NCBI GenBank assembly: GCA_015143295.1
Contig: CM026559.1
Location: forward strand, 18,552,826 to 18,616,825
Reading direction: 5' to 3'
Origin: Tetracentron sinense
Taxonomy: Eukaryota > Streptophyta > Magnoliopsida > Trochodendrales > Trochodendraceae
DNA: 64,000 nt
The stretch's first letter is position 1, and each line of letters begins with the position of its first letter. The notes under the pieces were generated by a model. The model was not told the DNA's origin. It saw only the letters and a list, made by a program, of their open reading frames with translations, and did no database searches. Below are positions 1-64,000 of the stretch, piece by piece. A program made the translations under genes and the position numbers.

Positions 1-800
1 TAATGGATGTCTCCATAGCCATATACGACCTGCAAAACAACTTTTCGTCACCCTAGAGTGACACTACAATTTACCCGGGACCCGATCTGGGCTCATTGAT
101 GGACCACATAAAATCACAACATCACATAGGGGTCTCCAACCCTTTTTCACTCACGCCAAAAGACATGCATATACTTCTAATAAAAGAATATAGCAAAATA
201 ATGGGAAAAAGAGAAGAAAAGAGAGGGGTTTTACTTGCTTCATGCTTTTCGAGGCAGCTAGTGCAAAAACAGGCACCGCCAACACGTCCGGGAGGGCGAT
301 CAACCCTAAGATAAAGCTCCTCTCTCTCTAACTTTCACTTTCTCTCTCTACCTTTTTTTCTCTCTCTACACGTAAATTGAGGCGTCAGGTAAGAAATCAG
401 ATGCCGCCAACACGTCGGGGATGTCAAAAAACCCTAAGTGGACCTCCCTTTCCTTTTCTCTCTCCTCTTTCTCTCTCTTCCTTTCTCTCTCCTCACTTTC
501 TCTCTCAAAAATGCTATGTGGCAGATCCTCCCCCTCTGAATACAGAACGTGAGAATTGGGGGAGGTTGGCCTCCATTTTATATATAAGGTCATGTGCTAT
601 GCACATGACCTTAATAAATATTCCCGTTGACCAAGTCAACGGTTTGACCGTTTTACTATTTTTCTACCTTCTCTCGTGTATACGGCCTCCGTAGTCCTAC
701 TTAAAACATCCAATTTTGACGAAACTTCAAGTGATCGAACTTGGGGTAGTCCGACACCTACTGTAAAAATTTCAGGAAAAAATACTGAGTTTTGACAACT
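1..800 (-). repeat. 3' LTR of Gy1, partial
   Basis: Matches 11331-12137 closely, starting at the shared words around TAATGGATGT and ending at TTTTGACAACTG. It contains a C/T-rich microsatellite-like tract (about 432-520). On its inner side it abuts integrase codons for RVHN directly at 800/801, so the end of the integrase, the polypurine tract and the first bases of the LTR have been deleted. Confidence 0.8.
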
Positions 801-1283
801 GTTGTGAACCCTTTCCAGCTCTGGTGGTAACGCCAAACGGTAGGCTACACCTCCTATTTTAGCAAAAATCTCAAAAGGTCCAATGAATCGCGAACTTAAC
901 TTTCCCCGCTTTGCGAATTGTACAATACCTTTTGATGGAGAGATTTTCAAGAAGACATGATCGCCGACTTGAAACTCTAAGTCTCGGCGCTTTCCATCTA
1001 CATAGCTTTTCTGTCAACTTTATGCAGATAATAACCTGGATCGAATCAACTCGATCTTCTTTGTTGTTTCTTGCACCAACTCAGGTCCTAGTAGCTTACG
1101 TTCCCCTACTTCAGTCCAACATACTAGCGACCGACAACTCCTGCCGTACAAGGCCTCGTAAGGAGCCATTTGAATACTTGCCTGATAACTGTTATTATAT
1201 ATAAACTCGATCAATGGTAAGTGATCATCCCAGTTTCCCTGAAAGTCTAGACTGCAAGTGCGCATCATATCTTCTAGTGTTTG
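801..1283 (-). pseudogene. pol: Gy1 integrase C-terminal part
   Basis: The minus strand encodes the end of a Ty3/gypsy integrase: an RTIQTLEDMMRTC-like stretch next to sL1, the YNNSYQASIQMAPYEALYG block typical of the region after the catalytic Glu, then a frameshift and the KISPSKG..RGKLS..F.GPFEI block of the C-terminal domain. The frame stops at the junction with the LTR after RVHN, so the chromodomain-like tail is missing. It continues the integrase interrupted at 5667. The 5 bp at 1279-1283 (GTTTG) are the target duplication of sL1. Confidence 0.85.
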
Positions 1284-1629
1284 TGTAGAACCCCAAAAAT
1301 TTTGCCCATGTATTGGAAACCGAGCCAAAGCTTTAGGCCTTTGCAATCTTCCATTTCTATGAAAGGAAAAATTTTAAAGAAACTTTAGGTGTTAAGAGGT
1401 GGGATTCCTAAGTTGGATATATTAAAATCCGGTTTACTGAACTCCATTCACAGATCAGTTATCTTTAGGGAAAATTTGGTCAATGAATAAAGAGGAAATT
1501 AGAAATTCTGAGATGCTAGAAATGTGCCCCTTCGAAAAATGAATCCAACGCAAGTTGAATCGTCAAAATCCAACGAATGAGTCAAACGGTAAGGCTGAAA
1601 CGGTGCAATGGGTCAAAAACCTGCAGAGC

Positions 1630-1823
1630 ACCGATCGCTAGGGATCGATCGGTTCACAACCGATCGCTTGGTCCACAACCGGTCGATCGGTAGCTATCGA
1701 CTGGTTAACTTTTTTGTATGGGAAAATTTTTCAGAGGGCATGTTTTTGACCGAGAGCTCGGTTAAGAACACCGATCGCTCTGTAGGCGACCGATCGCTCG
1801 GTATTTACCACCGATCGATCGGT
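1630..1823 (+). repeat. Palindrome-rich U3 module in sL1
   Basis: Multiple variants of the palindrome ACCGATCGATCGGT (for example at 1810-1823), separated by GGTAGCTATCGAC and TTTTTTGTATGGG and by a CAGAG word. The same succession occurs in the other gypsy LTRs here and, divergently, in the copia LTR. Confidence 0.8.
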
Positions 1824-3068
1824 ATATCGGGTTTTGCAGAATTTCATTAAGGGCTTTTTCGGCATTTGGGTATTACACCTTTTGCCTATAAGGCATGCCC
1901 GAGTCTTGAGGGCTCATTCAACACACTTAGGATATTTGAGAGCTAAGGAGAGAAGAGAAAGGGGTTTCCTAACGTAGGGTTTGCATTCGGGGAGAAATCA
2001 AAGGGGCTGTGAACCCACAATCACCTCAAGCTTGTTCTTCTTCAAGTTCTCGGCTCAAGCTCGTGAGGAGCACTTTCCCCAAGCTAGGGCAGCGACTCAC
2101 GCACGTTTTTGCACGGGGTTTCTTCCTCATTTGTCAAATTCGGAACCTTTTACCACCCTCCTAGTTCATACCTCTTTTCTTTCCTTCTTCTTTTTTATTT
2201 TTCCCTAATGTATAAACCTAATAGGAGATGTGATGGAAGTGGTGTGAGAATGGATGTTGGGCGATGGATGCCGTGTGAATGATGTGATGAATGAAATGGG
2301 AAGGATATTGTACAAATAATAAACATACTTGCGTGTTGTGAATATAAACCCACCTAGAAAAGTATGATGTAGGCTCTAATGAATAATGTACACACTACGT
2401 GTTTGATGAAATGCCAAGGTGAATAAAATGAGTTATAAATTAAGAAATGCATGCCTAAACACTTATGAAATTGCTAGGGAATATGATAGTGTGATTCCTC
2501 GTTTTCCTCAAATTGCATAATTAATAGTCGTTCAATTATTGATATGCTATGTCTTGTTGAAATCCCCAAATGTCACATTTAATTCAAAATGCAAGTATGT
2601 ACACGATCTCACGAGCACGGCATGCATGACATGGTTTCTCGGTATTTAAAAAAAAATAAAGGATTAGAGGTGGGACATGTGTTACGACATGTTTTGCCTC
2701 GCTTTTGTCAAGAACAAGAACAAGTTGCGTTCATATAGGAAGAGGGGCCTCCCCTCTCTCACAAGTAGCATGAACATGTTTATTTTCCAAGCAAGCCAGC
2801 ATGATATCAGCATAACACGCATGACAGGATCAGGCAAGACAGACATGACAGGTTTTCCATGAAAAGGGTATTTTAAGTCAAGTCAAGTGCATGAAGATTT
2901 TCAAGAGATTTATCGGCTTTTATGTGATGCAAGCATGAATATAAACTGCTCTGCTTTCTTGTTATTATATGAATTTCTTCCTGCTTTATATATATTGTTA
3001 TTGCTATGCTATGACTGTTGGTTAGTATTTGGTACCCGTTGAGTATTCCATTCTCAACTGTACTTCTT

Positions 3069-3197
3069 ATGTCGGCAGGTGATAGTGGAGCGGCTACTCC
3101 TTTCGATGTCTGTGCTCCTAGACCTTGGGTAGAAGAAGAGTATGTCGAGGAACCTATAGAGGAACCTCCGGTAGAGGGTTATTATTGGAGGTGGTAG
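3069..3197 (+). CDS. Conserved LTR small ORF, sL1 copy
   Basis: 42 codons from ATG (MSAGDSGAA...) through the acidic core PWVEEEYVEEP to a TAG stop. The same frame is open in the equivalent place of seven LTR copies in this window, and many of the differences between copies fall at third codon positions. It resembles no gag, pol or env domain I know. It lies in the 3' third of the LTR, so a transcript starting in U3 would carry it as an upstream ORF in its leader. It is predicted to be a small acidic soluble peptide without a signal sequence. Function unknown. Confidence 0.5.
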   Translation: MSAGDSGAATPFDVCAPRPWVEEEYVEEPIEEPPVEGYYWRW

Positions 3198-3487
3198 ATT
3201 CTGAGTGAATAGCTGTGGGTGAGTTAAGAGAGATATATTCATGTATTTTGGCGGGCCTGTCCGCACTTTCTTTTGTATATCTTTTTGTATAAACTTGGAT
3301 CATGTATATATAAATACACATAGAGGTTTTTGGTTAAGTCTTCCGCTGTGCTTTGGAGTTATGTTTCCGCAATTATGTACTCTATGGTATATGTTCCAGG
3401 TCTTTTGCCGGTTATTTTGGTCAAGCAAGTCATGATGAGTCGCCCAAGATTCACTTTAACTCCTAGGGTGGGTTTTGGGGTGCGACA

Positions 3488-3510
3488 GTTTGTATTGTGC
3501 GCTCAGACTA
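3488..3510. other. pol: 23-bp integrase remnant between two solo LTRs
   Basis: Consists of GTTTG (second target duplication of sL1), 13 bp of the original integrase, and GACTA (first target duplication of sL2). Read on the minus strand, the 13 bp plus the duplications supply the missing SERTIQ codons between 5667 and 1283. This proves that both LTRs are separate insertions. Confidence 0.9.
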
Positions 3511-3807
3511 TGTCGCTACCCAAAACCCACCCTAGAGTTAGAGTGAACTTTGGACGACTAATCATGACTTGCTTGACAAACCATCCTATAAAAACCCACA
3601 AAGCATATACAAAGAGTATATAAACAGCGGAAACATATTCTAACTTAGCACAGCGGAAGACTTAACCAAACCTCTATGTATATACATAAGTGATCCAAGT
3701 TACACAAAAGGAGTCCAAAAGAAAGTGCGGACAGGCCTGCCAAAATACATGGATATACATCTCTCAACTCACCCACAACTCTATCACTCAGAATCTACAA
3801 CCACTAC

Positions 3808-3927
3808 CTAATAGTAGCCCTCTACCGGAGGTTCCTCCAAAGGTTCCTCGACGTACTCCTCCTCCACCCATGGGCCAGGAGCACAGACATCAAAAGGAGC
3901 AGCTGCTCCGCTATCACCTACCGACAT
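3808..3927 (-). CDS. Conserved LTR small ORF, sL2 copy
   Basis: 39 codons starting MSVGDSGAA and containing PWVEEEYVEEPLEEPP, ending YY-TAG. Compared with the other subfamily A copies it keeps the PFDVCAP segment. The start codon follows a conserved GCTCAGCCGTACTTCTT leader. Function unknown. Confidence 0.5.
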   Translation of the reverse strand: MSVGDSGAAAPFDVCAPGPWVEEEYVEEPLEEPPVEGYY

Positions 3928-5314
3928 AAGAAGTACGGCTGAGCATGGAATACTCAGCGGGTACCAAATACTAACTAATAGTCATAGCATAAAAATGGCA
4001 ATCCATAAATCAGGAGCAATTCATATATATTAAACGGGAACAATTCATGTCATACAAGGAAGTAAAGCAATTTATAATCATGCTTGCATTTCGTAAAAGC
4101 TGATAAAACCTCTTGAAATCATTGTGCGCTTGACTTGACATTGAAATATCCTTTTCGTACTTGAAAGCTTGTCATGCTTGTCTTGCTTGATCTTGTCGAG
4201 CGTGTCGTACGTGTCATGCCATGCCATGCGTGCTTGCTTGTGATCATGTAACTTGTGAGATACACTTGTGAGATATCCTTGTGAGATGCGCTTGTGAGAT
4301 GCCTTGAGAGGGAAGGGAGACCCTTCTTCATGATATGTATGTACTTGCGAGGGAAGGGAGGCCCTTCTTTATGCTATGCACTTGTCAGTGAGGGGAGCCC
4401 CTCGTGGCATGTTTGTTCTTGTTTTCTTGTGAAAAGCGAGGTAAAACATATCGTAGGATATGTCCCACCTCTAATCATGTTCTTGAAAATACGATAAATC
4501 ATGTCATGCATGCCGTGCTCATGGAAGTCGTGTGCATACTTGCAATTGAATTTAGATATGACATGTTTGGGGATTTCACAATACATTGCACATCACCATT
4601 TAAACAAGTAACAAATTAAACAATTTAGGGAAAGCGCGAAAAACACACTATTATGACCCAAACAATTTCCATAAACTTTGAGCATGCATTTTCTTAATTT
4701 ATTATTCATTTTATTCACCTTGGCATTCCATCAAACATGGTATGTTCATTATTTGTTAACCCTACAACATGCTCTTCTAGGTGGGTTATAATTCCATCAT
4801 ACATGTTTGTTCATTATGGATACAATGCCCTCCCCATTTCAATTATCACAACACAACCATTGGCATCCCGTCGCCCATTCCATCTCCCTTCACAACATCC
4901 ACACATCCTAACTCATAGCACAAGCATAGATGAAGGAAAACAAAGAAACATGGAGGAAAAGAGGAACTATAACTAGGAGGGTAGCAAGAAGTACCGACCT
5001 TGACAAATGAGGGAAAGAATCCCCTTCCCAAAACGCTCGTGAGGCGCTGCCCTAGCTTGGAACAAGAGCTCCACGAGTTCTTGAGCTTGAATCTTGAAGA
5101 AAATGGGCTTGAGGTTGATCTAAGTCTTCACCGCTTTTGATTTCTTCCCTAAATGGAACCCTAGGTTAGAAATCGTCCTCTCCTCTTTCTCTAACTCTCA
5201 AATGTCTCTAAGTATTATAAATGAGCCCTAAAGACTCAGGCAACCCTTAAGAGTAAAGAGTGAAACGCCAAAAGACCAAAACACCCTTACTGAATTTTCT
5301 GTAAAACACGATAC

Positions 5315-5454
5315 ACCGATCGATCGGTGGTCGATACCGAGCGATCGGTTAAAAATCTACTCTCTGGAACCCCATACAAAAATCTTGACCAATCGATAGC
5401 TACTGATCAATCAGTTTTGGACCGATCGATCACTCCATGGACCGAGCGATCGGT
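5315..5454 (-). repeat. Palindrome-rich U3 module in sL2
   Basis: Begins with a perfect ACCGATCGATCGGT and ends with ACCGAGCGATCGGT. Between them lie ACTCTCTGGAA, CCCATACAAAAAT and CGATAGCTACTGATC, the same ordered words as in the copia LTR module at 26414-26598. Confidence 0.8.
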
Positions 5455-5666
5455 GGTCTGCAGGTCCAAACTGTTTTGGCCATATCTTTTGACTCATTCG
5501 TCGGATTTTGACGATTCAATTTGTGTTGGGTTCGTACTTCGAAAAGGAACATTTCTGACATTTTGAAATTTCCAATTTCTTTCTTATTTATTAATTGTAC
5601 TACTTTAAAGGTAAATTGGCTACGAAAGTGCCATGCATTAAGTATGAAAATGTCCGGGGCTCTACA

Positions 5667-8339
5667 GACTATCCATCGGTTTTCGGATGATAAGCTGTAC
5701 TCATATTTAACTGTGTACCTAAAGCTTCCTACAAGCTCCTCCAAAATCGGGAAGTAAATCATGGATCACGATCTGAGACAATAGATACCGGCACACTATG
5801 CAGCTTCACAATCTCCTTGATGTACAACTTTGATAAATTTTCCAGGGTTATGGTATCCTTGATGGTGAGAAAGTGAGCTGACTTCGTGAATCGATCAACT
5901 ATCACCCAAACGGCGTCGTGTCCACTCCTTGTTTTTGGTAACCCCACCACAAAATCCATCGTAAGGTGCTCTCATTTCCACCCGGGAATAGCCAATGAAT
6001 TTAAAAATTCAGGTGGTTTCTGATGTTCTGCCTTGACTTGCTGACAAACAAGGCATCGAGATACATACTCTGTAATTTCTCTCTTCATGCCGTTCCACCA
6101 GTAGTTATTCTTCACATCCTGATACATCTTTGTACTTCCAGGGTGCACCGCAAAACGAGATCGATGTGCCTCACTGAGCAGTTCATTCTTCAACTCAGGA
6201 TTTCCAGGCACACAGATTCGACCATTGAATCGAAGTATTCCATCTTCAGATTCTTCAAAATCCCCCACTTTTCCTTGAAGAATCTTATCTCTGATAACCT
6301 TGATCTCTTGATCTTCCAACTGTGCTTCTTGAATCTTCTGTAATAACACTGGCTTGGCCTGAATACTAGCCAACTTGGCACTATTACCCTGGAATCCTAG
6401 ACTCAAATTCCAACTCTTGAATTCTTTGATCATCTTCCATCGCTCTACCCTCATATATGCTACAGATCTAACTGTCTTTTTACTCAGGGCATCAACAACC
6501 ACGTTACCCTTACCAGGATGATGCTGGATTACATAGTCATAATCCTTTAAGAATTCCATCCATCTACGCTGTCGCATAATGAGTTCCTTTTGGGAGAATA
6601 GATACTTTAAACTCTTGTGATCACTATAGATCACCAACTTCTCTCCATAAAGATAATGCCTCCAAATTTTTAGTGCGAACACTACCGCAGCTAACTCTAG
6701 GTCATGCGTTGGATAATTCCGTTCGTGAATCTTGAGTTGTCTCAAACCATAAGCAATGACCTTTTTGTTTTGCATTAAGACACAACCGAGTCCCTTACCG
6801 GAAGCATCACAATACACCTCAAATCCTCCAGATCCTGAGGGAGTTTCAAATACTGGAGTGGTTGTTAATCTCTTCTTTAATTCTTGAAAGCTTCACTCCT
6901 GAGATGCCGTCCATTCGAACTTCACATCTTTCTTAGTCAATTCCGTTGTCGTTTTCCTAGGTGGGTTTCCTTACATTATCATAGGTGGTGACTAATGCTT
7001 ATGATCGAGAGTCTGATTATCATTAATGGAGCTGCTATCTTCGAGAAACCTTCTACAAATCTGTGGTAGTACCTAGCCAATCCGAGAAAACTTCGAACTT
7101 CAGTAACAGTGGATGGCCTTGCCCAATCGGTTACTGCCTGAATCTTGGAAGGATCAACAGATATTCCATTTCTTCACACAATATGCCCAAGAAAGGCTAC
7201 CTCTTCCATCCAAAACTCACACTTAGAAAACTTAGCATACAGCTGGTTATCTCTCAATGTTTGTAGCGTAATCCTCAAGTGCTCAGTGTGCTTCTCACGA
7301 CTAGGTGAGTACACCAAGATATCATTAATAAATACCACAATAAACTGATCTAAGTATGGCCTGAAAAAACGATTCAACAACTCCATAAAGGCCTAGGCAC
7401 ATTTGTCAGTCCAAAAGGCATCACCAAGAACTCGTAGTGACTATACCGAGTTCCGAATGCTGTCTTCTGAATATCTTCTTCTTTGACCCTCAATTGGTGA
7501 TAGCCGAACTGTAAATCATTCTTTGAAAACATTTGGGCACCTTACAACTGATCAAATAGATCATTGATCCTGGGGAGAGGATACTTATTCTTGATCATCA
7601 CTTGATTCAGCAGACGATAGTCTATACACAGACGCAGACACCCGTCTTTCTTTCGGACAAATAACACCAGTGCTCTCCATAGTGAAACACTAGGGTGGAT
7701 CAAACCCTTATCTAATAGGTCTTGCAACTGAATCTTCAGTTCTTGCAACTCAGCCAGACCCTTTCGATACGGTGTTTTAGATATCGAGTCTACACTTGGA
7801 GTAACATCAATTATAAAATCGATTTCTCTAGTAGGAGGGAGTCCTGGTAATTCATCAGGAAACACATCTTGAAACTCTTTGACCACCAGGGTATTCCCTA
7901 AAGTGTCATCTTCATCTTTATCGACCACCACTGTTGTTAAATACATAGTACACCCCTTATTTAGAAGGTGACATGCTTTAATTGCTGATATTAGCTTGGG
8001 TGCTTGACCTCAGATAATCCCCTGCATTTCGAACTCTGGGATGTCTGGAATTTGAAATATCACTTTCTTGGCATTACAATCTATCACTGCATGGTAATTA
8101 GCCAACCAATCCATCCCTAGGATAACATTATAATCCTTCATGTCTAACACGATCAGATCTGCTAACATTTGTACACTATTGAAAAGTATGGGACACCTAT
8201 CATAGACTGCTTTTGTGCACAGAACTTTCCCTGATGGTGTAGATATAGACATCATGCTTTTGAGTGTATCAGGTTTGTAACTTATGTGTTTAGCAAAACG
8301 AGTAGAGACAAACGAATGTGTAGCACCAGTGTCAATCAA
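5667..8339 (-). pseudogene. pol: Gy1 pol: protease, RT, RNase H, integrase N-terminal part
   Basis: On the minus strand, in order: protease with DTGATHSFVS (about 8010-8339) and the LGMDWL block; RT from about 7946 with LCIDYR.LN and YPLPRI; the RT catalytic box at about 7300 reads FINDIL, so the first catalytic Asp of the usual DD pair is Asn; RNase H with [15 protein letters not shown] and [15 protein letters not shown] (5972-6817); integrase HHCC zinc region ending [11 protein letters not shown] and a core starting TMDFVVGLPK. Frameshifts and stops separate these blocks, for example after PGWK and after SDRDP. It stops at the target duplication of sL2 and resumes at 1283. Confidence 0.88.
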
Positions 8340-8396
8340 AGCATAAGCAGGTACTTGAAATACTAAAAGTTTACCTTTGATGACACCTTCGGTCTG

Positions 8397-9358
8397 CTAT
8401 GCCCCTTCCTGGGTAATTGCAAACACTCTTCCTTTTCCGCCTTCCAATGCTAGTGGTTGAGCCCTGGGGAAATCCTTCTTGAAGTGTCCAGGCTTTCCGC
8501 ATTGGAAGCAAACCTTCATTCTACAGTCCTTGGTCAAATGGCCCTGACCACATTTCTGACACTTAAGCCCCAATCTTCCTGTAGACCCTTGGCTTTTCAT
8601 GTCCTCGAACTTTCTTTTCCTAGCAAACTGCTAGTTATTCTCCTTTATCTAGGGCTTCCCAATTGTCCTTTTGCCATTACCAGCACTAGACTGTGCTAGT
8701 TCTTCATGCACTCGCTCTACTCTGAGCGCTCTGTCTAGTATCTCTGAGAAGGAGGTAAATCGTTGAGCTGCCAACTTCCCTCTGATAGATGGCTTCAATC
8801 CTTCTTCAAATTTCTCAACCCACCACTGCTCATCCTCTACAAATCTCATAGCAAACCTCGAGAGCTGATTAAACTTCTGTTCATACTCGTTGACCGACAT
8901 ATTTCCTTGGGTCAGCTGAAAAAACTCCATCTCCTTCCTCTTTTTCATCGATGCTAAAAAATCCCGCTCATAAAACAATTTTGTGAATTTTGCCCAAGTC
9001 ACGGGCCTCTGATGCGTTGGAACTGTCCTTTCTGCCTCACCTTCAAGTAGAAAGATAGCGAACTCGGGCTTGTCATTTTCTGCAAGGACATAGCCCTAAA
9101 AACTTTTTCCAAACTTCAAATCCAATTTTCTGCCTTTAATGGATCAGTTGTGCCCGGAAAGGCTGACGGTCCAAGCCTTTTAAATTTTTCCAATCAGGTC
9201 ACATTCCCATGCTCTGGCATGGTAGCGATGGGGATACGACTACCATTCCCATTTCCATTCATATTCTGGGCCTGTTGCTGTTGAATTAGGTTGGCTAGGG
9301 CTATAATAGCCTCGAGTGCCCTAGCCAAGGTATTCTCGGGTGCTCGTTGAGGTGGCAT
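8397..9358 (-). pseudogene. gag: Gy1 gag
   Basis: Starts with ATG at 9358 (MPPQRAPENTLARALEA, a typical gypsy gag opening), then a Q-rich stretch. After stops and a frameshift comes a retrotransposon gag block (8649-9002) with FYERDF, EFFQLTQGNMSVNEYEQKF and FEEGLKP. Two zinc knuckles follow: CQKCGQGHLTKDC, one residue shorter than the usual spacing, and CFQCGKPGHFKKD, whose last Cys is replaced by Phe. The frame passes from ..AITQEGA through one stop into the protease leader and IDTGA with no intervening sequence, unlike bodies A and B. Confidence 0.85.
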
Positions 9359-10102
9359 GATTCACCTATAATTATAAAGTAACGAACTTTTAATAATAAA
9401 ATGAAACTGAAATGCACTGAGAATTTGATATCCAAAAAAGAGACATTTCATTCATTTCATCTTTAATATATACACACCACACCATGTACGTGAACATACT
9501 ACATCATAGTATACAAAACATCATATCCGCTGTACAAGTATATTCCACTCAAAATCTATGAGTCGAGTGATAAGAAGACCGCCTAGGGCATCTACTATAC
9601 TCCAAAACCATACAAATGCGCTACAGTCTCCCCTCCTGACTCCCTACTCCTACATCTAAACCTCAGTCGAGGTAGACGGACTACTCACCTCCACTGACTT
9701 CTTCTTACTCTGCTTACGGTTGTTCAAAATCGCACGATACTTTCGTGTCATAAGCCTCTTAGATGATAGGGGTGGAGGTATCCAACCAGCCCCATCCGGA
9801 CTAGGCTTGATGTCTGCCAGTACCCTCTTGACTTGCCTCAAAATCTCACGACGTACCCGGGCTGGTACCGCAAGCTTCATCGGAGTTGGGGGTGGCATCC
9901 GTTCGTCAAATCACGCAAGCAGAAGACTTTACCTGCGAAAATGTAGGAAATTTAAACATTTATCAGATGCTTCCAAAAAGCAAATAATACCTGTCATCAC
10001 AATAGCCATCATACAAACCATATACCTGTATTATTTACATCAAGTTTGTTTTACAAGAGTAGGTGCCTCTATTACGCCGGGTAGAGCTTGTACAAGCATC
10101 CA
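9359..10102. other. Gy1 leader region, mostly non-coding
   Basis: AT-rich sequence between the gag start and the right LTR. It holds the small ORF at 9656-9898. No primer-binding site complementary to the initiator Met tRNA is recognisable. Part of it may already belong to the LTR. Confidence 0.4.
9656..9898 (-). CDS. Small basic hypothetical ORF upstream of Gy1 gag
   Basis: 80 codons from an ATG (MPPPTPMKLAVPARVRRE) with a Lys/Arg-rich middle and a Ser/Thr-rich end. It lies between the right LTR and gag on the element's coding strand. I do not recognise the family. It could be an extra ORF in the leader or a chance frame. Only one copy is visible, so conservation cannot be judged. Confidence 0.25.
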   Translation of the reverse strand: MPPPTPMKLAVPARVRREILRQVKRVLADIKPSPDGAGWIPPPLSSKRLMTRKYRAILNNRKQSKKKSVEVSSPSTSTEV

Positions 10103-10156
10103 AAAAGTCCAGTTGGACTTTTCACTTACTGGTCAGCAGCTCCGAGATCTGCTGAC
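10103..10156. other. Two adjacent hairpin-forming inverted repeats
   Basis: 10103-10122 is the near-perfect palindrome AAAAGTCCAGTTGGACTTTT. 10132-10139 GTCAGCAG pairs with 10149-10156 CTGCTGAC across a 9-base loop. They lie at the inner side of the right Gy1 LTR, where an LTR end or RNA structure near the primer site would be expected. Confidence 0.55.
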
Positions 10157-10299
10157 ATAAAAAGTCAGTGAGCTATGAAGCCCAATAAAACCACAATCCT
10201 TCTAAACTATTTTCCATATAATAACACGCATCAATAATAATATAATAAACAATTCAATTTGCTTGTTACAGTAAAATAGAACTGTATATAATAAACTGT

Positions 10300-12175
10300 G
10301 ACCCAAGGTCACTTAGGGTTATGTCACCCTAACAGAGGTTCCTAACCTCACATTACTTTCTAATTATGGGGTTCAGTTATGAATGTATTCATATTACCAA
10401 GTTATCATTTCAATCATCAATCATGTTTCATTTCGAGTCTTGAGACTCTATGTTTTGGCCACAGCCCACAAAATTTATCTTATAGTCTATAAATCATAAC
10501 CATACCTTGAGCCTTTTAGACATACACACACTGTTCCGGTTTTCACCCGAACATGACCAAACCTTGGGTGTACCAACGCAACTTCCCTGGAATCCGACGA
10601 TTCCATACTGAACCCTGAGTACACCAACTCAGACAAATACACCAACCCTGAGTATACCGACTCAAACCACTTCGTATCTGAAGCTTACACACACAACATG
10701 GGCATTCGCCTAATAAGGACATACTTTTCCATTCAATTAACTGGCCATATCTACCATGTATTTTCCGCCATCGTCCTGGGTATCAGTCAAGAAGGAACCC
10801 CGACCAACCTACCTACCGTCATCTTCTAGCTAGTCTACGGAGGAACCCCGACATCTATACCAATGCCGCCATCTCCTGACATTCCACCAAGAAGGGACCC
10901 AGATAGACACGATGCCGACATCTTCTGACCTACCCAGAGAGGAACCCCGAACTATACACTATCTGATCTTCAGCCACTTTAAACTCCCTAGAACTCCGAC
11001 ATCTCCCGACTATCAGTTACGAAGGAACCACGGGTCATGCAGGACACCGCCACTCCTAACCTAGTCCAAGAGGCACCATGGAATACCTAGGGAAACAGAC
11101 CGACATCTCTTGACTATCAGTCACGAAGGAACCCCGAGCCATACTGGACACCGTCTCTCCTGACCTAGTCAAAGAGGAACCACAGACTATACTTAACCCT
11201 GGTTAGATTTTTTAACCATAGGTTAACCCTAGTTAACCCAAGCCTTTCTGGATTAACTAAAATATTTAGGTCTCGCGCCCGTGAACCAACTCCGGTAACA
11301 CACCGTCCCGTTAGGGAACGATTCCAGGCTAATGGATGTATCCATAGCCTTATACAACTTGTAAAATAACTTTTCGTCACCCTAGAGTGACGCTATAATT
11401 TACCCGGGACCCGATCTAGGCTCCCTGATGGACCACATAAAATCACAACATCACATAGGGGTCTCCAACCCTTTTTCATTCATGCCAAAAGACATGCATA
11501 TACTTCAGATAAAAGAATATAGCAAAATAATGAGAAAAAGAAAAGAAAAGAGGGGTTTTACTTGCTTCATGCTTTTCGAGGAAGCTAGTACAAAAAGGGG
11601 CACCGCTAACACGTCCGAGAGGGCGATCTACCCCAAGATAAAGCTCCTCTGTCTCTAACTTTCACTTTCTCTCTCTACCTTTCTCTCTCTCTCTCTACAT
11701 GCAAATTGAGGCGTCAGGGAAGAAATCAGAGGCCGCCAACGCATCGGGGACGTCGAAAAACCTTATGGGGACCTTCCTTTCCCTTTCTCTCTCTCCTCTT
11801 TCTCTCTCTTCCTTTCTCTCTCCTCACTATCTCTCTCTAAAATGCTGTGTGGCAGGCAGAACTTCCCCCTCTGAATATAGAATGTGAGAAATGGGGGAGG
11901 TTGGCCTCCATTTTATATATAAGGTCATGTGCTATGCACCTAACCTTAATAAATGGTCCCGTTGACCAAGTCAACGGTTTGACCGTTTGACTATTTTTTC
12001 GCCTTTTCTCATGTATCTGGCCTCCGTAGTCCTACTTAATGACATTCGATTCTGACGAAACTTCAAGTGACCGAACTTGGGGTAGTCCGACACCTACTGT
12101 AATAATTTTGAGGAAAAATACTGAGTTTTTACAACTGCACTTGAGTTCGGAAGAAAATTACAAAACCCACTAATT
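10300..12175 (-). repeat. 5' LTR of Gy1 (approximate limits)
   Basis: From 11331 to 12137 it matches the left LTR at 1-800, including the C/T-rich tract (about 11776-11840) and GGTCAACGGTTTGACCGTTT-like words. Sequence beyond 12137 resembles the outer end of the 388-bp LTR-like fragment at 13507-13894, which suggests that the LTR runs to about 12175. The inner boundary is not defined because no primer site was found. Confidence 0.6.
10770..11200. repeat. Degenerate tandem repeat in the Gy1 LTR
   Basis: Roughly 60-90 bp imperfect units that repeat words such as GAGGAACCCCGA, CCGACATCTCCTGAC and GACTATCAGT with strong divergence. There is no ORF. Confidence 0.5.
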
Positions 12176-12261
12176 TTTTGATTTTTTTTGTAAGAAGGGT
12201 ACTCAGAGGGAGTGGGGGGTTTGGCAAACCCCTACTAGTTTATTAATAATTAAAAATAAGG

Positions 12262-12397
12262 GGGGGGGGACATAAAACCTTACCCCTACAGAAGAAGAAA
12301 AAAGAAAGAAAAAGAAACAAGATGGGGGGGACATAAAACCTTACCCCTACACACAAAATAAATGAAAACCTAGGGGGGACATAAACCTTACCCCTAT
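12262..12397 (-). repeat. Triplicated motif in the LINE 3' UTR
   Basis: Three copies (12262-12291, 12324-12350, 12373-12397) of a unit read on the minus strand as GTAGGGGTAAGGTTTTATGT followed by a C run. They lie just after the ORF2 stop, consistent with a repeated 3' UTR element of the LINE. Confidence 0.75.
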
Positions 12398-12414
12398 ACA
12401 ACCAACCCAATAAG

Positions 12415-13506
12415 CTAAGGCTTGATCTTTCTAAAATTTCCAATACCACTTTTGTCCAAAAAAAGCAAAGATTTGATCTTGTCTGGAATATTCCTATAAG
12501 AAAGTAAGCAATTAGAAGTCATCATATCACAACCAATATTAGCTAATCCATCAGCCACAGAATTTGCTTCTCGGTATACATGCTTAAAAGAGAAGCTGCC
12601 TCTAAAAAGATGTTTAATCTTCTTATCCCAATACCAATTCTTCCAAGAGAAAGAAATAAGCCCATTCCACCTCTGCACCAGATTTTTGGCGTCGGATTCA
12701 ATGTCTAGATTGTGGATACTCAGGATCTTGCACAAATTCAAACCATCCAGAAGTGCTCGGGCTTCAGCAGTGTTATTGCTGTCAAAACCATAGAAAGAAT
12801 AAAAGCCAGCAACAAAATCTCCATTATGATCTCTGATCACCCCTCCTCCACTAGCAATTCCAGGGTTCCCCCTAGAAGCACCGTCAACATTTAATTTCAT
12901 TCTTCCCCTTGAAGGAAAAATCCACTTAACAAATAAGGAGCGAGAAGGAGAGAGAATAGAATGCCTAATGCCAAAAATAGGAGACAAATCAAGATTTTCC
13001 TTAGGATAATAAGATGCAATGTTCCAAATCCTCCTCTTAATACTGTTCAGAAAAGAATTACTAGATCGACTTTTAGTGTTGTGTTTTCTGCTACACCTCT
13101 CGATCCAAATTTCCCAAACAATCAAAGCCGGCACAAGAAAGAGGAGATCATTTTTCCTATGAGAGGCCGCCCTGTACCATCTTTTAAGACTGCATTTAAT
13201 ATTATCTTGAAAATGAACGGGAATATAACAACAAGCCGAGAAGAACCTCCATACAGGAATAGCAATTTCACTACGGATAAGCAGATGAGAGATATCTTCC
13301 ATTCTAGCATTTTTGCAACAACAGCATTTACTCACCATAGGAATACCCAAACTTTGAATAGCAACATCTGTTGGAATAGCATTATGAAATATTTTCCAGC
13401 AAAAAATCTGAATTTTAGAAGGAATAATGCGATTCCAAATAGCCATGGCCCAATTTTGATTTTGGACACAAAACATGCTGTTGTTTCTTCACATGAGACA
13501 ATTAAC
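12415..13506 (-). pseudogene. LINE ORF2 C-terminal part: zinc-binding and RNase H domains
   Basis: A 353-codon open frame begins at 13476. Its first 130 or so residues match the zinc-binding region found after RT in plant LINEs (WNRIIPSKIQIFCWK, then a Cys-rich CCCCKNARMEDISHLL). RNase H follows, with LNVDGASRGNPG, NTAEARALLDGL, ESDAKNLVQ and VYREANSVADGLA, the D-E-D catalytic pattern of plant LINE RNase H. It ends FRKIKP-stop. The few codons upstream of 13476 are out of frame and then run into the LTR-like insert, so the link to the RT is broken. Confidence 0.88.
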
Positions 13507-13894
13507 TGTTGAAACGACTGACGGTCATCCTCACGACTGGCCGGTACACTGTGGTACCAGCTGCATGGATTTCTATTAGAATCCCCAACAATTATGGAGT
13601 CCCACTAAATTCCGAAAAATTTTGAATTTTCTGATTTTCTCGATTTTCTTACATTTAAGACTCCCGTAGTCTCGCGAATCGATACACGACGGAACTGGAA
13701 CGATAGGTGATCGTCCAGATAGTCGACCCGCACATTATGCATGATTTTTGAGGAAAAACACTGAAGTTTTACTAGTACAATTCAATCCCGAACAAAACTC
13801 ACTTTTTACCAATTTAACAAATAATTAACTAATTAACCTCCATTAAGGACCATAAACACATAATTTTATTATATTAAAATTCTGGGTCATTACA
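13507..13894. mobile_element. 388-bp LTR-like fragment inside the LINE
   Basis: Begins TGTTGAAACG and ends GGGTCATTACA, so it has TG...CA termini, and its minus strand resembles the outer part of the Gy1 LTR (TTTTTCCTCAAAA and GAGTTTTGTTCGG words). The flanking 5-mers TTAAC and TATCA do not match. It occupies the place of the RT core, so it may be what remains of an LTR element after a deletion. Confidence 0.5.
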
Positions 13895-15388
13895 TATCAA
13901 GCATAACAATGTAGCATTAACAGCTCTCGGAATAATACCATTAATGAAAAAATAGTGAACCGCAGCACCCAGGTCATCCTTGGATAATCTCCCAACAATG
14001 TTTAAAAAACAGGCTTGAATAACCATCCGGCCTAGGAGCACCTGTATCAGACATCTCAAATACTACCTGCTGGATTTCAACCAAATCTGGAATTTTGCAA
14101 AGATCTTCATTGTCTTCATATGATATTAGAGAAGGAATACACTCCACAATGTTATTGCCATCCGAAACCCCTTCCGAAAGTAACATTTTTTGAAAAAAAT
14201 TAGCTACCTCCTTTCCCTTCTCTTCCTCTTGAGTCAATAAGTTCCCATAGCTATATTGGATATCATGCACCATGTTCCTTGTACGGTTGTTTTGATATAT
14301 TGCATGGAAAAACTTAGTATTTTTGTCACCTTCTTTTAACCAATGCTCTCGAGAATTTTGTTTCCAGAAAATTTCTTCAAGATCTAATTTTTTTTTAAAA
14401 TCCGCTTTAGCACTTCATAATTCCGTATGACACTCTTCAGTCCAGTTGTTCTGCAATTGGATCTCCAGTTCTTCCACATTACTTTCGCAAGCTCTCAGGT
14501 TAGTAAACACATTACCAAAGCTATACTTATTCCAATTAGATAACTCTACTTTAAGAGATTTTAATTTCAAGAAAAAGGATAAAATAGGATTACCTGGTTT
14601 ATCAACTTTCAAACTCTCCTTCACTATATTCATGAAACCTTCATGCTTGATCCACATATTTTGGAATTTGAACTGTTAAGGGGAACCTCTCAAATTGCTA
14701 GTAGCTTCAATAAGAAGAGGAGCATGGTCCGAAGGACTTCTAGGAAGATAGATAATAGAAGTCTGCCTGAATAAATCTTGCTATGCTGTGTTATAGGACT
14801 CTATCCAACCTGGCCCAAATGTAGTGAGCTTTAACACAATCATTACACCACGTAAACCGGTTTCCATAACAACCCCTATCGATCAAGCCACACTGAGTAA
14901 TCATATTATTAAACTCATCAATCGCATTTAACACAGGACTTCTGCCCCCTTTCTTCTCCTCTGCATTTCTGATAACACTGAAATCACCTCCTATAATCCA
15001 AGGAGAAGAACTATCTGAGCTTAAAAATTGTAGTTCCTCCCAAAGCTCCCTTCTCTTCATTCTATCACAAGAAGCATAAATAAACAAAAATCTCACCGGA
15101 TTTGAGCCTCTCTGAAAGAACCATAGAAACACACTGGTAAGATCTCTGAATAGACATCACGGTAATCTCATCTTTCCACAAAACCCAAATTCTGCTGTCA
15201 TCGCCATTATTCTCTACCTGATTCTTGAAACCCAGTTCTTTGGAATAATTATCATGACATTTTAAATTTTTCTTTGGATCCAAAATGGCTCCTAAAGATA
15301 TCTTTTTCTCCGTTATAATAGAATTCAATCTCCTGTGGGAATTAGGGTTGCCCGCTCCTCTAATATTCCATATGATTGCTTTAACCAT
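13895..15388 (-). pseudogene. LINE ORF2 N-terminal part: endonuclease and start of RT
   Basis: Starts at ATG 15388 with VKAIIWNIRGAGNP, the usual opening of plant L1 endonucleases. After a frameshift near 15090 it continues YASCDRMKRRELWEEL, IIGGDFSVI and GNRFTWCNDC, which are apurinic-type endonuclease blocks, to WARLDRVL. Later frames hold the linker with LKLKSLKVELSNWNKYSFGN and the start of RT, DTGAPRPDGYSSLFFKHCW and RAVNATLLCLI. It ends exactly where the palm domain with its catalytic Asp residues should follow. At least three frameshifts are present. Confidence 0.85.
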
Positions 15389-16095
15389 AAAGAAACAATT
15401 GAGGATTGCCATGAACCCCAGCCCTAGACTTAGATCTGGTAACTCTCATCTTTTAAATTTTGTTGGTCTCATCTATAACTTTATTCGAACTAGCAGAATT
15501 GTTCTTTAGTCAAACTGATCTAGAAATTTTGTTGGAGAAGGCCTTGCAACTGTGAATGAATTCTTCCATATTTCGAATAGGTTTGCTTCTACCCATCTAG
15601 AAATCAGATCGGTTTCCCTCTTCTGTACTACTCTTATTCTTGAGCACCTCTTCTTCCTTAGATTTGCAAGAATTTTTTGGTTTATCATATGCCAACACAT
15701 TTAGCAAATCAATCGTTTCTTGGTCATGAAGATACCCCCCACAACTCTCGCTTCCAGCATCATTAATCTTTGAAATAATAGTGTTGTTCACACCTTGGCA
15801 TAATTACTCTCTTCAACCTGTTTATAGTTATTAGTATCCCCTATTTGAGAATTGGTTTCTATCATTGCTGCCTTAACTCCGTCTGTTTGCTGAGATTTAT
15901 AACGGCTGTCTCTCTCGCTTTCTTCTTCTACAATATCATCATCTACTTTTATCACTTCTTTATCTTGATATTTATCTTTATCTTTCCTGCTATCCTTTTC
16001 CTCGCTGGAATCACAGACATTTAATCCATGATTAGGACTATTTGCCTTTAACCATTATCACAATCTTCATTCTGATCTTCGTCATCATCGTTTTT
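15389..16095 (-). other. LINE ORF1-ORF2 junction
   Basis: Short broken frames (for example 15506-15700) without a recognisable domain. Probably the degenerate C-terminal tail of ORF1 plus the inter-ORF spacer. Confidence 0.45.
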
Positions 16096-17036
16096 CTATT
16101 TTTTCAGATCTTCAGAGGACCTCTTCTTATTCTTCCCAAATACTTTCTCAACCCAGATTTTAGTATTATTCTTCTGCACCGAATCAGGTTGTTCTCCATG
16201 TTTTCCTTTCTTGATCCTCTCCTTCTTCTGTCTAAAGAAGTATCTTTTCACAACACTTCTACAGATCTCGCTATTATGCTCGATTTCATTACATCTAGAA
16301 CAAATTATAGGCACTTTCTCATATAAGATATGTTGCCATCTTCCCGAAGTATTACGACCTAACCAAAATCTGTCTATTTTTGATTTGTAAACATCTATTT
16401 CAACACAAATTCTAGCCATACTCGGTCTGGACAGAGTTTTAGTGGGGCCATCCACCTTCAAAACCTTCCCCACGAAACTACCAATCGCCTTAAGATCCTT
16501 TGGGTTGAAGAAGTTAATGGGTAAACCAGGCAAGGTAATCCATATGAGCACCACAGTAGGTTCTGATCCTGCATAAAAGAATGAAGTCCATTTAATGAAA
16601 CGAACCATCTGTCCCTCCAAATAGCAATATTCTTTAAGCCAAACTGAGAGATAGTCTACCTCTGATTCGAATCTGAGGAGCATGTGTCGTTCATCCAGAA
16701 TACCCACAGAGATTCCAATCTTCGTGTGAGTTATTTCCTGGATGAAATCTGTTAAAACTTCAATAGAGGATTGCCCAAAAGTAAATTTCGCAATAAGGAC
16801 ATGCTGAAAGATAGTTGCCGAAGGGTTTAGTTCTTCATTCAGTAGAACAAGGCAGGTTCCCCTTGATATAATGAAGGCTTCTTCACTTCAGTTATTCTTT
16901 CAAAACTGAACTCACTTTGATGCGGATTAACTTGGCTAGATCTTGAGGAGTTTCCGACCACTGTCGCATATGATTTATCTTGGGAATCAGGCGGCCTTGG
17001 TGGAGATCTCCCTCTCATAAGAAGGTGTGAATACAC
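16096..17036 (-). pseudogene. LINE ORF1, DUF4283/zinc-knuckle RNA-binding protein
   Basis: The N-terminal frame (16839-17036) has RSPPRPPDSQDKSYATVVG, a typical plant LINE ORF1 start. A frameshift at about 16850-16870 leads into NEELNPSATIFQHV and the long frame 16096-16707, which contains LPGLPINFFNPKDLKAIGSF and RPSMARICVEIDV, characteristic of the DUF4283 and adjoining domain, then a CSRCNEIEHNSEIC zinc knuckle and a Lys-rich tail. It would coat LINE RNA in the ribonucleoprotein particle. Non-functional here because of the frameshift. Confidence 0.82.
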
Positions 17037-17060
17037 TCTCTTGAATGGATTGTTAAGATT

Positions 17061-17577
17061 TCTTCATACTTAGTAATATTAAAGAGATGGGTTTTGATGG
17101 AAAGAGGGAGATACTCTCTACTACCGAGCTATGTTACGATTCATTAAGATTAAGTATGATGAAAAGCTTTAGTTTTAATGAAAAATTCATAGTTTTGATG
17201 AAACATATCTAAAGTAAGATAAAAAGCATGTTAATTAGATGCAATGGAATAGATACACTCTACTAAACCTAGTCTTGTTATATTTCATTGATAGGAATCG
17301 ATTTTTAGGCGTTGTTCTTTATGAAGTAAGTTCTAGGAACTTGATACTTGAAATCCATGATTTTATGTTCACTATACTTTAAGATTTTGTTCATTTTGCA
17401 CACCAATGATATATGTTCACAAACACTTATATGATTAGAATTTTGTTTTAATTTTTAAGCTTGAAAAGATGAGTTTTGCGTCAAAGAATGATTCGGGTTT
17501 TGAAAAGGTGTTTTAATCGGACTATGTTTCAGGAAGAGGTTTGCTCAATGTTTGGTTTTGATTTCTAAGTATTGAAC
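17061..17577. other. AT-rich non-coding stretch, possible left part of the GyE LTR
   Basis: No ORF or domain. Repeats of TTTTGATGAAA-like words. By position it may be the interior of the older gypsy LTR whose end appears at 24176-24609, or the LINE 5' UTR. I cannot decide from the sequence. Confidence 0.35.
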
Positions 17578-17856
17578 TATCGCGCCCCAAAATACCCCCT
17601 AGGAGTTAAGGGATACTTTAGAGGTGACTACGTGTACCTGTCAAACCATCCTGTAATGCAAGAGGCTAAACATAATATAATACAATGATAATCAGAGCGC
17701 GGAAACTAAACATAAGTGCGGAAGCATAAGCCAACTTTTTCTTTTCTTCTATAACTCCAAATAGTATTCCAAGTTAACATATACCAAATACAATCAAAGT
17801 AAAGGTGGACATGCCCACCTATCAAAATACAAAAGGAACTCTCTAACCCTCTCCTC

Positions 17857-17997
17857 TCAACAGTGGTCGAGGTATGGCCACACCTCCAAGTCCCCATCCT
17901 CCAGAGACTGCCATGGGATAGGTGGCTCCCTCTCCTCTACATACTCCTCTTCGACCCAAGGCTCGGGGTCGAGGACATCCACAGTACCTGTCGACAT
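17857..17997 (-). CDS. Conserved LTR small ORF, Gy3 copy
   Basis: 46 codons starting MSTGTVDVLD, with core PWVEEEYVEE followed by a longer acidic tail (LEDGDLEVW). The core matches subfamily A copies although the surrounding LTR is a different subfamily. Function unknown. Confidence 0.5.
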   Translation of the reverse strand: MSTGTVDVLDPEPWVEEEYVEEREPPIPWQSLEDGDLEVWPYLDHC

Positions 17998-18275
17998 AAA
18001 AGTATGGCTGAGCATGGAATACTCAGCGAGTACAAACTACTAGCTAACCATAACAATAGTGAAAGCATAACCACAGTGAGCAATACAAGATATTAATTTA
18101 AAGCAATAGTGAAAGCATAAGATACATAGCCATATCTTGACATGCGTGTATGAATGCAAAAACCTCGGTAAAACTCATGTCTCGGAAACCTTTTTCGTGT
18201 CTCGGTCAAATCATGTATGTGCGTCGTGTCTTGTCTTATATTTCATGTCTTGATTTGTTCTTGACTTGTATACTT

Positions 18276-18588
18276 GTGAGCCAGAGGCTAGCACCCTTCC
18301 TTAGGCTACCAACCTCCTTGTCATGTTCTTGTTCCATTTCTCTTGTGAGCCAGAGGCTAGCACCCTTCCTTGGGCTACCAACCTCCTTGTCATGAGCACC
18401 CTTCCTTGGGCTACCAACCTCCTTGTCATGTTCTTGTTCCATTTCTCTTGTGAGCCAGAGGCTAGCACCCTTCCTTGGGCTACCAACCTCCTTGTCATGT
18501 TCTTGTTCCATTTCTCTTATGAGCCAGAGGCTAGCACCCTTCCTTGGGCTACCAACCTCCTTGTCATGTTCTTGTTCCATTTCTTGAT
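18276..18588 (-). repeat. 69-bp tandem repeat in the Gy3 LTR
   Basis: Units start at 18276, 18345, 18450 and 18519 with a shortened 36-bp unit inserted at about 18394. Each contains GTGAGCCAGAGGCTAGCACC and CTACCAACCTCCTTGTCATG. Long frames here arise only from the repetition. The same unit in the opposite sense occurs in sL3 at 60213-60466. Confidence 0.9.
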
Positions 18589-19552
18589 TCCCATGTATAA
18601 TACAATCTTGAAAAACCCGGTTTCATGCATGCATGTGTGCTCGTGTGCGTGCCAATAGTGACAATCATGGGGACACGTGTAACAAGAGGGATATCGCATC
18701 ATATTTCAATTCATAGTATAACATGTAAGCATTTAGGTGATCAACATGGCATTTGGTCAAGTCATCATTTACAAGAATAATTACATAAAGCTTACATCCA
18801 TTTCCTTTATCAATTTCATTTATTCTTGGTTTAGGCATATTATCAAACATCCGGTGTGCAACATTTTAGTAGTTTTATTTCCCCTTTTTAGCGCATAAAT
18901 TTCCAACACAACATCCAAGTATGTTCATTATTCATAGAGTGCCCTTCCACCATTTTCCATACCCACATTTCACCACGTCCAATGGCATCCAATCGCCTCT
19001 ACATCCACCATTCATACATACAACCCCACATTCACATTTATCTTGTTTAGGTTTAGGAAGTATAGCACATTTCAAGTAAGGGAAGATACAAGACCAACAT
19101 CATAATGTCAAAGGGAAAAACTAGATTATTGCTAAAGAAAGTTAGTAGAGTGTACTAACCTTGAATTGAAGCTTGATCTTGGTGTAGACCTTGATTTAAA
19201 TTCCAACTTGGAAGAAGAAAGCCCTTACTCAAACTATACTTGATTGGGTAGGAAACCCTCTTGAAAATACCGTAGAGAGTGCTGCCCTAGCTTAAGAAGG
19301 GAACCCCACACGAGCTTGAGCCTTGAACTTGAAGCAAAACGAGTTGGGTGAGCTAGGGTTCTTAAACCCCCTTTGATTTCCTTCTCAAAACCAAACCCTA
19401 GGTTAGAGCTTTCTCCTCTTCTCTCTCTATCTCTCAAACTCCCTCAAATGTTGTAAGTGAGGCCTTAAAGGGTCGAACAAACCCTTATGGGTAAAGGTTT
19501 AACACCCAAAAGATGAAAACGCCCTTACTGAAATTTCTGCAAAAACGCGAAG

Positions 19553-19722
19553 ACCGAGCGATCGGTGGTTATAACCGATTGATCGGTTGCCTACCGAGCG
19601 ATCGGTGTTTATGACCGATCGACCGGTCAAAAAATCACTCTTTGGAAAATTTCTGACCGTGCGATAGCTACCGATCGATCGGTTATGGACCGATTGATCG
19701 CTGACTGGACCGAGCGATCAGT
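19553..19722 (-). repeat. Palindrome-rich U3 module in the Gy3 3' LTR
   Basis: Variants ACCGAGCGATCGGT, ACCGATTGATCGGT and ACCGATCGATCGGT around an ATCACTCTTTGGAAA and GCGATAGCTACC spine. Confidence 0.8.
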
Positions 19723-19934
19723 GCTCTGTATGTCTGGACTGTTTTGACCAGATCTTTTGACTCGCTCGTCGGATTTCGACGATTCAACTTGTGTTGGATC
19801 CGTCTTTTGAAAATGAACATTTCTGACGTTTCAGAATTTCCGATTTCTCCTTTATTTATTAATTACACTACAAAAACGGCCAATTAGCTACGAAGGTGCT
19901 ATTCATTAAGGATGAAAAAGTCTGGGGTGCTACA

Positions 19935-19947
19935 TTCTCCCCCCTTT
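19935..19947 (-). other. Polypurine tract of Gy3
   Basis: Minus strand AAAGGGGGGAGAA immediately upstream of the 3' LTR start TGTAGCACC. This is the second-strand primer site. Confidence 0.85.
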
Positions 19948-20044
19948 ACAAAAATTTCATCCTTGAAATTTGGACAATGCGTGCTTTACAATTTAAACAA
20001 CTTAGCATAATAATTCGAAACAAAATTACAAGTCATACACAAAA

Positions 20045-21367
20045 TCATTCAAACAACTCGGGGTACTTCGCCTTGACTTTGGCCTCACGTTCCCATGTAG
20101 CCTCTTCTCGAGCGTGATGCTGCCATTGCACGAGAACTAGCGGAATAGTCTTGTTGCGAAGTACTTGGTCTCTTCGATCCAAAATATGAACCAGCTTCTC
20201 AACCAAAGTGAGATCCTCTCGAATCTCAACCGGATCAAGCTCGATGACGTGAGAAGGATCCGGGATATACTTCTGAAGCTGGGAGATATGAAACACGTTG
20301 TGGACCGCCGCCATGTGAGCGGGCAAAGCAACACGGTAAGCAACTTCACCGACTCGAGTAATGATCTCGAACGGACCCACATATCTCGGGCTAAGCTTGC
20401 CTCTTTTCCCGAATCGCATAACACCCTTGGTCGGTGAAATCTTGATAAACACAAAGTCACCGACTTGGAATTCAAGATCCCTCCTTCAGTTGTCGGCATA
20501 GCTTTTCTGTCTGTCCTGTGCGGTCTTCAACCTCTCCCGTATAAGCTTGACCCTATCCGTGGTTCGTTCAATTAACTCGGGGCCCAAAATCTTTCTTTCT
20601 CCAACCTCATCCCAATACAAGGGGGATCTACAACTTCTTCCATATAAGGCTTCAAAAGGTGCCATTTGTATGCTTGCTTGATAACTGTTATTGTAGGCGA
20701 ATTCCACCAAAGGTAGGTGATCCTCCCAACTTCCTTTAAAATCCAACATACAAGCTCGGAGCATGTCTTCTATCACTTGATTCACCCTCTCTGTTTGCCC
20801 GTCGGTTTGTGGGTGGAAAGCCGTGCTAAAGTCTAGTCGGGAACCCATAGCATCTTAAAAGCTTTTCCAAAACCAGGATGTGAATATTGGGTCTCTATCC
20901 GACACAATACTCACTGGCACCCCATGCAATCAGACTATTTCCTTGATGTATAGCGCCACTAACTGATTGGAATTGAATGTAGTCCGGTACGGTAAGAAAT
21001 GAACGGACTTCGTGAGTCTATCAACAACTACCCATATAGCATCGGTCTTTCTAACCGTCTTCGGCAACCCCACCATGAAGTCCATAGAGATATGTTCCCA
21101 TTTCCACTCGGGAATAGGGAGAGACTGCAAAAGACCCGCCGGTCTCAAGTGCTCGCCTTTCACCTGTTGGCACACCAAACACCGTGCCACATACTCCGCA
21201 ACTTCCCTCTTCATGTTTCGCCACCAAAAGTGACTCTTGAGGTTCCGATACATCTTTGTCCCCACGGGATGCACTGTATACTTAGACCGGTGAGCTTCGT
21301 CCATAATCTCTCTCCGAAGGTCTGCATTGGCTGGGACACAAAGCCTTCCCTTGAATGTAATAGCACC
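20045..21367 (-). pseudogene. pol: Gy3 integrase with chromodomain-like tail
   Basis: Follows the RT-RNase H frame after one in-frame TGA at 21368. In order: zinc region (EAHRSKYTVHPVGTK ... [11 protein letters not shown]), core with MDFMVGLPK and [16 protein letters not shown], further stops around 20850-20930, then AFHPQTDGQTERVNQVIEDM with the catalytic Glu region, the GRSCRSPLYW block, a stop, and the C-terminal domain KISPTKGVMRFGKRGKLSP..GPFEI. The tail VLVQWQHHAREEATWE resembles a chromodomain of plant chromoviruses, which guides insertion into marked chromatin. Frame is kept between stops, so damage is mainly point mutation. Confidence 0.88.
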
Positions 21368-23197
21368 TCAGCTAGTGAGAGAGAAGTCCGTACTACCCTT
21401 GGCCACTTCCTTATCCCGGAAAGCCAACAAGTCAGTGTCTGTGGCTTGATACTCCTGGATCAAGTCTATAAGGTACGGCTGAACTGTAACGTTTTCCAAA
21501 ACCGGACTGCGGACAGAATCATTCACACTGATGTCTAGATTTGCCAAATCGTCTAACAGTCTCCATTCCCGCACCAACATGTGAGCCAACAACCCCGATG
21601 GTTTCCTACTCAGAGCGTCTGCCACCACATTTGCTTTTCCCGGGTGATATTGGATAGTGCACTTGTAGTCCTTTAAGAACTCAATCCAACGGCGTTGTCG
21701 CAAATTGAGCTCTTTTTGGGAAAAGAGGTACTTGAGGCTCTTGTGGTCCGTGTACACATAGAACTCCACCCCGTACAGATAATGTCGCCAAATTTTAAGT
21801 GCAAACACGACCGCCGCAAGCTCCAAGTCGTGAGTGGGGTAGTTCTTTTCATGCTCTTTTAACTGCCTTGATGCATAGGCAATGACTTTCTTGTGTTGCA
21901 TTAGAACACACCCGAGTCCGACGTGCGAGGCATCACTATACACCTCATACCCAAAAGGTCCAGATGGCACAGTAAGGATAGGGGCTGTGGTAAGGCGTTT
22001 CTTCAACTCTTGGAAACTTACTTCACATCGGTCACTCCAACTGAACTTTGCACTTTTTCTTGTCAAGTAGGTGAGAGGTGCAGCCAAACTGGAGAATCCC
22101 TCCACAAATCTCCGGTAGTAGCCTGCCAATCCGAGGAAACTACGTATCTCTGTGACGCTCTTGGGCCTCTCCCAACTCATGACTGCCTCAACCTTGGCTA
22201 GATCTACAGAAATTCCCTTGGCCGACACCACGTGTCCAAGAAATGCGACCTTCTCTAGCCAGAACTCGCACTTACTCAATTTGGCATATAGCTTATGCTC
22301 TCTCAACATCTCCAGAGCAAGGCGGAGGTCTCGTGCGTGATCTTCCCGTGTCTGGGAATACACCAAAATGTCATCAATGAATGCAATCACGCATCGATCC
22401 AAGTAAGATCGAAACACCCGGTTCATCAAATCCATGAATGCCGCCGGTCCATTTGTCAGCCCAAAAGGCATGACAAGGAACTCGTAATACCCATACCGAG
22501 TCCTGAAAGCCGTCTTCTGAACATCTTCCGCCTTGATCCTTAATTGGTGATACCCCGATCTAAGATCAATTTTGGAGAAGAATCTCGCTCCCTTCAGTTG
22601 GTCAAACAAGTTGTCTATCCTTGGCAAGGGATAACGATTCTTGATAGTTACCTTGTTCAACTGACGGTAGTCTATACACATCCTCATAGACCCGTCCTTC
22701 TTCTTCACAAAGAGAACCGGAGCTCCCCACTGCGAGACACTTGGTTGGATGAAACCAAGTTGTTGTAACTCCTCAATCTGTTTCTTTAATTCTTCAAGCT
22801 CTATAGGGGCCATTCTATATGGTGCCCTTGAAATCGGAGCGGTACTCGGAGCAAGCTCTATAGCGAACTCGATCTCTCTATCAGGAGGTAATCCGGGAAG
22901 TTCTTCCGGGAACACATCTAAGAACTCACTCACAACTGGAATAGCCGATGAGTTTTGTGCTTCTGGGTGTGCTATACTCAAGGCTGCGAGGCAAGCAATG
23001 TCCCTCTCTCTTAATCCTCGGAAGTGAAAAGGCTTACCCCCTTCCGGCTTGAAATTCACCATCTTTTCAAAACACGCAACATGCCCGTGATGGTTTGACA
23101 ACCAATCCATCCCTAAGATGACATCAAAATCCAAGTCTTGAAAATCTAGGACGATGAGATTCGGCATCACCGCTTCATTCCCCCCAAATTGCCCCAC
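21368..23197 (-). pseudogene. pol: Gy3 end of protease, reverse transcriptase and RNase H
   Basis: 609 open codons. Starts in the last third of protease ([19 protein letters not shown]), then the linker [21 protein letters not shown] with [54 protein letters not shown] and the catalytic [10 protein letters not shown], then RNase H with [37 protein letters not shown] and [12 protein letters not shown], ending in the pre-integrase linker at a TGA. All RT and RNase H catalytic residues I can check are present. The start of protease including its catalytic DTG is missing. Confidence 0.9.
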
Positions 23198-23284
23198 ACT
23201 ATTCCCTTATATCTTGTCCGTATCAACTGACTTACCGAGTGGAGTTGCAATGGTCACTCACCCTCTCTAAACGTAATAGCCCTA
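23198..23284 (-). pseudogene. pol: Gy3 protease remnant with a chimeric junction at the gap
   Basis: Minus-strand codons ATPLGKSVDTDKI belong to the middle of protease, but the sequence next to the gap reads RAITFREGE, which resembles the GAITFKGRL segment of the integrase linker. The catalytic DTGS expected upstream is absent. Either a deletion or an assembly error next to the gap. Confidence 0.55.
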
Positions 23285-23381
23285 NNNNNNNNNNNNNNNN
23301 NNNNNNNNNNNNNNNNNNNNNNNNNNNNNNNNNNNNNNNNNNNNNNNNNNNNNNNNNNNNNNNNNNNNNNNNNNNNNNNNN
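23285..23381. other. Assembly gap (97 N)
   Basis: Run of N, probably a placeholder. About 1.5 kb of LTR, the primer site, gag and most of protease would be expected here. Confidence 0.98.
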
Positions 23382-24175
23382 GTGGCTCAAGGCTTGTCTT
23401 GGTGGGAAACTTGATTGAAGTCCAAAAGGGTAGGGAACAACCTTGCTGCGGAAGACTCGAGTTGGGGAAGAAACCCCCTTTTAATAAACGACGTGAGATG
23501 GCTGCACCTAAAACTGAGAGTGGATCCAACACGGCTTGAGCCTTGAACTTGAAGCAAAGCAGTTTGAGGACGACCTAGGATGGTCACCCCTTTTGATTTC
23601 CTCCTCAATACCAAACCTAGGTTTTAGAGCTTTCTCTTTTCTCTCTCTACTCTCAAAATACCTCAATGTCGTAAGTGAGGCCTCAAAGGGTCGAGGCAAA
23701 ACCCTATGGTAAGGGTTAACACCCAAAGCATGAAAACGCCTTACTGAAATTTATGCAAAAACGCGGAAAGACCGACGCGACTCGGTTGGTTATGACCGAT
23801 CGATCGTTGCCTAGAGCGATTCGGTTGTGTTTATGAGAATCGACCGGTCAAAAAACTCACTCTCTGGAAACTTCTCCACCTATACAAAATTTCTGACCGT
23901 GCGATAGCTACCGATCGATCGGTTATGGACCGATCGATCGCTGACTGGACCGAGCGATCGGTGCTCTTTATGTCTAGACTGTTTTAACCATATCTTTTGA
24001 CTCGCTCGTCGGATTTTGACGATTCAACTTGCGTTGGGTTCGTCTTTCGAAAACACACATTTCTGACGTTTCGGAATTTCCGATTTCTCTCTTATTTATT
24101 AATTAGACTATGAGGAAGGCCAATTAGCTACGAAATGCCTATTCATTTAAAGATGGAAAAGTCTGGGGTGCTACA
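23382..24175 (-). repeat. 5' LTR of Gy3, outer part
   Basis: Matches the corresponding part of 17578-19934, ending GGGGTGCTACA at 24175. It has small indels and scrambled bases close to the gap (for example inside 23771-23830), which may be low-quality sequence. It contains the palindrome module 23771-23962. Confidence 0.85.
23771..23962 (-). repeat. Palindrome-rich U3 module in the Gy3 5' LTR
   Basis: Copy of 19553-19722 with perturbed palindromes in its first third and intact ACCGATCGATCGGT later. Contains CACTCTCTGGAAA and CCTATACAAAAT words. Confidence 0.75.
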
Positions 24176-24609
24176 AGTTTGTACACACTGAGTATTAAAC
24201 GATCAGTCGAACTATTATGTCGGTAGGTTTTAGGTTGAACGATTGTGCTACAGAACTGAGGGTTGAACAGGAGCTTGCTGGGGATCAGCATGTAGGTAAT
24301 AAGGGCCTCAACATGTGGCCTTAAGTTTTGAGAGAGAGAGTGATATGTATTTTGGGGACCTTGTCAGACTTGGGTTAAGTGACCTAAGTTAGGATTCATG
24401 TACTTATGTCATTTACATTTCAGTTTTAGTTGACTCTTATACTTGGAACACAGTTGATGTCATAAGAAATTTTCAGGTTTACTATTTAGTATGCCTTGTA
24501 TGCTCTTGCAGGATGATATGTACGCCTTATGTGTCATGACAGGATGGTATGGCACGGCAGTCTCGAGCCAAAAGTCTCCTAACTCCTAGGGGGATTTTGG
24601 GTCGTGACA
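24176..24609 (+). repeat. 3' part of an older gypsy LTR (GyE)
   Basis: Contains the conserved ACTGAGTATT leader and TTATGTCGGTAG words seen in other gypsy LTRs and ends CCTAGGGGGATTTTGGGTCGTGACA, directly followed by a Met-tRNA primer site. Its 5' part lies to the left of Gy3 or has been lost. Confidence 0.75.
24217..24324 (+). CDS. LTR small ORF, divergent GyE copy
   Basis: 35 codons starting MSVG at the same place as the other LTR small ORFs, with an acidic segment ELRVEQELAGD and stop TAA. The PWVEEEY core is absent. The open frame and start are shared, the body is not. Confidence 0.35.
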   Translation: MSVGFRLNDCATELRVEQELAGDQHVGNKGLNMWP

Positions 24610-24613
24610 GAGG

Positions 24614-24625
24614 TGGTATCAAAGC
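24614..24625 (+). other. Primer-binding site of GyE
   Basis: TGGTATCAAAGC, one mismatch from the usual TGGTATCAGAGC complementary to initiator Met tRNA, 4 bp after the LTR end. Confidence 0.8.
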
Positions 24626-25620
24626 TTAGGTATTAGGTTCTTTCAGGTCACTTAGAGTTCAATACCGTGACTTAACCAAGGCATTAGGTTTAAGAAAAGA
24701 GTCATACTCCAAGTACAGACTGAAAGATCAGTCTTAGTCAAAACCGATTGAAATCTCAACCGAACTCAGTCCCTTATGCTAGGAAAACCGACTTATGCTA
24801 GGAAAACCTTAACTGTATGTTTATACTATTACATGTGTACTTGGATGTATTGATGTGTGCTATTATAAGATTTACATGCTAGTTTAATGGTCAATCCTAG
24901 TTTCCAAGTTAGGTAGTTCTCCTTTGAGTAGGAGTATGTTCTAGTTAGAGGTTCATACCGCGAAAAAATTGGTATGAAGCCTAGGCATTAGAACGGTATG
25001 GGTAGAAGTTGTTCTCTGAGTTGAACTTAGAACTCAGATGAACTTTAAATGTTAGGTTTGATACAATGACATAATGGGTATCAAGCAAGGGTATTAGGTC
25101 CGTATTGAAAATGGAATTCCAAGTATAGAATACTTAATAGTCATCATCTTAAACCGGTTGATACTTCAACCGACTTGACTCCTAGCTTTGCTAAGTTATC
25201 TAGAAATACCTATCGTGTGTATACCATATGTATTGTGTTGATGAGTGTTACTATATGCTAAGTGTTGTGTGTGTATGATACGTTATAAATTATTAGAAAC
25301 CAGTTCATCAAGCATAGGATTCTCTTTCGTTATACAAGCTTAGTAGATTTAGAGTCATTGCGAAACTATGGGCTTAGGTTGCGATATATATGTGATTATG
25401 TGTATTCTGTATAATTACATCTATTAAATTATGCTTAGTTATGCATCTTTATCACAAACAAGCACAAGTCACACATCATGGTATGAATATAAATTTACAT
25501 GAGTAGGGAAGAAAGAAAAATAAGGGCAAATGTATTATAAACTCCAAAGATGGTTTTGGGCTCAAAATACAAAAGTATCATACATAGCACGTGCATCACA
25601 CATAGCATGAGCATCATGCA
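24626..25620 (+). other. GyE leader, non-coding
   Basis: No ORF of interest. It contains two diverged versions of a segment with TTAGGT, CGGTTGAAAT-like and CAACCGA words (about 24655-24800 and 25080-25200). It ends at 25620, where LTR1 of the chain begins; gag of GyE is not in the window. Confidence 0.6.
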
Positions 25621-25681
25621 TGTAGAGCCCTGGAACTTTTTGTAAATGTCATGGAATGTATGCAAAGGCTTTATGCCTTTG

Positions 25682-26901
25682 TGAAATTTATCCAAATCAA
25701 TGATCTCTAAGACCTAGAGGGGGGTGAATAGGTCTATCTAATAATTTCTAACCAATTTTAATTTTTCAATTAATATGTTTAGAAATCAATGAACAATTCA
25801 CTCAAACAATCCACACAAATCAAACACAGAAGATTTTTACGTGGAAAACCCTAACGGGAAAAAACCACTGGATCTCGTCCAGCAATAAACTTCACTATGA
25901 AAAGATTTTAAGTACAAGACAAGACCTTACCAAAACAGAAACGACGTTCCTAGGTATAGAATCTTACTCTTGATTTCCACGAACCAGCAGGTTCGATCTC
26001 CGTCGTAGCAGCTTTTGTTCCACACCGACCAAATCTTCTCAAGCTACTTCAAAACCACGATCACACACGATCGATCTCCTTCCACGAAGGCTCTGGATCA
26101 AACACCGGACACACACACAAGGTGTAGGGTTGTGAATCAATTTTGGAAGTTTCAAATCCTAGAGGGATCTCATATAGATCTGAGATCACACAATGCAAGA
26201 TCAAAGGTTTAGATCTATACTTGCATTCTCTAGGATCAAAGAAAGAGGAGGGATCAACAAAGATCTAATAAGAACAATAGGAAAAACCCTGGAGGAGTTT
26301 CTCAGACCTCTACTCTTTCAATAATAAACAAAGATACGAATTAGGTCTCCAAAAAGTTGTTTATATAGGGTTTAAAAAAAGAATCCAGAAAAATAAAAAT
26401 TCTTTTTACGGGGACCGATCGATCGGTGCACATTACTGATCGCTCGGTCCAAAACGGATCGATCGGTGCTCATAACCAATCGAGCGGTTGAAAATCATCT
26501 CTCTGGAAAAATACCCCATACAAATTATTTGTCCAGTCGATAGCCACCGATCGCTCGGTAGGCCACCGATCGATCGGTCTCAACACCGAGCGATCGGTTA
26601 AGACAGAATTTGTTTCAAACCATACTTCATTTCATGTTTATTTGATTCAACTAAGATCAAACAACTTTATTCGGTTTAAAACTATCCTCCTAGGTATGTT
26701 TAGAGTTATCTAAGTCAAATCCAACCTAGGTAGGGGTCTCTAAGTCAATTACCTTCTAGATCCAGAGTAGGAGCTTTTTCTTCACTTTCTTCAATCTTCT
26801 TGATGCTTTAGCTCTTCTCTTCTGACAAGTTGAACACAACTCGACTCACATGACCTATCTAATGATCACGGAATTGGCCAACACCTACTTAGGGATTTAC
26901 A
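25682..26901 (-). repeat. 3' LTR of Cop1
   Basis: 1220 bp, minus strand TGTAAATCCCTAAGTAGG to GGATAAATTTCA. TATA box CTATATAAAC on the minus strand near 26360-26368, directly downstream of the palindrome module. Confidence 0.93.
26414..26598 (-). repeat. Palindrome-rich U3 module in the copia 3' LTR
   Basis: ACCGATCGATCGGT and variants around TCTCTCTGGAAAAATACC, CATACAAATT and GTCGATAGCCACC, the same order and orientation relative to the element as in gypsy LTRs. Confidence 0.85.
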
Positions 26902-27492
26902 ATCTCCCCCTTTGGCAATTCCGTTACAAAACAAGACTAACTCATATACTAGGTTCAAATTTTCCCAAATGATTCAAAAATGGAAAATTGACCTTTACAT
27001 GACTCAAAAATAATTACATGACATTTGACATTTTAACTTGTCATGATTCACCAAACTTAGAACCTGTTTGCCTGCACATGCTAAATCAAAAACCTGTGAA
27101 GCATGAGAAATAAAATATGGAAAGAAATAAAACATGTATAACATCCACAATTCCACAATACCACAATACTATATCCATAACAGGTTAATCATGTTTCTAT
27201 AACATCATCCACAAAATCATGTGTTATCATGCACTCTCCCCCTTTTTGGCTCGAAATGCCAAAGGCGTACTATTAACAATAAAATTAACGCAGAAACACA
27301 AATGAGATGAGATATAAGAAACCATCCAAATGCATACATCTATGACCAAGTTAATAACATCCAAAAGGTTTGTACTAAGTACAACCAAGACAAAATACAT
27401 CTAAATGTCAAACTACTACTAGGACTAAGATAAACTCCAAAATATATACATGAACCAGAAGGAGTTTCTGTCCTAGTACATCAATCTAACTA
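26902..27492 (-). other. Cop1 polypurine tract and 3' untranslated region
   Basis: 26902-26914 reads AAAGGGGGAGATT on the minus strand next to the LTR. The rest is AT-rich with a second purine run at about 27234-27246. No ORF. Confidence 0.75.
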
Positions 27493-28743
27493 TCACTCCT
27501 GCTCATCATCAGAAGTGAGCTGGGACTCATAATAAGTTCGAAAGTCATGAACATCTCTCTGTACGCCCAGCACTGCTGCATCCAGTGATCCAAGTCTGCC
27601 ACGGATCTCTGTGGTGAAGTCCTGGTGAGATGAAATATGCGTTGAGAGATCCATCTGCATCTCTCTCATCATTCTGGCTAGATCATCAATCGTGGCCAGA
27701 GGTGCATGAGAGGATCCTGTACCAAAATCAGCTTCTTCCTCAATATCTCGAACTGAAGCATGAGAGAAACTCTGAGCGATGGTCTTTTTGTTGATTGGAC
27801 CTTTCGGAGTACGGGTAGGAACTCCAGGAGGAGCAATAATTCCTTGAGAACCAAGGAGTTTAGTAATCAGGGATCCAAAGGGAAGAGCTCCAACCACAGT
27901 TTGAGTTTGATGGGCTTGAATCATCAAATCAATTATGTGGGCTGCAAGGTCAATATCATGTCCACGAAGGAGACTGAATAAAAATCGAGCTCTATCTTCC
28001 CTAAGGTCTGCAGTATGAACCTTTGGGTGGATATTTGCACTCATTACTAGGTTTACAAGTCTGGCATCCCTAGTGAGTTTTCTGACTTCGATTAAGGAAC
28101 CAACCCAAAGTGTAGGAGCACCACAAAGAAATGTGACTACATTGTTCATAGATTCTTTATCCTCATCTTTCTTGTATTTATAAGGATAATAGGCATCTGG
28201 AACTCGAGGACAACCAAGAAATTTTGCAATGACATTTGGATTTATCAAAACTGATTGTTGTAAAGATCGAGATTTAAAAGACCAGGATTTGAAATTTATT
28301 TCAGAGAAATTTGAGTAAAATTCCTGGACTAACTGAATAGGAGCAGGACCGGATAAATTGAGAAGACCTTCCCAGTGACGATCAGTAATGATTTTAGAAA
28401 GGTAGTAATCACCAAAATCTGAAATTCTAATGCTCCTTTCAACCATAATACCCTTTTTACTAAAATACTCACTATAAATTTGAGCAGCATTAGGGCTAAT
28501 GAAAGGACCCAATAGAACAGTTGAAGATGAACTAGCTTTTCCCTTTTTTTTCCGGGTTTTATCTGCCAAAGACTTTTGGCAATTTTCAGTAGTAGAATCC
28601 ACCATTCTACGAATTGGTCGATCCCCTATTGAAATCCCATGTCCTATAGGAGTGAAGGAAAAGGGCTCTTAGTTTTGTTCATCTTCAGGAGAGTCCTCTT
28701 GGTTGTTGAGGACCAATTTTCGACGTTTGGGAACGCCAGACAT
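27493..28743 (-). pseudogene. Cop1 third ORF (env-position protein)
   Basis: Starts ATG 28743 (MSGVPKRRKLVLNN), with one in-frame TAA at 28669-28671, then 370 open codons from 28605. Contains ISPNAAQIYSEYFSKKGI, KFLGCPRVPDAYYP and a region of the kind annotated as putative plant transposon protein. The C-terminal 90 residues are acidic and Met/Gln-rich and could form a coiled coil. No signal peptide or clear membrane span is visible, so an envelope function is not supported. SIRE/Maximus elements often have an additional ORF at this place. Confidence 0.7.
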
Positions 28744-28995
28744 GAGATAGGCTAGAAGGATTAAGGAAAAAATGAAAGCCATGGATGAATAGACGATGCC
28801 CTAGATGAGAAATTCAACCTATACGCAAGAAAACGTACAAGGCTTACCTTTTTGATGCTTGGGAAACCCTTAGAGTTGAATGGAATGACCGTAGGAAGGA
28901 TTTGGAGGAGAGGTAACCGAGAGATCGCTCTGGAGTTCGGAGAAGAAGTGAACAAAAAAATAGAAATGAGGGTTTTATAACTCTGTTCACGAAAG

Positions 28996-29030
28996 ACCGA
29001 TCGATCGGTCTTTAACACCGAGCGATCGGT
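28996..29030 (-). repeat. Isolated palindrome pair inside Cop1
   Basis: ACCGATCGATCGGT and ACCGAGCGATCGGT 7 bp apart, outside any LTR and upstream of the third ORF. Confidence 0.8.
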
Positions 29031-30206
29031 GGTCTGAAAAATTTTTCAAAAATTTTACATTTACTACCATTTCTCCCCCTCAACCAATGGTACAGTAAAA
29101 ACTCATTTTCACCTCAAAATAACCAATTCACCGAAAAATTTGCAATAATTTATTTCATTAAAATCATAAAGAATAATCACCCAAGAATTTATATATCAAG
29201 TACAGTCATAAATAAGGATTATGTAAACAATAATTGATTTTCAAAGGTGATGAATTTTGGTATTTGCATCAAATTCACAATCAGAGTCAAGAAACAATTA
29301 GAAGTAATGTTAGTGTGAAATCAAAATTCATTACCTGACTCTTTGAATTGGTTTCCTTCCTTAAGCTAGATTTTGACATTATAGCTCAAATGGGACTTTA
29401 AAATTTTCAAAAACTAGTTTTAAAACCAATAAACATCCATACTTATATGATGAGCAATTTTTACCCCAAATTTGACTAACAAATTTATTTCATTTCTTTT
29501 TCAGTCAAATTGTACTCATTGTGAAAATTCTTTTGGAGTACACATATATAGTTTTTAGCACATTGGTGACTTTCACACAAGTGAGAAGGTAGCTCTTTCT
29601 AATGACAGTGGGGGCTTTCACACTAGCAATCCATATAGATACCTACTGTTTGTCTAGGTAGCCATTACTCACTGTTTGCATTCACTAGTATCACACAAAC
29701 TCACAGGTAGTCCTCTCCATGTTAATAATTTTTATAACTAGGGGGCTCACCGTATGGAATTTTTTATTACATTGGTTATACTAGATTTGATTAATCTAGG
29801 GAACCATATGGTATAATATCAGAACCTTTAAATAGGAACTAATACCATCTAAAGAATTAGTCAAAGTGCATGTGCAACATATAATATCTTTGTTTACTCA
29901 ACTCTAACTGAGATTAGTTAGCATGACCAAATTCAATCACAAGATCAAACCAACAGTTGACCTATCCTAATTTATCCAATCCTATGATATATTTATCCTT
30001 GCATTATATGTTCAAATATGATTTCAAGGAAATAAATTTAAGCAAAATGATAGGAACGAAGGTCATACAAACACATTATTTTTTGCAATATTTTTCAATT
30101 TTTTGAATGTTTTTGGATTTTTATTAATTAAAGGAAACAACAAAAAAATAGCTCTATGACATAAATAGAACATGAAGAACACATAGGCTATGAAACAAGT
30201 ACATCT
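29031..30206 (-). other. Cop1 spacer between pol and third ORF
   Basis: AT-rich, no ORF or domain recognised. Confidence 0.6.
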
Positions 30207-33200
30207 TTACTCAACTCCGCACAAAACTATGGATTTCCTAAGGAGTTCAAACCTAAGGGAATCTAAGGGTTTTGTAAGAATGTCCGCAAATTGATTCTCT
30301 GTTTGGACATACTCTATAGACATAATCTTTTGCTCAACAAGATCACGGATGAAGTGATGTCTAATGTCTATGTGTTTTGTGCGAGAATGTTGAACGGGAT
30401 TTTTGGAAATATTGATAGCACTTGAATTATCACAATACACAGTCATAGTGCTTTGTTCAATCCCGTAATCTTTCAACATCTACTTCATCCACAGAAGTTG
30501 AGTGCAACAACTGCCAGCTGCTATGTACTCAGCTTCTGCAGTGAACAATGAAATTGAATTCTGCTTTTTGCTAAGCCAAGCAACTAAGCCGTTTCCAATA
30601 TAGAAACATCCTCCAGAGGTGCTCTTCCTATCATCAGCATTTTCGGCCCAATCGGTATTGGAATATCCAACTATCGTGGCATTTGTATCAAAAGAATACA
30701 AGAGGCCAAATGATAGAGTTCCACTCACATATCGAATGATACGCTTAACTGCAAGCAAGTGAGACTCTTTTGGGCTCGCTTGATAGCGGGCACATGCACC
30801 AACACTAAAGGCTATGTCAGGTCTAGTAGCAGTTAGGTACAGTAAACTACCAATCATGCTTCTATAAGAAGTTTGATCAATATCTTTGCCTGAAGCATCT
30901 TTACCAAGTTTTGTAGTAGAACTCATAGGAGTCCTTACATGCTTTGTAGAGCTCATGCCAAATTTCTTCACTAGATTTTTAGCATATTTGATTTGAGATA
31001 CTAAGATCCCAGAATCCAATTGCTTGATCTGAAGACCAAGGAAGAAACTTAGCTCACCAACCATGCTCATTTCAAATTCATTTTTCATTTGTTCAGCAAA
31101 TGAAAGAGCATGTAAGTCTAATGTGGAACCAAACACTATGTCATCAACATATATCTGGGCGATGACAATATCACCTTTCACATTCTTTATGAAAAGGGTT
31201 CTGTCTACTCCCCCTCTCGAAAATCCATTTTCCAAGAGATAAGTAGTCAGTCTCTCATACCAAGCTCTTGGAGCTTGTTTTAAACCATAGAGAGCCCTTT
31301 TTAACCGATAGACTTGATCAAGGTGATGTGGATCTTCAAACCCTTTTGGTTGTTCCACATAGACTTCCTCCTGAAGAATGCCATTCAGAAAGGCACTCTT
31401 AACATCCATTTGAAAAGGTTTGAATTTCATATGGCAAGCCACAGCTAGAAGAATTCTTATTGATTCTAGCCTGGCTACAGGAGTAAAGGTTTCATCGAAG
31501 TCAATACCTTCAATTTGGGTGTATCCTTGTGCAACTAACCTAGCCTTATTTCTTATGATAGTACCTTTTCATCAGATTTGTTCTTGAAAATCCATTTGGT
31601 ACCAATCACATTTGTATTGTTAGGCCTAGGTACTAAATACCAAACATCATTCCTAGTAAACTGAAGTAACTCTTCTTGCATAGCATTTATCCAATTATCA
31701 TCTGCAAGAGCTTCAGCTACATTCTTGGGTTCAAAAGATGAAGTATAGCAAATGTAGCTAACTTCATTTTCAATTTGTTTCCTCGTTCTCACTCCACTTT
31801 CAAGATCACCAATTATATCAGTGGGGGTGTGAGGACTCATGACCCTAGAATGTGTAGGTTTTGATGGAGATGATTGCTTATTTATAGGTGGAGTTGAAAC
31901 AGTTTCAACATTTTCATATTCAGCACTTTCATCATCCTCAAGTTGCACATTTTCAACACCGGAGTCATCCACAACTACATTTATGGACTCTATAATCGTA
32001 GAGGTTCTCAAGTTATACACTCGATAAGCTCTACTGTTGGAGGAATATCCAAGAAATATCCCTTCATCACTCCGGGATTCAAATTTGCCCAGTTGCTCTC
32101 TATCCTTAAGGATATAGCATTTACTTCCGAATTCTCGAAAGTACTTGACACTGGGTTTCTTGTTAGTCCACAACTCATATGGGGTTTTCCTTGTTCCAGG
32201 TCTTACAAAAACTCTATTAACTATATAGCAAGCAGTGTTAACTGCCTCAGCCCAGAAATGAGAAGCTAGATTATTGCTATGAAGCATAACTCTAGCCATT
32301 TCTTGGAGAACCCTGTTCTTCCTCTCTACTACACCATTTTGCTGAGGTGTAATAGGTGCAAAAAATTCATGTTTGATACCCGACTCATCACAAAAGTCGT
32401 TGTACTTGGAGTTTTCAAACTCCTTTCCATGATCACTACGAATTCGAGTGATTGGGCATCTTTTCTCATTTTGAATTTTCAAGCAAATACTTTTGAAATT
32501 GTCAAAAGCATCGGATTTCTCTCTTATAAATGCCACCCATGACATTCTTGAGAAATCATCAACCATGACTAGGATGTATCGCTTTCCACCTAGGCTTTCA
32601 GTTCTTGTAGGACCCATTAGATCCATATGAATTAATTCCAGTGGATATGAAGTAGCAATACTTGAAGTCTTCTTATGTGGGGTTCTAATTTGTTTACCAA
32701 TTTGGCATGGCCCACACACAGCAGTAGAAGGCTTTCCTAGTTTGGGAACACCTCTTACAAGTTCTTGCTTAGAGATTTTACATAGGTCTTTGAAGTTCAT
32801 GTGACCTAGTCTTCGGTGCCACAAATCAACCTCCTCAATCTTAGTCTTATAACAGACATTTGAGGGATTAGGACTGGGAATTAAGCCGTAGCAATTGTCA
32901 GTGGTTCTTAACCCTTCTAGAACACACTTACCTTTACCATTAATGACTAAGCATTTATTTTGGGTAAAGTGCACAGCATGGTTATCATCACATAGTTGAC
33001 TTATGCTAATTAAATTAGCTTTCAGTCCTTCAACAAACAAGGCATCTTTCAATTTTGGTATGCCTGGTGAATCGATGATACCCTTCCCCTTTACTAAAGA
33101 CTTGCTTTCATCACCAAAAGTAACAGTTCCATCTGGACAGTCCTCAAATTGAGTAAATAAGGACTTGTTACCTGTCATATGCCGAGAACACCCACTGTTG

Positions 33201-33219
33201 AAGTACCACATTTCTATGT
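30207..33219 (-). pseudogene. pol: Cop1 pol: protease, integrase, RT, RNase H
   Basis: Copia order. Protease: WYFNSGCSRHMTG, where the catalytic Asp of DSG is Asn. Integrase: HRRLGHMNF ... CGPCQIGKQ zinc region, core MDLMGP, VDDFSRMSW, and PQQNGVVERKN with the catalytic Glu. Then GYSSNSRAYRV and the linker to RT. At about 31559 a one-base loss shifts the frame. RT continues [21 protein letters not shown] with the YVDD box, and RNase H contains [10 protein letters not shown]. One TAG at 30480-30482 after LLWMK is in frame with the rest (DYGIEQSTMTVYCDNSSA ... KHIDIRHHF). Clearly a SIRE-like Ty1/copia pol. Confidence 0.92.
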
Positions 33220-35521
33220 TTTGGGCTTTCAAGGCAGTGTGAATGACGAAGCACTTCAGGTCATCCTTTCTTACATACACAGTCTTTAAACTTTGTTTAG
33301 ATCTTTGATCATTAAACTGTGTATTAGAAACCTTTTTCCTTTTTTTCCTCCTTGACCTTTTCTTATTTTGTTCAGTTCTAGCTTTTTGATTAGTCAAATT
33401 CTTTCCTCTTGAATAATCATTTGGAATAAATTGACCAGTTCTTGTCATAGAGATTTGAGCAATTCTATTAATAAATTCGCTCAATATTCTAGACTTTTCA
33501 GCCAGAACCTGAATCTGCCTTTGAAGAGTCCCTTGACTTTGATTTTGGTTCCATGAACCATTTTGAGGAGCTCTCCTAAAAGCATTACAATTTGGTCGAA
33601 TGTGACCTCTCACACCACAGAAGTGACATGTGGGTATGAATCTTTGGAGAGGAGAAGGATTTCTTCTAAAACGAATTTGATTCCTCATAGCATTCACTCT
33701 AGGAGCTGTATTTCTAGGCTTTACAAAATTTGTATAAGCCTTAGTACTTGATGTAGAAGGTAGATTCACTTTAGGATCAGAATGTATTGGCTCAAACACT
33801 GCACTAGCCATTGTACCAACAGCTAAAGGACCAGCTGGTGTGTCAGCATGTCCTATCCCAGATCTACTCGAATTTGACCCATACTTTCTAACTAATTCAT
33901 CTAGGCAGCTAGTGTTACCAAACATTCTTACTTCTTTTTCAAGAGTATAGACCTTCTGAATCAAGTCAGTCTTGTCTTTAAGGGTAATTTGATGTTCTTT
34001 TTCAAGAAATTTCACCTTATCAACAAGAGAGTCTTTAAAAGTTTCCAGCTCCATTTGTAGAGTTCTTAACTCTTCAATTTCTTTCATGGAAGTGTCTCTT
34101 TCAACTTCTAATTTTCTGACCACTTTAGTCAATGAGACATTCTCTTCCAAAAGACATTGAACTTTCATAACAAATGCTTCTTTTTCATTTTCCAACTGAC
34201 TAACTAGAGCACTCTTCTCTTCTGCTACTAGTTTACAAGTATCTCTTTCATTTTGAATGATTTTGAGTTTTTTGCTCAAGGAGATTTTTGTTTTAGTCAG
34301 CTTCAAACTTTCAGCATACAACTTATCATAAGTTGTTTTCAAATCTTCATCACTTTCAGAGTCAGTTTGACTCTTCTGTATGTCATCACTAGACTCAGTA
34401 TGAACACTCTCATCACTTCTATCCTTTTCATCAACCGCAGAGGTAGTCTCAAGAATCCCAGAAAGGGAAACAGTGAAAGCCGTATGATTTCCACTATCTT
34501 CACTTGAAGAGGAACTGTCCGATTCTTCATTCTCGGAATCACTGTCATCCCAACAGGCATTCATCACCTTGCCCTTACTCTTCTTCTTGTTAGGGCAGTT
34601 AGGTGAAATATGACCGAAGCCATGGCATTCATAACATTGAATACCTTGGGATTTCTTGTCGCCACTTTTGGAATTTTTCTTGTTTTTCCAGGGCTTAGAC
34701 TTTGACTTCTCAAAAGATTTTCCTCCCTGTTTGGGATTGAACCTCTTTTTCGTTCTAAAAAATTTTCAAAATTTTTTAACGAAGAGAGCCATTTCTTCCT
34801 CATTCATATCTCCATCACTGTCATCCTCATCCAAAGATTCCTTGATGGATTTCAAGGCTAAAGATTTGTTCTTCTTGGATGGACGGAGATTGAGTTCATA
34901 GGTTTGGAGTGAACCAACCAATTCCTCAATCTTCAGAGAGTCAACATTTTTACTCTCTTCGATTGCAGTGACTTTGGGTTGAAATCTCTCAGGGAGAGAT
35001 CTAAGGACTTTTCTAACTATTTTGGATTCAGATATTTTCTCACCTAAATTGAAACTAGCGCTGACAATGTCACTAAGTTATGCATAGAATTCATCAAAAG
35101 TGTCATTGTCATCCATGTTTAAATGTTCAAATTTGGTGGTTAACATTTGGAGTTTTGAGATTTTAACAGTGGTAGTACCCTCATGGGTAATTTCAAGAAT
35201 GTCCTAAGCCTCCTTTGCTGTTTCACATGAAGAAATTCGTCTGAATTCCTCAGCAGTGACTGCAGTAAAGATAGCATTGAGACCTTTAGTGTTCCATCCA
35301 CTTGACTCAAGCTCTTCTCTGGTCCATTCATTATAATATTTGACGACAGTCAAATCACCTACAGTTTTTATGGGCGTAGTCCACCCATTCTGTATAGACA
35401 TCCAAATTCTCTCGTCAATAGATTTGAGAAAGGCTCTCATTCTAGCTTTCCAGTATGCATAATTATTTCCATCAAAAAGTGGGGGACGAGAGACGGATCT
35501 ACCTTCTCTTAGAGTACTCAT
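33220..35521 (-). pseudogene. gag: Cop1 gag with coiled coil and two zinc knuckles
   Basis: Starts at ATG 35521 (MSTLREGRSVSRPPLFDG), then NYAYWKARMRAFLKS, a copia gag N-terminus. Stops near 35205, 35077 and 34776 interrupt one frame. First zinc knuckle CYECHGFGHISPNC, then an acidic Ser-rich stretch, about 150 residues of heptad-rich coiled coil (KLKIIQNERDTCK through KEVRMFG), and a second knuckle CHFCGVRGHIRPNC. The frame runs on into protease without a break, as in copia elements. Long coiled-coil gag is typical of SIRE/Maximus elements. Confidence 0.85.
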
Positions 35522-35574
35522 GATCACGGATAATACAGGATCACACTTAAGGGATTAGCCTTATCAGTGAACAA

Positions 35575-35586
35575 GCTTTCATACCA
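35575..35586 (-). other. Primer-binding site of Cop1
   Basis: Minus strand TGGTATGAAAGC, two mismatches from TGGTATCAGAGC (initiator Met tRNA), 2 bp from the 5' LTR. Confidence 0.75.
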
Positions 35587-35588
35587 AA

Positions 35589-36810
35589 TGAAATTTATCC
35601 AAATCAATGATCTCTAAGACCTAGAGGGGGGGTGAATAGGTCTATCTAATAATTTCTAACCAATTTTAATTTTTCAATTAATATGTTTAGAAATCAATGA
35701 ATAATTCACTCAGACAATCCACACAAATCAAACACAGAAGATTTTTACGTGGAAAACCCTAACGGGAAAAAACCACGAGACCTCGTCCAGCAATAAACTT
35801 CACTATGAAAAGATTTTAAGTACAAGACAAGACCTTACCAAAACAGAAACGACGTTCCTAGGTATAGACTCTTACTCTTGATTTCCACGAACCAGCAGGT
35901 TCGATCTCCGCCGTAGCAGCTTCGGTTCCACACCGACCAAATCTTCTCAAGCTACTTCAAAACCATGATCACACACGATCGATCTCCTTCCACGAAGGCT
36001 CCAGATCAAACACCGGACACACACACAAGGTGTAGGGTTGTGAATCAATTTTGGAAGTTTCAAACCCTAGAGGGATCTTATATAGATCTGAGATCACACA
36101 ATGCAAGATCAAAGGTTTAGATCTATACTTGCATTCTCTAGGATCAAAGAAAGATGAGGGATCAACAAAGATCTAATAAGAACAATAGGAAAAACCCTAG
36201 AGGAATTTCTCAGACCTCTACTCTTTCAATAATAAATAAAGATACGAATTAGGTCTCCAAAAATTTGTTTATATAGGGTTTAAAAAAAGAATCCAGAAAA
36301 ATAAAAATTCTTTTTACGGGGACCGATCGATCGGTGCACATTACCGATCACTCGGTCCAAAATGGATCGATCGGTGCTCATAACCGATCGAGCGGTTGAA
36401 AATCATCTCTCTAGAAAAATACCCCTTACAAATTATTTGTCCAGTCGATAGCCACCGATTGCTCGGTAGGCCACCGATCGATCGGTCTCAACACCGAGCG
36501 ATCGGTTGAGACAGAATTTGTTTCAAACCATACTTCATTTCATATTTATTTGATTCAACTAAGATCAAACAACTTTATTAGGTTTAAAACTATCCTCCTA
36601 GGTATGTTTAGAGTTATCTAAGTCAAATCCAACCTAGGTAGGGGTCTCTAAGTCAATTACCTTTCTAGATCCAGAGTAGGAGCTTTTTCTTCACTTTCTT
36701 CAATCTTCTTGATGCTTTAGCTCTTCTCTTCTGACAAGTTGAACACGACTCGACTCACATGACCTATCTAATGATCACAGAATTTGCCAACACCTACTTA
36801 GGGATTTACA
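35589..36810 (-). repeat. 5' LTR of Cop1
   Basis: 1222 bp, near-identical to 25682-26901. TATA box on the minus strand at 36268-36276 lies about 45 bp downstream of the palindrome module, so the module sits in the core promoter-proximal U3. Confidence 0.93.
36322..36506 (-). repeat. Palindrome-rich U3 module in the copia 5' LTR
   Basis: Copy of 26414-26598 with a few point changes; ACCGATCGATCGGT at its left end. Confidence 0.85.
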
Positions 36811-37126
36811 CTTTGAAATCTCCAAATTCTATGAAATGAGAAGTTTTAAAGAACTTAAGGGTTAAGAAGTGGGATTCCTAAGTCGGATATGTTAAAAATC
36901 TGGTTTGCTGAACTCCATTGGTGGATCAATCAACTTTGAGGACAATTGGGTCCATAAATAAAGATGAAATTGGAAATTCTAAAACCCTAAAAATGTTCCT
37001 TTTTGAATGACGAGTCCAACGCAAGTTGAATCGTCAAAATGCGACAAAAGAGTCAAAAGTTATGGCCAAAACACGGAAATAGGAAAAATGAGAAAAATCA
37101 GCAAAATAAACAAAACACAAACCAAC

Positions 37127-37279
37127 TAGTCGACCGCTCCCAAGACCAATCGACCGGTAGCCTATCGCTCGACTGCTAAGATGATGGATCGACCGCTCGC
37201 CTACCGGTCGACCGCTGTCGCACTAATTTTGGATGGGAGATTTTTCCAAAGAGGGTCTTTTGGACCAATCAACCGCTCC
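37127..37279 (+). repeat. Variant palindrome module in LTR1
   Basis: Same position as in other gypsy LTRs but built on GGTCGACCGCT, AGTCGACCGCT and GATCGACCGCT instead of CGATCGATCG. The spacer words TTTTGGATGGGAGATTTTTC and CAAAGAGGG correspond to TTTTGTATGGG and CAGAG of the others. Confidence 0.7.
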
Positions 37280-38686
37280 TTTACAAATTTGCCTGATTTG
37301 GTCTTTTTAAGCAGATCATTAAGGGTATGATGGTCTTTAAGCATCCCCTTTTCTTTATAAACCCAATTTCGGGGTTAAGTATTTCTAAAACCCTCAAACG
37401 TGCATTTTGGAAGGATGAGAAAGAAGAGAAGGGAAAGCTACGGTTTTCCTCAAGAGAGTTTGAGATTGAAGGGTGAAGCTCAACAAAAGCTTGGATTTTC
37501 ACTTCAAACAAGGATCTTCCCTATTTCAAGCTTGGGATCTTTTCTTCAAGAGGGATCACCTCTATTGATTTGAGGAGCTTCAATTAAGGGTTTCTTCTCT
37601 TTTCAAGGTCGGTACCTTATGCTACCCTCCTAGTTCATATCCTCCATTTTTCTTCCCTTCTTTATTGTCTTTCCTAAAGTATGAACCTAATAGTAGATGA
37701 ATGGTTGTGTGAGAATGGATGTTGGGCGAAGGATGCCATGTGTATGGGATGTGATGAATGAAATGGGAAGGGTATTGTACCAATAATAAACACACATGTA
37801 TGTTGTGAATATAAACCCACCTAGAAAAGTAAGGTGTAGGCTTTAACAAATAATGTACACGCCACATGTTTGATGAAATGCCAAGGTGAAGAAAATGAGT
37901 TGTAAATCAAGAAATGCATGCTTAAACGCTTATGGAATTGCTAGGGTTTATCATAGTGTGATAAAGTGCTTTCTCTAAATGGCATGAATATTTTCTTGTT
38001 GAAATTTATGGTATTCTATGTGTTGTTGAAATCCCAAATGTTATATTTAATTTCAAGTGAAAGCATGTACATGATTTCACGAGCACGGCATGCATGACAT
38101 GATTTACTGGTGTTTTCAAGAATAAGGTTTTAGAGGTGGGACATATCTTACGATTTGTTTTGCCTCACTTTTGATAAGAGGACAAGAACAAGTATTGCAT
38201 AGGAGGGAGTTTACACTTCCCTCCCTTCCAAGAGGGGTCTCCCCTCACTCACAAGTGCATATCATCGAAAGAAGGGTCTCCCTTCCCTCTCAAGTGCATG
38301 TAATTGAAAAAGGGTCTCCCTTCCCTCTCAAGTGCATGTAATTGAAAAAGGGTCTCCCTTCCCTCCCAAGTGCATCTCACAAGTTACATGAGCAGGTTTA
38401 AATTCCAAGCAAGCACACATGATACGCATGACATGAAACGCTCGACAAGATCAAGCAAGATAGACATAACAAGTTTTTCACGAAAAGAGTACTTTCAGGT
38501 CAAGTCAAGTGCATGATGATTTCAAGAGATTTATCGGCTTTTATGTGATGCAAGCATGAATATAAAATGTTTTACTTTCTTGTTATAATATGGATTGCTT
38601 CTTGCTTTATATATCGTTATTCTCATACTGTGACTATTGGTTAGCATTTGGTACACGCTGAGATTTCCATGCTCAGCCGTACTTTT

Positions 38687-38824
38687 TTGTCGGTAGGTAC
38701 TGAGGGAACTACTGTTCCTTTCGACATCTGTGCTCCTGGCCCATGGGTGGAGGAGGAGTACATTGAGGAACCTATGGAGGAACCTCCTGTAGAGGGCTAC
38801 TATAAGGTGGTAGATTCTGGGTGA
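38687..38824 (+). pseudogene. LTR small ORF in LTR1, start codon lost
   Basis: Frame open for the same stretch (TEGTTVPFDICAPGPWVEEE, then YIEEP) but the ATG is TTG and the stop is later, after DSG. The coding part is conserved while the start is changed. Confidence 0.5.
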
Positions 38825-39095
38825 CTGTGGGTGAGCTTGAGAATATTCATGTATTTTTGGCGGGCATGTCTGTAATTTCTTTTGTTTCATTTGGTACAAC
38901 TTGGATCATGTATATATACTTAGAGGTTTGGTTAGTCTTCTGCTGTGCTATTTTAGTTGCGTTTCCATTATTATTTTCCTTTATGGTATATGCTCCAGGT
39001 ATTTTGGCGGGTTGGTTTGTCAAGCAAGTCATGTAAGTCATGATAAGTCGTCCAAGATTCACTCTAACTCCTAGGATGGATTTTGGGGTATTACA

Positions 39096-39454
39096 GAAGT
39101 GGTATCAGAGCTTAGGCTTTAGGTTTTTAGGGTCACTTAGAATCTGGTACCACGGTTTGACAAGAGCATATGTTAGGAAGCAAGTTAGGAAGAAAGGAAG
39201 TAAGTCGGAAGTGAGTCATGTTCTAAGTGTAAAACTAAACTTTAGTCTTAATCTAAATGGTTGTTTCAACCAAGTACGGGCCTTAGGGATGCTAGAACAC
39301 CAAAGTATAATAATTATAAATACTCTGATGACTTGATGTGACATATAGTAGTACTATAAAATTAATACAAATTGAATTATTATGAAATGGAATTGTAATA
39401 AATTATGGTTTCAAGTTAGACTCATGTGGCGCTATTATTCTCAGGACTTTAGTC
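39096..39454 (+). other. Body A leader with primer-binding site
   Basis: 39100-39111 is a perfect TGGTATCAGAGC, 4 bp after LTR1. The remainder is non-coding, alike in bodies B and C, with a conserved GGTTTCAAGTTAGACTCATG before gag. Confidence 0.88.
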
Positions 39455-40726
39455 ATGAGGAGGGGCACACGGGGTCATTAGCCACACACTAGAGCGTCCT
39501 ATTCTTCACGGGATGAGGATGAGCAGTCGGATTTCTCTTAGGCCTTAGGCTCTATTGCTGAGACACTCGCCATACTGGTGGCTCGACAAACTATACCATC
39601 ATCAGCGGCACCTACTCCACCACCTACAGCTCCAGTGCATCGTATAGCTGGGGTTGAGGCATTCTGGAGATTGAGACCTCCATCATTCCATGCGAGTGTT
39701 GACCCTCTTGCTGCAGAGGCATGGATTCTCTAGTTGGAGAAAATCTTTACGGTCCTCTCACCCACAGAGGAGGATAGAGTAGCATGGGTAGTTTTCATGT
39801 TAGAGGTGAGGCACACCATTGGTGATTGTCCGCCTTGAGGACTCGAGATTTGACTATGCAAGGTCAACCCTAGACTTGGGATGAGTTCAAGGATACGTTT
39901 TACAAGAAGTATTTCCCAGTTAGAGCTCGGGAAAAGAAAGAAAGAGAGTTCATCAACCAAGAGCAAGGTTCGATGACTGTGGCCGCTTATGAGGCCAAGT
40001 TCTCGGAGCTCTCTAAATTTATGCCTCACATGGTTGCCACTGAGGCAATGAAGGTGAGGAGGTTTGAGCAAGGGCTCAAGGATGTTGTTATGGAGAAAGT
40101 CTCAGCTTTCAGGCACGCTACTTATCCGGAAGTAGTGGACAAGGCCCTGTTGATCGAGACAAATTCTAAGAACGTGTCCAAGAAGAGAGATTTGGCGAGA
40201 GGCCAACCTAGCAGTTCAGCACCTGCAGAGAGGCGAGCTTGGACCGGCCCTTATCAGTACTCATGGCCAGCACCACCTCAATATGCATGGCTATCACCAC
40301 CGATGAGGCCATCTTATGCGCCTCCAGTTCCACGACCGTACATGCCTCAAGTGCCACGACCTCAGGCTCTTCCAGCTCTACGGCCAGTTACACCTCAGGT
40401 GGCGAGGTATGCTCCACCTCCGGCCTCTCCTACTTACACACATTAGGTCTGCACTTTATGCGGCCAAAGACACCCGGTAGGAGATTGCCGAAGAGCATCA
40501 GGTGGATGTTTTCACTATGGTCGCCAGGGCCATGTGATCAGGGATTACCTTAGTCGGCATTTACCAGGCCAGTCTTAGGGGATTAGGCCCCCAGAACGCC
40601 CAGTAGGATCATACCAGGCGTCCTCCCAGCCTACCTGGTCTACACCTCTGCCTCGCTAGGTGAACCAGGGGTGAGTATTTACCTTGACAGAGGGTGATGC
40701 ATTTGCATCTAATGATGTAGTGCAAG
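39455..40726 (+). pseudogene. gag: Body A gag
   Basis: Starts at ATG 39455 (MRRGTRG) with early stops. Readable blocks: AAPTPPPTAPVHRIAGVEAF, then after frameshifts the gag core MTVAAYEAKFSELSKFMPHM and KVRRFEQGLKDVVMEKVSAF (39973 onwards), a Pro-rich segment PPQYAWLSPPMRPSYAPPVP, a TAG at 40444, and the zinc knuckle CTLCGQRHPVGDC. The frame then runs to VFTLTEGDAFASNDVVQ and meets the GT of the intron-like segment. Confidence 0.85.
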
Positions 40727-40869
40727 GTATGCGTTTAAAGTTGATCAATTATACATGATTGTCGTATTATGCCCTATTCCTTATGTATGTATATGGCGTG
40801 TTATATATATCTATATATCTATACATATGATGTTGATGCATGGATTGACTTAGCTAGTTAAAATTTCAA
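40727..40869 (+). other. Intron-like segment in body A with mutated acceptor
   Basis: 143 bp from GTATGC to ..AATTTCAA, the exact equivalent of 55289-55433. The acceptor AG is AA here, so this copy probably cannot splice at the ancestral site; the next AG is one base later and would shift the frame. Confidence 0.65.
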
Positions 40870-43344
40870 GAACCTTACTAATCAACAAGTGTTTGGCTCG
40901 TATGTTGGTTGATACCGGGTCTACACATTCGTTTGTCTCATCGAGTTATTCCCAAGGCTTTTCTATGGAGCCTAGTCAATTGGAACTGGAGTTATTCATT
41001 TCGACTCCTCTCGGTAAAATAGTTGTAGTAGATAGCATTTTCAGATGCAGTACAGTCTAAGTTGGAAGTCATGAATTAGGAGTCGATCTCATTGTCCTTG
41101 GATTCCAAAACTTCGACGTTATCTTGGGGATGGATTGGTTGGCAGTGCATCATGGGCATGTGGCTTGGTTTGAGAAAATGCTACTCTTCAGGATGATGGA
41201 AGGGAAGCCATTTCATTTTTGGGGGTTGAGAAGTAAAGATATCACTCACTTTGTGGCGTTGAGCCTAGCGAGCCACGAGGCAAAGGACTCTTCGACTATC
41301 CCAGTCGTGAGCAAATTCCTGGATGTATTTTCAGAGGAGTTGCCAGAGTTACCTCTAGAAAGGGAGATTGAGTTTATGATCGAGCTTGCACCAGGCACAG
41401 CTCCCATCTTTCGGGCCCTGTATAGGATGGCCCTGATTGAACTCAAGGAGTTGAAGACTCAGTTGGAGGAGATGCAAGGCCTTAGTTTCATTCGACCAAG
41501 TGCCTCACCGTAGGGTACCCCAATTTTGTTTGTTAAGAAGAAGGATGGCTCAAAGCGGATGTGCATCGATTACCAGCAGTTGAATAAGGTCAATATAAAG
41601 AATAGGTATCCATTGTCTAGGATCGATGACCTGTTCGATCAGTTAAAGGGAGTGAGATTTTTCTCGAAGATTGATCTTCAATCGGGTTATCACCAACTGA
41701 AGATTAAGGCTGAAGATGTTCCCAAAACTGCTTTCAGGACTCGGTATGGGTATTACGAGTTCTTGGTGATGCCTTTTGGTCTCACGAATACGCCGGCAGC
41801 CTTTATAGATTTGATGAACTGGGTGTTCTGGCCATATCTGGATCAATTCGTGATCGTGTTTGTCGATGACATCCTGATATATTCACAAACACGGGAAGAT
41901 CACATGCGAGACCTTCACCTTACTTTGGAAATACTGAGAGAGCACAAGTTATATGCCAAATCAAGCAAGTGTGAGTTTTGGTTAGAAGAGGTGGCATTCC
42001 TAGGCCACGTTGTTTCTGTGGAAGGCATCTCGGTGGATCCGAAGAAGATAGAGGCAGTCATGAGTTGGGCGAGGCCCAAGAGTGTCATAGAAATCCATAG
42101 TTTCCTTGGTTGACAGGATACTGCAGTAGATTTGTAGAGGGTTTCTCGAGCCTTGCAGCACCACTCACTTATTTGACAAGAAAAAATGCAAAGTTTGCAT
42201 GGAGTGATAAGTGCGAGATCAGTTTCACGGAATTGAAGAAGAGACTTACCACGACCCCCGTCCTTACTGTGCCATTCGAACGTGGTGGTTATGAGATGTA
42301 TAGTGATGCCTTGCACGTCAGGCTTAGGTGCGTGCTTGTGCATAAGAAAGTCATTGCCAATGCATCAAGGCAATTGAAAGAACATGAAAAGAATTACCCC
42401 AGGCACGACTTGGAACTTGCTGCAATCGTGTTTGCACTCAAGATTTGGCATCATTACCTTTACGGGAAAGAGTTCTATATGTTCACGGACCACAAGAGCC
42501 TCAAGTATCTCTTTTCCCAAAAGGAGCTAAATCTATGGCAACAGCATTGGATGGAATTTTTGAAAGACTATGAATGCACCATCCAGTACCACTGGGGCAA
42601 AGCGAATGTAGTGGCTGACGCTTTGAGTAGAAGACCTCCAAATTTTTTGGCTCACATGTTGGTGCGGGAATGGAAGCTATTGGAAGATTTGGCTAATCTG
42701 GACATTAGTGTGAATGACTCCGTCCGCAGTCCTGTTTTGGCAAATGTCATGGTTCGGCCGTACATTATAGATTTGATCTAAGAGTATCAAGCCACGGATG
42801 CTGACTTGTTGGCTTTCTGGGATAAGGAAGTTGCTAAGGATAGTGAGGACTTCTCTCTCACTCGCCAAGGTGCTATTACATTCAGGGGAAGATTGTGTGT
42901 TTCGGCCAATGCGGATCATCAATGAAAGAGGAATATGGCAGAATATGAAGAGGGATGTGGCAGAGTACGTGGCAAACATTGCGAATAAGGTTAAGGTCAT
43001 CTGGGATCGGTTGAAAGCCGCTCATGATCACGCGAGTTGGTGAAGTTGCTTATAGGGTAGCTCTTCCACCTCACATGGTTACGGTTCACAACGTTTTCCA
43101 TGTGTTTATGCTTCGGAAGTACATTGCGGATTCTTCGCATGTCATAGACTTGGAGCCATTGGAAATTCGAGAGGATCTCACTTTAGTTGAGAGGCCGGTT
43201 CATATATTGGATCAGAGAGATCAAGTCCTTCGCAACAAAATGATTCCGTTGGTTCTCGTGCAGTGGCAACATCATGCTCGAGAAGAGTATACGTGGGAGC
43301 GAGAGGCCGAAGTCAAAGCGAAGTACCAGGAATTGTTTGAATGA
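40870..43344 (+). pseudogene. pol: Body A pol: protease, RT, RNase H, deleted integrase
   Basis: Protease ..[13 protein letters not shown] (about 40900), GMDWLAVHHGHVAWFEKM, RT with a TAG replacing the Trp of SPWGTP at 41513-41515, [26 protein letters not shown]; a one-base deletion near 42105; RNase H with [13 protein letters not shown] (usual Asp-Ala-Ser changed) and [15 protein letters not shown] at 42779. Integrase has lost its catalytic core: after CVSANAD only scraps remain (WQNMKRDVAEYV) before the C-terminal domain at 43024 (RVGEVAYRVALPPHM) with tail VLVQWQHHAREEYTWE. Dead. Confidence 0.88.
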
Positions 43345-43431
43345 GTTTTGTATAGGTTTTGTATATGACTTGAAATTTTGTTTTGGTTTGTAATGCAAGT
43401 ATCGTCTAAATTTTGAGGATGAAATTTTTGT

Positions 43432-43444
43432 AAGGGGGGGAGGA
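43432..43444 (+). other. Polypurine tract before LTR2
   Basis: AAGGGGGGGAGGA directly before TGTAGAGCCCC at 43445, marking the 3' end of body A. Confidence 0.85.
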
Positions 43445-43656
43445 TGTAGAGCCCCAGACTTTTTCATGCTTAATGCATGGCTTTTTAGTAGCCAATTTGC
43501 CTTTAATATAGTACAATTAATAAATAAAAAGAAATTGAAAATTCTGAAAGGTTAGAAATGTTCCTTTTCGAAGTATGAATCCAACGCAAGTTGAATCGTC
43601 AAAATCCAACGAACGGGTCAAAAGATATGGCCAAAACAGTTTGGACTTGCAGACCA

Positions 43657-43820
43657 CCGATCGATCGGTCCAAAACCGATCGATCGGAGGCTATCGACGG
43701 GTGCACTTTTTTGTATGGGGAAATTTTCCAGAGAGCATTTTTTTGACCGATCGCCCGGTCAAGAACACCGATCGCTTGGTAGGCAACCGATCGATAGGTC
43801 ATAACCACCGATCGCTAGGT
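43657..43820 (+). repeat. Palindrome-rich U3 module in LTR2
   Basis: Two near-perfect ACCGATCGATCGG palindromes then GAGGCTATCGACGG, TTTTTTGTATGGGGAAATTT and CAGAG, then ACCGATCGCTTGGT-type repeats. Confidence 0.85.
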
Positions 43821-44087
43821 CTTCGTGTTTTTGCAGAGTTTCATTAAGGGCATTTTCGGCATTTGGGTGTTATACCCTTGCTTATCAAGGTTTGCCCGAG
43901 CCTTTAGGGCTCATTCCCAACACTTAGAGTATTTTGAGAGCTCGAGGAAGAGGAGAAGGAGATTCTAACCTAGGGTTTGCATATTTACATTCCCAAGCTC
44001 GTTTTCCTTCAAGATCAAGATTCAAGCTCGTGAGGAGCACATTTCCTAAGCTAGGGCAGTAACTCACGCACGTTTTGGAAGGGGATT

Positions 44088-45598
44088 TGATATTCGCTTA
44101 AAAGTGTTTGTTTTTCACGATTTTCCTTTTAGCATTATCGCACTCTTTTACGTAAAACTTGCATTTTTACAAACTTTTATACGTAAGAGTTCCCTCCATT
44201 GCATAACACACACATTTCTGGTAAAAATGGTATATTTGCATAGTTTAAACACATTTCTGAAAGTCTAGATACTGAGCCATTTCAATAAACTCTCATTACG
44301 TGTTTTAAGTGTCTCAGGAACCCTAACTGGATGATTTTCAAGGACCGGAGGCCGTAGTTAAGCATCAAAGCCCATTACTGAAGACTAAAGAGCCAACAGA
44401 CTATACCAAGTAGATGCAGGCCAAGTATGGGCTAAGCCAAGAGATCACAATTACATAATGAGGCCTAGGGAGCTGAAGAGTCGATTTCCAAAAAGAGGAC
44501 TTGAGTAATAAAGATCACTATACAAGACAAAGGAGAAAAGCTTGCTTAGTTGGTGAAATCTATGGGAGTCTGTGTTAGAGACCAGGGTTCAAAAGCCTCT
44601 GCCATCATTTTCTCTTCTTTTTTTCTTTTATTTCTCAAAATCCTAATCTCTCTCTCCTAATCCTATTCGTCCAACCTTAATCATCTTAGCCGTCCATCCT
44701 TACTTTTCAAAACCCTAGTTAGTTCAAAAACCCTAATCCCATCTCTTTTTCCTAAACCTAGCCACCACCTTCTAGTAAATCCTAGCCACCCATCTCATTT
44801 TCTTTCAAAAATCTAATCCCCTTCCATTTCTTACTTTCTTTCCTAATTTCTCTCCGATCCTAACAACTCACTTTTCAAAAGTGAAACCCTAATTTCTCTT
44901 TTTCTCTACGAAATCCTAGCCGTCCATCCCATCACACCCTCTTTCTCTCCAAACCCTAACTATGATCCTATATAACCTACACCATCTCTTCCTCTAAAAA
45001 ATGGTTCCTTCCCCCTAACTTCTCTTCTCATCTCTCTCTCATTTCTCAACCCCTTTTCTCTCTTCTCTCTCACTTACGGATCTTTTGTTCTCTCTCTATC
45101 TCTTGGTATATCTCCATCTTTGGTGACTCTTGCAAAGGAAGGAGAAAAAGCAAGAAAGTAAAGAAGAAAGCTCTCCATCTCACCATTTTTACAGCTTTAC
45201 TTTCGAATGCTCTTGCAATTTCTTTGTCTTCAAGTGTTGTAAGTACTTTTTAATTTAATGAATCATTCTAAATAAATGTTAGTTTTTTTTTCTTATGTTT
45301 AATTATGTTTTATGCTTGTTTCATGGATAGTGGTAGACCTGAATAATTTCTCAAACAAAAGTGTTTTTAAAAAAATCCCATTATTCCATCATTCTCACCA
45401 CTCCACCATTTTAATCTTTTCTTTATTTTATTATTTTTATTATTTTATTTTCTTTATTGCACTAACTAACTAACCCCGAGTGAGGATTCGACATCCGACA
45501 CAAGCCCTATACCATTCTCATATGTATGCAGGATTCGGATTAAATTAAAGTATTGAAATAGGGTGATTTGTTTCAACGACCAAAAAACCCTACTTTCA
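44088..45598 (+). repeat. 5' LTR of Ath1
   Basis: 1511 bp, TGATATTCGC to CCTACTTTCA. C/T-rich central region. It lacks about 36 bp of CT-rich sequence present in the 3' LTR. Confidence 0.92.
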
Positions 45599-45600
45599 AA

Positions 45601-45613
45601 TGGCGCCGTTGCC
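45601..45613 (+). other. Primer-binding site of Ath1
   Basis: TGGCGCCGTTGCC, the Asp-tRNA-type site characteristic of Athila elements, 2 bp after the LTR. Confidence 0.85.
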
Positions 45614-47384
45614 GCTTGGGTGAAGGAAGTGCATAAAGAAAGAAGAAAATTTTCAGAAAAAAAAAAAAAAAAAAACAACAAGGGATTTGGGATCCCCTTT
45701 TTCTCTTTCTTTTCTACTTGGTTATTTTTATTTTTACTTTTTTAAGCCTCGGATGGCCGAGTGCAACTTGTAATAATTTAGGACTTTCTACATCTTTTTT
45801 TTTATTATTATTATTTTTAGATATGTGTTCAAGGGCTTAGCAACCCTTGACCGAAAAAAACAAAAAAAAAACAACAACAACAACAAAAAAAAAAGTGTTA
45901 GGTTTAGATTTACATTATGTTTTTTTTAGGTGATTAGTATTTTGGGAATTATTACTTTTAGAGACTTTTCAAATAAGAATTTTGTTAATTTTAGGCATTT
46001 TCCCATATCTTTTAGAGATTTAGCATATTTGTTTGAAAATTTCTAATTTTCAAAAAATTTCTAAATCTTTATAGTGGAAAAAGTCTATCTTTAACACAAT
46101 TCCATTTTGGGAAGTTTGCCCTGATTTCACCAATATAAATTGGAAGGTTTCCAAAACTTGAGGGAAAATTTAGAAATAGTAGTTCCCTACTTTAGGAAAC
46201 TACTAAGTTTGAATTAAAATCCAAATTTGGAAATTAATTAATCTGCCTAATTAACTGAATATTGTGTGCAACCCCTTAAAGGCAGCCACCTTCCAAAAAT
46301 AATTCCCAATCACGTGACCTATATTTTATTGTGCACTAACTTGTGCACAGGGAAGGAGTGTGAGTAGGGAGTACTAGCTCGGAGTGGGCCCAAGCCCATT
46401 ACCCCTCCCTACCTCATGGAGGCGACCCCGTGGCATAGCCCACGGGTAGGTACGTGTTCTATACCTCACTTAAAAGCAATCCCAGGTGTTGATTGAGCAT
46501 CTAGGTGGTGATTGTTTATTTGCTTTTGTACAACTTTTTCAAACTGCGTGGATGGCCGAAAAATACATTAATTAAAGAGCAAACCCAGCTCTACTTGAAA
46601 CTGGTGGGACTTCATCACCCACCTCGTCACTCCAGCTGTGTGAACCCAAAAGCAATTTAATAAAATGAACCAAGATTTAGAGCCAAATTTAGCTCGGTGT
46701 TCATAGGACCATCACAAAATCAGTGAATCCTTCATTTTTGAGTAGAATAAGACCACGAGCGTGGGTCCCTATTTTCTAACATACCCACAGGTCCCTACTA
46801 GTTTAGTATACTGAGCTCTTAAGTGGCCTCCTCAAAATCTTGTTGGTTAACTGTGCTTGTTGACTTAGGAACACAATCTAGCCCAAGTTATTCTTTCGGG
46901 AATACACTTGTCAAACTACTTGACTGATCCGGCTAGTCTGGGACATACTTAAGCTTGCCATTGTGCGACACGTCTGTCTAGGCTACGGATTCTCTTGTAG
47001 TTAACTCATGTTAGTACTGGAAGGTTAACTTGTAAGTGAAACCTTTGTGAGAACCCTGGAGTGCAAGTCAGTCCGGCGAATTAAACAAGATAAAATCAGT
47101 GGTCCCGCCCACTGTCATAATCTACTTGCCCACACAGATAAAAAGATAAAGCCCAGAAAACTGTTGATTGTTTAGCTTTGGCTTAGGGTTATCTTTGTGT
47201 TCTGTGCGCATCATATAAATTCACTCAGGTTAGTGTCTCCTTTGGTAATTTTTTGCCAGCTCTAGGGCGTATTTTTCAAGTATATGCCCTATTGGATCCG
47301 ATCCAACAAGCGATTGATTCGATCTAAGAGTCATTCAATTCTCCTAGAATCATTTACAGAGTCTTCACCTTCCTCATCCTTTCC
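45614..47384 (+). other. Ath1 leader, non-coding
   Basis: A/T-rich with poly(A) and poly(T) runs near 45658-45675 and 45795-45890, then ordinary sequence without a long frame. Possibly an untranslated leader and a decayed N-terminus of gag. Confidence 0.55.
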
Positions 47385-48562
47385 ATGGCAGCAGAAAGGC
47401 CTCTTATTGAGACTTATGCAAATTTCTATAGCCAAAGTTTCTATTACCATGACTCCTATAACCCAAATTCCTATTGTCAAACTTATCATCCGGATACTTG
47501 GAATCATCATTCCAGTTTCTCTTGGGAGCAAGAGTCTGGTCCACAACAGCAACCATACCATAGCACAAATCATTCCGGGTTTAACCAATCCGATATACAG
47601 TATGATGGACAGTACTCACAGTCGTTGTACCAGCAATTCACCCAAAATTCTTATTTTGATCAATAGAGCGCCCTCCCGACTCCTCAATCCTACAATGAGT
47701 ATACATTGATGAGCTATAATTGTGAATTGGTACCTGAGCTTCCCTTCTCTGCACCTCCACAATCTACTCCTAAACTTAGTCTAGAAGACCTTCTCTCCCA
47801 GTTTATGACCAGGCAAGAACAAGCCCTTCAACGTCTAGAACAACGTCTGGATCAATTAGAAGCTGAGAGCGAGATAGGTAACTTACCAAGCCAAACAATT
47901 CAAAATCCGATTGAACAGGAGATAGTTTCTGAAGTCGAATTACAGTCAAAGAACCAGAATTTTCAAGGAGAGATCCAAGCTGATACCGCCCTCTGTTCAG
48001 GTAAAACTATTGATATAGGAGTACCACCATCCTTGGTGCCCTCAAAAGCACCACCTTCTAACCTTAGATTAGAGAATCCCAATTTCACATCCAACTTGAT
48101 GCTTCTACATCTGCACCCAAATCTGATATTTCTGTGCAGATACCTCAGGCTGACGACAAGCCCATTTGTCCGTTGAAACCACCTTTCCCAGAAAGGCTTG
48201 TCCAGAATAATCGGGACCAAAAAATTTTAGAGATCAAAGAAGTCTTGAAAAACATACCAATCAATATCTTGTTCAAGCAGATTCCATACTATGCGAAGTT
48301 CCTCAAAGACTTATGCATAGTCAAGCTGTGTACACAAGCATCTAAGGATCCATTTCTAGTTGAACAGGCCACTGTGTTCAAATTCAAGGATCCTGGAAGC
48401 CCTACCGTTCAGTGCATCATAACAAATGATTTCATCTGTACGACTTTGCTAGTCCTAGGAGCTAGTGTGCATCTCTTGAGATTCTCCGTCTATCAACCGT
48501 TAGGCTTAAAGGACATACAACCTACGGGGGTCATTCCAAAACCACTGGTTGGTGTTAGTTGA
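47385..48562 (+). pseudogene. gag: Ath1 gag and start of protease, truncated
   Basis: Frame 47385-47666 (MAAERPLIETYANF, Tyr/Gln/Asn-rich), one TAG, then 47706-48176 with LSLEDLLSQFMTRQEQALQR and a coiled-coil QRLEQRLDQLEAE. After a frameshift near 48090, frame 48134-48562 has PPFPERLVQNN, IPYYAKFLKDLC and the protease word LGASVHLLRFSVY, the Athila gag-protease junction. The protease catalytic Asp, expected just before LGAS, is Val. The protein ends at 48562, and pol is missing. Confidence 0.82.
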
Positions 48563-50597
48563 GAACGATCTTATCGACCCTGTCTATGAAGACTGATGAC
48601 TCACTCAGTCTCCGTGTTTCCAACTTGTTTGGGGGTGCATTTATGTACCCCTTTTGTGTCTGGCTGAAGACGTTAAACTTATCGCTGTCGAAAAGGCAAT
48701 TCCGAGATTCATGAGTTGCATGATTATCTTGCATATATTTTGGCACTATTTTTCAGGTTGTACGGTTCTCATTACTTTTGCAGATACCTACCAGTGTACA
48801 ATTTCTGCCAAGCTGGTAATACCCTTCCTCAACTTTTGCATCTTGTAGTCCAAAGTCATATCTTTTTGTCTCGGTCATAAGCACCGAGGACGGTGCTATC
48901 TTTTGTTTGGGGGTGGTATTTTCCAAAACTCATGTTTTCCCTTTGAAAAAAAAAACAAAAAAAAAAGTTTTCTTTTGCTAACTCTTTGGAGCTTTAGAGA
49001 CTGTGAAAGCTTCCGGCCTGTCCCGTAGGCCACCTAGGAGGTAGAACTCTGGGTTTTGCGGGTAGGATATATAGGCTTATTTTCTTTTTATTAAAAAAAA
49101 AAAAAAGAAAAAAAAAAGAGAGTTTTTCTAATACTTTCAAAAATGTTTTCAAGTAACTTTACAATGATGAGACCAAAACTAACCGTTAGTCTACTTATTG
49201 AAAGGGATGTCATCTTTTGAAATACAAGTTAGCACTTAGTTAAGTACTACTTTGGATTGAGATGCTTAGAAAATTCAGATTCGGCACAAAATTGCACAAA
49301 ATCAACATCAGAGTCATCCTAAGTTCAGATTCTCTAGAGATCCTAGAAGAATATTTGTGGAGACCTAACCCAGTAAGCTTTAGAGCATTTCATCATTTCA
49401 GAGGGTTATACAAATAAAATTTCCCGAGTCACAAGTTGACTCACAAGTTCTTCCAGCCAACACATATTCCTTTGATAGATCTCATTAATTCTTGATTTGA
49501 TCATTAAACTCAGAACGACATCAAACATTGGGTCATTACAAAAGAACTTTCTCTGTATCCATTCAAGACATTAGACATGCTAGTGCAACCCTAGAAAATG
49601 ATATAGGCCATGTTGGTAACCTTTCAGACTTTTTAGCTTACCTAACTTTTACATCTGTAGAAAACCCTTTTGAGCCTTTAATGAGAACCTTTTCTTGTCA
49701 ACCCATTAACCGAAAACCCAATCTAGATAAGAAATATGACTTGCGACCCTATTTCTGAGAAGGATAAAAGAGTAAGTGGTATGGGTACACCATGAAAGAT
49801 AGAAATCAAGAAGGAAAGAAAAACCAAGTGAGTTCGAACTGAAAAGAAAATATGGAAAGCTGAAAAACAATATTGAGCAATCTCAAAAAGATCAAAAAAT
49901 GAAAGAAGAAAAAGAAAAAGGAACTGGTGTTACTCCCTCAGGAAAAATTGTAAAAAATATTGAGATATCCTCTCAGAACTTTGAATCCCTGTGTCCCTTT
50001 TTTTTTCTAAACCAATCCCAAGCTTCAATACAACCTAGTAAAGTCCTACTTGATTTTGGGTTAGCACAATCATAGGATGTGGAGAATGGAGAAAGAGAAA
50101 CTATAGAGTTTGATCTAACGTTCCGAGTGACATGATATTCCTATCATGAGATCTTATTTTCTAATGTCCTCCTTTCTAGACAATATATGTGATATTTGCC
50201 TATTTTCATCAATATATCTCTTCACATATAATTTGAGAGAAAAGAAATAAAACCATTTCCAAGTGATTCACTTCTGAGTGGTATACAAGTGAGAATTGAG
50301 GTCAAGACATATAATCTTAGAGGTGATCTGAAAATCTCTACTGCCGGATAATGATGATATTGATCACACACACACGCGGAAGCTGACTTTTCTTGTGTTG
50401 AGTGTCCATCTGTATTCTTGCTGAAACTTACTAACTGAGCTCTAATTTTTAAATATTTTGTTACATCCTTGAAATAATTTGACAAACGGAGTTTTCTCTG
50501 AGTAATGAGAAACAGTGTGTAGCATGTGTCAAACCCTTTCAAGCTCCATTTTTTCGCACTAATTGCCAAGGACTGGCAATATGCTGGTTGGGGGTTG
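48563..50597 (+). other. Ath1 3' non-coding region and polypurine tract
   Basis: Contains GGACGGTGC and TTTGTTTGGGGGTGG, words common in the 3' region of Athila elements, poly(A) runs at 48945-48966 and 49094-49120, and a 76-codon frame at 49528-49758 of unknown meaning. Ends with the G-rich GGTTGGGGGTTG (50586-50597) before the 3' LTR. Confidence 0.7.
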
Positions 50598-52144
50598 TGA
50601 TATTCGCTTAAAAGTGTTTGTTTTTCACGATTATCCTTTTAACATTATCGCACTCTTTTACGTAAAACTTGCATTTTTACAAACTTTTCTACGTAAGAGT
50701 TCCCTCCATTGCATAACACATATTTCTGGTAAAAATGGTATATTTGCATAGTTTAAACACATTTCTGAAAGTCGAGATACTGAGCCATTTCAATAAACTC
50801 TCATTACGTGTTTTAAGTGTCTCAGGAACCCTAACTGGACTATTTTCAAGGACCGGAGGCCGTAGTTAAGCATCAAAGCCCATTACTGAAGACTAAAGAG
50901 CCAACAGGCTATACCAAGTAGATACAGGCCAAGTATGGGCTAAGCCAAGAGATCGCAATTACATAATGAGGCCTAGGGAGCTGAAGAGTAGATTTCCAAG
51001 AAAGAGGACTTGAGTAATAAAGATCACTATACAAGACAAAGGAGAAAAGCTTGCTTAGTTGGTGAAATCTATGGGAGTCTGTGTTAGAGACCAGGGTTCA
51101 AAAGCCTCTTCCATCATTTTCTCTTCTTTTTCTCTTTTATTTCTCAAAACCCTAATCTCTCTCTCCTAATCCTATTCGTCCAACCTTAATCATCTTAGCC
51201 GTCCATCCTTACTTTTCAAAACCCTAGTTAGTTCAAAAACCCAAATCCCATCTCTTTTTCCTAAACCTAGCCACCACCTTCTAGTAAATCCTAGCCACCC
51301 ATCTCATTTTCTTTCAAAACCCTAATCCCCTTCCATTTCTTACTTTCTTTCCTAATTTCTCTCCCATCCTAACAACTCACTTTTCAAAAGTGAAACCCTA
51401 ATTTCTCTTTTTCTCTACGAAATCCTAGCCGTCCATCCCATCACACCCTCTTTCTCTCCAAACCCTAACTATGATCCTATATAACATACACCATCTCTTC
51501 CTCTAAAAAATGATTCCTTCCCCCCTAACTTCTCTTCTCATCTCTCTCTCATTTCTCAACCCCTTTTCTCTCTCCCTCTCTCTCACCCCACTCTCTATCA
51601 TCTAACCTCTTCTCTCTCACCTACGGATCTTTTGTTCTCTCTCTATCTCTTGGTATATCTCCATCTTTGGTGACTCTTGCAAAGGAAGGAGAAAAAGAAA
51701 AAAGTGAAGAAGAAAGCTCTCCATCTCACCATTTTTACAGCTTTACTTTCGAATGCTCTTGCAATTTCTTTGTCTTCAAGTGTTGTAAGTACTTTTTAAT
51801 TTAATGAATCATTCTAAATAAATGTTAGTTTTTTTTTCTCATGTTTAATTATGTTTTATGCTTGTTTCATGGATAGTGGTAGACCTTAATAATTTCTCAA
51901 ACAAAAGTGTTTTTAAAAAAATCACATTATTCCATCATTCTCACCACTCCACCATTTTAATCTTTTCTTTATTTCATTATTTTTATTTTTTTATTTTCTT
52001 TATTGCACTAACTAACTAACCCCGAGTGAGGATTCAACATCCGACACAAGCCCTATACCATTCTCATATGTATGCAGGATTCAGATTAAATTAAAGTATT
52101 GAAATAGGGTGATTCGTTTCAACGACCGAAAAACCCAACTTTTA
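50598..52144 (+). repeat. 3' LTR of Ath1
   Basis: 1547 bp, TGATATTCGC to CCAACTTTTA (final CA mutated to TA). Nearly identical to the 5' LTR apart from the roughly 36-bp indel near 51570-51610. Confidence 0.92.
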
Positions 52145-52744
52145 GGATTCTTTCCCTCATTGGTCAAGGTAGGTGCCTCTTGCTACCCTCCTAGTTCATA
52201 CCTCTTTTATTCCCTTCTTCTTTATTGATTTCATAATGTATAAACCTAAGGGGATGAATGGATGGTTGTGGATGTGAATGGGTGATTGAATGCCGTATGT
52301 ATGGTTGTGATAAATGAAATGGGGAGGGCATTGTATCCATAATGAACAAACATGTATGATGTCAGTATAACCCACCTAGAAAAGCATGATTTAGGTTTAA
52401 ATAAATAATGGACACACCCTATGCTTGATGAAATGCCAAGGTGCATAACACGAAGGATAAATTAAGAAAATGCATGCTTAATTATTTATGAACATGTTAG
52501 TGCTTATGATAGTGTGAGTTCTTGTTCCCTTAAAATGTCACAAATGCTTATTGTTTAAATTGCGACATGCTATATATATTGTGAAATCCTCATATGTCAT
52601 ATTTAAATTCCACTGCAAGTATGCACACGATTCCACGAGCACGGCATGCATGACATGAATTATCGTTATTTTCAAGAACGAGATTTAGAGGTGGGGCATA
52701 TCCTACTATATGCTTCACTCCGCTTTGGCAAGGACCAGACATGC

Positions 52745-52980
52745 ATCTCATAATGAAGGGTCTCCCTTCCCTCGCAAGTGCATTTAGGAAGAAGGGTCTC
52801 CCTTCCCTCACAAGTAGTTTACTTTCCCAGCAAGCATGACATGACATGAGCATTTAGGAAGAAGGGTCTCCCTTCCCTCACAAGTAGATTATTTTCTAAG
52901 CAAGCATGATGAGAAGCATGAGCATTCTAGGAAGAAGGGTCTCCCTTCCCTCACAAGTAGTTTATTTTCCGAGCAAGCAA
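52745..52980 (+). repeat. GAAGGGTCTCCCTTC array in LTR2
   Basis: Four units containing the inverted repeat GAAGGG-TCT-CCCTTC followed by CCTCACAAGTAG and GCAAGCATGA words. The same array occupies this LTR position in LTR1, LTR3 and in shorter form in sL2. Confidence 0.85.
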
Positions 52981-53259
52981 GCATGATACAAGCATGACAC
53001 GCATGACACGATAGACAAGTTTTCAATCACGAAAAGGGTAATTTCAGTCAAGTCAAGTGCACTATGTTTTCAAGGGTTTTATCGATTTTTATGAAATGCA
53101 TGCATGATTATAAATTTCTTTATTTCCTTGTTCTGATATTAATTGTTCCTGCTTTATATATGTGAACTGTTTCCTGCTTCCTATACTGCTATGGTGTTGC
53201 TATGACTGTTGGTTAGTATTTGGTACCCGCTGAGTATTCCATGCTCAGGCGTACTTCTT

Positions 53260-53379
53260 ATGTCGGCAGGTACTGAGGGAGCTACTGCTCCATTTGATGT
53301 CTGTTCTCCGAGCCTGTGGGTGGAGGAGGAGTACGTTGAGGAGCCTGTGAAGGAACCTCAGGGTGAGGGTTATTATTAG
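53260..53379 (+). CDS. Conserved LTR small ORF, LTR2 copy
   Basis: 39 codons, MSAGTEGATAPFDV to WVEEEYVEEP and ending GEGYY-TAG. Pro before Trp is Leu here. Many of its differences from LTR1 and LTR3 lie at third codon positions. Confidence 0.5.
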   Translation: MSAGTEGATAPFDVCSPSLWVEEEYVEEPVKEPQGEGYY

Positions 53380-53684
53380 GTGGTGGTAGATTCTGAGTGG
53401 ATAGCTGTGGGTGAGCTAGAGAGTTATATCCATGTATTTTGGGGGGCATGTCCGCACTTTCTTTGTTTTGATTCCCTTTTTTTGTATCAAACTTGAATCA
53501 TGTATATACATAGAGATTTGATCGACTTCCGCTGTAGTATGTTAGAGTTTGTTTCCGCTGTTTTTATCATCTATTGTACATGCTCTGTGGGTTTTGCAGG
53601 TTGATTTGTCAAGCAAGTCATGCAAGTCATGATTAGTCGTCCAAGATTCACTCTAACTTCTAGGGTGGGTTTCGGTTCGCGACA

Positions 53685-54040
53685 AGAAGTGGTATCAGAG
53701 CTTAGGCTTTAGGTCTCTAGGGTCACTTAGAATCTAATACCACGGCTTGACAAGAGCATATGTCAGGAAACAAGTTAGGAAGGAAGTGAGTCGGAAGTGA
53801 GTCATGATTCAAGTGTAAGACTAAACTTTAGTCATAGTCAAAATGGTTGTTTCAACCAAGTACGGGGTCTTAGAGACGCTAGAACACCGAAGTATAATAT
53901 GATAAATACTTAATGACTTGATGTGATGTATGCTAGTGTTATACAATTTGTGGAATTGAATTATGATGAATTGAACCAATACGATAAATTGTGGTTTCAA
54001 GTTAGACTCATGTGGTGCTATTGTTCCCAGGACTTTAGTC
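53685..54040 (+). other. Body B leader with primer-binding site
   Basis: 53690-53701 TGGTATCAGAGC, perfect Met-tRNA site. Non-coding afterwards, collinear with 39096-39454. Confidence 0.88.
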
Positions 54041-55288
54041 ATGAGGCAGGGCACACGGGGTCGTGGACCACACACCAGAGCTTCATCTTCTTCTAGAGAT
54101 GAGGATGAGCAGCCGAACCTCTCTCAGGACTTAGGCTCTTTTGCTGAGACACTCGCCATCCTGGCGGCTCGACAGGCGATACCTTCTTCAGCGGCACCTA
54201 CTCCATTGCCCACAGGTCCAGTACATCGTACAGCTGGAGTTGAGGCATTCAGGAGATTGAGGCCTCCATCATTCCATGGGAGTGTGGACCGTCTTGCTGC
54301 GGAGGCTTGGATCCTCCAGTTCAAAAAGATATTTGCGGTCCTATCGCCGACAGTGGAAGAGAAAGTACCATGGGCAGTTTTCATACTTGAGGGTGAGGCA
54401 CACCATTAGTGGTTGTCCGCCTTGAGGACGCGAGATTTGACCATGCAGGGTCAACCTTGGAGTTGGGAGGAGTTCAAGGATAGTTTTTATAAGAAGTACT
54501 TTCCGATCGGAGCACGGGAAAAGAAAGAGAGAGAATTCATCAACCTTGAGCAAGGTTTGATGTCAGTAGCACAATATGAGGCTAAGTTCTCGGAGCTCTC
54601 TAGATTTGCACCACACATGGTTACTACTGAGGCAAGGAAGGCGAGGAGATTTGAGCAAGGGCACAAGGATGTCATTATGGAGAAAGTATCGGCTTTCAGG
54701 CACACTACTTATCCGGAAGTAGTAGACAAAACCTTATTGGTCAAGGCGAATTCCGAGGCCGTGTCCAAGAAGAGGGAGTTGGCGAGAGGCCAACCTAGTA
54801 GTTCCGCACCTCCAGAGAGGCGGGCTCGTACCGGCCCTTATCAGTACACGTGGCCAGCACCACCTATGAGGCCATCTTATGCGCCTCCAGTTCCACGGTC
54901 GTACGTGCCTCAGGCACCACGACCTCAGGCTCTTCCGGCCCCACACCAGTGGCACCTCAAGCAGTGAAGTATGCTTCACCTCCGGCCCCTCTGACTTACA
55001 CACATGAAGTCTGCACTTTATGCGGCCAAAGGCATCCGACAGGAGATTGCCGAAGAGCATCGGGTGGATGTTATTATTACGGTCGCCAGGGCTATATGAT
55101 CAGGGATTGCTCTACTCGGCATTTACCGGGCCAGTCTTAGGGGATTAGGCCCCCAGCACACCCAGCAGGATCATATCAGGCGTCATCCCAGACTACCCGG
55201 TCTACACCTCCGCCTCGACAGGCGAACCAGGGGCGAGTTTTTACCATGACAGAGGGTGATACACTTGCATCTGACGATGTAGGGCAAG
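54041..55288 (+). pseudogene. gag: Body B gag
   Basis: ATG 54041 (MRQGTRGRGPHTRASSSSRD). 122 codons to a TAG replacing a Trp codon (HH-stop-W at 54407-54409), then LSALRTRDLTMQGQPWSWEE, YKKYFPIGAREKKEREFINL, VSAFRHTTYPEVVDKTLL, a Pro-rich region, a frameshift near 54945 and the zinc knuckle CTLCGQRHPTGDC plus a second, damaged one (CYYYGRQGYMIRDC). After a TAG at 55138-55140 the same frame continues 49 codons (..VFTMTEGDTLASDDVGQ) exactly to the GT at 55289. Confidence 0.87.
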
Positions 55289-55433
55289 GTATGCAGTTGT
55301 AGTTTATTTAATTTTCCTTAAATTTTAGTTATGGATCATTAGATTGTGTACATATATGGCATGATTATATGTATATATACCGATATGTATACGCTGTTGA
55401 TGCATGGATTGACTTAGCTAGCTAAAATTTCAG
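55289..55433 (+). other. Predicted 145-bp intron between gag and protease, body B
   Basis: Donor CAAG|GTATGC and acceptor AAAATTTCAG|GAACC, AT-rich, with a TTGACTTAG branch-like word shortly before the acceptor. Removal (145 = 3n+1) joins a split Gly codon G|GA and brings gag and pol into one frame, giving [20 protein letters not shown]. Without splicing the frame ends after three codons (MQL-stop). Gy1 shows the same junction uninterrupted. Confidence 0.75.
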
Positions 55434-58362
55434 GAACCTTACTTGTCAATGAATGTTTGGCTCGAGTATTGATCGACACCGGGTCTACTCATTCATTCGT
55501 ATCACCGCGTTTCTCTCAAGGCTTTTCCTCCGAGCCTAGCCAGTTGGAACCGGAGTTAGCCATTTCGACTCCTCTTGGCAAGACAGTATTGTCGGATAAA
55601 GTGTATAGGAGCAGTGTGGTTCAAGTGGAGAGCCACGAGTTGGCGGTTGATATAATCGTTCTCGGATTTCACGACTTTGATCTTATATTGGGAATGGATT
55701 GGTTAGCAGCGCATCATGGGCATGTAGCTTGCTTTGAAAAGATGGTACTCTTCCGGCCAGTAGAAGGAAAACTATTTCACTTTCAGGGATTGAGAAGTAG
55801 AGATATTGCCCATTTTGCGGCGTTGAGCCTAGCGAACCCTGAGGCAAAGGACTCTTCAACTATTCCGGTCGTGAGTGAATTCCTAGATGTGTTTCTAGAG
55901 GAGTTGCCAGGATTGTCTCCAGACAAGGAGATTGAGTTTGTGATCAAGCTTGCACCAGGCACAGCTCCTATTTTCAGGGCTCCATATAGAATGGCCCCTA
56001 TTGAACTTAAGGAGTTGAAGACACAGTTGGAGGAATTGCAAGGCCTTGGTTTCATTCGACCAAGTGTCTCACCGTGGGGTACCCCGGTGTTATTTGTTAA
56101 GAAGAAGGATCGCTCGATGCGGATGTGCGTCGATTATCGGCAGTTGAACAAAGTCACTATAAAGAATAGGTACCCATTGCCTAGGATTGATGACTTGTTC
56201 GATCAGTTGAAGGGAGCAAAATTTTTATCTTCGGTCCGGTTACCACCAGTTGAAGATCAAGGCTGAGGATGTGCCCAAAATTGCTTTTCGGACTCGATAC
56301 GGACACTATGAGTTCTTGGTGATGCCTTTTGGTCTCACAAATGCGCTAGCAGCCTTTATGGATTTAATGAACCGGGTGTTCCGGCTATACCTGGATCGAT
56401 GCGTGATCGTGTTTGTCGATGATATCTTGGTGTATTCCGAGACACGGGAAGATCACATGCGAGACCTTTGCCTTGCTTTGGAAATGCTGAGAGAGCACAA
56501 GTTGTATGCTAAATTAAGCAAGTATGAGTTTTGGTTGGAAGAGGTGGCATTCCTAGGCCACGTCGTATCCGTGAAAGGCATTTCGGTAGATCCGAAGAAG
56601 ATAGAGGCAGTCATGAGTTGGGCGAGGCCCAAGAGTGTCACAGAGATACGCCGTTTCCTTGGGTTGGTAGGCTACTAGAGGAGATTCGTAGAGGGTTTCT
56701 CTAGCCTTGCGGCACCGCTCACTTATTTGACAAGGAAGAATGCAAAATTTGTATGGAGTGATAATTGTGAGATCAGTTTCACAGAACTAAAGAAGAGGCT
56801 TACCATGGCCCTCGTCCTTACAGTGCCATCCGAACATGGTGGTTATGAGGTGTACAGTGATGCCTCGCATGTTGGACTTGGGTGTGTGCTCATGCAACAC
56901 AAGAAAGTCATTGCTTATGCATCGAGGCAATTGAAAGAGCATGAAAAGAATTATCCCACGCACGACTTGGAGCTTGCGGCGGTCATGTTTACACTCAAGA
57001 TTTGGCACCATTACCTTTATGGGGTGGAGTTCTATGTGTTCACGGATCACAAGATTCTCAAGTATCTCTTTTCCCAAAAGGAGCTGAATCTAAGGCAACG
57101 GCGTTGGATGGAATTTTTGAAAGACTATGACTGCACCGTCCAATACCACCCGGGCAAAGCAAACGTTGTAGCGGACGCTTTGAGTAGAAGACCTCCGGGG
57201 TTATTAGCACACATGTTGGTGCAAGAATGGAGATTATTGGAGGATTTGGCAAATCTGGACATTAGTGTGAATGATACAGTTTGCGGTCCTGTTTTGGCAA
57301 ATGTCACGGTTCGACCATATATTATAGATTCGATCCAAGAATACCAAGCCACGGATGCTGAATTGTTGGCTTATCGGGACAAGGAAGTTGCCAAGGGTAG
57401 TGAAGACTTTTCTCTTACTAGTCGAGGTGCTATTACGTTTAAAGGAAGGCTGTGTGTTCCAGCCAATGCAGATCTTCGACGAGAGATCATGGATGAGGCA
57501 CATCGTTTGAAGTACACAGTGCGTCCTAGGGGTACAAAGATGTACCGGAATCTCAAGAATCACTATTGGTGGCGGAATATGAAGAGGGAGGTTGTGGAGT
57601 ATGAGGCACGGTGTTTGGTGTGCCAGCAGGTGAAAGCAGAGCACATGCGACCCATAGGTCTATTACAGTCTCTTCCTATTCCCGAGTGGAAATGGGAGAA
57701 CATCTCCATGAGCTTCATAGTTGGCTCAGATGCGATTTGGGTTGTGGTGGACTGTTTGACTAAGTCTGTGCATTTCTCACCTTACCGGACCACGTTCAAT
57801 TCTAATCAGTTGGCCGCTCTGTACATCAGGGAAGTGGTTAGGCTACACGGGGTGCCAGTCAGTATTGTCTCAAATTGAGATCCAAGATTCACATCAAGAT
57901 TCTTGAAGAGTTTTCAGGAAGCCATGGGTTCCCGACTTGATTTCAGCACTGCATTTCATCCACAAACGGATGGACAAACTGAGAGAGTGAACCAAGTTAT
58001 CGAAGACATGCTTCGGGCATGTATGTTGGATTTCGAGGGCAGTTGGGAAGAACACTTGTCTTTGGTTGAATTCGCCTATAACAATAGCTATCAGGCGAAC
58101 ATCCAAATGGCACCATTTGAGGCCTTACATGGGTGAAGCTGCAGGTGTCCCCTCTACTGGAATGAGGTAGGAGAAAGAAAGGTGTTAGGTCCGAAGTTGA
58201 ACGAGTATACTCCTAGTATAGTCATGATCATCCGGGATCGGATGAGAGCCGCTCAAGATCGTCAAAAGAGTTATGCGACACGTGCCGCAGGGACTTGGAA
58301 TTCCAGGTTGGGGATCAAGTCTTTGTGAAGGTATCTCCTAGCAAGGGGATTATGAGATTTGG
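55434..58362 (+). pseudogene. pol: Body B pol: protease to integrase, before sL3
   Basis: Protease [13 protein letters not shown] and [20 protein letters not shown] with [20 protein letters not shown]; a small deletion near 56235 removes the FSKIDL segment and shifts the frame; [30 protein letters not shown] at 56676-56678; RNase [19 protein letters not shown]; integrase zinc region ..[11 protein letters not shown], a core with a deletion inside [10 protein letters not shown], a stop near 57878, AFHPQTDGQTERVNQVIEDM with the Glu region, a stop at 58134, a frameshift near 58290, then KVSPSKGIMRFGK. sL3 interrupts it there and it resumes at 61199. Confidence 0.9.
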
Positions 58363-58596
58363 CAAGCTGTAGAGCCCCGGACCTTTTTCACATTTAATGC
58401 ATGACACTTTCGTTGCCATTTTGCCTTTAAAGAGGTATAATTAATAAATAAGGAATAAATTGGAAATTTTGAAATGTCAGAAATGTTCCTTTTCGAAGTA
58501 CGAACCCAACGCAAGTTGAATCGTCAAAATCGGACGAACGAGTCAAAAGATATGGCCAAAACAGTCTGGACCTACAGGCAATTGGTAGCTCAGAAG

Positions 58597-58877
58597 GCAC
58601 TAAGGACGTAGCTCGGTTATGCGCTAAGGACGTAGCTCGGTTATGCACTAAGGACGTAGCTCGGTTATGCACTAAGGATGTAGCTCGGTTATGCGCTAAG
58701 GACGTAGTTCGGTTATGCACTAAGGACGTAACTCGGTTATGCACTAAGGACGTAGCTCGGAAGGCACTAAGGACGTAGCTCGGTTATGCACTAAGGACGT
58801 AGCTCGGAAGGCACTAAGGACGTAGCTCGGTTATGCACTAAGGACGTAGCTCAGAAGGTACTAAGGACGTAGCTCGG
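58597..58877 (+). repeat. 23-24 bp tandem array in sL3
   Basis: Twelve copies of CTAAGGACGTAGCTCGG followed by TTATGC or AAGGC, so units alternate between 24 and 23 bp. No intervening unique sequence. Confidence 0.95.
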
Positions 58878-59054
58878 ACAACGTGCTCTGATAAGGCACA
58901 GACAACGTACTCTGATAACGTAGCTCTAGCTCTGATAACGTATACGTTGTGCATCCGTTGTGCAATAGACAACGGGTACGTTGTGCAGCAAACAGCGTGT
59001 ACGTTGTACAGCTCACGATGGGCACGTTATGCATAAGACAACGGGCAACAAGCT

Positions 59055-59233
59055 CAGCACAACGTGTTCGGCACTATTCACAGCACAACGTGTTTGGCAC
59101 TATTCACTGCACAACGTGTTTGGCACTATTCACAGCACAACGTGTTCGGCACTATTCACAGCACAACATGTTCGGCACTATTCACAACACAACGTGTTTG
59201 GCACTATTCACAGCTCAACGTGTTCGGCACTCA
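59055..59233 (+). repeat. 26-bp tandem array in sL3
   Basis: Seven copies of a unit with CACAACGTGTTCGGCACTAT, some with TTTGGCAC. Between the two arrays (58878-59054) are further ACGTTGTGCA-like words. Confidence 0.95.
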
Positions 59234-60212
59234 TGTTTTTGCAGAAATTTCAGTAAGGGCGTTTTCGTCTTTTGGTGTTAAACCCTTACCCATAAGGGTT
59301 TGCTCGACCCTTTGAGCCCTCATTCACAACCCTTAGACATTTTGAGAGCTAGAGAGTGAGAAGAAGAGGGTTTTGAGCTAGGGTTTCCATTGAGGAAGAA
59401 ATCAAAGGGGTGGACCATCCTGGGTCGTCCTCAAACTTGGATTTGCTTCAAGTTCAAGGCTCAAGCTTGTGTGGGAGCCACTCTCCAAGCTAGGGCAGCC
59501 ATCTTACGTACATTTTGAAAGGGGTTTCTTCCCCAACTCGAGTCTTCCTCAAGCAAGGGTTGTTCCCTAACCTTTTTGGAGCTTCAATCAAGTTTCCCAC
59601 TAAGGATCAAGCCTTGAGCAAGGTTAGTACACCCTACTAACTTTCCCTAGCAAAAATCTAGGTTTTCTACATAAAGATGTGATTCTTTACATTATGTTTT
59701 CCTTCTTATGAAATGTGTTATCCCCCATTAAATATAAACAAGATAATGGAAAAGGTGTGGATGTGTGGATGGAATGTTGGATGTGGCGATTGGATGCCGA
59801 GATGTATGTTGTGTGATGTGTGTGATGGAAATGGTGGATGGGTATTTTACCAATAATGAACTTACCTTGATGTTTGGATGGAAAATATGCGCTAAAAAGA
59901 ACAAGATGAATTATTTAGAAACATTGCCTGTGTTGTGTTTGACAAAATGCCTAAAATATGAATAAATGATCTAAAGGAAGAATATGGAAATGGGTTTTTA
60001 TGCATGCGTTCTTATAAACGATAAATTGATCAAATGTTATGCAAACTACTTATGTTACCTATGTTCATATCATGAATTGAATTGTAATGTCATATCTTGG
60101 TTACTCCCATTATCATGATTGCCATTATGGACACGTACACGAGCACGCATGATAGCATGAACCGAGTTTTCAAGAGCATGTGCATAATAAACAACAAGAA
60201 AATATTGCATGT

Positions 60213-60466
60213 CAAGGAGGTTGGTAGCCCAGGGAGGATTCGGGTATTAACCTCTGGCTCACAAGAAAACCATGCATTTCATAACAAGGAGGTTGGTAGC
60301 CCAGGGACATTCAGGTGCTAGCCTCTGGCTCACAAGTGCATTGCATATCAAGGAGGTTGGTAGCCCAGGGACATTTGGGTACTAACCTCTGGCTCACAAG
60401 TGCATTGCATATCAAGGAGGTTGGCAGCCCAGGGAGATTCGGGTGCTAGCCTCTGGCTCACAAGTT
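60213..60466 (+). repeat. 64-72 bp tandem array in sL3
   Basis: Four units starting at 60213, 60285, 60349 and 60413, each with CAAGGAGGTTGGTAGCCCAG and CTCTGGCTCACAAG. It is the reverse-sense equivalent of the 69-bp repeat of the Gy3 LTR. Confidence 0.9.
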
Positions 60467-60753
60467 ACAAGATGAAAGTTTACAAGATGATGATCATGCA
60501 TTCATGCATGCACGCATACATGATTTCTACGAGGCATATCGAGACAGGACATGGGTTTCAAGCTTGGGTTTTATCAGTGTTTTTGCATTCATGCACACAC
60601 TTTTAAATGATTGTATTGTACCATGTCAAATACTGTTTAGTTCGTGATGCTTCTATTACTGCTTTGCATGGTATGACTATTACGTGTGTTATTATTGTTA
60701 TGGCTAGCTAGTAGCTTGTACTCGCTGAGTATTCCATGCTCAGCCGTACTTTT

Positions 60754-60909
60754 ATGTCGGCAGGTGCGCGAGCCCCTCTTGACATATGTGATCAGGGTCC
60801 TTGGATAGAGGAGGACTACGGGGAGAAAGAACCGTATGAGGATCTAGTAGTCGAGCCTCAGGCGGAGGCGAGAGACTTAGACCATTGGCCCCATGGGTGT
60901 GACTATTGA
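60754..60909 (+). CDS. Conserved LTR small ORF, sL3 copy
   Basis: 51 codons: MSAGARAPLDICDQG, core PWIEEDY then a long acidic tail (EKEPYEDLVVEPQAEARDLD). The most diverged of the PWVEEEY copies, yet still open from ATG to TGA and still acidic. Confidence 0.5.
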   Translation: MSAGARAPLDICDQGPWIEEDYGEKEPYEDLVVEPQAEARDLDHWPHGCDY

Positions 60910-61198
60910 TCGAGAAAGTGTTGGGTCTTATGTATTTTGATATTTTGATAGGTGGGCCTGTCCACCTTAGACTTAGGCGTGTTTTTTATTTATGTTAACT
61001 TGGAATACTACATTTTGGATCATTATAAAGAAAAGAAAAATTTAGTTTTCGCTTCCATAAATTATGTTTAGCTTCCGCGCTCTGATTATCATTATTTAGT
61101 ACTGTGTTTATCTTGTGCATTACAGGATGGTTTGGCAGGTACGTAGTGTCACACCTAAAATATCCCTAAACTCCTAGGGGGTATTTCGGGGCGTGACA

Positions 61199-61562
61199 CA
61201 AGCGAGGCAAGCTTAGTCCTCGGTATGTTGGCCCGTTTGAGATCATCACGCGAGTTGGTGAAGTTGCTTACAGGGTAGCTCTTCCATCTCACATGGCCGC
61301 GGTTCACAACGTTTTCCATGTGTCTATGCTTCGGAAGTACATTGCGGATCCTTTGCATGTCATAGACTTGGAGCCGTTGGAAATTTTGAGAGGATCTCAC
61401 TTTAGTTGAGAGGCCGGTTCATATATTGGATCGGAGAGATCAAGTCCTTCGCAACAAAATGATTCCGTTGGTTCTCGTGTAGTGGCAACATCATGCTTGA
61501 GAAGAGTCTACGTGGGAGCAAGAGGCCGAAGTCAGAGCGAAGTACCCGTAATTGTTTGAATG
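61199..61562 (+). pseudogene. pol: Body B integrase C-terminal domain, after sL3
   Basis: Second half of the interrupted integrase: RGKLSPRYVGPFEIITRVGE, AVHNVFHVSMLRKYIADP, a one-base insertion near 61390 (GAAATTTTGAGAGG) and stops, then the chromodomain-like tail WQHHA..ESTWEQEAEVRAKYP. Ends at TGA 61560-61562. Confidence 0.88.
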
Positions 61563-61650
61563 AGTTTTGTATAGGTTTTGTATATGACTTGAAATTTTGT
61601 TTTGGTTTGAAATGCAAGTATCGTCTAAATTTCGAGGATGAAATTTTTGT

Positions 61651-61662
61651 AAGGGGGGAGGA
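61651..61662 (+). other. Polypurine tract before LTR3
   Basis: AAGGGGGGAGGA directly before TGTAGAGCCCC. Confidence 0.85.
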
Positions 61663-61873
61663 TGTAGAGCCCCGGACTTTTTCATGCTTAATGCATGGCA
61701 CTTTCGTAGCCAATTTTCCTTTAATATAGGACAATTAATAAATAAGGAAGAATTTGAAAATTCCAAAATGTCAGAAATATTCCTTTTCGAAGTACGAACC
61801 CAACGCAAGTTGAATCGTCAAAATCCGACTAACGGGTCAAAAGATATGGCCAAAACAGTTTGGATCTGTAGAC

Positions 61874-62059
61874 CACCAATTGCTCGGTCCATGGAGCGAT
61901 CGATCGGTCCAAAACCGATCGATCGGAAGCTATCAACGGGTGCACTTTTTTGTATGGAAAAATTTTCCATAGAGCATGTTTTTGACCGATCGCCTGATCA
62001 CGAACACCGATTGCTCGGTAGGCAACTGATCGATTGGTCATAACCACCGATCGCTCGGT
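61874..62059 (+). repeat. Palindrome-rich U3 module in LTR3
   Basis: Same layout as in LTR2 (GATCGATCGGTCCAAAACCG, AAGCTATCAACGG, TTTTTTGTATGGA) with one extra palindrome-like unit at the start. Confidence 0.85.
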
Positions 62060-62599
62060 CTTCGTGTTTTTGTAGAATTTGATTAAGGGCATTTTCGGCA
62101 TTTGGGTGTTATACCCTTCCCTATTAAGGTTTGCCCGAGCCTTTAGGGCTCATTCTCAACACTTAGAGTATTTTGAGAGCTAGAGGAAGAGGAAAAGGAG
62201 ATTCTAACCTGTGTGATGTGAACATCAATCCACCTAGAAAAGCATGATGTAGGTTAAATACATAATGAACATACCCCATGTTTGATGAAATGCCAAGGTG
62301 AATAAAATGAGTTGGAAATTAAGAGATGTATGCTTAATTAATTATGGAAATTCGTAGGGCCTATGATAGTGTGTTTCCTTGCTTTCCCTAAATTACATGA
62401 ATATTGACTTGCTTAAATTATCAATGTTATATGTATTGTGAATTACCAAATTGTCATATTTAAATTCAAATGCAAGTATGCACACGATTCCACGAGCATG
62501 GCATGCACGACATGATTTTCTGAGGTTTTTCAAGAACGAGAATTAGAGGTGGGACATATCCTACGATATGTTTTACCTCGCTTTTGGTAAGAACAAGAC

Positions 62600-62890
62600 T
62601 AACATGCATAAAGAAGGGTCTCCCTTCCCTCGCAAGTACATATCATAACAAAGGTTTCCCTTCCTTCGCAAGTGCATTTAGGAAGAAGGGTCTCTCTTCC
62701 CTCACAAGTAGTTTATTTTCCAAGCAAGCAAGATACATGGCATGACAAGCATGAGCATTTAGGAAGAAGGGTCTCTCTTCCCTCACAAGTAGTTTATTTT
62801 CCAAGCAAGCATGATACATGGCATGGCAAGCATGAGTATTTAGGAAGAAGGGTCTCCCTTCCCTCACAAGTAGTTTATTTTCCAAGTAAG
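62600..62890 (+). repeat. GAAGGGTCTCCCTTC array in LTR3
   Basis: Three 81-bp units starting about 62674, 62755 and 62836, plus degenerate units before. Each has the GAAGGG-TCT-CCCTTC or GAAGGGTCTCTCTTC inverted repeat. The ORFs on both strands here are repeat artefacts. Confidence 0.85.
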
Positions 62891-63178
62891 CATGACATGG
62901 CTTGACACACATGACACGACATGATACGAAAAGACAAGTTTTTCAAGCTCGAAAAGGGAAATTTGAATCAAGTCTAGTGCACGAAGTTTTCAAGGATTTT
63001 ATCGGCTTTTACGAATGCAAGCATGATTAAAAACTGCTATACTTTCTCGTGATGATATGAACTATTCCTACTTTATATCTGTGAACTGCTTCCTACTTTC
63101 TATATTGCTATTGTTTCGCTATGACTATTGGTTAGTATTCGGTACACGTTGAGTATTCCATGCTCAGCCGTACTTCTT

Positions 63179-63298
63179 ATGCCGGCAGGTGATAACGGAG
63201 CGGCTACTCCTTTTGATATCTGCGCTCCGAACCCTTGGGTGGAGGAGGAGTATGTTGAGGAACCTCTGGAGGAACCTCCGGTAGAGGGTTATTATTAG
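63179..63298 (+). CDS. Conserved LTR small ORF, LTR3 copy
   Basis: 39 codons, MPAGDNGAATPFDICAPN, then PWVEEEYVEEPLEEPPVEG and YY-TAG. Differs from sL1 and sL2 copies partly at synonymous positions. Confidence 0.5.
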   Translation: MPAGDNGAATPFDICAPNPWVEEEYVEEPLEEPPVEGYY

Positions 63299-63602
63299 AG
63301 GTGGTAGATTCTGAGTGAATAGCTATGGGTGAGTGAGAGATATATTCATGTATTTTGGTGGGCCTGTCCGCACTTTCTTTTGCGTATCTTTTTGTATGAA
63401 CTTGGATCACATATATATATACATAGAGGTTTGGTTAAGTCTTTTGCTGTGCTTTATAGTTTATGTTTCCGCTATTATGTCCTCTATTGTATATGTTCCA
63501 GGTCTTTTGCAGGTTATTTTGATTAAGGAAGTCTTGAAAATCATGATGAGTCGTCCAAGATTCACTCTAACTCCTAGGGTGGGTTTTGAGTCGCGACAGA
63601 AG

Positions 63603-63614
63603 TGGTATCAAAGC
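63603..63614 (+). other. Primer-binding site of body C
   Basis: TGGTATCAAAGC, one mismatch from the Met-tRNA site. 63615-63935 is the non-coding leader. Confidence 0.85.
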
Positions 63615-63935
63615 TTAGGCTTTAGGTCTCTACGGTCACTTAAAATCTAGTACCACAGCTTGACAAGAGCATATGCCTGGAAACAAGTTAGGAAGGAAGT
63701 AAGTTGGAAGCGAGTCATTTTCCAAGTGTAAGACTAAACTTTTGTCTTAGTCAAAATGGTTGCTTCAACCAAGTACGAGTCTTAGGAACGCTAGAACACC
63801 AAGGTATAATATTATAAATACACCGATGGTTGTCATGCAATGTATATTAGTATTGAACTGTTGTGAAATAGAAATGTGATAAATTATGGTTTCAAGTTAG
63901 ACTCATGTGGTGCTATTGTTCTCATGAATTTAGTC

Positions 63936-64000
63936 ATGAGAGGGGGCACACGGGGTCGTGGACCACATACCAGAGCTTTATCTTCTTCTCGAGATGAGGT
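63936..64000 (+). pseudogene. gag: Body C gag, start only
   Basis: ATG 63936, MRGGTRGRGPHTRALSSSRD, collinear with body B gag. Cut by the window end, so whether the rest is intact is unknown. Confidence 0.8.

Follow-up and report, generated by a model that had tools for sequence, protein, structure and literature searches.

A palindromic module with a shared spine is common to copia and gypsy LTRs

Results

Nested LTR retrotransposons in a 64-kb window

The stretch of DNA analyzed here (the window) spans 64 kb with 40.7% GC in a 1.16-Gb genome of 1479 contigs whose element types are those of a plant, and it consists of nested LTR retrotransposons, the main features of which are collected in Table 1. 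Cop1, a Sirevirus-like copia element, is inserted within a gypsy-type LTR and carries LTRs of 1.2 kb each, with 97.2% identity between the 5' and 3' LTR (K2P 0.0268). An earlier note on this DNA had named as LTRs the intervals 26414-26598 and 36322-36506 in Cop1, together with a series of gypsy intervals; all of these are modules lying within longer LTRs. On the minus strand, Cop1 pol encodes rve and SH3 within 31553-34567 and RVT_2 within 30480-31442, thus placing integrase before reverse transcriptase in the Ty1/copia order expected of a Sirevirus. Its terminal PPT reads AAAGGGGGAG-AT-TG at the start of the 3' LTR and has the AT/TG junction of Sireviruses, with one extra PPT-like site upstream at 27246. 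The PBS region reads CA-TTTGG-TATGAAAGC and, as counted by eye, has seven of the nine bases of the Sirevirus PBS TATCAGAGC, which is expected after CA/ATTGG. PolyC runs (CCCCCC and CCCCCCC) are found at 25724 and 35632, close to the LTR ends at 25682 and 35589, and both this signal and the PPT with its AT/TG junction match the Sirevirus descriptions in the available part of PMC2829016.

Six gypsy copies belong to a single LTR lineage, with flank identities of 72-94%. The gypsy copy at 20-23 kb, on the minus strand, encodes RVT_1 and RT_RNaseH followed by Integrase_H2C2, which is the chromovirus order; the gypsy Chromo domain scores of 23.6 and 21.2 bits fall below the Pfam cut-off of 25.1, and SH3_Tf2-1 lies above its own. 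We refer to these elements as chromovirus-like, presumably of the Del/Tekay type. The window also contains several repeats of other kinds. Direct repeats at 44081-45596 and 50590-52142 (97% identity, ~6.5 kb apart) perhaps delimit a non-autonomous LTR element; no Pfam domain between them exceeded the cut-off in the frames tried, and palindromic boxes are absent. A second pair of direct repeats lies ~11 kb apart at 1-801 and 11330-12137 (90% identity), a large imperfect inverted repeat at 2815-4205 aligns with its reverse complement at 79% identity for ~1.4 kb, and an ORF at 12415-13476 with RNase H-like (RVT_3) and zf-RVT domains is LINE-like.

Table 1. Coordinates of elements, modules and associated features in the window
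Feature	Position	Strand	Remarks
Cop1 3' LTR, Sirevirus-like copia	25682..26901	-	Self-blast; TG..CA ends; duplication CTTTG
Cop1 5' LTR	35589..36810	-	Self-blast; TG..CA ends; duplication CTTTG
Cop1 gag-pre-integrase, integrase, RVT_2 reverse transcriptase	30480..34567	-	Copia order; two ORFs
Cop1 ORF in env position	27496..28668	-	Pfam PF20167
Module, Cop1 3' LTR	26414..26598	-	Three boxes, spine (26489-26545), four boxes
Module, Cop1 5' LTR	36322..36506	-	
TATA box, Cop1 3' LTR	26362..26367	-	5' LTR equivalent at 36275
Box pair, Cop1 internal region	28996..29030	-	Ahead of TATA-like site 28979 and env-position ORF
Module, gypsy LTR g1630	1630..1823	+	
Module, gypsy LTR g5315	5315..5454	-	Two of the last boxes absent
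Module, gypsy LTR g19553	19553..19722	-	15-bp spine deletion
Module, gypsy LTR g23771	23771..23962	-	Decayed
Module, gypsy LTR g43657	43656..43820	+	First box absent
Module, gypsy LTR g61874	61875..62059	+	
Diverged gypsy-type LTR	37123..37290	+	Spine recognisable; other box type
Module slot, gypsy LTR starting 58368	58579..59228	+	Unrelated tandem arrays, 24/23/26 bp units

Architecture of the module

The module is 185 bp long and, in both LTR types, consists in sense order of three palindromic boxes, a 57-bp spine and four further boxes; in the Cop1 LTR it occupies positions 304-488 of 1220 (sense). The box reads ACCGATCGATCGGT, i.e., CCG..CGG, and ACCGATC and ACCGAGC account for 52 and 17, respectively, of 112 box halves. 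Over the whole window, 10 exact palindromes and 56 with up to three mismatches were counted, compared with means of 0 and 0.8 in 20 first-order Markov sequences. CpG observed/expected reaches 1.59-1.85 in the three modules measured, versus 0.32-1.23 in the LTR flanks and 0.61 in the window. The Cop1 box intervals (20-19-71-21-19-21) recur in all six positions in g61874, while the last five are also present both in g43657 and in g1630, where the first is 19 instead of 20; g19553 has 56 in place of 71, and in g5315 and g23771 the series is incomplete or decayed. The spine words listed in the earlier note proved to be tendencies, since the exact sense forms GGT[A/G]GCTATCG, TTTGTATG and TTTCCAGAG occur in five, five and three of the eight modules. 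Its description of the placement was borne out: orientation relative to transcription is identical in all eight modules, and the Cop1 module lies just upstream of the TATA box, which starts 47 nt beyond it in both LTRs. In the 150 nt downstream of the six gypsy modules of the window, a single TATA-like match was found, 64 nt after the module of g1630; the other five copies have none. The internal box pair of Cop1 matches boxes 1-2 of its LTR at 94% identity across 35 bp, and at the corresponding site a diverged copy (L140) retains one box and the TATA. The earlier note lists neither this pair nor the diverged LTR around 37123-37290 nor the gypsy LTR at 58368 with its different array. In Sireviruses, boxes ahead of the env ORF were taken in PMC2829016 as support for an internal promoter, with none identified there according to the part available.

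Module RNA is predicted to fold better than all 200 of 200 shuffles (z -5.4 and -3.2), which makes a structural role of that RNA possible. The palindromes might then work as RNA or single-strand structure, in packaging, dimerisation or small-RNA hairpins, rather than as protein-binding DNA, and maize Sirevirus palindrome clusters do have mapped small RNAs (PMC10760457 and PMC5311732, in the parts available). However, Cop1 and gypsy modules are predicted to fold with different boxes paired, any two boxes would be able to pair so that exact spacing should be unneeded, and the placement before the TATA, in the element interior as well, is that of a promoter part. We regard RNA structure as an improbable basis for the module.

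Homology between the superfamilies

We compared the modules of the two superfamilies by their boxes, spines and spacers separately. With the boxes removed, the spine of the Cop1 3' LTR aligned to the six gypsy spines with global z values of 5.1-8.9, and none of 2000 dinucleotide shuffles reached the score in any of the six, although the g5315 "spine" in this test still extended over a box. The more decayed spine of the Cop1 5' LTR gave z values of 4.2-7.6, with some shuffle exceeding one of the six global scores (g19553) and three of the six local scores (g19553, g23771, and g61874). Because the spine opens with sequence similar to a degenerate box, the remaining, non-palindromic part was tested alone; for the Cop1 3' LTR, its score was reached by only 0-2 of 5000 shuffles in six of seven comparisons, the other being g19553 (272 of 5000), whose deletion lies there. 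Thus, the account in which only the 14-bp palindrome is shared and the spine similarity is due to chance, which had been set beforehand as the outcome that would speak against the proposal, is rejected by the shuffle tests, and the claim of a palindrome plus an ordered spine common to copia and gypsy LTRs holds, more strongly than first described, both in the spine and in the equal spacing of the boxes.

Conservation differed sharply between the parts of the module. Aligned identity between Cop1 and the six gypsy copies was 0.83 in boxes, 0.70 in the spine and 0.28 in spacers, compared with 0.81, 0.77 and 0.71 for gypsy against gypsy. In fixed register, Cop1 and g61874 share 81/98 positions in boxes, 37/57 in the spine and 8/30 in spacers, the last being at shuffle level (p 0.23), while the spacers of Cop1 and g1630 agree at 11/30 (p 0.036). 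Among copies in exact register, a comparison that excluded 12 of the 35 modules, two of them from Cop elements, 20 gypsy copies matched three Cop modules at 0.74-0.78 in boxes, 0.66-0.72 in the spine and 0.28-0.35 in spacers, versus 0.81, 0.79 and 0.66 for gypsy against gypsy. The conserved parts are likely, on this comparison of sequences, to be those with a function. From this pattern we infer that purifying selection acts in the copying lineage. Once inserted, copies lose their boxes by decay, five of the seven differences between the two Cop1 LTR modules falling in boxes.

The similarity also ends sharply at the module edges, as the earlier note had predicted. In whole-LTR blastn, the principal matches to gypsy sequence in the window fall within 304-489 of the Cop1 LTR, and the Cop1 flanks alone gave no match at the corresponding gypsy place, the one 21-bp match (E 0.039) being to a gypsy LTR out of line. 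Elsewhere in the genome, the window Cop1 LTR matched all 24 gypsy loci sampled, solely within 302-493; matches of three diverged Cop1-type loci extended at most 21 bp past the module, except for two of the 24 in the case of L140, where the longest match was to other sequence. The proposed transfer of a regulatory module between superfamilies is therefore upheld as regards the sharing itself (spine, spacing, edges, and 24 of 24 loci), but with spacers near chance between the superfamilies this sharing looks old, and a recent transfer is not favored. Given such an age, the sharp edges may in part show how far selective retention reached, and not where a recent transfer ended.

The near-chance spacers could also be expected from convergence, in which each superfamily, without any transfer, acquired similar boxes and spacing through selection by the same host factor. 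At least one other site (L145, see below) has boxes but no spine, which would fit such a history, as would a box near 37203 in the diverged LTR that contains CGGTCGACCG, the box listed for a Vitis Sirevirus in the available part of PMC2829016. Convergence does not, however, lead one to expect a shared non-palindromic spine, nor the agreement of all six intervals, including the 71 across the spine. Convergence is thus hard to hold, and we consider it quite improbable.

Occurrence in the genome

The 1.16-Gb genome contains 30,033 perfect copies of the palindrome, versus three of the reversed pattern used as a control, and the box-spine junction ATCGGTNGCTATCG has 4,335 + 4,511 copies (control, 4 + 1). 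Among the first 100 junctions listed, 74 were of the A type and 26 of the G type; G is the type of Cop1, and g43657-like copies may also have it. Neighbors of the same strand and type within 13 kb, among the junctions listed, were 9.5-10 kb apart in seven of eight G pairs (Cop1, 9.9 kb) and 7.3-7.6 kb apart in six of ten A pairs, as expected if full elements of two kinds are present. We grouped the first 50 exact palindromes among the matches listed (both strands) into 29 clusters, which lie at the start of one contig and are not a random sample. These comprise 24 gypsy-type LTRs, most of them assigned by LTR backbone rather than coding sequence, three Cop1-type LTRs, one Cop1 internal box and a single cluster (L145) having boxes without the spine or a known backbone. 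Spine-less boxes at L188 (3001-3100) match neither LTR backbone and perhaps represent a third family with the motif. Using the Cop1 post-module flank, 40 of 1602 candidates were scored, and all of the 30 copies fetched carry the module, 24 of them in exact spacing; being the closest copies, they are uninformative on relatives without the module.

These clusters also bear upon the idea that the module is itself a small mobile element (MITE- or foldback-like) inserted in both LTR types. Its ends are indeed inverted repeats, owing to the palindromes, but no target duplication was seen by eye at the module edges in either Cop1 or gypsy, and none of the 29 clusters is a free-standing copy, comprising as they do 27 in the two LTR types, one Cop1 internal and one spine-less pair. 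This idea is already weak and has only a very slight chance of being correct.

An exchanged slot in a gypsy LTR

In the gypsy LTR starting at 58368, the flanks of the slot are 80-90% (left) and 76-84% (right) identical to those of module-bearing LTRs, apart from short matches to the diverged copy at 37 kb, whereas the slot itself has no alignment of more than 15 bp to any module. The 24-bp unit that helps to fill it has 1,037 + 1,020 = 2,057 exact matches genome-wide (control, 0), with some pairs ~7.4-8.0 kb apart. The broader proposition that gypsy LTRs are mosaics broken at the slot was only partly supported, and this LTR is its sole unambiguous example. One grouping was rejected by the right-flank tree (AU p 0.008), a second only weakly (0.04), and in the left-flank tree the alternative is not rejected (p 0.22). 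TGCAGA or a near form flanks the slot on both sides in several gypsy LTRs (e.g., 43645-43655 and 43830-43840) and is perhaps a microhomology.

Discussion

Homology in the spine, matching geometry and common edges leave the sharing of the module between copia and gypsy LTRs well supported. In our judgment, it is probably best explained as an upstream promoter array that was shared once, long ago, between gypsy and copia LTRs and has been retained for transcription. The boxes, with half-sites ACCGATC or ACCGAGC spaced about two helical turns apart in groups of three and four, would be sites for a putative dimeric host factor and the spine a putative site of a second factor, both jointly activating the TATA promoter downstream; a host factor common to both LTR types is plausible. 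Copies losing the boxes, spine or spacing would be transcribed, and hence copied, less, and the box pair ahead of the internal TATA would play an equivalent part for the env-position ORF. That sites and distances are kept while spacer sequence is not counts in favor of a promoter array, although spacer lengths could also have been kept by chance, indels being rarer than substitutions. The L145 cluster, with boxes but no spine, speaks against this explanation, as do the five gypsy copies of the window that lack a TATA match downstream and the predicted folding of module RNA.

A single ancient exchange would have joined chromovirus-like gypsy and Sirevirus-like copia LTR lineages, most likely through reverse transcriptase switching between co-packaged RNAs. 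In the module tree, the Cop modules form one clade (100/100), as a single transfer would produce, among gypsy modules; its position is weakly supported and the midpoint root falls inside gypsy. The root leans toward gypsy as the donor, while the usual presence of boxes in Sireviruses leans toward copia. The move might instead have occurred at the DNA level, by ectopic gene conversion or by nested insertion followed by loss, and the element types are in fact nested here, with Cop1 inside a gypsy-type LTR. On the other hand, the module is in both Cop1 LTRs and in all 30 of the close copies fetched, so a DNA-level event would need a source copy that later spread. The data are compatible with both routes, and we regard the DNA-level one as unlikely, though it merits consideration.

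A wider picture, which we hold to be somewhat less likely than not, extends this account. Plant LTRs may have a socket upstream of the TATA into which different promoter cassettes can be fitted. The cassette of palindromes and spine would have crossed the copia-gypsy border once, long ago, and its base-pair-exact geometry would have been kept in both lineages because they depend on a single host factor; a different gypsy lineage would have taken up an unrelated cassette in its place and still spread. If so, elements of different superfamilies share and compete for regulatory parts.

Retrotransposon superfamilies are usually handled as separate lineages, and here this promoter module is common to two of them, suggesting that switches can pass between unrelated elements and then be kept because they function. 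The module resembles a natural footprinting experiment, with sites and spacing kept and the intervening sequence randomised, and indicates which bases a plant host factor may need, making that factor findable. A shared module would also explain a possible joint activation of unrelated families in one genome.

Our literature search, which was not exhaustive and in part covered only portions of papers, recognised no report of copia and gypsy LTRs sharing a homologous module, and the palindrome sequence led to a single bacterial paper, which is unrelated. A search of public viral contigs revealed no Cop1 RT relative, and the viral-contig stretches with the 15-base junction pattern (at least 120) were set aside as chance matches, since none matched the module (blastn, E 1e-3).

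Template switching between co-packaged LTR-retrotransposon RNAs, as described in PMC1950507, resembles the route proposed here in that reverse transcriptase switching yields chimeric LTRs; unlike our case, the complexes in the available part of that paper are copia (Angela-like, Opie), without exchange with gypsy. In maize, two unrelated element types have the same palindromic motif as the most frequent one in their structured regions (PMC10760457), but these are copia and Helitrons rather than copia and gypsy, only the motif is involved, and the part available mentions neither a spine nor conserved spacing. The Del LTRs of PMC4029996 are chromovirus LTRs with a CpG-rich 5' stretch (a 5' CpG island) that is more variable in length and sequence than the remainder. 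That paper cites the Sirevirus boxes, yet "palindrom" is absent from its main text, and it reports, as far as available, no copia LTR homology or array exchange.

Also among the closest known systems are the RM boxes of Sirevirus LTRs, which are palindromic and lie upstream of the TATA and ahead of the env-like ORF (PMC2829016, as far as available). With seven boxes in the LTR and two internal ones, Cop1 has the at least eight copies, the location in the upper LTR half, the TATA soon after and the boxes before env that define them. It lacks the CGG-CCG signature, its box being CCG..CGG, and so we term its boxes RM-like; Tnd-1 also departs from that signature according to the same source. Palindromic boxes upstream of the TATA are already known in Sireviruses; what is new, as far as our literature search showed, is the presence of a homologous module together with its spine within gypsy LTRs. 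RM boxes have been called Sirevirus-specific relative to other Ty1/copia elements in the part of PMC2829016 available, whereas here the boxes, together with a non-palindromic spine, are also found in gypsy LTRs.
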